39,629 nucleotides of DNA, taken from a virus. The translations under genes and the position numbers were made by a program. Shown piece after piece: positions 1-39,629 of the stretch; the first letter of the stretch is position 1, and each line of letters opens with the position of its first letter. A model generated the notes under the pieces. It was given only the letters and a program-made list of their open reading frames with translations. It searched no databases and had not been told where the DNA came from. The stretch spans positions 1-39,629 of the IMG/VR virus record IMGVR_UViG_3300014050_000052, one strand, 5' to 3'.

Positions 1-1353
1 ACCTACGAGCGCTCTATTCCGCAGGCGGCCCGTAACGGACGGCAGAATGATTTCGATCTTCAGTCGGTCTGGCAAGGTAGCTCGGCGATCCTCGGGTCCA
101 ATCCTACCGATCAGACCTACACCAGCTTCAATGCATATACTCAAGCCACCTCAGGTGCAGCTAGTGCGTTGACCGCTTCGACGGATTCTGCTAACAACGC
201 CAGCCTGCCTAAGTTTGCTAACGTTGAGTTTGCTCAAACCCTCCGCACTTACGACCTCCGTCGTGTTGCGCTCGAATCTCCGAACATCTCGCTCGAAGAT
301 TTGCGCTTCCCCGTGCGCCGGAAAGAGCAGCTGACCCAGATCATGAACATCCTGACCGAGCAAACCGCTTTGGTCTGGACGACTCGCTACCAGGACGAAT
401 ACGTCCGGTTGGCGCAGAACAAGATCACTCCTACCGGCACAAGCGCTTCAGACGCAGCGTTGAACTTTGCGACTGTGTCGAGCGATCTTTCTTCCTTTAG
501 CCCCGCGGTTAATGCGACTAGCAAACTGACTCAGGGAATCCTGCGTCGGGTTTACATGCGGTTGCTGCGTGACGGCGCCGGTTCGGCCGCTCAGGGCAAG
601 GAAAACGGAGCCCCTGTGTTCAACTTGATCACCAGCGCTGAGACTAGCGACGACATCATCAAGCTCAACAGCGACATCCGTAGCGACTTCCGTTACTCCA
701 CCAAGCCGAATGAGCTTCTCGCTCCTCTCGGTGTGGAACGGTCCTACGGTGGCTTCTACCACATCATTGATCCGTATCCTCCCCGGTACAACCGCGTTGC
801 CCTCACGGCAACTGCGCATGCGGCTGGAGTATACACGGTTGCCAGCAACGGCGGTTTAGAAATTGGCGACGTGGTTACGGTTACGAGTAACGACGAAGCG
901 ACTGTTCGCTCGGCTGCAAGCACTGTTACAGCTGTGACTAGCACTTCGGTGACAATCGCTGCCGCTGTTACTGGCGCGAGTGCAACGGACAAGCTCTTCG
1001 CCTGGAAGCGCGTGTTTCCGTTCACTCGTACCTCGGCCACCAAGGGCAACAAATACGACATCAACACGAACTACCTGTCGGCTGCTTACGAAGACTCCAT
1101 CATCCTGATCAACGAAGTGTATCACTCCGTTGTTCCGAAGCCTCTCGGCTCGATGGGACAGATGGGCTTTGACGCTCAGGGTTATCGTGGTGACTTCAAG
1201 TGGAAGAACATCCCCGATCGGGATTCCAACCCCGACGGCTCGGTGGGCTTCTTCCGCGCGACGTTCGCAAACGGTTCCAAGCCGGTTCGTCCGGAATGGG
1301 GCTATGTGATCCGTCACAAACGCGGCGAGGCTGACCTGCTCTGGGTTGCCTAA
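1..1353 (+). CDS. Probable major capsid protein (5' end outside window)
   Basis: The reading frame is open from base 1 to TAA at 1351-1353, so 450 residues are visible and the N-terminus is missing. A TTG at 169 is not the real start because the frame continues upstream without a stop. The body resembles phage capsid proteins, with segments such as YGGFYHIIDPYPPRYN, WKNIPDRDSNPDGSVGFF and KPVRPEWGYVI that recur in capsid proteins of uncultured podoviruses (recognition from memory, not searched). A Thr/Val-rich beta segment at about 810-1000 (VYTVASNGGLEIGDVVTVTS) looks like an inserted Ig/beta-sandwich domain. It sits upstream of the small paralogues, lysis and tail genes, a common place for the capsid gene. 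A different large structural protein cannot be excluded. Confidence 0.6.
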   Translation, partial: TYERSIPQAARNGRQNDFDLQSVWQGSSAILGSNPTDQTYTSFNAYTQATSGAASALTASTDSANNASLPKFANVEFAQTLRTYDLRRVALESPNISLEDLRFPVRRKEQLTQIMNILTEQTALVWTTRYQDEYVRLAQNKITPTGTSASDAALNFATVSSDLSSFSPAVNATSKLTQGILRRVYMRLLRDGAGSAAQGKENGAPVFNLITSAETSDDIIKLNSDIRSDFRYSTKPNELLAPLGVERSYGGFYHIIDPYPPRYNRVALTATAHAAGVYTVASNGGLEIGDVVTVTSNDEATVRSAASTVTAVTSTSVTIAAAVTGASATDKLFAWKRVFPFTRTSATKGNKYDINTNYLSAAYEDSIILINEVYHSVVPKPLGSMGQMGFDAQGYRGDFKWKNIPDRDSNPDGSVGFFRATFANGSKPVRPEWGYVIRHKRGEADLLWVA

Positions 1354-1365
1354 TTGATTCGAACG

Positions 1366-1398
1366 ATTGCCTCAGGGGTTCAATCCCCCTGGGGCAGT
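1366..1398 (+). terminator. Strong hairpin just after the capsid gene
   Basis: Bases 1368-1378 pair with 1386-1396 across a 7-nt loop (TTCAATC). The 11-bp stem has one G-U wobble, and two further outer pairs (one wobble) extend it to 13 bp. It begins 14 bp after the capsid stop codon. The downstream side is CACATTTTA rather than a real T-run, so it may be a weak terminator, a 3'-end stabiliser or a processing site rather than a canonical intrinsic terminator. It also lies inside the 5' end of the next open frame. Confidence 0.6.
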
Positions 1399-1753
1399 CA
1401 CATTTTACAAAATGGAATCTATCCTCCTGGTTCTCCCTTCGGGCAAAGGCAAGGTCGAGGCTAAAGCAAAGGCTGAAGACTCAAAGACTGCCAAAGCTGC
1501 TGGTGAACCTAAGAGCACAGATAAGGTTTCCGGAATACGTATTCCACTTCCTGTTGGGTTTTCAGCACCTACTCCAGTCAAACCTAGAGCTGAGTTTGAT
1601 TTCGTAGCTTCAGGCATCATTGACGGGGAAGAGCTCGTTGTAACCAAATTAGAAGGTCTTCCAGTTCCTAATCCAGGAGTTGAGAGTGAAGAAGACAAGG
1701 AAAGGGAGAAAATGGCGTTCGTAGATTCCGTCGAGAAAGGTTTTGAACTATGA
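1367..1753 (+). CDS. Small capsid-adjacent protein, tandem-domain paralogue of the next gene
   Basis: Function not recognised. The frame can start at TTG 1367 (128 aa) or ATG 1412 (113 aa); neither has a clear Shine-Dalgarno. TTG 1367 is shown because the sequence from there (PQGFNPPGAV-TFYKMES) aligns with the start of the following protein (PQGFTLPDGVKEGETFEFMAG), so homology reaches past the ATG. A second, better preserved copy is near the middle (PLPVGFSAPTPV...EFDFVASGIIDGEELVVTKLEG), preceded by a Lys/Ala-rich linker. The C-terminus FVDSVEKGFEL matches FVDSIETGMS of the next protein. A TGA at 1355 blocks any further extension. A head decoration or scaffold-related role is possible from position only. 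The stop overlaps the next start as ATGA. Confidence 0.7.
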   Translation: MPQGFNPPGAVTFYKMESILLVLPSGKGKVEAKAKAEDSKTAKAAGEPKSTDKVSGIRIPLPVGFSAPTPVKPRAEFDFVASGIIDGEELVVTKLEGLPVPNPGVESEEDKEREKMAFVDSVEKGFEL

Positions 1754-1992
1754 AAGTAGAATTTCCGATCCCGCAAGGTTTTACACTCCCCGATGGAGTT
1801 AAAGAAGGTGAGACGTTTGAATTCATGGCTGGGGGCTATATCAAAGGCGATATGCTCGTTGTTTCTTCCGTCGAAGGTAATCCCGTCGGCGAGACAAAAG
1901 AAGAAGCTCCCATGGACGAAATGGCCTCGAATGAAACCCCGCAAGCCCAAGACGGCAACTTCGTCGACTCAATCGAGACCGGGATGTCCTGA
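1750..1992 (+). CDS. Small capsid-adjacent protein, single-domain paralogue
   Basis: This 80-aa acidic protein starts at ATG 1750, overlapping the preceding TGA, with an AAAGG-type ribosome site about 8 bases upstream, so translation is likely coupled. It holds one copy of the domain also found in the preceding gene: IPQGFTLPDGVKEGETFEF, then GGYIKGDMLVVSSVEGNPV, then an acidic linker and FVDSIETGMS. The repeated hydrophobic/charged alternation suggests a small beta-rich domain. No enzymatic motif is visible. Position behind the capsid gene makes a virion accessory or head-decoration role plausible, but this is inference. Confidence 0.75.
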   Translation: MKVEFPIPQGFTLPDGVKEGETFEFMAGGYIKGDMLVVSSVEGNPVGETKEEAPMDEMASNETPQAQDGNFVDSIETGMS

Positions 1993-2215
1993 GCATTTAA
2001 TCAAAGACCTCGGCCTGGCTATCGTTGAGCAGGCTGTATGGGATTTGAAATATGCTCAGAAATACGGCACCCGATCTATGTACCCGGAGGATTTGATGAC
2101 AAAACAGCATTTTGCATGGTTCTTTAACAAAAAGAACGAACTCTGGCATTTGCTCGGGTTAAACGGTGACGCAATTTGCGACCGGCTCCGGCCTGTTATT
2201 GCGAGGTTAAAATGA
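1931..2215 (+). CDS. Small conserved phage protein of unknown function
   Basis: The conserved part starts near residue 20 and reads EQAVWDLKYA... then HFAWFFNKKNELWHLLGLNG and DAICDRLRPVI. This pattern (an aromatic-rich W-F-F segment followed by an LGL-x(4)-I-x-x-R-L helix) recurs in many small phage proteins, whose function is not known to me. ATG 1931 gives 94 aa but overlaps the preceding gene by 62 bases and has no clear ribosome site. No ATG, GTG or TTG lies in frame between there and TTG 2045, so the true start is uncertain. The stop codon overlaps the next ATG as ATGA at 2212-2215. Confidence 0.6.
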   Translation: MKPRKPKTATSSTQSRPGCPEHLIKDLGLAIVEQAVWDLKYAQKYGTRSMYPEDLMTKQHFAWFFNKKNELWHLLGLNGDAICDRLRPVIARLK

Positions 2216-2418
2216 GCGAAGAACAGTCTGAGATTAGGGAGCGCTTGGCCCGGATTGAGACTAAGGTCGATTCGACCATCGACCTTCTTACAGGCCACGA
2301 CAACCGTATTCACAAGGTTGAAGGGCATATCAACAGAGGTTACGGGATTGTGGCGACCATTACTCTAGGGCTAACAATGTTTGGTCAATGGTTTTGGGAA
2401 AAGCTTAACGGTCGTTAA
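2212..2418 (+). CDS. XhlA-like membrane-anchored lysis protein (holin accessory)
   Basis: This 68-aa protein starts at ATG 2212 with GAGGT just upstream and a 4-base overlap with the preceding stop. The N-terminal half is a charged amphipathic helix (IRERLARIETKVDSTIDLL, then HDNRIHKVEGHI), and the C-terminal half has one membrane segment (GIVATITLGLTMFGQWFW) ending in charged EKLNGR. This arrangement matches the haemolysin XhlA family, phage lysis accessory proteins with one C-terminal transmembrane helix. Its place at the head of the spanin, holin and endolysin genes supports a lysis role. It could itself act as a small holin or antiholin. Confidence 0.65.
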   Translation: MSEEQSEIRERLARIETKVDSTIDLLTGHDNRIHKVEGHINRGYGIVATITLGLTMFGQWFWEKLNGR

Positions 2419-2450
2419 TTATTGACAAAAGACAGGAAGTAATTGATACT
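2419..2450 (+). promoter_or_regulatory. Putative promoter, bipartite motif copy 1
   Basis: TTATTGAC at 2419-2426, 10 bases, then AAGTAATT at 2437-2444, followed by GATACT. TTGACA (2422-2427) and GATACT (2445-2450) are 17 bp apart, as in a sigma70-type promoter. The identical bipartite motif occurs at 30757-30782, and in both cases an ATG lies 14 bases after the last motif base. The TTG start of the spanin gene would lie within the motif; the in-frame ATG 2458 would be close to the transcript start. Confidence 0.45.
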
Positions 2451-2841
2451 CGCATATATGCCGACCCTCATTGTGGTTGCGTTGCTTTTTACGGGTTGCA
2501 CTACCGTATCTTCCAAGCGTTTGCCCAATTTTGCGACTACTGAAGCCAGGTTGGACGCGGCCTCCGCTGTGGCCAATCCAGAAGCCAAGGTCCATATTGA
2601 AGAGGCTAAGAAACAATTAGAGTCGGCTAAACAGGCTTGTTTTGTAAACACCGAGGCTCTCGAGCAGGCCGTAAAAGAACGCAATGATGCTTTAAAGGAC
2701 GCCGAGGTATGGAAAGCCAAACAAAGAAAAGCCCTTGGTGAATTGTGGATGTGGCGTGGTGCTTTAATTGCGGCCATTCTTTTTGCGGCCCGGGGCCCAA
2801 TACTTTGGGGGGTTCGTAAGTTTATTGGAATTCCCTGGTGA
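2443..2841 (+). CDS. Unimolecular-spanin-like lipoprotein
   Basis: This 132-aa protein has an N-terminal hydrophobic signal ending in LLFTGC (Cys19 counted from TTG 2443), which fits a lipoprotein signal with a relaxed lipobox. A long charged, Ala/Glu/Lys-rich helical region follows (about residues 35-95), then a C-terminal membrane segment (GALIAAILFAARGPILWG, about 106-123). Outer-membrane lipoprotein at one end and inner-membrane anchor at the other is the u-spanin layout known from phage T1 gp11; such proteins fuse the membranes at lysis. The start may be TTG 2443 (AGGAAG at 2434-2439) or ATG 2458, giving MPTLIVVALLFTGC. The signal has no basic N-region, which is unusual. Neighbours on both sides are lysis genes. 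The stop overlaps the next start as GTGA. Confidence 0.65.
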   Translation: MILAYMPTLIVVALLFTGCTTVSSKRLPNFATTEARLDAASAVANPEAKVHIEEAKKQLESAKQACFVNTEALEQAVKERNDALKDAEVWKAKQRKALGELWMWRGALIAAILFAARGPILWGVRKFIGIPW

Positions 2842-3179
2842 AGCGCTGGCTCTTCTCAAACATCCAGGGGCTTTTGGCGATAGCCACAGCCACTATCATC
2901 TTTTTCTTTTTAGGACCAATCTTACAAGGTTTCGACACCGCGGCCGGCACAGTGGATCTCGGTTCTTTGCACGTTCTGGCTTTTGGGGCTGTTCGCTTTC
3001 TTTTTTGTACGTTTATGGCTTGGACGGTTCTTCAATTAGATTGGAAAATGTTGGATCAATACGTCGACCGAGGCGCGCTCAGCGATGACTGGAAGGAATC
3101 GGGACCCCGGACAAGGCTGCTTGTTTTTGCAGCCGTGTTTTCTGTCCTGCTACTGGCAGCCATCCTGTCATGCCGATAA
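2838..3179 (+). CDS. Holin-like protein with three membrane segments
   Basis: This 113-aa protein starts at GTG 2838 in a 4-base overlap with the spanin stop. Three hydrophobic segments are visible: about residues 8-30 (IQGLLAIATATIIFFFLGPI), 43-65 (LHVLAFGAVRFLFCTFMAWTV) and 94-111 (LLVFAAVFSVLLLAAILS). Charged loops lie between them, including DDWKESGPRTR. Size, membrane topology and position just before the endolysin fit a class I-type holin that permeabilises the inner membrane. The endolysin has its own Sec-type signal, so this protein could instead be a pinholin-type lesion former. No specific holin family was recognised. It overlaps the endolysin start by 10 bases. Confidence 0.6.
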   Translation: MKRWLFSNIQGLLAIATATIIFFFLGPILQGFDTAAGTVDLGSLHVLAFGAVRFLFCTFMAWTVLQLDWKMLDQYVDRGALSDDWKESGPRTRLLVFAAVFSVLLLAAILSCR

Positions 3180-3697
3180 GGTATGTTTTCGCGATTACTC
3201 TTGCTCTTGCCTACGCCCATCTTTCTTTGGGTGATGAGGGTCAGAGGAGTAAGGTCATCCAGACCGCCAGGCAAGCGATCGGGACAACCGAAGCCACGGG
3301 ACACAACGACGGGCCCGTGGTGGACGAGATCCTAGACTCTGTAGGTTTAAAGGGTTCTGGCGCCCCTTGGTGCGCAGCTTTCGTTGTTTGGGTGGGAGAC
3401 AAGACTTTTACGCGTCCGCTTAATCCGTACCCAAGGACAGCCTGGTCTCCGGCTATGTTGTATCGTCCAACTTGGGACAGGGCCAGGCGCGGGGCGCCTC
3501 TTAAACCGGCAGATGTTTTTGGTATTTGGTTCAATAGCATGGGTCGGGTAGCACATACCGGGCTTGTAGAGAAAAATGACGGGGAATGGCTTTTAACGAT
3601 TGAAGGCAACACCAATGGGGGCGGTTCCCGTGACGGAGACGGGGTTTATAGACGTCGTAGGCTGGCAACCAATGTCCTGGGGAGGTCTTGGCTATGA
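3170..3697 (+). CDS. Endolysin with N-terminal signal and CHAP-type cysteine amidase/peptidase domain
   Basis: The 175-aa product starts at ATG 3170, overlapping the holin gene. It begins with a hydrophobic export signal (YVFAITLALAYAHLSLG), so it is probably delivered through Sec, either cleaved or as a signal-arrest-release form. The rest matches CHAP/TIGR02594-type endolysins: PWCAAFVVWVG with catalytic Cys68, GRVAHTGLVE with His129, TIEGNTN with Glu145 and Asn147, and the closing GDGVY-RRRR segment. It should cut peptidoglycan stem peptides or amide bonds in the periplasm. Its place after holin and spanin genes agrees. The stop overlaps the next ATG as ATGA at 3694-3697. Confidence 0.8.
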   Translation: MPIRYVFAITLALAYAHLSLGDEGQRSKVIQTARQAIGTTEATGHNDGPVVDEILDSVGLKGSGAPWCAAFVVWVGDKTFTRPLNPYPRTAWSPAMLYRPTWDRARRGAPLKPADVFGIWFNSMGRVAHTGLVEKNDGEWLLTIEGNTNGGGSRDGDGVYRRRRLATNVLGRSWL

Positions 3698-4113
3698 GCC
3701 TTCGCATAGGGGCTATTGGCGTTCAAAGAGTGGCCGCAAAGCTCTTGGAGCAGGGGTTTTTGGTTTGCACACCTGTAATTGACGAGGGGTACGATTTGAT
3801 AACTGACTGGAGAGGCAAACTTAAAAGAGTCCAGGTTAAGACCACGGCAGGCGCCTCGGACACCAAGACTCGAAACAAGCTTAAATTCCTGGCTGTAAAA
3901 GGTCCTGGGTACGGATACGGAGCTCTTCTTAAAACCAATAAAGTAAAGACAATCTACAACAAAACCGACTGCGATATCTTTATTTTCTACCACATTCCGC
4001 AGGATGCCGTGTTTGTAATCCCACGGGCAAAGCTACCCAAGACAAAATCTATCTATTTCGCTGCTAACTCAGCCTGGCGAGATAACTGGGAAGTATTACG
4101 GGCCAAAGGTTGA
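3694..4113 (+). CDS. PD-(D/E)XK-type nuclease (possible resolvase/packaging nuclease)
   Basis: ATG 3694 is chosen over TTG 3688 because GGGGAGG lies about 8 bases upstream and it makes an ATGA overlap with the endolysin stop. The 139-aa product has an N-terminal helix (IGAIGVQRVAAKLLEQG), a GYDLITD strand with Asp34, and KRVQVKTT with the Gln47-x-Lys49 catalytic pair. This is the layout of the PDDEXK_5 group of PD-(D/E)XK endonucleases. DNA cleavage, for example branch resolution before packaging, is likely, but the substrate cannot be read from sequence. A homing or host-DNA-degrading role is an alternative. It lies between the lysis cassette and the tail genes. Confidence 0.65.
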   Translation: MSLRIGAIGVQRVAAKLLEQGFLVCTPVIDEGYDLITDWRGKLKRVQVKTTAGASDTKTRNKLKFLAVKGPGYGYGALLKTNKVKTIYNKTDCDIFIFYHIPQDAVFVIPRAKLPKTKSIYFAANSAWRDNWEVLRAKG

Positions 4114-4143
4114 AACGGCTTTTATTTCTGAGAAAATAACCAT

Positions 4144-7100
4144 ATGGCCATAGAAGATTCAGGACGCGAGAGAGCAGGGTTCAACGGGTTGGAAAGTGGC
4201 ATGGATTCCTCTAGGGAGCCAAACCTGATCAGTCCAAAAAGCTACGCCCTTGGCGTTAACGTCACGGCTCGTGGGGGTACAGTAAAGACACGGCCCGGGT
4301 TTGTTCAGCTTGATTTGAAGCCAGATCCCGAAGATCCCGACGCACTTGAGGCGTTTCAAGTAGGGTACTTTCAAGGAGCTACGCTATTTACCCAGCCCGC
4401 CAATCGAGACGAAGCCTCTGATTTAGCCGATGCCGGCAAGGGTAAGACCTACATTATTGCGGCCGCTGGTGGGTGGCTTTACCGAATTGACCCGCAAACT
4501 AAAAAGATAATTCGAATTAACGGAACTCCTGGAACTGCAATTTCAGCTAAGGCTATATCCAGTATTACTTGTTCTGGCACAACCGCCACTCTTACAACAA
4601 GTGCTCCGCATCAATTAAACCCAGGAGACAAGATTACCGTTACCGGCACACTTCAAGCACACTTGAACGTCTCTGAGGCTACAATTTTAACGACGCCTAC
4701 TTTAACTTCATTTACCTATACAGCTAATTCATCTTCTTCGGTCGGGTCATCTGTTGGCTCTTATACTATATATAACCCGTCCGTCGGTTACGTGAACTTG
4801 CCAAAGTTCATGGACACGACGTATTACACGCTACGCATCGCCGGGGCAGGGAAGGCGACCACGGGAGCAGGACTCACTAATAGCTCAAAGGTTATTGTTG
4901 AAGACCCGCTGCCGACTGGCGTTCTGCTTGGTAAAACAGGGACAGACTTTGCTGCCTCCGCAACAACTGTCTCGGGCGGGCTCGACTACGTCACCGTTTC
5001 CGACGGTGGAACCGGCTTCAGCAAGAACGCGAAAGCTTACGTTGTTGGAACTACGAACGCTTCGCTCGCGTTAAGATTTTCAAGAGACTCCTCCGCATCC
5101 GAAAGACCTTGGCCAGATAGAAACCACCAGACTAACCGTCATTACTTCTGCCAGGCCGAAAAATACCTCATCATTCAAGACGGGGTAAACGCACCTTTTA
5201 TCTTTGACGGAGAGAACATTCGTCGTGCCCACATAACTTCTAACCCAGCTATTTCAATGGGTATCGGAAGCGGGACAGTCGTTTCTATCTTAGTTACAGA
5301 CCGAGGCTCTGGGTACACCTCAGCGCCCACGGTTACCATATCTGCTCCCGGTGCCGGGGGCGCAACAACCGCGACGGCCACCGCAATGATTGGGGCCTCA
5401 AGTGGGCAGGTTGAGCGTATTACGGTTACAAACGCCGGCACAAACTACACATCAGCGCCGACGGTCACTTTCTCTGGGGGTGGCGGATCTGGAGCTAAAG
5501 CTTATGCCATTCTTGAGAACCCAGCTGAAGTTCCAACCGGCTCAATTATGGCCTACGGGCAGGGCAGACTCTTCATAGCTAATCCTAATCGGTTTGAGGT
5601 TCAGGCACTCGACCTTGTTGGGTCTCACGTAAACGTCAAAGCTGGAACAACGAGCTCCGGCGCGGTCAATTACCCGCTATCAGATCCAAGAGCCTCGGTT
5701 CTTTTTAATACGGAGAACACCTACCTCAATGAGGGCGGGAGTCTGCTCATGCCGTCGTTCATGGGAAGGATAACGGGCATGCAGTTCGTTCCTACTCAGA
5801 ACACTACCGCAGGGCAGGGGCAGTTGTTTGTGTTTTGTGAGTTCGGCGCGGCAACTTTTGCTGTGACAGCCCCCAGATCACAATGGGGCACCACGTCTGG
5901 TTTCCAAACAGTTCTCTACACCAACATTGGAGCTGTCGGTCCGGATGCTTTTGCCCAGGTAAACGGCGATCTATTCTTCCGGTCCAACGACGGTCTTCGT
6001 ACGTACAAGAACGCAACCGCCGAGATGGCCTCGTATGGGAACACGGCGATGAGTGCCGAGATGAATTCTATTCTCGAGCAAGAACCTATTCATCTTTTGC
6101 AGGACGTGAGTCTTGCTTACACAGATCGCGGTCGAGTTCTTATGACCGCTTTACCCCAGGAGTACCAACCGGAAACCATCAACAGTAAGTCCAAGAAAGT
6201 ATACAAAGCTTTGATTAGTTTGGACTTTAACACTTTGACTGGGAGTCTAGGAAAAACAGCAGCCGCCTATGACGGGATATGGACGGGCGTAGATATGCTC
6301 CAAGTTATTGCGGGTGATTTTGGACGGAGAAACAAAGCCTTCATTCTTGGGATCAGTTGTAATCTTAACAGCCTCTGGGAGATTGATTCAACAGCGTACG
6401 AGGATCGTCCAATTGCCGGTAGCGAACTTACTTTTTCAAACAGTCTCCTATCTGGGACTTATCAGCTTACAAGTCTTGCCGGAACTCGTAAGGCAAAGTT
6501 TGACCTTAGCAGGATAGCTTCACTTGGACCGCAGAGTGTAAAACTTACCCTCAACACTGAAAACGAGTCTGCCGCCACCACATGGACTTCTTCTGGGATG
6601 GGACTTCAAGCTGTGTCTCTTACTTACGTCGTAAGTAATTACGATGTCTCAGAAGAAGCATTTCTTTCCGATGCAAGAATCCTTCCATTTGCAAAGAGCC
6701 TTTCTGTCAAACTTTCCACCCAGGCTTCCGGAAAGACTTCTGGCGAAGTAGATCTGGGCCCAATCAACACAACTGGTTTCTTATACGTATCCGCTGCCGC
6801 CTCTGGAGCCTTACCCGCAGAAAACTCTTCTACCTTCTCGGTTGCTTTTACCGGCGCATCTTCTGGGTCAGTTCCTATTCGTGCTGAGCTAGAAACCTCG
6901 GCTTATTCATTTCGCTCGATGTTTGAATTAAAAAAACTCATACGCGCAGATTTTTGGTTTTCAAATCTTCGAGATCAAACGGATGTTGAGGTATATTACA
7001 AACCAGACCAATACCCCAGCTGGATATTCTGGGATAACTTCTACATGTTGCCCGAAACATCGGTATCAGTTCGCGCCTTGAGCGGAGACGCAATTACACA

Positions 7101-7770
7101 AACAGGAATGAGCTCATCTGTTGATGCCAATACCTTAGCAAGCTTATCTGCCGTGTTGCACAAAATAGATCTGACAAAATACTCTTCTCGCCTTACTCGT
7201 GGCTTGGGACTTCGTCTCGACTTTGCAACGGGTGCAACTCCTCCAGGCACCGGGTCTGCACCTTACCACATCGGCGTGTCTTATCTTGTGTCCAACCTAA
7301 CCCCGACTGAGGTGTCGGCTCTTGTAAACGGCACGGCCGACCACACAGCTTTTTATAATTCTTTCAGGACAGTAAACGTTAATTTGCCTACCGACAGAGA
7401 AGCCTCAAGGTTCATTAATTTATACCGACCTGCGGGAAACTACCTCTATGTTAAACTTTCTTACCCAAGCATTTTGCCAAACTCATCTTATGATGTGACT
7501 GTCACTCCATACGGCTTTAATCAAAGCGGCACCACTCCTGATGTTGTTGACACAACGGGCTTCTTGTCGACTATACCGAATCTTAAACCTCAATTCGCTC
7601 CTCAGATCCGACTCATGAATCCTCGCGAACAGGCCGATCCTTTGACCAACAGAATGTTTTCACACGGGTATGACTTTCAAGGTCGTATCGTGTGGACTGG
7701 TGCAGCCACACTCCAAAAGATGTTCTTACATTGCCAGACCCTGGTTGAGCAAGTTGGAGGGAATATCTAA
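4144..7770 (+). CDS. Large tail protein, nozzle/tail-tubular-B-like
   Basis: The 1208-aa product begins with an [23 protein letters not shown] segment. A pattern like this (N-x-x-x...G-x-x-x-RPG) opens many podovirus nozzle proteins of the T7 gp12 type, which close the end of the short tail. Residues about 137-215 form a Thr/Ser-rich beta domain. About 284-460 carry repeats of the type [30 protein letters not shown] and a weaker [10 protein letters not shown] copy. The central part (about 460-760) has a propeller-like pattern ([46 protein letters not shown]). The C-terminal part is beta-rich with no motif I recognise. The start has no strong ribosome site. Other tail-tip roles remain possible. 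Confidence 0.6.
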
Positions 7771-7970
7771 TGAGTAACGAACTGAACAAAACACAGTGGC
7801 AACAGCTTGATGCCGTTGAGCCGTCTTTGTTTCTCCACTACTCCGAAGTGTGCGGCTCTGTGTTTTCTGAAGAACTACTTACTGAGCCGGGTACTTTAAC
7901 TTTGTCGGGAGGTTCTACACTCTTTGGCGAACCCCTTACAGATCAGAGTGATACTCCATTATTGACATAA
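7770..7970 (+). CDS. Small tail-locus protein of unknown function
   Basis: The 66-aa product starts at ATG 7770 with a strong GGAGG site upstream and a TAATG overlap with the preceding stop, so it is very probably translated with the large tail protein. It is acidic; the N-terminal half may be helical (NELNKTQWQQLDAVEPSLFL), and the C-terminal half is Thr/Ser/Leu-rich (LTLSGGSTLFGEPLTDQSDT). No family was recognised. A short tail or fibre-attachment component would fit its position. The end of the gene carries copy 3 of the intergenic motif. Confidence 0.65.
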   Translation: MSNELNKTQWQQLDAVEPSLFLHYSEVCGSVFSEELLTEPGTLTLSGGSTLFGEPLTDQSDTPLLT

Positions 7971-7990
7971 GCCTGACAGTACGCCAGAAT
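7959..7990 (+). promoter_or_regulatory. Putative promoter, bipartite motif copy 3 (weaker)
   Basis: TTATTGAC at 7959-7966, 10 bases, then CAGTACGC (4 of 8 match AAGTAATT, with AGTA in register). TTGACA (7962-7967) and CAGAAT (7985-7990) are 17 bp apart. It overlaps the end of the 66-aa gene and precedes the tail-fibre locus. A GGAG ribosome site lies just after it, which would be close to or upstream of the predicted transcript start. Confidence 0.35.
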
Positions 7991-8003
7991 AGGAGATTCC
8001 GCT

Positions 8004-8606
8004 ATGCCTAAGATCACAGACCTACAATCATTCTCAGGGACTTTAAGCAGCACGGACGTGCTTCCGGTCGTAAACTCTTCGGTAACCAAGCAAATAGCTA
8101 TCTCCGAACTTCGAGGAAACATCCTTTCAAGCGGTTCAGTATCTTCTCAGCAGTTAGCTACCTCTTCGGTTATTACCGATAAAATTGCGGGTCGGGCCAT
8201 CAATGGCGGCAAAATAGCTTTGGGCACCATTCTTCCCGAGAATCTTGAAACCCGTTCCGGTCTGACCGCTGGTTCATACGGATCGAACAGCGCCGTTCCG
8301 ACATTCACCGTAAACAGCCAAGGGCTTATTACTGCCGCAGGCTCCACAAGCCTCCGTCAACAGGTGAGTGCTAACGTCTTTCAACCCTTCAACACGCAAG
8401 TAGTTGTTCTTTTTAAGACAACCCATGCGATGACCATTAACACACCCGTAACAACTACATTTGGTTCGGGTTCCGCCACCGTTACACTTTCTCCCGCTCT
8501 TGCAGACGGAACGGTCATAGCGGCAGGCACAAGTGTTACAGCAACCTTTTCAAATCTTTCGGGCGTTGTCGCTAACGCAACAATATCATTTGGGTACGTG
8601 AGCTAA
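8004..8606 (+). CDS. Tail fibre-like protein 1
   Basis: The 200-aa product starts at ATG 8004 after AGGAG. The N-terminal part (ITDLQSFSGTLSSTDVLPVV, then SVTKQIAISELR) is typical of phage fibre N-termini. It is followed by an S/T/A-rich segment (ITDKIAGRAINGGKIALG) and a module GLTAGSYGSNSAVPTFTVNS. That module recurs twice in the 468-aa fibre gene at 11858. The C-terminal 75 residues are a beta-rich Thr/Val domain. The protein probably forms or decorates a receptor-binding fibre. Host receptor unknown. Confidence 0.7.
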   Translation: MPKITDLQSFSGTLSSTDVLPVVNSSVTKQIAISELRGNILSSGSVSSQQLATSSVITDKIAGRAINGGKIALGTILPENLETRSGLTAGSYGSNSAVPTFTVNSQGLITAAGSTSLRQQVSANVFQPFNTQVVVLFKTTHAMTINTPVTTTFGSGSATVTLSPALADGTVIAAGTSVTATFSNLSGVVANATISFGYVS

Positions 8607-8610
8607 CGCC

Positions 8611-9309
8611 ATGATGGTTAGCATCGTCGACAGCGCGACATTCAAGCTGAATATTGGCACCGCCAACACTAATTCGTATAACTTAAATCTTCGGGACTTA
8701 TTTCTGGCTTCCTATCCTTATGTTGGATCTGGAGCGACGGTAGAGTTCACCGTATTAGGAAATATCGGAAGCACCAGCACGGCATCTTACGCTTTGCAAA
8801 CCGGGAGCTGGCCTGCTGGAACTAATCTCAAGCTAATCCTTCCAGCTATAAGTGGGGGAAGTACAAATAGCCCCGCAAATGGAATTATTGCGGGTCGAGG
8901 TGGAGACGCTACGTCAAGTGGTTGCTGCGACCAAACAGGTCAAGCGGCCAACTCACCGCCGGGAGGACCGGCTATTCTATTGAGTTATCCGCTCACTATT
9001 CAAAACAGCGGGATTATTGGATCAGGTGGATCTGGTGGTCACGGCGTCACGCAAAATAGAGACAATAATGCTTTGGGTGACGGTGGTGGTGGGGCGGGCA
9101 TCAATCCAGGAACAGGTTATCAAGGGCGTTACAACTACACGGGTGGAACATGGGTGTCCTCCTATCTTGTCGGCGGTAATAGCGTAGGCGTAAACGGAGG
9201 GGCTTTGGGCGCAGGCACTGCATACGTCGCGACTTCAAAGGCAATCGTAACTCAGGGGAATACCCTCACAGTCACAGGAAGCGGACAACTCTTAGGAGGC
9301 ACAAGTTAA
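8611..9309 (+). CDS. Glycine-rich receptor-binding adhesin-like tail protein
   Basis: The 232-aa product has a beta-rich N-terminal part (residues 1-80) and then a run of glycine motifs (GIIAGRGGDA, GIIGSGGSGGHG, GDGGGGAGINPGTG, GGNSVGVNGGALGAG). Such polyglycine-rich receptor-recognition domains are known from T-even gp38-type adhesins and from the distal ends of lambda-like host-specificity proteins. The start may be ATG 8611 or 8614; no strong ribosome site is seen. Its place among fibre genes supports a host-recognition role at the fibre tip. A two-Cys pair (GCCDQ) is present in the glycine region. Confidence 0.65.
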   Translation: MMVSIVDSATFKLNIGTANTNSYNLNLRDLFLASYPYVGSGATVEFTVLGNIGSTSTASYALQTGSWPAGTNLKLILPAISGGSTNSPANGIIAGRGGDATSSGCCDQTGQAANSPPGGPAILLSYPLTIQNSGIIGSGGSGGHGVTQNRDNNALGDGGGGAGINPGTGYQGRYNYTGGTWVSSYLVGGNSVGVNGGALGAGTAYVATSKAIVTQGNTLTVTGSGQLLGGTS

Positions 9310-9312
9310 ATT

Positions 9313-10137
9313 ATGGCTCTATTAGCATCTACACTCCCAGCCGGTACAAAGTACGCAACTCCACAAGAGTTGCTGTCTTTGTTCGCCGAAAACCTTTCCG
9401 TTCCAGCTTCGGACGCCAGCGTATTTGTTCTGAGCACAACGGCCCCGAACGATCAGTCCAAGATCTGGTTGGATTCTTCCACAGCCAATCCGACTCTTAA
9501 GATTTATAACGGCGGCTGGATTTCGATCAGCGCTCAGAACACGTTTACCAGTGGGTTTACTGTTTCGGGCGGAAACGTTCGGTTAATTAACCCTGCGCTC
9601 TCGATCGACAACACGGGCACGTATGCTGGTCGAGTGGGTATTGGAACCGAGACACCTACGACAAAGTTGGATGTGGTTGGCGCGATTAAAACCGACACTT
9701 CTATTACCACCCCCGCACTAGTTCATCCATCAAGCGGAACTCTGGCAATCACTGGGGGTCTTTCTACGACCGCCGGGCTTACCATAGGAAATGGTAACTT
9801 GAGTATTACAGCTGGTGCAATTACAGCAACGGGGAACATTTCTACCTCTGGCGGTACGCTTTCAGCCACCGCGATCAGCGTAGGCACAGGAGCCATCACG
9901 GGAGGATCACTCGCCCTTACGGCAGCCTCGATCGATTCGGCTGGCTTGTTGACTGCGGCTAACATCACAACGGCTGGAGTTTTAACCGCAGGGAGCATCG
10001 TTCTACCCTCGGCAACAACGGCTACAACAAGTGTTTCTGCTGGTGGTGCAGCAGCTCTCCCAGCAACTCCTGTTGGCTATCTTCAAGTAACAATTAACGG
10101 AACGATTAGAAAGATTCCTTTCTACCCGAACACCTAA
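9313..10137 (+). CDS. Tail fibre-like protein 2
   Basis: This 274-aa product starts with a structured segment (AGTKYATPQELLSLFAENL). It carries the common phage fibre motif VGIGTETPTTKLDVVGAIK at about residues 115-133, then about 120 residues of low-complexity A/G/T/I repeats that look like a beta-helix shaft. The C-terminus (GYLQVTINGTIRKIPFYPN) is a short motif seen at the end of many phage virion proteins. GGAGG lies about 14 bases before ATG 9313. The stop TAA overlaps the next ATG. Probable fibre shaft or virion appendage. Confidence 0.65.
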   Translation: MALLASTLPAGTKYATPQELLSLFAENLSVPASDASVFVLSTTAPNDQSKIWLDSSTANPTLKIYNGGWISISAQNTFTSGFTVSGGNVRLINPALSIDNTGTYAGRVGIGTETPTTKLDVVGAIKTDTSITTPALVHPSSGTLAITGGLSTTAGLTIGNGNLSITAGAITATGNISTSGGTLSATAISVGTGAITGGSLALTAASIDSAGLLTAANITTAGVLTAGSIVLPSATTATTSVSAGGAAALPATPVGYLQVTINGTIRKIPFYPNT

Positions 10138-11861
10138 TGACATTTGGCGAAATCAAATCTGAAATCGCACGCGTCGTTGATAATGGAGTTCCGTCAACGG
10201 ATGCTCGCGTTGTTCAGCGTGTAAACCAGGCCCAGCGCCGGCTCCATGCTATTCGCGCATGGTTGGGTACGATCGCTAAGTATAAAGTGGACGTCACAAC
10301 CGGCGTCTTTACTTTGCCACCGCAGTTGGAGTCCATTGTTCGAGTAGCCAAGAATAACAACTCAAACCTAGGTTCCGGTAACGTACTTCTTTGCGACAAC
10401 GCTTATGTCTTTATTCACGATGACGGGGATCTCGTACCTTTAAACTTCGAACCTATCGGATCTACGGCCAACGTCATTCAATTCAGAATTGACGCTTCCG
10501 TAAGCCCCGCGCCTACAAGCGTTGTGGTTACGGGTAAAAAGAAAATGGTCGAGGTAGAGAATGATGGAGACGAACTCATCATTGCCGATCTTGAAGCTCT
10601 CAAGTTGATGGTTCTTGCGTTGTGGCGTGAAGAAAACAACCAAATCGACATGGCTACAAGTCTCCAGGCTAAAGCCGTGGAGCATCTGGCCTACAAAACG
10701 GACATGTCGGTTGAAGAAGCTCGCCGGCTCGTTTATCAATCCAAACTTTCAACGCACCCTGTTGGCAGCATGGGTTATGTCCGAGCCAAACTCGGCTTGG
10801 ATCTTGAGTTTGGTATCAAGCTTGAGGACGCAAAGTTGTTTGACCTGGTCAACAAAGCTCAAGATCTTTTGATCACCAAGAAGCGGCTTTTGCTTTCCTC
10901 TTTGCGTTACGGGGTAAAGGATGGCTTAGCCCTCCCGACTTACAGCTACATCGTTTCCGACACAGCTATGCTTCCCGTGTCCAATTACCAGATCGTAAAG
11001 CTTGTCGTTCTTGCAATCACAGCCATTTCACTATCATCCAAAAACGCCCAGCTTAGCCTAGACCAAGCGGCCAAGTTTGAGGCTGAAGCCATCAAGATGT
11101 TGGAAGAAGAGCTCAATGTGGAGCTGGAATCCAAGCGGCACGGAACTTACACAACGGCTTTATCCACGGCCATCCCGGGGACACTAGGGTATATGAAAGC
11201 TCGTTTCGCCCTGGAAGCGCCACTGGGTTTGCGTCTGTCTGACTCAGAGTTGACTCGGTTTATCAATCAAAGCGAAGAACAGTGCATGCGGATGGGTACT
11301 TTTGTGGGTACGATCAAAACTTACACCCTGACAATCGACCAGAAGGATGGGCTTGTTTACGTGCCGAACGACGTAGAAGCCATTCTCGGAGCAACCTTTA
11401 ACGGATCTCCGATCCCTGTGTACGACGAGTTCTATGATTTCAAGGAAAACGGACCTGGCTACCAACAGACCGATATCGATACCTACAACACCCAGAACCT
11501 AACAGCTTCTCCTTGTCTGATTGCAAGAGGAGAGACTCGAGTAAACAACGTTCAATACCGCGCTTACTTTGTTCGCGGTAACTGGTCCAACAATTCTTAT
11601 GTCCGTCTCCTGGTTAAGAAACGGCCAGTCTACAAGACCAACGACAGCGATGTGATGAGCATCAAAAACTACCCAGCTATTTTCAATATGGCCTTGGCGG
11701 CTTTGACCATGACAAGCAATACAGAGCAGTCGGTCATGCATGAGCAAAAAGCTCTAATGCTTCTTCGTGATGAGCTGCGGGAATCCAAGACAGGGGAGCA
11801 CCACTCGATCCGCGTTCAGGCTGAGAACTTCGCCCTTGGCGGAGTTATCCCGATGATATGA
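10137..11861 (+). CDS. Gateway/tail-tubular-A-like protein with triplicated unit
   Basis: The 574-aa product resembles podovirus gateway (tail tubular protein A) or connector-type proteins. These have an N-terminal helix, a beta part (IAKYKVDVTTGVFTLPPQLESIV) and a later pattern of helices. Three related units are visible: about residues 1-205, 206-345 and 346-574. Units 2 and 3 start alike (GSMGYVRAKLGLDLEFGIKL and GTLGYMKARFALEAPLGLRL). All carry a helix like DSELTRFINQSEE/DAKLFDLVNKAQD, and a later helix pair (ALTMTSNTEQ...EQKALMLLRDEL / AISLSSKNAQ...EAEAIKMLEEEL). Unit 2 lacks most of the beta part. The gene lies among fibre genes, not next to the capsid gene. It may connect head and tail or hold fibres. 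Confidence 0.55.
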   Translation: MTFGEIKSEIARVVDNGVPSTDARVVQRVNQAQRRLHAIRAWLGTIAKYKVDVTTGVFTLPPQLESIVRVAKNNNSNLGSGNVLLCDNAYVFIHDDGDLVPLNFEPIGSTANVIQFRIDASVSPAPTSVVVTGKKKMVEVENDGDELIIADLEALKLMVLALWREENNQIDMATSLQAKAVEHLAYKTDMSVEEARRLVYQSKLSTHPVGSMGYVRAKLGLDLEFGIKLEDAKLFDLVNKAQDLLITKKRLLLSSLRYGVKDGLALPTYSYIVSDTAMLPVSNYQIVKLVVLAITAISLSSKNAQLSLDQAAKFEAEAIKMLEEELNVELESKRHGTYTTALSTAIPGTLGYMKARFALEAPLGLRLSDSELTRFINQSEEQCMRMGTFVGTIKTYTLTIDQKDGLVYVPNDVEAILGATFNGSPIPVYDEFYDFKENGPGYQQTDIDTYNTQNLTASPCLIARGETRVNNVQYRAYFVRGNWSNNSYVRLLVKKRPVYKTNDSDVMSIKNYPAIFNMALAALTMTSNTEQSVMHEQKALMLLRDELRESKTGEHHSIRVQAENFALGGVIPMI

Positions 11862-13264
11862 GCGAAGTAATCACACCAGTAACAGTCATTGGAGATTCAG
11901 CTATCGGGGGTACCGCCACCGTTGATAGCGGCGATATCGCCGTAGTTGCGGGAAATCTTTCTTCGATCGATGTTGTATCAAACAGTATCGGTAGTGTTTT
12001 AACGAATGCGACCAATATAGCTTCCATCAATACTGTAGCGGGAAGCAACACGCAAGTTGTAAACGTTTCCGACAACATGGCAAAGGTCCAAACGGTATTT
12101 AGCAATATCGACAGTGTTATTACGGATGCGAACAACATAACTTCAATCAACACTGTCGCAGCAAGCAATACGCAGGTCGTAAACGTTTCGAACAATATGA
12201 CTAAGGTTCAAACCGTTTATGACAAGCTCGGCGAGCTAAACCGGTACTACACAACTTTCTTGGGGACTAGCGCGACAGACCCAACACTTCGCCTGGACGG
12301 GTCGGCAGTTCAGACAGGGGACTTGTATTACTCGACCTCAATGCCCGGAATGAAGGTAAAGACAGCTTCGGGCTGGGAAGCGGCTGGGTCAGGTATATCA
12401 GGGACATTCAAGTTTTCAGCTGGGTCAGTCTCCGCACCATCCATTACAACTTTTGGGGACGAAGACACGGGAGTGTATTTCCCGGCAGCCAACACAACGG
12501 CTCTTGCAACAAACGGGGTTGCGCGTCTTAGCGTTGGACCTACGGGAACAGTCACAATAGGGGGAGAGATTTCCGCTACGGGTGGTCTAACTGGGAATGT
12601 TACTGGGAATGTTACTGGGAATGTTACGGGAAATGTTACTGGGAATGCTTCAACTGCTACGGCACTAGCCACGGGCAGAACAATTGGGATGACTGGCGAT
12701 GTTACTTACACATCTGCGTCTTTTAACGGCAGTAGCAATGTAACCGGTACAGCTACCTTAGCTACTACAGGAGTTACGGCGGGGACTTACGGGATGTCGG
12801 GTCCCGACAGAATTCCTATAATTACAGTAGATGCTAAGGGAAGAGTTACGAGCATTAGTACTTACGCGTCGTCACCCTCAACACTAGCCACGGGCAGAAC
12901 AATTGGGATGACTGGCGATGTTACTTACACATCGGCCTCGTTTGATGGCTCGGCTAATGTGACTGGGACAGCAACACTCGCTTCCACCGGGGTTACAGCA
13001 GGCAGTTACGGAAGCACTTCGGCTATTCCTTCCATTACGGTCGATGCCAAGGGGAGGGTTACTTCGATTTCAAATAACTCAATCACGGTAGCTGCCGGAG
13101 CCGTCGGGGGTGGAACTGATAGAATTTTCTGGGAGAATGATCAGGTTGTGACGACTAGCTACACACTAACTTCAAACAAGAACGCTGTGACCGCTGGCCC
13201 GATCACCGTAAATACAGGAGTTACCGTAACAATCCCGACAGGCGGGGTTTGGACGGTAGTCTAA
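11858..13264 (+). CDS. Tail fibre-like protein 3, repeat-rich
   Basis: The 468-aa product starts at ATG 11858 in an ATGA overlap. Residues about 42-121 are two 40-residue repeats (SINTVAGSNTQVVNVS / SINTVAASNTQVVNVS). Middle residues carry GVYFPAANTTALATNGVARL, typical of fibre knots, then four GNVT units and two modules (LATGRTIGMTGDVTYTSASF ... ITVDAKGRVTSIS). The C-terminus (FWENDQVVTTSYTLTSNKNA ... TIPTGGVWTVV) is a domain found at the distal end of many marine phage fibres. The protein is a probable trimeric receptor-binding fibre. Its DNA repeats may cause recombination and length variation. Confidence 0.75.
   Translation: MSEVITPVTVIGDSAIGGTATVDSGDIAVVAGNLSSIDVVSNSIGSVLTNATNIASINTVAGSNTQVVNVSDNMAKVQTVFSNIDSVITDANNITSINTVAASNTQVVNVSNNMTKVQTVYDKLGELNRYYTTFLGTSATDPTLRLDGSAVQTGDLYYSTSMPGMKVKTASGWEAAGSGISGTFKFSAGSVSAPSITTFGDEDTGVYFPAANTTALATNGVARLSVGPTGTVTIGGEISATGGLTGNVTGNVTGNVTGNVTGNASTATALATGRTIGMTGDVTYTSASFNGSSNVTGTATLATTGVTAGTYGMSGPDRIPIITVDAKGRVTSISTYASSPSTLATGRTIGMTGDVTYTSASFDGSANVTGTATLASTGVTAGSYGSTSAIPSITVDAKGRVTSISNNSITVAAGAVGGGTDRIFWENDQVVTTSYTLTSNKNAVTAGPITVNTGVTVTIPTGGVWTVV
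11981..12220 (+). repeat. 120-bp tandem repeat, two copies
   Basis: Bases 11981-12100 and 12101-12220 are diverged copies (period exactly 120 bp, 40 codons) encoding the two SINTV-A-(G/A)SNTQVVNV units of the fibre protein. Divergence is largely at codon third positions. Confidence 0.8.
12593..12640 (+). repeat. 12-bp minisatellite encoding GNVT, four units
   Basis: Four tandem units of GGGAATGTTACT, two of them changed at a single base (final ACG; first codon GGA), followed by a partial unit. They encode Gly-Asn-Val-Thr repeats inside the fibre gene. Length change here would stay in frame. Confidence 0.85.
12663..12714 (+). repeat. 52-bp exact direct repeat, copy A
   Basis: Identical to 12882-12933, offset 219 bp (73 codons). 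Both encode the LATGRTIGMTGDVTYTS segment. Perfect DNA identity, compared with the diverged flanks, suggests recent duplication or gene conversion. Confidence 0.9.
12882..12933 (+). repeat. 52-bp exact direct repeat, copy B
   Basis: Identical to 12663-12714. Recombination between the two copies would delete or duplicate 73 codons in frame from the fibre. Confidence 0.9.
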
Positions 13265-13265
13265 T

Positions 13266-13889
13266 ATGCCTATCTCAATTGATGGAGCTGGGGTGATAAC
13301 TGGTCTATCCGGCGGAGGCTTGCCCGATGGCAGTATTCATACAGCTGACATTGCAGACAGCGCAATCACAACTGCAAAGATTGCTGCCGGTGCGGTTATT
13401 CCAGCTGACCTTTCTCAACCACTAACCCAGGCTACCGCTCAGAATACAACTTCAGGTTCTACCATTGATTTTACGGATATCCCCAGTTGGGTGAAAAGAA
13501 TTACAGTTTCTTTTTCTGGGTTGAGCACGACAGGGGCTAGCGGCAACTTTCCTCAAATACGGCTTGGAACATCCGCTGGGGTACAAGCAACTGGGTATAC
13601 TGGTTTTACTTGGCTGGGAAATACAAATAACTCAGGGCATTCGACTGGATTTCTTTTGACTGCCTCTGGATATAACACAAGTCAATCCTTGTACGGTCAT
13701 GCCGTATTAACGCTTCTTATCGGAACCACTTGGGTATTTTCAACCATGTCTGGAAACGTAACTGGCGGCACAGCAGCTGTGGGCGGTGGGGGGACTACGC
13801 TCTCATCTACACTTACTACAGTTAGATTAACCACAGGGGGCAGCGACACGTTTGACAGCGGAACCATCAACCTTATGTACGAAGGATAA
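13266..13889 (+). CDS. Tail fibre-like protein 4 (paralogue of next gene)
   Basis: The 207-aa product starts at ATG 13266, one base after the preceding stop, with no clear ribosome site, so coupling is likely. The N-terminal region (HTADIADSAITTAKIAAGAV, then LSQPLTQ) is a common fibre linker. The C-terminal 140 residues begin DIPSWVKRITVSFSGLS and end DTFDSGTINLMYEG. The same domain frame appears in the next protein (GIPSWAKRITIMFYEIS ... DTFDSGSVNVMYEG). The shared ends with a variable middle suggest a receptor-binding head domain. Such domains occur in many uncultured phage fibre genes. Confidence 0.7.
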   Translation: MPISIDGAGVITGLSGGGLPDGSIHTADIADSAITTAKIAAGAVIPADLSQPLTQATAQNTTSGSTIDFTDIPSWVKRITVSFSGLSTTGASGNFPQIRLGTSAGVQATGYTGFTWLGNTNNSGHSTGFLLTASGYNTSQSLYGHAVLTLLIGTTWVFSTMSGNVTGGTAAVGGGGTTLSSTLTTVRLTTGGSDTFDSGTINLMYEG

Positions 13890-13894
13890 TTATG
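13875..13894 (+). repeat. 20-bp cassette-junction repeat, copy A
   Basis: The same 20 bases recur at 14564-14583. Each covers the last codons of one fibre gene (MYEG), its stop, the GAAGGA ribosome site and the ATG of the next gene. This makes a ready-made recombination joint between fibre cassettes. Confidence 0.8.
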
Positions 13895-14578
13895 AGCCTC
13901 CTAAAAGCCAACTCAGTCCAGATCGGCCAGTCGGCAACGGCCACCCAAAACTTCACCCTCTCCGTCCCAGCATCACCCGATGGAACGATTAAGCTGGCGA
14001 GGGGCAATAGCGGTTCGACCACGGCGGATATTCTAACCGTAGACGCAAGCGGGAATGTTACGACTACGCTTGCCAATGGGATTGTTACACCAGCCAAACT
14101 ATCGCAGCCGATGACGCTTATGACTGGTGTTGCGGCAAGCACTTCCTCTGTTGTTTATACTGGCATCCCTAGCTGGGCTAAAAGAATAACAATCATGTTT
14201 TACGAAATATCCATCACAGGAGCTAACCACATTCTTGTTCGATTAGGGACTCCTAGCGGTTTCGAACAAACAGGATATAAGTCGCAAATGACAATCTCTA
14301 ACTCAGGCAGCGCGACCGGAAATAGTACGATAGGCTTTATAATGCACTACCCAGAAGCTAATTCTTTTTCTAACGGCACAATGACAATTAGCCATATGGG
14401 CAGCAACGTGTGGACATCCTCAGGAACATATCAATGGACAGGCAGTACAGGTTCTACAATTATGTCCGGAGGATCAAAAGTTCTTACGACGGGTGTTTTA
14501 GATCGAGTTCAAATCCTGTCAGCCAACGGAACAGATACTTTTGATTCTGGTTCCGTCAACGTGATGTACGAAGGATAA
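13892..14578 (+). CDS. Tail fibre-like protein 5 (paralogue of preceding gene)
   Basis: The 228-aa product starts at ATG 13892 after GAAGGA. The N-terminus (LLKANSVQIGQSATATQNFTL, TIKLARGNSG) is an attachment-type segment found in phage fibres. A short linker (NGIVTPAKLSQPM) leads to a C-terminal domain homologous to that of the preceding gene, from GIPSWAKRIT to DTFDSGSVNVMYEG, with a divergent middle. The two proteins appear to share a receptor-binding scaffold with different specificity loops. The gene may arise from duplication and N-terminal swapping. The stop is followed by the same ribosome-site/start joint as in copy A. Confidence 0.7.
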   Translation: MSLLKANSVQIGQSATATQNFTLSVPASPDGTIKLARGNSGSTTADILTVDASGNVTTTLANGIVTPAKLSQPMTLMTGVAASTSSVVYTGIPSWAKRITIMFYEISITGANHILVRLGTPSGFEQTGYKSQMTISNSGSATGNSTIGFIMHYPEANSFSNGTMTISHMGSNVWTSSGTYQWTGSTGSTIMSGGSKVLTTGVLDRVQILSANGTDTFDSGSVNVMYEG

Positions 14579-14583
14579 TTATG
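14564..14583 (+). repeat. 20-bp cassette-junction repeat, copy B
   Basis: Identical to 13875-13894. It joins the 228-aa and 350-aa fibre genes. Confidence 0.8.
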
Positions 14584-15633
14584 CCAACCACAATCCACGG
14601 AACTAACGGAATCACCTTCAATGACGGATCAACGCAGACCACTCGTCCTGCGGTTGGGTTCCGAAATAAAATAATTAATGGTGATATGCGGATATGGCAA
14701 CGGGCAACTACTATCTCAAACCCAACCTCGGCAAACTTTTATACAGCAGATAGGTGGGGGTGCAACAGAGCTTCTGACGTAACTGGTGCAACCGTTTCTA
14801 GGGATATAAGTGGACTCTCTGGTTTTGAGTACTCTCTAAAATTGCAACGTACTTCTGGCAATACAAACACAGGTGCTTTGTCACTCTGGTATTCTAACGA
14901 GTCCACGAACACTTATGATCTGGCTGGAAGTCCAGTAACACTTTCGTTTTGGGTTAAAACGGGGGCAAATTATTCGGGGGGAGTACTTAACGTTGTTGTT
15001 TATTCGGGGACTGGAACCGACCAAAGAGTTTATGCCTATACTGCAGCCACATCCATAGTCTCAACAAGCCAAGCAATTACTTCAACTTGGACGCGTTACG
15101 CATTTACTGGAACAGTTCCATCAAATTCCACTGAACTTGGATTACAGATTTCATTCACACCAACTGGAACTGCTGGTGCTGATGATTCTGTGTACATCAC
15201 AGGAGTCCAACTCGAAGCAGGCTCAACCGCAACCGAGTTTGAGCGCAGGCCGATTGGGACGGAGCTAGCGTTGTGTCAGAGGTATTATGACAAATCGTAT
15301 TCAATGAATGTAGCTCCTGGTACAGCTACGGCCAACGGAATGCTTAACGCAATATCAGAAGATTGGGCTGGTACTTGGTATTCTGGTGGCGGTTCTATAC
15401 GGTTCACAACGGAGATGCGTAGATCCCCAGATTTTGCATACTACGATTCTGCTGGCACCATAAATCGATTTTCAAGTTTATGGAACGGATCTATGGGGGG
15501 CAATATCAATCCAAGTGTTACTTTGTACACCGGCACTAAGGCTGTTGCAATCCTTGAGGGGTCTGGCGGGCCATCGGGTGGTCGTTCGGGGTCGCCCCTT
15601 GTGTGTCACTACACGGCTGATGCGGAGCTATAA
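14581..15633 (+). CDS. Tail fibre-like protein 6 with carbohydrate-binding-type beta-sandwich
   Basis: The 350-aa product starts at ATG 14581 after GAAGGA. The N-terminus (TTIHGTNGITFNDGSTQ) is a common fibre attachment motif. It is followed by NKIINGDMRIWQRATT and YTADRWGC, the entry of a jelly-roll domain widespread in phage tail proteins and resembling carbohydrate-binding modules. The jelly-roll ends with TGVQLEAGSTATEFERRPIG and ELALCQRYYDKS. The C-terminal 100 residues end in CHYTADAEL, like other fibre ends. The protein probably binds a surface glycan. It is the last of the fibre series. Confidence 0.75.
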   Translation: MPTTIHGTNGITFNDGSTQTTRPAVGFRNKIINGDMRIWQRATTISNPTSANFYTADRWGCNRASDVTGATVSRDISGLSGFEYSLKLQRTSGNTNTGALSLWYSNESTNTYDLAGSPVTLSFWVKTGANYSGGVLNVVVYSGTGTDQRVYAYTAATSIVSTSQAITSTWTRYAFTGTVPSNSTELGLQISFTPTGTAGADDSVYITGVQLEAGSTATEFERRPIGTELALCQRYYDKSYSMNVAPGTATANGMLNAISEDWAGTWYSGGGSIRFTTEMRRSPDFAYYDSAGTINRFSSLWNGSMGGNINPSVTLYTGTKAVAILEGSGGPSGGRSGSPLVCHYTADAEL

Positions 15634-15634
15634 T

Positions 15635-15970
15635 ATGAACTATAAACGTACTCTTAACCCAGAATGCGTCTTTAGGATCTCAGATTCTGTTTATATTACT
15701 AAATGCGAATCAAACCCCAGTTGGGACGAATACGTAAAATGGCTATCCGAAGGCAACACTCCGCTTCCTGCTGTTGAGCCTGAACCACCCGTAGCTCCCC
15801 AGGAGCCAGCCCCAGAACCTGAAGTAGAGCCAGTTTCCGAGGTAGCCCCGGCCCCAGAACCCGAGGTAGTACCGGCCCCAGAACCCGAGGTAGTACCGGC
15901 CCCAGAACCCGAAGCAGTGCCGGCCCCAGAGCAGGAAACCTCTGCATCTGAAAATGTTGTTGATCTGTAA
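15635..15970 (+). CDS. Fibre-adjacent small protein with Pro/Glu repeat tail
   Basis: ATG 15635, just after the fibre stop, gives 111 aa. The upstream in-frame extension would lie wholly inside the fibre gene and is not credible. Residues 1-45 (CVFRISDSVYITKCESNPSWDEYVKWLSEGN) resemble the small domain found beside phage fibre genes, often as an assembly or accessory protein. The rest is low complexity, with repeats of PAPEPEVV. An extended, negatively charged tail of this sort could act as a spacer. It may be a fibre chaperone or a minor fibre component. Function is inferred from position and the N-terminal pattern. Confidence 0.65.
   Translation: MNYKRTLNPECVFRISDSVYITKCESNPSWDEYVKWLSEGNTPLPAVEPEPPVAPQEPAPEPEVEPVSEVAPAPEPEVVPAPEPEVVPAPEPEAVPAPEQETSASENVVDL
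15848..15919 (+). repeat. 24-bp tandem repeat encoding PAPEPEVV, three units
   Basis: Three tandem 24-bp units (15848, 15872, 15896); the first two are identical, the third differs in the last codons, and a partial unit follows. They encode the Pro/Glu repeat. Repeat number is likely variable between related phages. Confidence 0.85.
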
Positions 15971-15987
15971 ACTATTACTGGCAGAAT
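15960..15987 (+). promoter_or_regulatory. Weak promoter-like sequence
   Basis: TTGATC (15960-15965), 16 bp, then CAGAAT (15982-15987). CAGAATAG here is identical to that at 7985-7992 and close to TAGAATAT at 30782-30789. The second half of the bipartite motif is absent. It would place a transcript start close to ATG 16001. Confidence 0.25.
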
Positions 15988-16000
15988 AGTGACAATACAC

Positions 16001-16411
16001 ATGACCCCGGCCAATCCTCCCTTTATACAGGAAACCATCGATTTTGTGAAAGTCATGCTTCCTCACTGCCAGGAGCCCGAGAAGTCTGTTCAGTGGCATA
16101 TGCAAAATATGGCTATTGTTCTTGATCGAGACGTAAACAAGCACAAAGCGGTGCAGGGGGTTACTTTGTTTCGCAGGGTTGATGGCCCTGAGCAGGCTCG
16201 GGATCGCTGGGCCCATAAGGCTGACGGAAAGCTTCTCTGGGTAGACTGGACGGTCAGCCTTTTGCACGGGGGTTTGGGGCGCATGATTAAACCCGTATTT
16301 GAAAACCTTGGTCGACCTACACATGTAGGTTTTTCCAGACATAAACATTTTGATCGCACGTCGATCTACCCAGCGTCGTTCTTCGACCGGCTAGCCAGGA
16401 TGGGGTTGTAA
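16001..16411 (+). CDS. Small protein of unknown function (possibly GNAT-like)
   Basis: ATG 16001 gives 136 aa; a GTG at 15989 would add four residues. No clear ribosome site. The sequence has AVQGVTLFRRVDGPEQARD, then DGKLLWVDWTVSL, GRPTHVGFSRHK and a C-terminal SIYPASFFDRLARM. The pattern (strand, DG-x-x-x-WVD strand, then R...YP-x-x-x-F-x-R-L) reminds me of small phage proteins with a remote acetyltransferase-like fold. It sits just before internal virion genes, where T7 has gp13. I cannot see an acetyl-CoA loop, so function stays open. Confidence 0.65.
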   Translation: MTPANPPFIQETIDFVKVMLPHCQEPEKSVQWHMQNMAIVLDRDVNKHKAVQGVTLFRRVDGPEQARDRWAHKADGKLLWVDWTVSLLHGGLGRMIKPVFENLGRPTHVGFSRHKHFDRTSIYPASFFDRLARMGL

Positions 16412-16412
16412 T

Positions 16413-17588
16413 ATGGGCAAGAAAAGTCCTCCTAAACCACCAGAACTTCAGGCTCCGAAGTTTTCTCAGATTGATCTGGAAAAACTTGGTCAGCTACTAA
16501 ACCTGGATCTAAACGATCTTGGCTCTTACCTCAATGCGTACCCGGACTTCATGCAACAGCAGAGCGTCCTTGGGGATCTGCAAGGTTTCTCCAATGCCGC
16601 CAATAAATCAGCGCAAGACACCCTTGAGGGAGTTGCCCCTGGGACGATGGATAATCTTAAATCCGCGGCGGATACGGTTTCAGCCCAAATGCGGGGTCAA
16701 ATTCCCCAGGACGTGGAAGATCAGTTGTTTGGCAGCGCGGCCTTCAGGGATTTCTCCTCGGGCGCCGGTTCCTCCAGCCAACGAGCAAGAAACCTTACCG
16801 CTCGCGACTTTGGCGCTACCACAATGGACATGAAGAACGCGGGGCTTCAAAACTATCAAACTCTTCTGGGTGATGCCAATGCGCTCACCCCGGTCAAGCC
16901 CACCGATCTTTTGTTCAGCCCCGCAGATGTCCTAGCCCGGCAGGACGCAAATACAGCCATCTCAAACCAAGAGGTTGCGTTTAATACGAACCTGACCAAC
17001 TACACGACCACGTACAATAACGACATCGAGAATCAACAGCGGTACTACAACACCGGAATCAAGAACGAGCAGGCCATTGCAGATACAAACACGGCGAACA
17101 CCAACGCCATGAACAAGTACAACTACGATCTGATGAAGTATCAATCTAGTGGTAGCAGTGGGCTTGGCAGTCTTATCGGTGGCGGTATCGGAGCTATTGC
17201 CGGAACTTTCCTTGCGCCTGGAATTGGTACGATGGCTGGCGCAAAGATTGGTTCTGGTTTGGGTGGTGGCGTCGAAGGCGCGGTCAGCGGTCAAGGCTTT
17301 GGCGGTTTGGCCAGCGGCTTGCTTTCTGGTGTATCCGCTTTGGGCGGTATCGGCGGTGGGGCGGCTGGGTCCTCCGGTGGGCTTGGCGGAATGGGCAATC
17401 TCTTGGGTGGCTTGGGTGGAATCTTTGGAGGGAGCAATGGGGCGAGTGGTGGTGGATCTTCGTCTTTTGGTGCGACTCCTATCCCAAAAGCAAGTGGTCT
17501 TGGCGGTGGCGGAGCCGGAAGCTTCAGCCCGTATTCGCCAGCTGCGTCTTGGTCTTCACGAAATACCGTGCCCTTGTTCGGGAGATAA
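16413..17588 (+). CDS. Internal virion-like protein with glycine-zipper region
   Basis: The 391-aa product begins with a Pro/Lys-rich N-terminus (GKKSPPKPPELQAPKF). It has a helical, Asn/Gln-rich middle (residues about 20-240, including NTNLTNYTTTYNNDIENQQR) and a Gly-rich stretch (about 248-350). Within that, SLIGGGIGAIAGTFLAPGIG and the following AGAKIGSGLGGG form a glycine-zipper of the kind that inserts into membranes. In podovirus genomes, a protein of this type lies just before the large internal virion proteins and may help form the ejection channel. That role is inferred from order and composition. No enzymatic motif was found. Confidence 0.6.
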   Translation: MGKKSPPKPPELQAPKFSQIDLEKLGQLLNLDLNDLGSYLNAYPDFMQQQSVLGDLQGFSNAANKSAQDTLEGVAPGTMDNLKSAADTVSAQMRGQIPQDVEDQLFGSAAFRDFSSGAGSSSQRARNLTARDFGATTMDMKNAGLQNYQTLLGDANALTPVKPTDLLFSPADVLARQDANTAISNQEVAFNTNLTNYTTTYNNDIENQQRYYNTGIKNEQAIADTNTANTNAMNKYNYDLMKYQSSGSSGLGSLIGGGIGAIAGTFLAPGIGTMAGAKIGSGLGGGVEGAVSGQGFGGLASGLLSGVSALGGIGGGAAGSSGGLGGMGNLLGGLGGIFGGSNGASGGGSSSFGATPIPKASGLGGGGAGSFSPYSPAASWSSRNTVPLFGR

Positions 17589-17591
17589 TTT

Positions 17592-18635
17592 ATGGCCTTA
17601 GGAGCAGCAAACAAACAGCAGATGCAACCGGCGCAGTATTTAATCCCCGTAAAAGAGGATGGCTTGCTTCGCCCGGGCAACTATAGCGCTCAAAACGTCA
17701 ACACCGGGCTTTTCCGACCTCAAGAGACCATGCCGTTGGTCCAGTCGCAAATGCAGCAGACCACGAGGGATAATGTAGCTCGTCAGGCTTTGCAGGATGC
17801 GGAACCTTGGGCTGTCTTAGAGCGGATGCAAAATGTTCTTGAGAAATCCCAACCCAACCTTGAGCGGATTAAATACAACCGATCGATGGACATGCAGTCG
17901 CTTTTGAATAACGAACTTAACACCATCAACGAGCTTTACTCCCGAGCTTACAAAGGCGACATGAATGCTCAAGAGCAGCTGACAAACTTTACATTCCGAA
18001 ACGAGATTCTGGAAGGCGCCACACCCGAGCAATTTAATCAACTTAAACAAGTTCGTGACAGGGCACAGGCTTCAGTTTTGAACAGTACGATCCTGGCTTC
18101 CTCGCAGGCCGTTAAGAAAGACTTTGCGGTGATGGTTCAAAACCTTACCGCTGAAAATAACCCGGACAGCAAGTACGTGCAGGGTATTATCAGTGCTGCC
18201 GTGGTTGCCGCAAATTCACAAAACAGGGCTTTATCTGTTCAAGAACTAGAAGCGATGAGCACGGCTATTAACGGGTATAAAGCTAAGTACCCCAATACCA
18301 AAGCCGTCGACAGCAGTATTGTTGATGGCTTTAAGAAATCTATGGCGGGCGCGGACAAGCAGATGCTTAACGAACAGCTGTACGGTGATGGGAGACTTAA
18401 TGCTATGCAGCTCGATAAGTTGCAAAGCTCCACAGCGGACATGCTAAAAGTGACTACTGACCCAGAAGTTCAAAAGCAGCTCTTGTTCCAATATGCGCAA
18501 ACTCTCCAAGCCTCAGGGAGAGATGCTTCAGGTTTATTGCGGTCAGTTATGGATATGAATAAGACCCCCGAGGAAAGAGCCGCTTCTGCTCAGGGTTCCG
18601 CGAAGTCAGAGTTATTGAACATTCTTAAGAAATAA
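17592..18635 (+). CDS. Internal virion-like helical protein
   Basis: The 347-aa product starts at ATG 17592 with GGGAG upstream, 3 bases after the preceding stop. It is almost entirely helical with many Gln/Asn/Lys residues (LERMQNVLEKSQPNLERIKY, LNNELNTINELYSRAYKGDM) and no membrane segment or catalytic motif. Between a glycine-zipper protein and the giant polyvalent protein, it may be a core or ejection-channel component like T7 gp14/gp15, but no sequence family was recognised. End of the gene carries a weak copy (5) of the intergenic motif. Confidence 0.6.
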   Translation: MALGAANKQQMQPAQYLIPVKEDGLLRPGNYSAQNVNTGLFRPQETMPLVQSQMQQTTRDNVARQALQDAEPWAVLERMQNVLEKSQPNLERIKYNRSMDMQSLLNNELNTINELYSRAYKGDMNAQEQLTNFTFRNEILEGATPEQFNQLKQVRDRAQASVLNSTILASSQAVKKDFAVMVQNLTAENNPDSKYVQGIISAAVVAANSQNRALSVQELEAMSTAINGYKAKYPNTKAVDSSIVDGFKKSMAGADKQMLNEQLYGDGRLNAMQLDKLQSSTADMLKVTTDPEVQKQLLFQYAQTLQASGRDASGLLRSVMDMNKTPEERAASAQGSAKSELLNILKK

Positions 18636-18637
18636 TA
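18612..18637 (+). promoter_or_regulatory. Possible bipartite motif copy 5 (weak)
   Basis: TTATTGAA, 10 bases, AAATAATA: 7 of 8 and 6 of 8 matches to the two halves of the motif at 2419 and 30757. It overlaps the end of the preceding gene and ends 10 bases before the start of the giant gene, which has no ribosome site. Confidence 0.25.
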
Positions 18638-18646
18638 TCTTAGACA

Positions 18647-21600
18647 ATGCAACTTCAAGAAATCCTACAGAACGATAAGTTCAAGGGAATGGGCCCTGAC
18701 GAGCAGGAGCAGGTTCTCAATCTTTACGAGCAGTCCGTACAAGATGAGGCTTTTGCCCCAGGGCAGCTCGACATGTCTAGGTATGTGCAAGCTCAAGAAG
18801 AAGTGCGAGCGGCCAAGGCAGCATTGAGTCTCCAGCCCGATCCAAGGTCTACCTTCCAAAGAATGAAGGACGAATTCGTGAACGGCATGGCCTCCTCAAT
18901 GCAGGCGGCTAAAGCTCTTCGCGCGGTCAACGGTCTTGATACTCCCGAAGAAGCTGCCGCCGAGCTTGCTCAACAAGATAGAGAGCTTCAAGCCCAACCA
19001 AAAGCTCGTTCGATGCTTAAGTATCAAAAAGCCGGAGGTAGTGGTTGGGTTGCGCCGATTCTTAATATTTTTACCAACCCAGAAGCTGCGGCTCTTATTG
19101 CGGCTCAAGGTTTAGGTTCAAGCGTACCAGGCATGGCCCTGGGTGCTGCGGGTAGCATTGGCGCTAGAGCTGCGGGTGGAGGAAAAGAGGCCGTCCTGCT
19201 CTCTACTATGGCAGGTGTTGGTGCTGGATCAGCCTTCGTTGAGGGTGGATCAAAGATCTTGGAAGACCTGCGTGAGCAAGTCGGGGATCTTCAGAACACC
19301 GAAGCTGTAGCTGCTGTTCTTCGCGACCCAGCAAAAGTTCAAGAGCTGAAGAATCGGGCGCTTGCTCGAGGAGTTACAGTCGGGGCATTTGATGCGGCTT
19401 CTGTGGCACTTCCTTCGGAAATGCTTTTCAAGACCGCTAAGGGGTTAAAGGGGTTGGCTGCTCGAGGTATTGGAGATGCGGCTCTACAAGGTATGTTGGG
19501 TGCGGCCGGCGAGGTTGCGGGAAGTGCGGCAATCGGAGAAAAGTCCGATCCCGCCGACGCCTGGGCTGAGTTTATCGGTGAAATGGTTCCTGGTATGGTT
19601 GAGCTTGGGCTTGGCGGAGCCCGCACTCTTATCCCTCAGACCGAGCAGGCAGTTGAAGAGAAGACTAAGACCAACACTTTATTCCCCAGTCAGACCAGCG
19701 CACCTACAATCCAAGCCGCAAAACAAAAAGCCCAGTTTGAGCCCCCAAGGGAGGCGTCTAGCGCATTGACTAAAGAAGCTAAAAAAGTTGCTAATAACCA
19801 AACTCCTGAGCTTCGACCGACTAATTCCACTGAGGTAAATGATCTTTTAGACGGACGAGATATAGTTACGGATGCTGCCCCGGAAGAGGTCGACGGATCT
19901 CAAAACCCTCTCCCTGTAGGACAAGACACAGAAAAACCCAAGAAAAAGAGCGCCTTTACCTACCTCGGTAGCGGTTTTGGACCTTTTGCTGGTGTAGCTG
20001 AAAGCCTGGCAGATCAACACGGGGTAAATCGCGGTGGTTTGAAAGTTCGTTCTAAGAACCCTTCGCTTGCGGAGTCGGAATCAGATCTGCTCTCAAGCTT
20101 CGACACGACAGAAGATCCAGACGAGGCGGACTCACATAACATTAACAATTCAGATTTCGTAGTGGTTATCGGGAACCCGGATACTTACAAAAACGATATT
20201 GGGCAGTCTAGGAAAAGAAACATCGCCACCGACGCAAGACAAACCTTTATAGCCGGTAGGAGCGCGAATGTTCTTATCCCAAGGGTTGCTCGGTTCCTCA
20301 AGGACAACCCAAACGCTTCAAAGTTTACTATCATCGAACCTCAGAACACGGCAAGGTTTACTAGGGGTACCGATAAAGAAGCTCTAATTAAGGATTCGCA
20401 GAATATAGCCAGAGAGTTATTTCAAGAGCTTGGTTCTGTGCCTAATGATCCAGAAGCAAGAGCTGAGTACCTGGACTACATTATCGAGGGTAGGTCAAAG
20501 GCTTCAGGCACAGACTTTGCTGTGTCAGCTTCTCCAGAAAAAATAATTGAGAACTCAATTAACCCTTTGAGGTATACAACTCGTGCGGCGAGCGTGGAGG
20601 CCCTTAAGAGTCAGTTTGACCCGACCGTCGATATTCGAGCCAATGACCGTGTTCTGGTTTTTGGAACAGACGTTAACGGGAACCACAACGGTGTTTATGG
20701 TAAAATTGCAAAGGAGCTTGGTGCTGAAGTAGGCAAGACGGGACCTAATGGGCGAACGTATGGATTGCCGGTATACGAAAAAGGATTTAAAGGGCCCTCG
20801 GCCGAAAACAATCGCCAAGGTGCAAACGAGTCGTTTAACCCAAGAGAAGCTCGAGTTCAGCTTGAAAGATTCTTACAGTACGCAAAGGCAAACCCCGGAA
20901 AAGAATACTGGCTTATGTTTGGTGCTCATCAAGGGGCGGGGCGGGTAAGTACTTTTTCGGAAACAAGAGAAAGAGAAATATTCGCGGGTCAAAAGATTCC
21001 GGCAAACGTAAAACTACTAAGTAGCACAGCAGCAAATATTTTCCCCTTTGCCACAGCGCCTAAGAAAAGACGCGGTACAACGTCCAGAGGAACAGCAGCT
21101 CAACTTGAGGAAGTGCGAGCCCGGGCCGAAAAGACAGGTCAGCAAAATGGTTTGGAGGGAACGGACCTGCAAGCTTTCGTGCAAAAAGAAATGCAAAAGA
21201 TACCTTCAGGGGGCAAAAGGTCTACAAGAAGCGCGTCTATTCCAAATATGGATCGTGTGCTGGGTGAAGCTCAAGCGCTAGACCCGAACGATCCAGATAA
21301 GAACCTGAGCTTAAGTGCGCGTATACGCAACCAAGGGGAGAATATCCTTGAGGGGATTATTCTAAGCAGGCGGCAAGCTCGCGAACTGCTTTCCGCTAAA
21401 AGGTCTGAAGAAATCGAAAGACGCAGAAAAATCGTGGGGACTCAAAAAGATGTTGAAGGTCGCAAAATATATAACCCCAAAGATGCTCCCGGGGGCATTA
21501 CAAAGCTAACCCCATTTCCATTTACGGCTTTTGCTTATTCCAAAAAAGACAACACCTATACTGTAAAGGTTAAGAACATCCGAGTGATTGGTGACGAAGT

Positions 21601-24600
21601 CGATGGAGTTGAATCAGTGGGCGTGGATGAAGCTTCACAAATTGCTCAAACCAACCCCCAGGTAATCGAACTTAACCGGTCCAAAGGAGAACAGTATCTT
21701 GTCGAACTTGAGCCATTTTATCAACCCGATGCGGCTTACAGAAAATCTTTCTGGGGTACGTACGAACGTGAAACAGAGGTGGTCGCTGAAGCCAAGCAAA
21801 ACGGAAATATAGGAACCGTTGATCCTGACGACTTGTTTACCAGATCCGATGTGGCGAAACCCATCGGTGCCCAGGGTGAGACCTGGTGGGAGCAACCGAT
21901 CCTGCCTATGCCTTCGACGGCAACTACGCCTGCGACCAAAAAAGAACGTGGTGCTAAAAAAGCGGTTGAAGCCAAACCGGTGCGTGGCTTTGTTGATCTT
22001 CAAGTCCCGCCCGAGCCATCCGTTACCGATCTCGATAACAAATTAACTGCGCTGTTTAGCGAGTTGGAACAACTTCAGGCTAAGGAAGCACAGGAGTTTG
22101 GCGACCTCTCTAAAGACGGTGGGCGGAATGCTCCGAAAAAGAAAGGCGCTATAAACACAGCTGAGCGAAAGAAGCTCTCGGATCGCATACGCGAGGTCAC
22201 CCTTCAGTACGGCGAAATGCAAAACAAGATAAGGGCTCAACGTATTGCTTGGCTTGAGTCTGGGGTATCTAGAATTTCGGAAGCGATATCGAAGAACCCC
22301 GACATGGGTATTGTTATTAAGAACTCCCCAGAATGGGTTAAGGCTTCTGTGCAGGAGCTAAACGCGGTTCTTAACTCCCTGGTTAATCCTCTTGATGGTT
22401 CGCTACGAGTATACGGCGTACGCACGGATTACATGAATGAGATGAACGGGTTGGGTCGGCAGGATTCAGACTGGGTCGGGATGGCTCCTACCGAGGAGAT
22501 GACTGAAGCCAAGAAGAGTCAAGCTCGGTCCAGCTACATGAACCAAATCTATTTAGTTGATCCAAGAGCGATCAACGACCCGAAAAAGAGATTTGTTCCA
22601 CCGCCTCCTCTCGACATAGCCAAGTACGCACAAGAAGTAATTCTGGATAACGAGGAGCGCAGGATGGGTAGAAGCGCTACTCCAGCACTTCGACCTCTGA
22701 CTCCTGAGCAGATTACGACCCTGCAGGAAGCCATCTATGCGGTGAACTCCGTAAAGCCGGGGGCTAAGATAACCCGGGATGCTCAATACCTTGTAAAGTC
22801 AGCGCTTGAAATTGTTAAGGGCTACGCAGAAGACCAGAATATTCTAGCAAAGATGTATCTGGCTGTGCGGGAGCAAAACCCATGGTCCTTGAACTTCCCT
22901 GGCACGTACATGCAGATGCTGGCCAAGGCTATTGCAAGAGACCCACGAGCCGGAAATCTTGCGAACCTAGACATTTTCCTCCCCGGGGTTGGTTCGCTTT
23001 CCGTAGCTCCGGATAATGTTCAGTTGTTTAAGGATGGAGAGGTAGTTGGGGAAGAAGCTCCTGCCGCAGCTATCTTTACACCAGCAAACGCAATTGAGAT
23101 CCAAGAGTTCCCAGGCGTTTTGTTCAAAGAGAACATGCTCTATCTGATGGACAAAGCCAGGAACGTCATGCGGGCGCTTCCATTTTCATTTAGGAACAAA
23201 TTCATTGCGAACGCCAAGGGCACGAACGTTGTTACCGATACAGACGTCATGCTACCGGCAACTTCGATCAACGTTTACGAGGGCCCCGAGATGGAGGCAC
23301 AGAGAAAGCTGACCCCTGAGGATCTAAATGATTTGAGCTGGGCGGAGGCAAGCAATCTGCTTGGCAAATTCCCTGGCAAAGACTGGCGTAGTAAGTTTGC
23401 GTTTGATGTAGCGCAAAAGCTTGGGGCCAGCATGCCGAGGCGGAAGGAAAAGCCCGAATTAAACAAACCTTCGCACGGCAGTCCGGTTGTAATTACAGAT
23501 CCGGAAACCGTCAAATTTGTCAGAGCTTACCCTGGGTTCTTTACCGGCGTGGAGACCAGCGGTAGCGCCTTAATTATTACGGAAATAACCACAAAGTTTG
23601 GCATATTTACATCTGAGCCCCATGGCGTGGCGGGTTTGCCTAGGGACTTCACAACTCTTTTCTACAGACTTCTTCATCCTTTCTTCCAAACACAAGAAAA
23701 CGAATTTAACAGCGATGTTGAGTTCGGAGCTAAGGAAGAAACCAATTTTGCGCAGAAGGCTTTTTACACCCAGAAGTCGGATGACATGGGTTCAGCCGCC
23801 AATATAGCCGGTGGCAATGTATCAACAGTCGGGGACACCGTACCTTCCTATACCGATAAACCTTCCGCCAATAAGCAATTGGCTATGGGTGAGAAGTCTT
23901 ACGGGCAGGGCCTTGAGGATGAGCAAATACCGGAACTTGAAAGCCAAAAGGGAGCGGGTGAGGTCAGTCGTGGGATGGGCGGCTATGAATACAGCCAGAC
24001 CCTGGAACAAGCTGAAGGTGCAAATGCCGTTAAGTCAGCTAGGTTGCACATGTTAATTTCTCCAGAGAAGACGGCTATCATCAGGGCGGCTGATCCGGAA
24101 GGAAAGTACGTTCGAATGCTGGTACTTCCTAAGATCTCCTACATTTCACGATACGGTAACCCTTCGGATATCACCTCAAGGGACGGTTTCGCCATTGTCA
24201 CAGGCATTACAGATCCGATGACAAATGAGTATCTAGGAGACAAAGCTCCGCTCCGAGGGCGCGAAGAATCTAAAATCATAGCTCAAGACAGGCGACTGGA
24301 ATCCGCGGCGGTTGTGGCACGGGATATGGATAAGCTCGGTCAGTACATTTACCTACCCGAAAACGTAACCATACAAGATATGGTTCTCGCCCATCAGAAC
24401 CTTCTCAATCAGTTCGTAGGAGCCAAAGAAGGCTTTGTGGTGGACTTCACAAAAGAGACGCAGGAATCGGACAGTGTTATCAGGGTTCTTCGTAATGTCG
24501 TAAGTTTTGATAAGACCGCGGACGGCGTTTTTGTTTCAGGCGTATACAACCACAGGACAAACGAATGGCTTGGTCAGTTGCCCTATGGGGCAAAAAGGAT

Positions 24601-27600
24601 GACCGTTGAAGAGATTTCCGCTCTTACTAGGGAGCAAGCGGCCGTCCTTGGTAACAAAATCAATACCTGGCTGAAAGAAGATCGTGGCGCAGATGTCGAC
24701 ACGCTTTCACTTGATGATGTTTCTTTTTCGGATGACGATATCAAGAACCGCACGCTACTGCTTCAGACGATAGCCCAATCGTACCTGGATGGTTTCGGCA
24801 AGACTCGCGAAAGTATTGAAAAAAGTCTGGTGGAAGCGATGGCTGCAAACACCCGGAGGGACATGAACTCTCTGTTCCTCGAGGATGTCGATGCGCGTCT
24901 GCAGAGGGCCATTGATGAAGGAGCTTTTGACCCAGAAGAACTGGCCCTGCTCCCACGTATCATTCAGGATGCAGTAAACGTCTTTAAGAGCGGAATGGTG
25001 TATACGCCGATTGACGAGCAGGATCTTTCAAAGGGGTGGTCTTACGAAGTAGGGGTCAACCGCAACGCAGCAGGTCGCTCCGGCCGTCCCTTGGAGCATT
25101 TGCTAACCCGAGCCAAGCAAAGTGGCTTGTCTGAAACCGAGGTTAGAAGCCTTGTGGATAACCTCAGCGTCACTACTCCTGAGAATTCGAAGGATAGCGA
25201 GATGTTGCGGAGAGTGTTTATCGACGCACTTATACGCAGTAAGAGAACCCCAGAAGTAATCGAGACAAACAATGAGGAGTTGAAGGCCGAGGAAGTAAGA
25301 TCGAAAAGAGACGCCGAGTATAACAGAAGGCGACTAAGCGCATTGTTTGGGAAGATTTTCAAGCAGTACGATAGCATGACTCAAGAGCCTTTTGGCGGTA
25401 CCTACCTCGACGAAAGCCGTCCAACCAATACTTTATACGGGTTTGTTTCGTCCTTATCGGTTGAGGGCTATGCCGGAGTTCTTGGTTTAGCAAGGCGGGT
25501 TAGCCTAATCGCCGATTTGATGAAGTTGAGAGAGAAGTCTTTTGTTTCACTTGAAGGCAGAACAGAAGAAGTAAAAGAGGGAAGACCGGTTGAGGATATT
25601 TTTGAAGCCAGTCTCACGCCAGAAGATATGGGTAGTGATTACGACGCACAGATTGGCCTCGATAACGAAGGTTATTTTACGGAGCTAGACAAATATGAAA
25701 CACTACCAACCAAAAACAAACGCAGGACAAAGTTCGAAGCATTCATCAATAAGATGGCCGCGTACCGCAACACCCTGCCTTTCATCCCCAGAGCTGTTCA
25801 TGACATCATTATGCGTGAAGGCTTTGGATTCACTTCGGGATACCGTCCTTCCATGTACAACGGCAAGAGCAACGCCCAACTGGATATTCTGTTTCCCACC
25901 ATCAAAAGCAAGAGCGGGTCGCAAGTCGGGGATAAAGGAAAGGGCAAAGGCTTTCTCAGTGGCGCGTTGCTTAACAAAGTATTCGGGTCACTACCTGGCA
26001 TTCCGTCCTCTTTCATTCAAGAGCCTGTTCTTCGTCAAATCGCGCAAGACAGGTACGAGGGCATTCTCAAGGAACTTGAGCGTAATAATATGCAGGAGTT
26101 CTCGGATGCTCAGAAAGTTAAGGATGTCCTTGAATTGTACGATCAAGAGGCTCAAGCAGAGCTCGATAAGGACAGCGAGATCCGGGCTGCGGTTAAAGCC
26201 GCGGGGGCTGATATTCCGAAAGGCACTGATCCTAGAAAAGAGCTGAATAGAATTGTAGCGGACGTAGTACGTAAAGGTTCGCTCTCAAAAGCTATGTTGG
26301 CGATTCTTGAAAACAGTCCTCTTGAGTCGTTGAACGACGCTGCGATGCGGATTACGAATCTTCTCCATAGAATTTACAGGCTGAATAACGTAACCCGTGA
26401 GCAGATGATCGAGCAACTGCTGGACCCAGTTGGTAAATTCGACCGTACACTGGCCCCGGAAGAACTTATCAGCCCAGAAAACGATAGGACTCGGGTCAAG
26501 GATCTCCTGTTTAACGTTCTCCTGCCCGCCTTTGAAAGTCGTGCTCCGTTTAACTCGGCCGCTGCGCTCAGTGAGATGCGCAAGATCAACGATCCTTACA
26601 TCAAGCAAGCGGACCGCTCCCGGATGAAGAAGGTCCAGGCCGATGTGGCCGGAGCGGCTAAGTATGCTACCGAGTCAGGCTTTGCTGACGCCGGGGTTAG
26701 CTTTGATTCAAACCTTCTTAACCTCGAGGACCCCAGACAAGAGAAGGCGATGGAATACCTTCGCTTTATTGCACGTCGCAGAGGTCTAAAGAACGTCAAC
26801 TTCCAGGCGAACACCACGGAGAATTACCCTGTGTTCACGGTTCGCGGTTCCGAGAACGCAAATGATCCAGTGAACTCGACCATCTTTGTTAACCCAGAAC
26901 TTCTGGCGGATAAACTTTTCCAGCAGAAAGATATTAAATTCTTGGACGGCGACGCAAGAAACACATACAACGACCTTACCGCGGCTTTGATGGACCAACT
27001 TATTACCCACGAGGTGGCTCATCTTTCTTACTTTGAACAACTCCGAAAAGAATACCGGGCTCGCTTCCCCAACGGGGGAGTATCTTGGGTGTCTTATTAC
27101 AACACCAGGGTTCGCGAGGCAGCGGACTTCCTTCGCTCAGAAGACAACGGGCTCATGGTCAAGTTGCCCGGCAAGAAAGCGGTTTCAGTTGAACAAGCGC
27201 TTGGTGAACTTTATCCCGAAACCAAGGAAAGCGATGAAGTGCTGGTTGCAGAGTTCTTCCGAGTTCTTCTTGAGCTTGATAAGAGTCAGGGTGCCAAGGT
27301 GTTTACCGAGAGTCTTGAGCTTGCCCGGAGTCTTCAAGTTCAAGATCGTGTATCTAACCTAATCCAGGGACAGTCCAGGCAGCAGGTAAGAAACCTCGAC
27401 ACCTTTGCCAGGGCGCGACGCAGGTCGTTCCTTGGGTGGTTGCGTACGGTTCTTGATTCTATATTTAATCTTTTCAGCACTCTTAAGAACTCTTCCGACC
27501 CAAGGGCGAGGAGTCTTTACGAAACCTATTACAAGATCAACACGGTATACGATCGGTTTTACTCCGATTACGTAGCGCCCCCGTCGTATAACTTGCCAAG

Positions 27601-30600
27601 CTCTGAAGCTCCTGGGTTAAACTCTTTGGGAGAAGCTATTGATCAAGCCCGACCGATCGGTGCTCAACCCTTGTCCGCGGCAGCCCGAGCGGCCGAGATC
27701 TACCAGGACGGTGTGCCAACCTACGAACAAGCATCGCAAAAAGCAGACCTCTCGTACCTTGCTGATGAAGGGGCAATCGAGGCAGTTGAAGGCGTTCTCG
27801 ACGAGTTAACTCCCGAAAAGATTTCAATGTGGTTAACACAAGTTGGACCCGATGCTGACAAAACTCAAGATATCGATATTGGGGGTCAACCCTACAAGTT
27901 AAACCAGCGACAGATTGTTCTGCTCGCAAGTTACGCAATTCGTCGGTTTAAGGAGAGGGGGCAGATCAAAAGAGCATCAGATCTTCTTACTTATGTGGGC
28001 AATCTCGGTCGCAGCATGGGACAGACAATATCGATTGGGTACAAGCTCCTTAAAGAATTCTTGATGTACACGCCGGCTGGCATGGTTAACGAATACATTA
28101 CGCGTCTTGCCGAGACCCGCAGAGGTGTAAAAGATAGGGTAGCCACCCAGAACGAAGAAATTCGTAAAGAAGTCAGGGAACTTCAGAATGTTGCACTAGG
28201 ACTTACCCTTAAAGACAAGGGCGTACAAAGCCTTATCGAACAGATCAACAGGCTTTACTCTCAAGCGCTGCGGGAAAACAACGCGGACGACATCGTTACT
28301 ATCATCAAGAATCACTACGAGCAGTTCAGCGGTGAAGACCTGGTCAAAGTGCTGTCCCGGCTGTTACCCGACTACGAAAATGCTCCGCTTAGGTTTAAAG
28401 AGTTGGCGGACATGGTGAAAGCAAACATGCAAACCCAGCTAGGAAAAGCTTTAAGTCTTCGTGGCCGTACGCTCGGGAGAAAAATCGTGAACCGTGCAGG
28501 CATGACCATCCCCGAGCTTAAGTCTGAACGGATTGAGCAATTGCTTAGCGAAATGCACGAAGTGGTTAAGCCCCCAATCTCCAGGTCAGGCAACACCTTG
28601 GAGAATGCAATTGCAGGAGACGCAAGGAAGATTCTTGAGCTGGCGGCTTTGGGTGCAATCAACGAGGATGTGGTTCTTTCAAGCATCGACAGTCTTGGTA
28701 AGTTCCCATCTTTTGACGTGAACACGGCCGAAACCCTGCGTCGCATGATGGAAGAGGCGGCTGAATTACCGGAAGGCTTCCAGCGGGATAGAAAGTTCCA
28801 AGAAGCGCTCAGAGTTCTTCACGGAGCGACAAAGTCTGATGCCCTCCCTCAGATCTCCGCTTACTGGTACATGTCCATGCTTTCAGGTCCGGCAACTTTC
28901 TGGATGAACTTTGTCTCGACTGCCTTTAAGGCAATTGCGGACATCGCAACTTACTCGTTGGCTGCAGCTACAGCCAGAGGCAACCCTCTGTTGGCCGCAA
29001 AGTACATGGCCCTAGGGTACAAAACATTCTTAGCGTCCATGCACACCATTGCTTTTGCAGAAGCCAAAGGAATCCTTCTTCACGGAGACATCAACCTAAG
29101 AACAAACGGTAAGTACGTGGATGAAGCTAGTATCAATGCTCTCGAATCAATGGAGACAGACACCCTCATGAAAAAGGTTCTGTCCAAGGGTAAGTATATT
29201 TTCCGAATTATGGCGGCTTCGGACGCATTGTTTGGCCGTTCTGCACTGGAAGGTTTTGCGGCTATTCAAGCTCAGATCCAAGCCATCGAGAATGTTGAGA
29301 ATGGGCTTACCACCTTGTCGCCTGAAGAAGAGGCGGCTCGGCTCCTTAATCAAACAGACAATTTCGTTGCTTACGCTACAAATGTGGCCATTAACGATGA
29401 GGGTTTGAAACCGGGTACTGCGGAATTTATAAAGCGAGTATATGAACTTCGGGATCAAGCAATTCTCAAAGATCCTGAGCGGGCTAGTATCATGCGCCGT
29501 GCCGAAGATTTATCTTTGTACGCCACATACAACAACACGCCGTATGGGATACTTGGCAACATAGCCAAAGGTATTGGGACTTTCTCGCAACAGCACCCAA
29601 TTCTCGGACCGCTATTTGTTCCTTTCACCAAAATCGTTTCAAATGTGACCAACGAAAGTATCAACTACACTCCGATCGGAGCGTATCGAGCATTCCAAGC
29701 TTGGGGTAAGGCCGGCACAAAAAAGACAAGCGGACTAGCTAAGTCGGTCGAACAGTTGGAGCAAATCAAGCTGATCGAGCAAGGCAGCCTTTATGCTATC
29801 CAAGCGGTACTTGGTACGGCCGGCATGCTTGTGCTAGCTGGCCTATCCAACATGTTAAAAGATAAAGACGACGACGGACAGGATGACGGATTTAATATAA
29901 CAGGCGGTGGGCCTTCGGACCCTGCGGCCAGAAAGCAAGCTCGCGAAGCTGGTTACGTCCCGTACTCATTCTCCTTTGGAGGCAATAGCGTTAAAGTGAG
30001 CTACCTATCTACTCCGCTTGCAATTCCATTGGCGATTGTCGGAACGTGGTTTGATACCTCGAACTACCCGAGAGGTCGTGAAAAAGACTTAAGCGAGAAG
30101 CTTACGTCGGCCGCGCTTGCTACGGTTCAGGTGCCCTTCAATCAATCATTCCTTCAGGGGTTGTCCAACTTGTTTAAGATGCTGGACGGAACTTCTGAAG
30201 GTCAGGACGTGTCGGCCTTGCAGAACTTCTTTTCGGGAGCGGTCGGCAACGCAGTACCCAACATTATTAAACAAGCAGATCAAGTCTTTGAACCGATTCC
30301 GCAGCAACAAACAAGTTTTGTGGGTAAGTGGTTGTTTAATAAAGTACCGATATTAAAGAGCATGACTGGGCAGCCGCAACTCAATGTATTGGGTGAGGTG
30401 GTTAATGCTCCCGCAGGGCCGGAAAGGTTGCTGTTCTTACAGAGGTTTATCAATACTTCTGAAGCAGACCCTCTCTTCAAACTGTTGTCAGCCAAGAAAG
30501 CCTTTATCCCAGACGCTCGAAGAGGACAGACAGTTCAAAACTACCCCCTCAACGACGAGCAGTTCTATAGATTTAGAGAGCTGCGAGGAAAGATTATTGC

Positions 30601-30754
30601 CCAGGTTGTTCGTAGTCCTTCGTTCTTTGCAATGGCAAAGCGCATGAACACCGAACAGCTAGACGATTATTTGACCAAGCTGGGGCAAAGAGCAACCGCT
30701 ACCGCAAAGGCGCAACTGACCACTGAGTTAATCAAGCAAGGCGTAAAGCTGTAG
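18647..30754 (+). CDS. Giant polyvalent virion protein with LPD38-like domain and metallopeptidase
   Basis: The 4035-aa product takes 12.1 kb. By rough position: 1-330, helical with Gly/Ala-rich membrane-active stretches (SSVPGMALGAAGSIGARAAG); about 435-640, a Rossmann-like domain with NSDFVVVIGNPDTY; about 665-795, an A1S_2505-like domain (VLVFGTDVNGNHNGVYGKIA, GPNGRTYGLPVYEKGF, FLQYAKANPGKEYW). A long unassigned middle follows. HEVAH (His2788, Glu2789, His2792) with a later Glu2869 (VAEFFR) looks like a gluzincin peptidase. Helical regions run from about 2990 to 3400. The C-terminus has several membrane segments (about 3410-3475, 3720-3738, 3785-3801) and FNITGGGPSDPAARK plus YVPYSFSFGG, the hallmark of LPD38-type domains. 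Such polyvalent proteins are thought to enter the host with the DNA. No RNA-polymerase motifs were seen. ATG 18647 lacks a ribosome site. Confidence 0.85.
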   Translation: MQLQEILQNDKFKGMGPDEQEQVLNLYEQSVQDEAFAPGQLDMSRYVQAQEEVRAAKAALSLQPDPRSTFQRMKDEFVNGMASSMQAAKALRAVNGLDTPEEAAAELAQQDRELQAQPKARSMLKYQKAGGSGWVAPILNIFTNPEAAALIAAQGLGSSVPGMALGAAGSIGARAAGGGKEAVLLSTMAGVGAGSAFVEGGSKILEDLREQVGDLQNTEAVAAVLRDPAKVQELKNRALARGVTVGAFDAASVALPSEMLFKTAKGLKGLAARGIGDAALQGMLGAAGEVAGSAAIGEKSDPADAWAEFIGEMVPGMVELGLGGARTLIPQTEQAVEEKTKTNTLFPSQTSAPTIQAAKQKAQFEPPREASSALTKEAKKVANNQTPELRPTNSTEVNDLLDGRDIVTDAAPEEVDGSQNPLPVGQDTEKPKKKSAFTYLGSGFGPFAGVAESLADQHGVNRGGLKVRSKNPSLAESESDLLSSFDTTEDPDEADSHNINNSDFVVVIGNPDTYKNDIGQSRKRNIATDARQTFIAGRSANVLIPRVARFLKDNPNASKFTIIEPQNTARFTRGTDKEALIKDSQNIARELFQELGSVPNDPEARAEYLDYIIEGRSKASGTDFAVSASPEKIIENSINPLRYTTRAASVEALKSQFDPTVDIRANDRVLVFGTDVNGNHNGVYGKIAKELGAEVGKTGPNGRTYGLPVYEKGFKGPSAENNRQGANESFNPREARVQLERFLQYAKANPGKEYWLMFGAHQGAGRVSTFSETREREIFAGQKIPANVKLLSSTAANIFPFATAPKKRRGTTSRGTAAQLEEVRARAEKTGQQNGLEGTDLQAFVQKEMQKIPSGGKRSTRSASIPNMDRVLGEAQALDPNDPDKNLSLSARIRNQGENILEGIILSRRQARELLSAKRSEEIERRRKIVGTQKDVEGRKIYNPKDAPGGITKLTPFPFTAFAYSKKDNTYTVKVKNIRVIGDEVDGVESVGVDEASQIAQTNPQVIELNRSKGEQYLVELEPFYQPDAAYRKSFWGTYERETEVVAEAKQNGNIGTVDPDDLFTRSDVAKPIGAQGETWWEQPILPMPSTATTPATKKERGAKKAVEAKPVRGFVDLQVPPEPSVTDLDNKLTALFSELEQLQAKEAQEFGDLSKDGGRNAPKKKGAINTAERKKLSDRIREVTLQYGEMQNKIRAQRIAWLESGVSRISEAISKNPDMGIVIKNSPEWVKASVQELNAVLNSLVNPLDGSLRVYGVRTDYMNEMNGLGRQDSDWVGMAPTEEMTEAKKSQARSSYMNQIYLVDPRAINDPKKRFVPPPPLDIAKYAQEVILDNEERRMGRSATPALRPLTPEQITTLQEAIYAVNSVKPGAKITRDAQYLVKSALEIVKGYAEDQNILAKMYLAVREQNPWSLNFPGTYMQMLAKAIARDPRAGNLANLDIFLPGVGSLSVAPDNVQLFKDGEVVGEEAPAAAIFTPANAIEIQEFPGVLFKENMLYLMDKARNVMRALPFSFRNKFIANAKGTNVVTDTDVMLPATSINVYEGPEMEAQRKLTPEDLNDLSWAEASNLLGKFPGKDWRSKFAFDVAQKLGASMPRRKEKPELNKPSHGSPVVITDPETVKFVRAYPGFFTGVETSGSALIITEITTKFGIFTSEPHGVAGLPRDFTTLFYRLLHPFFQTQENEFNSDVEFGAKEETNFAQKAFYTQKSDDMGSAANIAGGNVSTVGDTVPSYTDKPSANKQLAMGEKSYGQGLEDEQIPELESQKGAGEVSRGMGGYEYSQTLEQAEGANAVKSARLHMLISPEKTAIIRAADPEGKYVRMLVLPKISYISRYGNPSDITSRDGFAIVTGITDPMTNEYLGDKAPLRGREESKIIAQDRRLESAAVVARDMDKLGQYIYLPENVTIQDMVLAHQNLLNQFVGAKEGFVVDFTKETQESDSVIRVLRNVVSFDKTADGVFVSGVYNHRTNEWLGQLPYGAKRMTVEEISALTREQAAVLGNKINTWLKEDRGADVDTLSLDDVSFSDDDIKNRTLLLQTIAQSYLDGFGKTRESIEKSLVEAMAANTRRDMNSLFLEDVDARLQRAIDEGAFDPEELALLPRIIQDAVNVFKSGMVYTPIDEQDLSKGWSYEVGVNRNAAGRSGRPLEHLLTRAKQSGLSETEVRSLVDNLSVTTPENSKDSEMLRRVFIDALIRSKRTPEVIETNNEELKAEEVRSKRDAEYNRRRLSALFGKIFKQYDSMTQEPFGGTYLDESRPTNTLYGFVSSLSVEGYAGVLGLARRVSLIADLMKLREKSFVSLEGRTEEVKEGRPVEDIFEASLTPEDMGSDYDAQIGLDNEGYFTELDKYETLPTKNKRRTKFEAFINKMAAYRNTLPFIPRAVHDIIMREGFGFTSGYRPSMYNGKSNAQLDILFPTIKSKSGSQVGDKGKGKGFLSGALLNKVFGSLPGIPSSFIQEPVLRQIAQDRYEGILKELERNNMQEFSDAQKVKDVLELYDQEAQAELDKDSEIRAAVKAAGADIPKGTDPRKELNRIVADVVRKGSLSKAMLAILENSPLESLNDAAMRITNLLHRIYRLNNVTREQMIEQLLDPVGKFDRTLAPEELISPENDRTRVKDLLFNVLLPAFESRAPFNSAAALSEMRKINDPYIKQADRSRMKKVQADVAGAAKYATESGFADAGVSFDSNLLNLEDPRQEKAMEYLRFIARRRGLKNVNFQANTTENYPVFTVRGSENANDPVNSTIFVNPELLADKLFQQKDIKFLDGDARNTYNDLTAALMDQLITHEVAHLSYFEQLRKEYRARFPNGGVSWVSYYNTRVREAADFLRSEDNGLMVKLPGKKAVSVEQALGELYPETKESDEVLVAEFFRVLLELDKSQGAKVFTESLELARSLQVQDRVSNLIQGQSRQQVRNLDTFARARRRSFLGWLRTVLDSIFNLFSTLKNSSDPRARSLYETYYKINTVYDRFYSDYVAPPSYNLPSSEAPGLNSLGEAIDQARPIGAQPLSAAARAAEIYQDGVPTYEQASQKADLSYLADEGAIEAVEGVLDELTPEKISMWLTQVGPDADKTQDIDIGGQPYKLNQRQIVLLASYAIRRFKERGQIKRASDLLTYVGNLGRSMGQTISIGYKLLKEFLMYTPAGMVNEYITRLAETRRGVKDRVATQNEEIRKEVRELQNVALGLTLKDKGVQSLIEQINRLYSQALRENNADDIVTIIKNHYEQFSGEDLVKVLSRLLPDYENAPLRFKELADMVKANMQTQLGKALSLRGRTLGRKIVNRAGMTIPELKSERIEQLLSEMHEVVKPPISRSGNTLENAIAGDARKILELAALGAINEDVVLSSIDSLGKFPSFDVNTAETLRRMMEEAAELPEGFQRDRKFQEALRVLHGATKSDALPQISAYWYMSMLSGPATFWMNFVSTAFKAIADIATYSLAAATARGNPLLAAKYMALGYKTFLASMHTIAFAEAKGILLHGDINLRTNGKYVDEASINALESMETDTLMKKVLSKGKYIFRIMAASDALFGRSALEGFAAIQAQIQAIENVENGLTTLSPEEEAARLLNQTDNFVAYATNVAINDEGLKPGTAEFIKRVYELRDQAILKDPERASIMRRAEDLSLYATYNNTPYGILGNIAKGIGTFSQQHPILGPLFVPFTKIVSNVTNESINYTPIGAYRAFQAWGKAGTKKTSGLAKSVEQLEQIKLIEQGSLYAIQAVLGTAGMLVLAGLSNMLKDKDDDGQDDGFNITGGGPSDPAARKQAREAGYVPYSFSFGGNSVKVSYLSTPLAIPLAIVGTWFDTSNYPRGREKDLSEKLTSAALATVQVPFNQSFLQGLSNLFKMLDGTSEGQDVSALQNFFSGAVGNAVPNIIKQADQVFEPIPQQQTSFVGKWLFNKVPILKSMTGQPQLNVLGEVVNAPAGPERLLFLQRFINTSEADPLFKLLSAKKAFIPDARRGQTVQNYPLNDEQFYRFRELRGKIIAQVVRSPSFFAMAKRMNTEQLDDYLTKLGQRATATAKAQLTTELIKQGVKL

Positions 30755-30756
30755 GA

Positions 30757-30789
30757 TTATTGACCGCAAATCGTAAGTAATTAGAATAT
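30757..30789 (+). promoter_or_regulatory. Putative promoter, bipartite motif copy 2
   Basis: TTATTGAC at 30757-30764, 10 bases, then AAGTAATT at 30775-30782: both halves identical to copy 1 (2419-2444). TTGACC (30760-30765) and TAGAAT (30782-30787) are 16 bp apart. ATG 30796 is 14 bases from the motif end, exactly as ATG 2458 is from copy 1. The gene has no ribosome site, so a nearly leaderless transcript is possible. Confidence 0.5.
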
Positions 30790-30795
30790 AAACAT

Positions 30796-31755
30796 ATGGC
30801 TACAAGACAAGAACAGATCGACTTTATCAAGGCAGCAGTTGTTCCTGCCGAACGCGTAGCCGCAAGATTAGGAGTACCGAGCAACGCAGTCATGGCGCAG
30901 TGGGCTATGGAATCTGGGTGGGGAACAAGCAAGCTCGCAAAGGTGGCAAATAATTTCGGGGGTATCAAGGAGTGGAAGGGTGGGCCGTCCGTGCGGATGC
31001 CGACCAAAGAGACCGTCAACGGCAAGGTGATCAACACTGAGGCTAACTTCAAAAAGTTTAATGACTTCAATCAGTACGCAGATGAGTACAGCAAGTTCTT
31101 ATCCACTGACAGGTACAAGAATGTTCGTGGGCAATCAGACCCTATGGGGTTTGCCAATGCCTTAGCTACTTCTGGCTACGCCACAACCAATCCCCGTGAA
31201 TATTCAAACTCTATCATGGGTGCGATGAAGAGCGTTGATCGCCTGCTTCCAGAGATTAAGTCTTCAATGCCCGCAGCTAATCAGGCCACTAGTCAGCCAG
31301 TAGATGCGCAACCTGGGTTCTCCTTTAAAAAAGGGTCGGCCCAAATGGATAAGCCTATGGACCCGAATACCTCGGTGGCTGCCGCAAGGATACCGAGCAG
31401 CCGAGATACGACCGGCGACGTGATTGATTGGTACAAGAGAAACACCCCGGACGGAAGTAATGAGGGCAAGTCTCCTTACGGGGAAGATATCATGTCTTCG
31501 ACTAGCCCGAGTCGAGGTGCTTTGATGGGGAAGGGTATGGGTGAAGGAGCAATGGCTGGGAGTTCGGCCACTCCAGGATTTGATATTATGGGTGGCCTAG
31601 CTGGATTGCTTGAGGGATTTGCGGGGGCAGGGGATTCAACTGGGTCGAACGCGACCAACATGATGCTTGCTGATTACGCCAGTAGCTTGAACAAACCGAC
31701 CTTTGATTTTAAACAGCCAACTAAATATAAGTTCCCAGGGTTCTTTAACGGGTAG
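30796..31755 (+). CDS. Glucosaminidase-family virion muramidase
   Basis: The 319-aa product has an N-terminal FlgJ-type glucosaminidase domain (about residues 8-150). The catalytic region is AVMAQWAMESGWGTSKLAKV with Glu39, then NNFGGIKEWKGG and FNDFNQYADEYSKFL, all hallmarks of this family. The last 165 residues are low complexity (Pro/Ser/Gly/Met-rich, GALMGKGMGEGAMAGSSA) and may anchor it in the particle. No signal peptide is seen. It follows the giant protein, so it is probably a virion enzyme that opens the peptidoglycan for DNA entry, separate from the lysis endolysin at 3170. Confidence 0.8.
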   Translation: MATRQEQIDFIKAAVVPAERVAARLGVPSNAVMAQWAMESGWGTSKLAKVANNFGGIKEWKGGPSVRMPTKETVNGKVINTEANFKKFNDFNQYADEYSKFLSTDRYKNVRGQSDPMGFANALATSGYATTNPREYSNSIMGAMKSVDRLLPEIKSSMPAANQATSQPVDAQPGFSFKKGSAQMDKPMDPNTSVAAARIPSSRDTTGDVIDWYKRNTPDGSNEGKSPYGEDIMSSTSPSRGALMGKGMGEGAMAGSSATPGFDIMGGLAGLLEGFAGAGDSTGSNATNMMLADYASSLNKPTFDFKQPTKYKFPGFFNG

Positions 31756-31757
31756 TC

Positions 31758-31919
31758 ATGGCCGGTAAGAAAAGAAAGCCAAGACAGATTGCCCGTGAGG
31801 AATCACCAGAAACAGACTGGCTTCTTTCCAAACGTCCAGGCAGTCGCATGCCCTGGACCTTCAAAGACAAAGATGACGACGGCGAAGATGATCAATGGGA
31901 AAAAGATCAAAAGCGATAA
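31758..31919 (+). CDS. 53-residue highly charged protein with acidic Asp-rich loop
   Basis: ATG 31758 follows the preceding stop by 2 bases and reads to TAA 31917-31919. The N-terminus is basic (MAGKKRKPRQIARE) and the C-terminus acidic, with DKDDDGEDDQWE, which has the spacing of a 12-residue calcium-binding loop (Asp at 1, 3, 5, Gly at 6, Glu at 12). A similar DKDDDGQDDGFN lies just before the LPD38 motif of the giant protein. Small, but its position between two virion genes and its composition make it credible. Function unknown. Confidence 0.6.
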   Translation: MAGKKRKPRQIAREESPETDWLLSKRPGSRMPWTFKDKDDDGEDDQWEKDQKR

Positions 31920-31944
31920 TATTGACTAATAATTGACAGTAGCT
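31919..31944 (+). promoter_or_regulatory. Possible bipartite motif copy 4 (weak)
   Basis: ATATTGAC, 10 bases, CAGTAGCT: 7 of 8 and 5 of 8 matches, with AGTA in register. A second TTGACA lies at 31933-31938. A strong AAGGAG ribosome site follows, 7-8 bases before ATG 31962. No good -10 hexamer at the expected spacing. Confidence 0.3.
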
Positions 31945-31961
31945 AAAAAGGAGTAATACAT

Positions 31962-33269
31962 ATGGCCCCGAAGATTAAAACCAAGCCCGCTGTTCAAGTG
32001 GATAAAGTAGCTAAGATAAGAGAATGGCTGAAGACACAGACACCGGAGAAGCAGGCTCGTTTAGGGGATTTGCTTAACAAGGGTGCAATCAAAGAAGTTG
32101 AAGCTCAGCTTCCTGCTGGGTGGGCAAACAAGAACCCAACTCAAAGTGTTTCAAAAGCCGAAGGCTCTGCTGAAACTACAGCCCCTAAAGCCAAGGGTGC
32201 TAAGTTACAGTCCGTAGCCTCCAACCCTGCAGCCAAAGCTACAAAGGACGCGGTTGCGGCTGAAGTTAAAGCAGCAGATAAAAAGCCGGTTTCCAAAAAA
32301 ACGGGCTCCTTCGGGAAGGGCGCACAAGCCTTCGGTAAGGGTTTAATGAGTAAGGCTGGAGCGCGAGGTCTAGGTATCGCAGGATCAGGTTTAATCTTAG
32401 GAGCCAATGCCATTGGCCGTGCAGGTGAGATCAGTAAGGACTTGGATGAAGGTAAAAGTCTTGGCGAAGCAATCAATAAACCAGAATCAAACTGGAAGCT
32501 TTATGATCAGGCCGAGGATTTGGCAGCTGCGGCAGCCGGAGCTGAGGCTGGTACTTATTTAGGCGGGGCTATTGGAGCCTTAGGGGGACCAGCCGCGCCT
32601 TTTACCGTTCCGCTCGGCATGGTTGTGGGAGGTGTCGGTGGGGGTTTTGCGGGTAAACCTGTAAAAGACTTCGCTAAGAAAGTTGGTAAAGCTGCCCTGT
32701 TTGGCCCCCAAGAACCCAAGCAAGCTAACTCAAAAACTTTAAACGCGCCCGTAGGAAACGCGCCCTCTATTGGGATTGAAGAAGCCAGCAACTGGCTTAA
32801 GCAAAAAGGTATGGACCCTTCCGCGGATAACTTCCAAAAAGCTTTTGAAGAGCTGAGCAAGAAACAACAGGAGCAGATCAATAAGACTCCTGAGCCCAAG
32901 CCATCAGCCGATACTTACAAACCTTCCGCTAAGGAATCTGTAGCGATGGCAGAGCAGGCAGTGAAAGCTCCTATCGGGATGCAAGACAAAGCCCCGGAGC
33001 CAGACATCATGTCCTTCCTGAACAACCCCGACACACAAGGAATGATTGCTGAGCTGGCTGCCAAGCAAGCCAATCGAGTTCAGTCTGCCGGTAATATCCC
33101 CGACTTTAAACCACGTAAAAAAAATGAAGATGATGAGGACGGCATGAGCCCCTCATCCACCACAACGGCGAACGTCCGACCCCCTCCACGTTTCTTTGTG
33201 AACACGGGAAGATTTGGCACCATGGCAGGTGGGGGATCAAGACGCTCGCCGTCTGGCAGGCTTCTCTAG
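31962..33269 (+). CDS. Virion-type protein with glycine-zipper segment, unknown function
   Basis: The 435-aa product starts at ATG 31962 after AAGGAG. It has an N-terminal Lys-rich helix (KIREWLKTQTPEKQARLGDL), an Ala/Lys-rich linker, then a Gly/Ala-rich hydrophobic stretch (about residues 120-235, including GTYLGGAIGALGGPAAPFTV and MVVGGVGGGFAG). This resembles the membrane-active parts of the 391-aa and giant proteins. A helical part follows (ASNWLKQKGMDPSADNFQKA), and a disordered Pro/Arg/Gly-rich C-terminus. It is the last gene of the rightward block, and may be another ejected or internal protein. Its TAG stop shares bases with the stop of the opposing gene. Confidence 0.65.
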   Translation: MAPKIKTKPAVQVDKVAKIREWLKTQTPEKQARLGDLLNKGAIKEVEAQLPAGWANKNPTQSVSKAEGSAETTAPKAKGAKLQSVASNPAAKATKDAVAAEVKAADKKPVSKKTGSFGKGAQAFGKGLMSKAGARGLGIAGSGLILGANAIGRAGEISKDLDEGKSLGEAINKPESNWKLYDQAEDLAAAAAGAEAGTYLGGAIGALGGPAAPFTVPLGMVVGGVGGGFAGKPVKDFAKKVGKAALFGPQEPKQANSKTLNAPVGNAPSIGIEEASNWLKQKGMDPSADNFQKAFEELSKKQQEQINKTPEPKPSADTYKPSAKESVAMAEQAVKAPIGMQDKAPEPDIMSFLNNPDTQGMIAELAAKQANRVQSAGNIPDFKPRKKNEDDEDGMSPSSTTTANVRPPPRFFVNTGRFGTMAGGGSRRSPSGRLL

Positions 33270-33853
33270 AACACTTTACAAGGTGGTTCAGGAGGATCGT
33301 CAGCCCTGACCATTGGGCTTGGACCCTTGAAGGCATCGTACAGTTCCTTTAACTGCTCGCCTTTACCTTTGAATCTGGATGGAAGATCAATCATACACTT
33401 CTTCTCAAACAGCTTTTTGTTGATGTCTTTGTTTAGATCGGCGTCGTAGTTAGTCATACGTTGGTAGTATGCGTTAACTTCTTCCGGTCCGAGGATCTCC
33501 TGGATCCTCTCGTCTTGGAATGCGGCAAGCAACGATGACTCATGTGACCGCATATGCTCAAACATAGCTGTGCAATAAACACAGATACCCTTGGGCTTAT
33601 CGGAACAGTTCTCGTGGCCAAACTCACACTCGTATGGCATGACATAGTTACAATGCTTTTGGTAATAAGCACTGCACTCATCCCAGGTCATCCAATAGGT
33701 CTTGCTTTTCTTGCCAAGATTTTGGACGTCCACACCTTGGATCTTTATCTGCTTGTATGCGAAGTCAGCAAGATCCTTACCTAGTTTAATGTCTCCTTCT
33801 TGGTAATGTTTATAGTCTTTATCTGCCCTCCATAATAATCTGGGGTTACTCAT
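33266..33853 (-). CDS. Cys/His-rich protein of unknown function
   Basis: The 195-aa product is the last of the leftward operon; its start overlaps the preceding stop by 4 bases (ATGA). It contains a cluster of possible metal ligands: Cys60, Cys68, Cys76, His80, Cys83, Cys91, Cys94 (CVYC), His100 and His104. This suggests a zinc-binding or structural finger region in the middle, but I know no family with this exact spacing. N- and C-terminal parts are charged and helical. Company with HhH proteins and GP88 suggests a DNA- or metabolism-related early function. Confidence 0.6.
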   Translation of the reverse strand: MSNPRLLWRADKDYKHYQEGDIKLGKDLADFAYKQIKIQGVDVQNLGKKSKTYWMTWDECSAYYQKHCNYVMPYECEFGHENCSDKPKGICVYCTAMFEHMRSHESSLLAAFQDERIQEILGPEEVNAYYQRMTNYDADLNKDINKKLFEKKCMIDLPSRFKGKGEQLKELYDAFKGPSPMVRADDPPEPPCKVF

Positions 33854-34494
33854 TCCAATGTCTTACTCCAGTATCTCGTGGACTTAAAGCCTTGAAGCTT
33901 GTTCCACCAGATCTCTCTAGCGATGAATGGTTTAACGTCATAGTCAGAGGCGAGTCTAGTCCAATGGTTCTCCATTTTTGTGTACTCCGTTTTGTTTACC
34001 TGCCGTCCTTTTAATGCATGGATTCCACGCAAGATCAATCGATCCAGGCAGACGACCATGCAGTTAGGGTTCAACATGCCAATGGCAAAGCTGGCTTTAG
34101 CCAGCCCTAAACCAGGGACAGTCGCGGCAATGCGGTTGCGGTATTCAGTGCAGCTCTCGTTGGATTGACGCACAAAGCTGTGATACTTGTGCATAAACAA
34201 CTGTGTGAAACGCTGGATGTCTCTGGCTTTGCTCCGCCATAAACCAGTGCGTGCGTTGTACAGTCTACGTTCCAACTCGGCTGTATTGTCGATCCAATCA
34301 TTGTGGTTACCGACAGCTTCCATGCACTTGACGTTGTCTTCCCAGCCCATGTTGGCTGCGAAAATGCTGAACATCCAGAACTTGAACTCCCGCATCTTAT
34401 CTCCTCTGGGATTAATCTCGTCCCAGTAGCGGGTGTAACTGTCGATGTCGGATTGTTTAAGGTTGTAGTAGAGATCCCTAATGGCGGCCGTCAT
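33850..34494 (-). CDS. HhH-GPD-like protein (DNA glycosylase fold)
   Basis: The 214-aa product starts at ATG 34494, overlapping the upstream stop as ATGA. A helix-hairpin-helix is visible as ATVPGLGLAKASFAIGML (residues 124-141, with Lys133), followed by VVCLDRLILRG with Asp151. These correspond to the HhH motif and catalytic Asp region of HhH-GPD base-excision proteins. The lysine sits one position later than in endonuclease III, so AP-lyase chemistry is uncertain. The pattern matches HhH proteins seen in other phages. It probably binds DNA and may remove or recognise modified bases. A second HhH protein lies two genes upstream. Confidence 0.6.
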   Translation of the reverse strand: MTAAIRDLYYNLKQSDIDSYTRYWDEINPRGDKMREFKFWMFSIFAANMGWEDNVKCMEAVGNHNDWIDNTAELERRLYNARTGLWRSKARDIQRFTQLFMHKYHSFVRQSNESCTEYRNRIAATVPGLGLAKASFAIGMLNPNCMVVCLDRLILRGIHALKGRQVNKTEYTKMENHWTRLASDYDVKPFIAREIWWNKLQGFKSTRYWSKTLE

Positions 34495-34721
34495 GTAAGC
34501 AGCAGTTCCCGGGTCCTGCCCATCTGCCAGGGATGGTAGGCAATGGTAGCCTGATCCTGCTGGTACTTGAGCAGATCCTCGTTGACCGCTTCCAACTCAG
34601 TGTAGCCGCGTATCGTGTCGTGGCGTATGCCTTGTTCAAGGTCGAGCCAGGTATCGTCGATTGAGAGCCAAAGGTCGCGGTTGTTCTTAATGGCGTATGT
34701 CGTCATAGGGGTTTCTTTCAT
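34491..34721 (-). CDS. Small early-operon protein, unknown function
   Basis: The start is set at ATG 34721 because it overlaps the preceding stop as ATGA; a longer in-frame extension would lie wholly over the neighbouring gene. The 76-aa product (core AIKNNRDLWLSIDDTWLDLE, LLKYQQDQATIAYHPWQMGR) is acidic and helical. An in-frame ATG also lies at 34706. No family recognised. It belongs to the coupled leftward operon between the two HhH genes. Confidence 0.6.
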   Translation of the reverse strand: MKETPMTTYAIKNNRDLWLSIDDTWLDLEQGIRHDTIRGYTELEAVNEDLLKYQQDQATIAYHPWQMGRTRELLLT

Positions 34722-34930
34722 GTGATGATTGCGCGGTTGTCTTGTATGCTGATGCTCTGGGCATCGCCCCAGACAACGGCACGGGGTTGTGATTTTCGTT
34801 TGCGATCGTGTGTCGGCACACGGCAGTCGAAACCTGTGATGGGAACGCAACGACCCTGGTAGTGGATGGTCCACCAGACGTCCTTGCGTTGTACCGATAA
34901 GGGTTTGTTGAAGTGGTAAAAGAATCTCAT
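34718..34930 (-). CDS. Small basic early-operon protein, unknown function
   Basis: The 70-aa product is held by ATGA overlaps at both ends (34927-34930 with the upstream HhH gene, 34718-34721 with the downstream gene). It is basic and aromatic (FFYHFNKPLSVQRKDVWWTI), with THDRKRKSQPRAVVWGDAQ near the end, so nucleic-acid binding is possible. No family recognised. Confidence 0.6.
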   Translation of the reverse strand: MRFFYHFNKPLSVQRKDVWWTIHYQGRCVPITGFDCRVPTHDRKRKSQPRAVVWGDAQSISIQDNRAIIT

Positions 34931-35499
34931 TCGCGTCCGCTCATTAATCTCCAGATAAGCAAGTCGGCTTGAGCCGGCGTGCAGTTGGGGAAGTGTGACG
35001 GGTAAAGCGTGAGCCAGATGCGCTCATACTTTTCGTACACGTTCTTGTCTGTTGGGGATGCCTCAGGCACATCTTCTACGCCGACACTCTTCATCCATTT
35101 AAGGATGTGGGTGTCGAGCACAGCGACCCTAACCAAGGGTCTGGTATGTAGGATGAAGAACCTAGCTGTCTTGGGGCCTACACCGTAGACCTCGTCCAGT
35201 TCATCCGTTGTTGCGTGTCGTAAGTTCAGGCTGCATGACTCCATTAAAGCTTGGGAGATCCGCTCGTACTGTCCGCTTTTGGCGGAAAGCAGGGCGTTGC
35301 GCAGGGCAATAGGACCAAGCTGTCGTATGTACTCAAAGGGTTTCTGCGTGGTGAATCGGTTCAGTAGCTCCGATACTTTCTTTGCTGCCGTGTCGGCATT
35401 CTTGCCGGCGGTCAGTACGCAGAAGATCCAGAAGGCTTGAAGGTTAGCGTCGTCTCTTTGGTAGTCCGTAACATTGACAGGGTTAATGGGTAGTATCAT
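34927..35499 (-). CDS. Endonuclease III-like HhH-GPD DNA glycosylase
   Basis: The 190-aa product starts at ATG 35499 with an AAAGGA-type site. The HhH-GPD signature is clear: VYGVGPKTARFFILHT (Lys110 at the position of the catalytic Lys of endonuclease III), followed by VRVAVLDTHILKW with Asp129 at the position of the catalytic Asp. Both residues suggest a bifunctional glycosylase/AP lyase acting on damaged or modified bases. No [4Fe-4S] Cys cluster is visible at the C-terminus. It is shorter than typical Nth proteins. Role could be DNA repair, removal of bases in host DNA, or handling of modified bases. Confidence 0.75.
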   Translation of the reverse strand: MILPINPVNVTDYQRDDANLQAFWIFCVLTAGKNADTAAKKVSELLNRFTTQKPFEYIRQLGPIALRNALLSAKSGQYERISQALMESCSLNLRHATTDELDEVYGVGPKTARFFILHTRPLVRVAVLDTHILKWMKSVGVEDVPEASPTDKNVYEKYERIWLTLYPSHFPNCTPAQADLLIWRLMSGRE

Positions 35500-35509
35500 G
35501 TATCCTTTC

Positions 35510-36148
35510 TTAATGTTTGATGTAGCTGACGTTGGGTGTGGATTTGTCCCAGCAAATGCGGCAGTCCAAGCACTTGTTGTTCTGCTGTTTGGCTGGGCAG
35601 GTAGCGTTGCTAGTTACGGTTGAAGCTGTCTGTACGCCGAGGCGTTGGGCCAAGGCTTGGGGCAGGGGACCGTCAATGATGTAAGCGGATAGCCTGATGC
35701 ACAGGTTGTCGGGGATAACCCCTCCACCCTGAACATAGTCCTGTACGATCTTGTATTCCTTTGTTGGCAGGTAGTGCTTTACCTTAGGTGTCTTGACGCA
35801 GACCTGACAGATCTTTGTCAGTAATTCTACCGATTGAAGATCACCAGAATCAAACCAACGGAAGGCGTCGCCACCTTTGTTCTTTGATTTCATGTTGATC
35901 ATGAGTGCCATCATGTCGGCCCAGTCGTGCCGGTTGGATGCGAGCTGACGCTTAGCGTGAGCCTGCACCACATTCTGCATGACGTATCGATTGCGTAGGG
36001 CGTAGCACTCAGCGCATACGCTATCGACTACTTCTCTTAGCTTGCTGCCAATGTTGCAGTTAAGTGCGGAGATGCCCCAGCCCCAGCCGGGCATCTTACT
36101 TGGATTGGACAGAGCCCCGATCATGGACTCAGCCATAGCTAATGTCAT
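35510..36148 (-). CDS. GP88-family Cys-rich phage protein
   Basis: The 212-aa product has the GP88 pattern: NPSKMPGWGWGISALNCNIG (Cys31), SVCAECYALRNRY (Cys45, Cys48), FRWFDSGDLQS, YLPTKEY, and a C-terminal Cys cluster with Cys184, Cys193, Cys196 and Cys199 (C-x8-C-x2-C-x2-C). The family is widespread in mycobacteriophages and other phages. The Cys motifs suggest an Fe-S or zinc site, and a distant link to radical-SAM-type phage proteins has occurred to me, but I cannot demonstrate it. Function unknown. The start overlaps the preceding stop by 4 bases. Confidence 0.75.
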   Translation of the reverse strand: MTLAMAESMIGALSNPSKMPGWGWGISALNCNIGSKLREVVDSVCAECYALRNRYVMQNVVQAHAKRQLASNRHDWADMMALMINMKSKNKGGDAFRWFDSGDLQSVELLTKICQVCVKTPKVKHYLPTKEYKIVQDYVQGGGVIPDNLCIRLSAYIIDGPLPQALAQRLGVQTASTVTSNATCPAKQQNNKCLDCRICWDKSTPNVSYIKH

Positions 36149-36363
36149 AGTGTTGCTCCCGTCTTATGGTCGCTGACCATACTGTTGAGTAAGCCAATCA
36201 CCTTGGCTTCGAAGTTGTCGATGAACTCGCCGCTGACCCGTGAAGGCGCAGCCTTCAGCGGGGCGATGCCCATCTCCAACCTAGTCTTGTTGCGCTCCTT
36301 GAACTTGGCTGACGCCAGGTCAAGGGCACTGCGTTTAACTGCTGCCTTGTTGAGCAAGCTCAT
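36145..36363 (-). CDS. Small basic early-operon protein, unknown function
   Basis: The start is set at ATG 36363, which overlaps the preceding stop as ATGA; a TTG six bases upstream is the alternative. The 72-aa product is helical and basic in its first half (LNKAAVKRSALDLASAKFKE). No motif or family recognised. It overlaps GP88 by 4 bases and is probably co-translated with it. Confidence 0.6.
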   Translation of the reverse strand: MSLLNKAAVKRSALDLASAKFKERNKTRLEMGIAPLKAAPSRVSGEFIDNFEAKVIGLLNSMVSDHKTGATL

Positions 36364-36560
36364 GCCCAACGATCCGACTGGAGCTGTTGCTCCCGTTCGA
36401 TCTGCCTGTTGTCTTTCTTAAGCTGCAGGAGTTCTTCCTTTAGCTTCTGGTTCTCAAGCTTGAGCATCTGACATTTAAGATCGTGGTATTCACGAGAGCT
36501 TTCAGCTGCAGCTTGAGACGACATCCTTGCTTGCCACTGTCCGTATGTAACTCCACTCAT
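36360..36560 (-). CDS. Small coiled-coil protein
   Basis: The 66-aa product starts at ATG 36560 after AAGGAGG, the strongest ribosome site in the window. Residues about 28-60 form a coiled coil (LKCQMLKLENQKLKEELLQL, then KKDNRQIEREQQ). No enzyme motif. It follows a strong hairpin (36581-36610) that separates it from rIIB. Function unknown; a scaffold or DNA-associated adaptor is possible. Confidence 0.65.
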   Translation of the reverse strand: MSGVTYGQWQARMSSQAAAESSREYHDLKCQMLKLENQKLKEELLQLKKDNRQIEREQQLQSDRWA

Positions 36561-36580
36561 GTGTCCTCCTTATGGTTTTC

Positions 36581-36610
36581 AGGGGCGGTCGGATAGGGGC
36601 GACCGCCCCT
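36581..36610 (-). terminator. Perfect 11-bp hairpin between rIIB and the coiled-coil gene
   Basis: AGGGGCGGTCG (36581-36591) pairs perfectly with CGACCGCCCCT (36600-36610) over an 8-nt loop. It lies between the rIIB stop and the strong ribosome site of the next gene. In the leftward direction GAAAACC follows, not a T-run, and in the rightward direction TACTGG follows, so it is not a textbook intrinsic terminator. It may be a processing, attenuation or stabilising element. Confidence 0.6.
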
Positions 36611-36633
36611 TACTGGCCATCATCAGTCAGTAA

Positions 36634-37476
36634 TTAGACCTGATGTGTGAACTTGTATTCGTAACGATTAGGGTTGAGGACTGATGTGCTGTGTGCACCC
36701 GACTCATCCTCTTCACCCCAGCCGTCATCGGTGTTGTAGTAGGCGTTGTCGCCGTACCCAGTGTTGTTGGAGCTGTAGGTCTGACGCATGGAGCCGGCGT
36801 AGTCCGCCGTCACTTCATACTCACAGACCCGCATCTTCTGGCACTCGCAGTCGAGTGGCACAGATACCACGTCACGTGGGTTAACCTTAACGATGACGGT
36901 ACGCTGACCGAAGCTGGTCGCATACCCCTCGCTACCCACGTGTAACCCGGTGTGACAACCCAGGTCAGGATCGTCCGAGATCCTGGAGCGGGGCATGGTG
37001 ATGCGCCGTCCGGGATGGTTGTCGATCGTGCCTGAGTGGCAGTCCAGGTAGTTATCCCTGACACCCTTGTACGCAAGGAAGCAGCCATCATCTGTGATGG
37101 GCAGACTCTTGTGCTCAAGGAAGCGGTACAACTGAGACCGGCTACGACTGCTGGGGTTCTGCATAAGGTTCTCTAGGAACTTTATGTAGGGTTCATGCGG
37201 GAGACCTTCCTGCATGAAGCCCAACAAGCGTTCCACTAACGTGCCTTGCACGGGCTCGTTGTCGTAGAACACCTCGCCGTTACGCACTTCCACCTTACCG
37301 TCGGTGTAGTGAACGACGCTCTTGGTGACGTCCATCAAGTCAACGATCTCCGTCTCAGGGAGCTTGTTCTTGATGCCGTCCACCACCAACCGGAAGTTTG
37401 GGTGTTCCTTGCGGAGGGTGTAGGACTTGTTGTTGATGACCGCTGTCAGGTCGTTTTCGGTTATGATTATGTTCAT
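36634..37476 (-). CDS. rIIB: RIIB-like protein
   Basis: The 280-aa product has the RIIB pattern: an N-terminal segment with HPNFRLVVDGIK, then GTLVERLLGFMQEGLPHEPY, NLMQNPSSRSRSQLYRFLEH, LPITDDGCFLAYKGVRDNYL, and GLHVGSEGYATSFG followed by VNPRDVVSVPLDCECQKMRV. T4 RIIB works with RIIA at the membrane and protects infection against lambda Rex-type exclusion. The C-terminal tail (Asn/Tyr/Gly-rich, then FTHQV) appears specific to this protein. Start ATG 37476 overlaps the RIIA stop as ATGA, consistent with coupled production of two partners. Confidence 0.85.
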   Translation of the reverse strand: MNIIITENDLTAVINNKSYTLRKEHPNFRLVVDGIKNKLPETEIVDLMDVTKSVVHYTDGKVEVRNGEVFYDNEPVQGTLVERLLGFMQEGLPHEPYIKFLENLMQNPSSRSRSQLYRFLEHKSLPITDDGCFLAYKGVRDNYLDCHSGTIDNHPGRRITMPRSRISDDPDLGCHTGLHVGSEGYATSFGQRTVIVKVNPRDVVSVPLDCECQKMRVCEYEVTADYAGSMRQTYSSNNTGYGDNAYYNTDDGWGEEDESGAHSTSVLNPNRYEYKFTHQV

Positions 37477-39629
37477 GCTACCTCTCTTTCTTTGTTGGGA
37501 AGCTGAGCCTGATTCTTCTGAACCAGGGGTTGCTTCAAAGTTATGTATTCATTCAAGGCTGCGACCCCTTTAGATCTGAACGTGTCGTTCAAACTATTGG
37601 AGTTGTAGTTGAAGTAACGCAGCAGTGGGTAATCTCTGAGTAAGGAACGGATCTTGTCGAAGATCGCTGGCTCATACCCCACAACCTTTGACCATTTAAA
37701 GTCGAGGGTGTATGCCATGCTCAACCAACATTCGTAGGTTGCACGTTCATCGCTCAACGCTTTGAACTCGCGGTTAAGATCCAATAGAACTTCATCAAGC
37801 CCTTTTGAATCTTCAACAAACAAGCTCACTCGTTTAAGCATCTCTCTCAGATAAGACAGGTTGCCGTGTTGTTTCTCCGTCATGTTCTTTGGTCTGTCGG
37901 ACCAATGAAGTCCTTTGCCAACCATTGAGTAGGCCATGATCGGGTAGACCTTGGCCTTCAATGCTTCGTCAGCATCAAGCTTGGCGCAGGCTAAGTCGAA
38001 GGCTTCGGTGATATGCAACCACGCGGAGTCTTTAACCTTATCCAGCTCGCTTGTCTTGATACCGTGGACGTAATCAAACTTCATACCTACTGAAGCCAAC
38101 GCTTTTCTGGCGGTGTTGAGACACATCCCAAAGTGCGCACCCTTCAGGGTGGTAGCGTGGAAGTTATCCAACACGACATAGATCTCTTGTACGTCTAAGT
38201 CGTAGTCTTTGGTTATGCTCCACAAGTCGGAACGTTTCTCTGCATTCGAGTTATTGCCATCGAACACAAACACGTTGCCCTTGCAGTGCTTCTTACTCTT
38301 AACGCCAGCAGCTGTGCTACCGTCGCCGGAGCTGTCCCTTTCAGGTAGCGGCAAGGTATCGGCTTCGATGAACGGTAAGCTCATCAACCCTGGATACTTG
38401 GCTAAGACCTTGGCTTTGGCTGCGTCGCTAAGACCCAGCACATAGACGTGGTCAAACTCCTTGTGGTCGTTGAGGTACTTCTTAATCCTCGCATTGGGCG
38501 AGGACATGCGGGTACCTGTGGTTACGAAGGCAGCACGCTTGGACGGGATGATCTCCCGGTCGTCTTGGAACTGTAGGTTTTTAGTACCCCAGTTCTTCAA
38601 CCAGAACACACGACTGCACAAGCCTAGTGACTTGTAGTATTCAGCCGTTGTGTTCGGATAGCCCGATGGTTCAGGCGGGAACGCTTTGTTCAACTCATAG
38701 GTGCTGTGTAGAAGCGGCTTGCCTTGCCACGTCCACTTCTTGTCCAGTTTCTCAGCTAGTTGACGACTGAACTTCTCGACGTCGCTACTGTAATGGTTGC
38801 CGCCCCGATATGTTTTACGGGTCAGCTCATTGATCTTGAGGATGGCTTGGTACTCTGAGGGAAGGTCATTAACTTCCTTGAGGATACCTATTGCCATGCC
38901 GTCAGCCGCAGCTTTCAGCTCACCGAACAAAGCCGATACGGTTTTGGTGGTGTACTTAAGCGTCTCACGGCTAGGCGCAAGATCCAGTTCGCCAACTGTG
39001 TAGTTAATCAACACACCAGCTTCGAGCAGATTCTTTAGAATCGCGCTGAAGTTGGAGGGAAGATGCTGACTGGTGACGGGGTAGACCAACCTACCCATAC
39101 GAACATACGAGGCAGAGCCATCACCAAAGTAACTGAACTTATCCGTCTTGTGGATGGTAGTCCGATTAGCAAAGTCCATGTCGTCAGTTATTGACTCCTT
39201 GAACTGTGCGTCTGTCAGGTTGGTGAAGGTGGGACGGACAGGAAACATCGAGCCGATCTTCACTGCACGGGCAGTGAAGGTACCGATGTCATCCTTCTTG
39301 ATGGGGATACGGATGGTGACACCCGTGCCGGTGGCTGCAGTCTTATCAAGGACAGCAGCCTTACCCATACCCGTCTCGTCCAGGAAGAACGAGTAGGTTG
39401 TCTTAGTCCCATTGTGCTTGGACTCAACGATGATGCTGTCGGCATAGGACCGCCAGCACTTACCGCCTAGACCGAAGCCACCCTCGTACGCATTGCTTGT
39501 CTCTTTCTCATCGCCGCTTGCACCGTATGTGGTGAACAGCTCAAAGATCTTATCTTGCGATAAGCCAGGACCCTTGTCCTCGATGACGAGCTCAGGCTTT
39601 AGTACCGTGGGTAACGTAACCCGGATCGG
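37473..39629 (-). CDS. rIIA: RIIA-like GHKL ATPase protein (5' end outside window)
   Basis: The frame is open to the window edge on the minus strand, with 718 residues visible and the extreme N-terminus missing. Visible residues about 22-58 carry the GHKL ATPase motifs: VIEDKGPGLS (the D-x-G-x-G box) and TTYGASGDE...EGGFGLGGK (the lid and G-box). These match RIIA, whose N-terminal part is related to Hsp90/MutL/histidine-kinase-type ATPases. The remainder is large, mixed alpha/beta and Lys-rich, as in T4 RIIA. It is followed by rIIB in a 4-base overlap. Role in protection against prophage exclusion is known for T4; here it is inferred. Confidence 0.85.
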   Translation of the reverse strand, partial: PIRVTLPTVLKPELVIEDKGPGLSQDKIFELFTTYGASGDEKETSNAYEGGFGLGGKCWRSYADSIIVESKHNGTKTTYSFFLDETGMGKAAVLDKTAATGTGVTIRIPIKKDDIGTFTARAVKIGSMFPVRPTFTNLTDAQFKESITDDMDFANRTTIHKTDKFSYFGDGSASYVRMGRLVYPVTSQHLPSNFSAILKNLLEAGVLINYTVGELDLAPSRETLKYTTKTVSALFGELKAAADGMAIGILKEVNDLPSEYQAILKINELTRKTYRGGNHYSSDVEKFSRQLAEKLDKKWTWQGKPLLHSTYELNKAFPPEPSGYPNTTAEYYKSLGLCSRVFWLKNWGTKNLQFQDDREIIPSKRAAFVTTGTRMSSPNARIKKYLNDHKEFDHVYVLGLSDAAKAKVLAKYPGLMSLPFIEADTLPLPERDSSGDGSTAAGVKSKKHCKGNVFVFDGNNSNAEKRSDLWSITKDYDLDVQEIYVVLDNFHATTLKGAHFGMCLNTARKALASVGMKFDYVHGIKTSELDKVKDSAWLHITEAFDLACAKLDADEALKAKVYPIMAYSMVGKGLHWSDRPKNMTEKQHGNLSYLREMLKRVSLFVEDSKGLDEVLLDLNREFKALSDERATYECWLSMAYTLDFKWSKVVGYEPAIFDKIRSLLRDYPLLRYFNYNSNSLNDTFRSKGVAALNEYITLKQPLVQKNQAQLPNKEREVA

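Follow-up and report, generated by a model that had tools for sequence, protein, structure and literature searches.

Two literatures meet in the protein described here: that on polyvalent proteins, for which injection has been inferred from domain architecture, and that on podoviral ejectosome proteins, for which ejection is known. Its closest described counterpart is internal virion protein D of marine T7-like podoviruses (P-SSP7 gp16, S-TIP37, CRP-804), a cysteine-free protein of ~1,100-1,270 residues encoded behind two small ejection-type genes; the giant protein analyzed here occupies the same place, likewise lacks cysteine, and shares the C-terminal module with its motif LTGxGPxDxxxR...GxxPYS, but carries ~2,800 additional residues at its N-terminal side, among them a zincin motif and regions specific to the lineage. 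Coliphage T7 gp16 resembles the giant in position, proposed role, and absence of cysteine; the connection to T7 is made by way of the marine T7-like group, through its annotation and its synteny, because the shared module has no detectable similarity to T7 gp16 or to a PDB fold. Polyvalent proteins (Iyer et al., 2017; PMC5512222) are, like the giant, very large and modular, carry a zincin-type motif, and are encoded beside virion genes, but they contain named polyvalent or LPD domains, of which none is detectable in the giant. The DarB-like LPD38 protein of Bcep22-like podoviruses has its size, its lack of cysteine, a putative C-terminal membrane module, and a late-gene position in common with the giant, whereas its LPD38 profile finds no match there. 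N4 gp50 is a giant, cysteine-free, ejected protein in which a helical C-terminal domain of ~110 kDa comes after an HExxH domain (PMC12633501), much as in the protein studied here; its polymerase domain, however, is not found in the giant, and the two C-termini are without significant sequence similarity.

The giant reading frame and its C-terminal module

The window, that is, the whole 39.6-kb stretch of DNA that was analyzed (out of a 43.3-kb virus record), contains a 12.1-kb open reading frame at 18647..30754 (+) that starts with ATG and continues without a break for 4035 codons, encoding a protein of 4035 aa and 445 kDa without cysteine. Relatives were found on at least eight independent viral contigs of 17-76 kb, with 83-97% identity in the C-terminal part, and seven of eight relative loci keep the giant in one long frame (3754-4167 aa, measured on the frame from stop to stop), the exception being a fragment (L010). 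Because independent contigs hold the same single long frame, its length is real and an assembly chimera is excluded, in agreement with the single unbroken gene of the original prediction. Conservation along the chain is uneven: aa 1-300, ~2700-2900, and 3200-4000 are best kept (mostly 68-93% identity in the more distant relatives, compared with 41-75% in the remaining regions), a block at aa ~1079-1294 (21881..22528, +) is absent from three relatives (L007, L011, and L012) and found in some others, and three (L006, L007, and L011) have a ~130-residue insertion near aa 1446. To judge from this missing block and the insertion, the protein is modular.

The part of the chain most informative about its affinities is the C-terminal module (aa ~3200-4035; 28244..30751, +). 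Searched by tblastn against phage records, aa 3407-3986 find a protein encoded in the podovirus record MW202801 (8e-29); weaker matches are to the Roseobacter-phage internal virion protein D (CRP-804, 5e-9) and to the proteins annotated as internal core protein in S-TIP37 (2e-5) and P-SSP7. A profile built from close relatives alone also retrieves internal virion proteins, with 59-63 matching frames in all, and in a broader search the module was found at or near the C-terminus in ~80 viral contigs, with complete carriers ranging from <1,100 to ~4,000 aa; in this last search, E-values are inflated for close relatives of the alignment members, and the tblastn and close-relative-profile searches are the unbiased tests. 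The homologues in MW202801, CRP-804, and S-TIP37, the three that were scanned, all belong to phrog_6651 ("internal virion protein"). A direct hmmscan of the giant against phrog_6651 gave no match at E ≤ 0.1, and the link runs via these intermediates; what sequence comparison indicates is that the C-terminal module is homologous to phrog_6651 proteins, and the giant as a whole is not placed in that family. A search of bacterial genomes with the alignment of the close C-termini found no prophage or host.

Within the module, aa 3751-3779 (ITGGGPSDPAARKQAREAGYVPYSFSFGG; 29897..29983, +) carry the conserved family motif LTGxGPxDxxxRxxxxxGWxPYS. The two strings singled out in the original prediction, ITGGGPSDPAARK and PYSFSFGG, both fall at aa ~3751-3779 and together constitute this motif, with counterparts LTGSGPSDPRVRAEWINAGNRPYSIRF in CRP-804 and MTGDGPTDRQMRQSWIDAGYKTRTFTLGG in S-TIP37. 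A short distance upstream, aa 3715-3733 (29789..29845, +) form a possible membrane helix; no other segment of the giant exceeds a hydropathy of 1.5 over 19 residues. AlphaFold2 modeling of the module from 50 sequences gave a mostly helical structure (pLDDT 77.8) that has no match among PDB folds; among predicted viral structures, the model matches the internal virion proteins of S-CBP2 and S-CBP3 as well as ART-PolyVal-like and LPD-containing proteins (E 8e-14 to 1e-4). We identify the last ~830 residues of the giant with the module that ends internal virion protein D of podoviruses, the gp16-type "internal core protein". Direct homology to coliphage T7 gp16 itself was looked for and not obtained by hhalign against a seven-sequence profile (probability 0.3%), with an N-terminal profile, or by PDB fold search.

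We consider it likely that the giant is a gp16-type (internal virion protein D) ejection protein with polyvalent cargo from a podovirus-like phage. Delivery into the host, as in the original prediction, has good support, which comes from evidence other than that proposed, namely the C-terminal homology to internal virion protein D, the position behind two small cysteine-free genes, and the cysteine-free sequence of the giant. In the mechanism we propose, the C-terminal ~830-1,030 residues would be the chassis of the giant, which would be packaged in the head together with the two small proteins encoded upstream, exit via the short tail, presumably insert into the membrane, and help to build a channel for DNA entry. 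Cargo, possibly acting on the host, and membrane-active parts would be provided by the N-terminus, rich in Gly/Ala, and by the ~2,500 residues between it and the module. Small internal virion proteins and giants terminate in one and the same C-terminal module, which allows the small protein to be viewed as a chassis to which the extra length of the giants adds cargo.

Upstream regions, zincin motif, and PIGAQ linkers

The Gly/Ala-rich segments of the original prediction are found at the N-terminus: aa ~130-330 (19034..19636, +) form such a segment, which is kept in relatives and also occurs in CP2 ORF24 and in another giant (L020), G+A amounts to 27% in aa 1-250, and aa 1-450 are 88% conserved among relatives. 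CP2 ORF24, an LPD22 polyvalent protein, matches the N-terminal part of the giant (aa ~1-450). The "Rossmann pair" (aa ~486-830; 20102..21136, +) is conserved among relatives and probably comprises two alpha/beta domains: in a low-confidence model of aa 440-1449 (pLDDT 44.9), strands and helices alternate at aa ~500-600 and ~661-830, and the second domain (aa 661-756) matches phrog_2072, a family of unknown function (E 1.2e-6) and the sole PHROG match of the giant at E ≤ 0.1. A fold search with the same model returned no match at E ≤ 0.001, and one scan for the pair beyond this phage group recovered only the same contigs and a 32-residue fragment.

The block at aa ~1079-1294 starts right after the first PIGAQ pentamer discussed below, and is followed by aa ~1295-2650 (22529..26596, +), which contain the site of the ~130-residue insertion and have homologues in close relatives only. 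Among all sequences fetched, aa ~860-2650 found no match beyond close relatives, which agrees with the original prediction that roughly half of the chain can be given no domain. PDB sequence-profile searches with four regions of the giant (the pair, the zincin, the middle, and the N-terminal region) likewise gave no match.

The region at aa ~2690-2900 (26714..27346, +) is a probable zincin-type metallopeptidase. The HEVAH sequence on which the original prediction of a peptidase was based lies at aa 2788-2792 and, together with a downstream Glu at aa 2869, is invariant in seven aligned sequences; the invariant HEXXH and the distant Glu make a zincin-type peptidase likely, even though the profile search just mentioned does not add a structural match. 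The zincins of distant giants do not align with that of the giant. Two PIGAQ pentamers stand out as invariant islands in variable linkers, copy 1 at aa 1072-1076 (21860..21874, +) and copy 2 at aa 3003-3007 (27653..27667, +), the latter between the peptidase and the C-terminal module. Exactly two copies (aa 1072 and 3003), each after [AE][KR] and with variable flanks, are present in all full-length relatives. Of 626 invariant pentamers, two are repeated (PIGAQ and LISPE) versus 0.21 pairs expected; the PIGAQ repeat could be due to chance, and the repeat alone is weak evidence because LISPE repeats too.

Processing by zincins has been proposed for the polyvalent class (Iyer et al., 2017; PMC5512222), and the PIGAQ linkers supply a specific hypothesis of this kind: the zincin would most likely process the chain itself, with the PIGAQ linkers as the best candidate cut sites, where autoprocessing is possible. 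Cuts at both would yield pieces of about 1,076, 1,931, and 1,028 aa, the last being of about the size of stand-alone gp16-like proteins. In its most far-reaching form, which we hold to be rather unlikely, the giant would be a three-part pre-protein whose own zincin cuts both linkers and frees cytoplasmic cargo (aa 1-1076 and 1077-3007) from a ~1,028-aa, gp16-size channel piece, and cysteine exclusion would be a general signature of periplasm-crossing phage proteins. Almost even chances attach to an alternative in which the giant is an ejection protein, but HEVAH is either inactive or directed at host proteins, and PIGAQ marks incidental linkers. N4 vRNAP, which is packaged without being processed although it has an HExxH domain (PMC5512222), provides a precedent for this, and three distant giants with the same module (L022-L024) are without any HExxH; the alternative must, however, accommodate the fact that both PIGAQ copies are isolated invariant pentamers located in variable linkers at module borders.

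Polyvalent domains in the module family

The original prediction placed an LPD38-type membrane domain at the C-terminus, which would make the giant a DarB-like polyvalent protein like gp70 of Bcep22/BcepIL02. BcepIL02 gp70 is of similar size (4667 aa) and also cysteine-free, a homologue of it in JC1, which is present in virions, bears LPD38 at its C-terminus (PMC9144972), and there is a loose by-eye resemblance around GW..RS..FGIG. The profile evidence goes the other way. A Pfam scan of the giant produced no hit at E ≤ 1, and LPD38 was found in none of 18 module-bearing relatives (E ≤ 0.01) and in none of 50 module homologues (E ≤ 1); hhalign of the module against an LPD38-region profile (BcepIL02 gp70 and relatives) gave E 0.48 and a probability of 0.1%. 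A PF18857 search of the virus record also found nothing, but its control was equally silent, and it is the Pfam scans that carry the LPD38 test. Together with the hhalign result, they leave LPD38 as the identity of the C-terminal region unsupported and make the DarB-like reading improbable; the module and LPD38 may still have a common origin too old to detect.

As a class assignment, by contrast, "polyvalent protein" has some support. Among 18 relatives with the module, it stands behind ART-PolyVal (4/18), LPD23 (1/18), and LPD3 (1/18), and the structure matches listed above include proteins of the same class. Named cargo domains occur in the relatives only (the Pfam scan at E ≤ 1 detects no named polyvalent or LPD domain in the giant, and no T7 gp16-type transglycosylase or peptidoglycan-hydrolase domain), and the giant's own multi-domain signs are the HEXXH domain and the modular insertions.

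Cysteine content and gene neighborhood

The giant and the two genes upstream of it contain no cysteine in 4,773 residues, where 38 would be expected at the window rate (60/7,529, or 0.80%, in the other window genes counted). All module carriers taken together have 18 cysteines in 130,090 residues versus 1,016 in 147,697 (0.69%) in other ORFs of ≥300 aa from the same loci, that is, 50 times fewer. Known ejected proteins behave in the same way: there is no cysteine in P22 gp7, gp20, and gp16 (0/1,309), in T7 gp15 and gp16 (0/2,065), or in N4 gp50, gp51, and gp52 (0/4,294), and a single one in T7 gp14 (1/196). N4 vRNAP has previously been described as cysteine-free, and our count agrees. The other N4 and P22 virion proteins counted have 66 cysteines in ~9,200 residues, with coat, scaffold, and tail needle also low or zero; because some of these are thus poor in cysteine, its absence is a strong signal in a long protein and a weak one in a short protein. 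A search of the accessible literature for published mention of cysteine absence in ejected proteins found nothing useful. We infer that the absence reflects avoidance of disulfides: a chain without cysteine would cross the oxidizing periplasm with no disulfides forming. If the pattern is general, injected proteins could be picked out among uncharacterized phage proteins from sequence alone, by counting cysteine. Cysteine is also missing from two giant polyvalent proteins whose C-termini do not match the giant's module, those of BcepIL02 (4667 aa, L102:6609-20612) and CP2 (2478 aa, L005:11254-18690).

The shared lack of cysteine is one of the features that would suit an N4-type virion RNA polymerase or a protein directly related to it. 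The order of parts is as in N4 gp50 (N-terminal part, central enzymatic part, HExxH, and ~110-kDa helical C-terminal domain; PMC12633501), and the HExxH helices are alike (LIHELVHASTFEEV in the giant versus LITHEVAHLSYFEQL; pairwise E 9e-4). An RNA polymerase domain, however, is not detected (Pfam, E ≤ 1), and comparison of the C-terminal profile with the C-terminus of N4 vRNAP detected no direct homology (E 0.013-0.027, probability 2-3%); an N4-type polymerase is highly improbable.

The genomic context agrees with the gp16-type reading. Ejection genes are ordered small, small, large (PMC8954989), and the same order is seen here, with a glycine-zipper gene, a helical gene, and the giant. The first (16413..17588, +) encodes a 391-aa glycine-zipper protein without cysteine that is a probable gp14-like ejection protein; it has homologues upstream of two distant giants (L022 and L024). 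The second (17592..18635, +) encodes a 347-aa protein without cysteine or a hydrophobic segment that, by position, is probably gp15-like. Directly 3' of the giant lies an endolysin gene with a glucosaminidase domain (PF01832; 30796..31755, +), and an endolysin is likewise encoded downstream of the gp16-like gene in the MW202801 relative. That the giant is the tape measure of a long-tailed phage, enlarged by extra domains, is hardly credible: the giant is the largest gene of the structural region and its C-terminus is helical, but the gene comes after the tail-fibre genes and right before the endolysin, its C-terminus matches podovirus internal virion proteins, and the structure search lists a tape measure only at E 0.09.

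The ejection genes are preceded by eight consecutive genes (8004-15633, +), of which several have tail-fibre matches, and these in turn by a gene for a 1208-aa protein (4144-7770, +) that matches several tail-fibre and baseplate families at aa ~370-480; its place ahead of the fibre genes suggests that it is a tail protein. The motif [LI]GA[AS][ML]PR is present in two to four copies each in three distant giants (L022:1550-12328, L023:1019-12328, and L024:1655-12310), is without a match in the remaining module carriers >1,000 aa, and occurs once in the giant, at aa ~1592 (LGASMPRR), within a stretch absent from its other relatives. Further downstream, the window contains a match to the 8-oxoguanine DNA glycosylase family at 33850-34494 (-) (Ogg-HhH, PF22175, E 7.8e-9) and rIIA- and rIIB-like genes at 36634-39629 (-). 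The 76-kb relative (L133) encodes a terminase, an integrase, a helicase, and a DNA polymerase, and from its integrase (8873-10147, +; phrog_1, E 6e-25), the phage group of the giant may include temperate phages.
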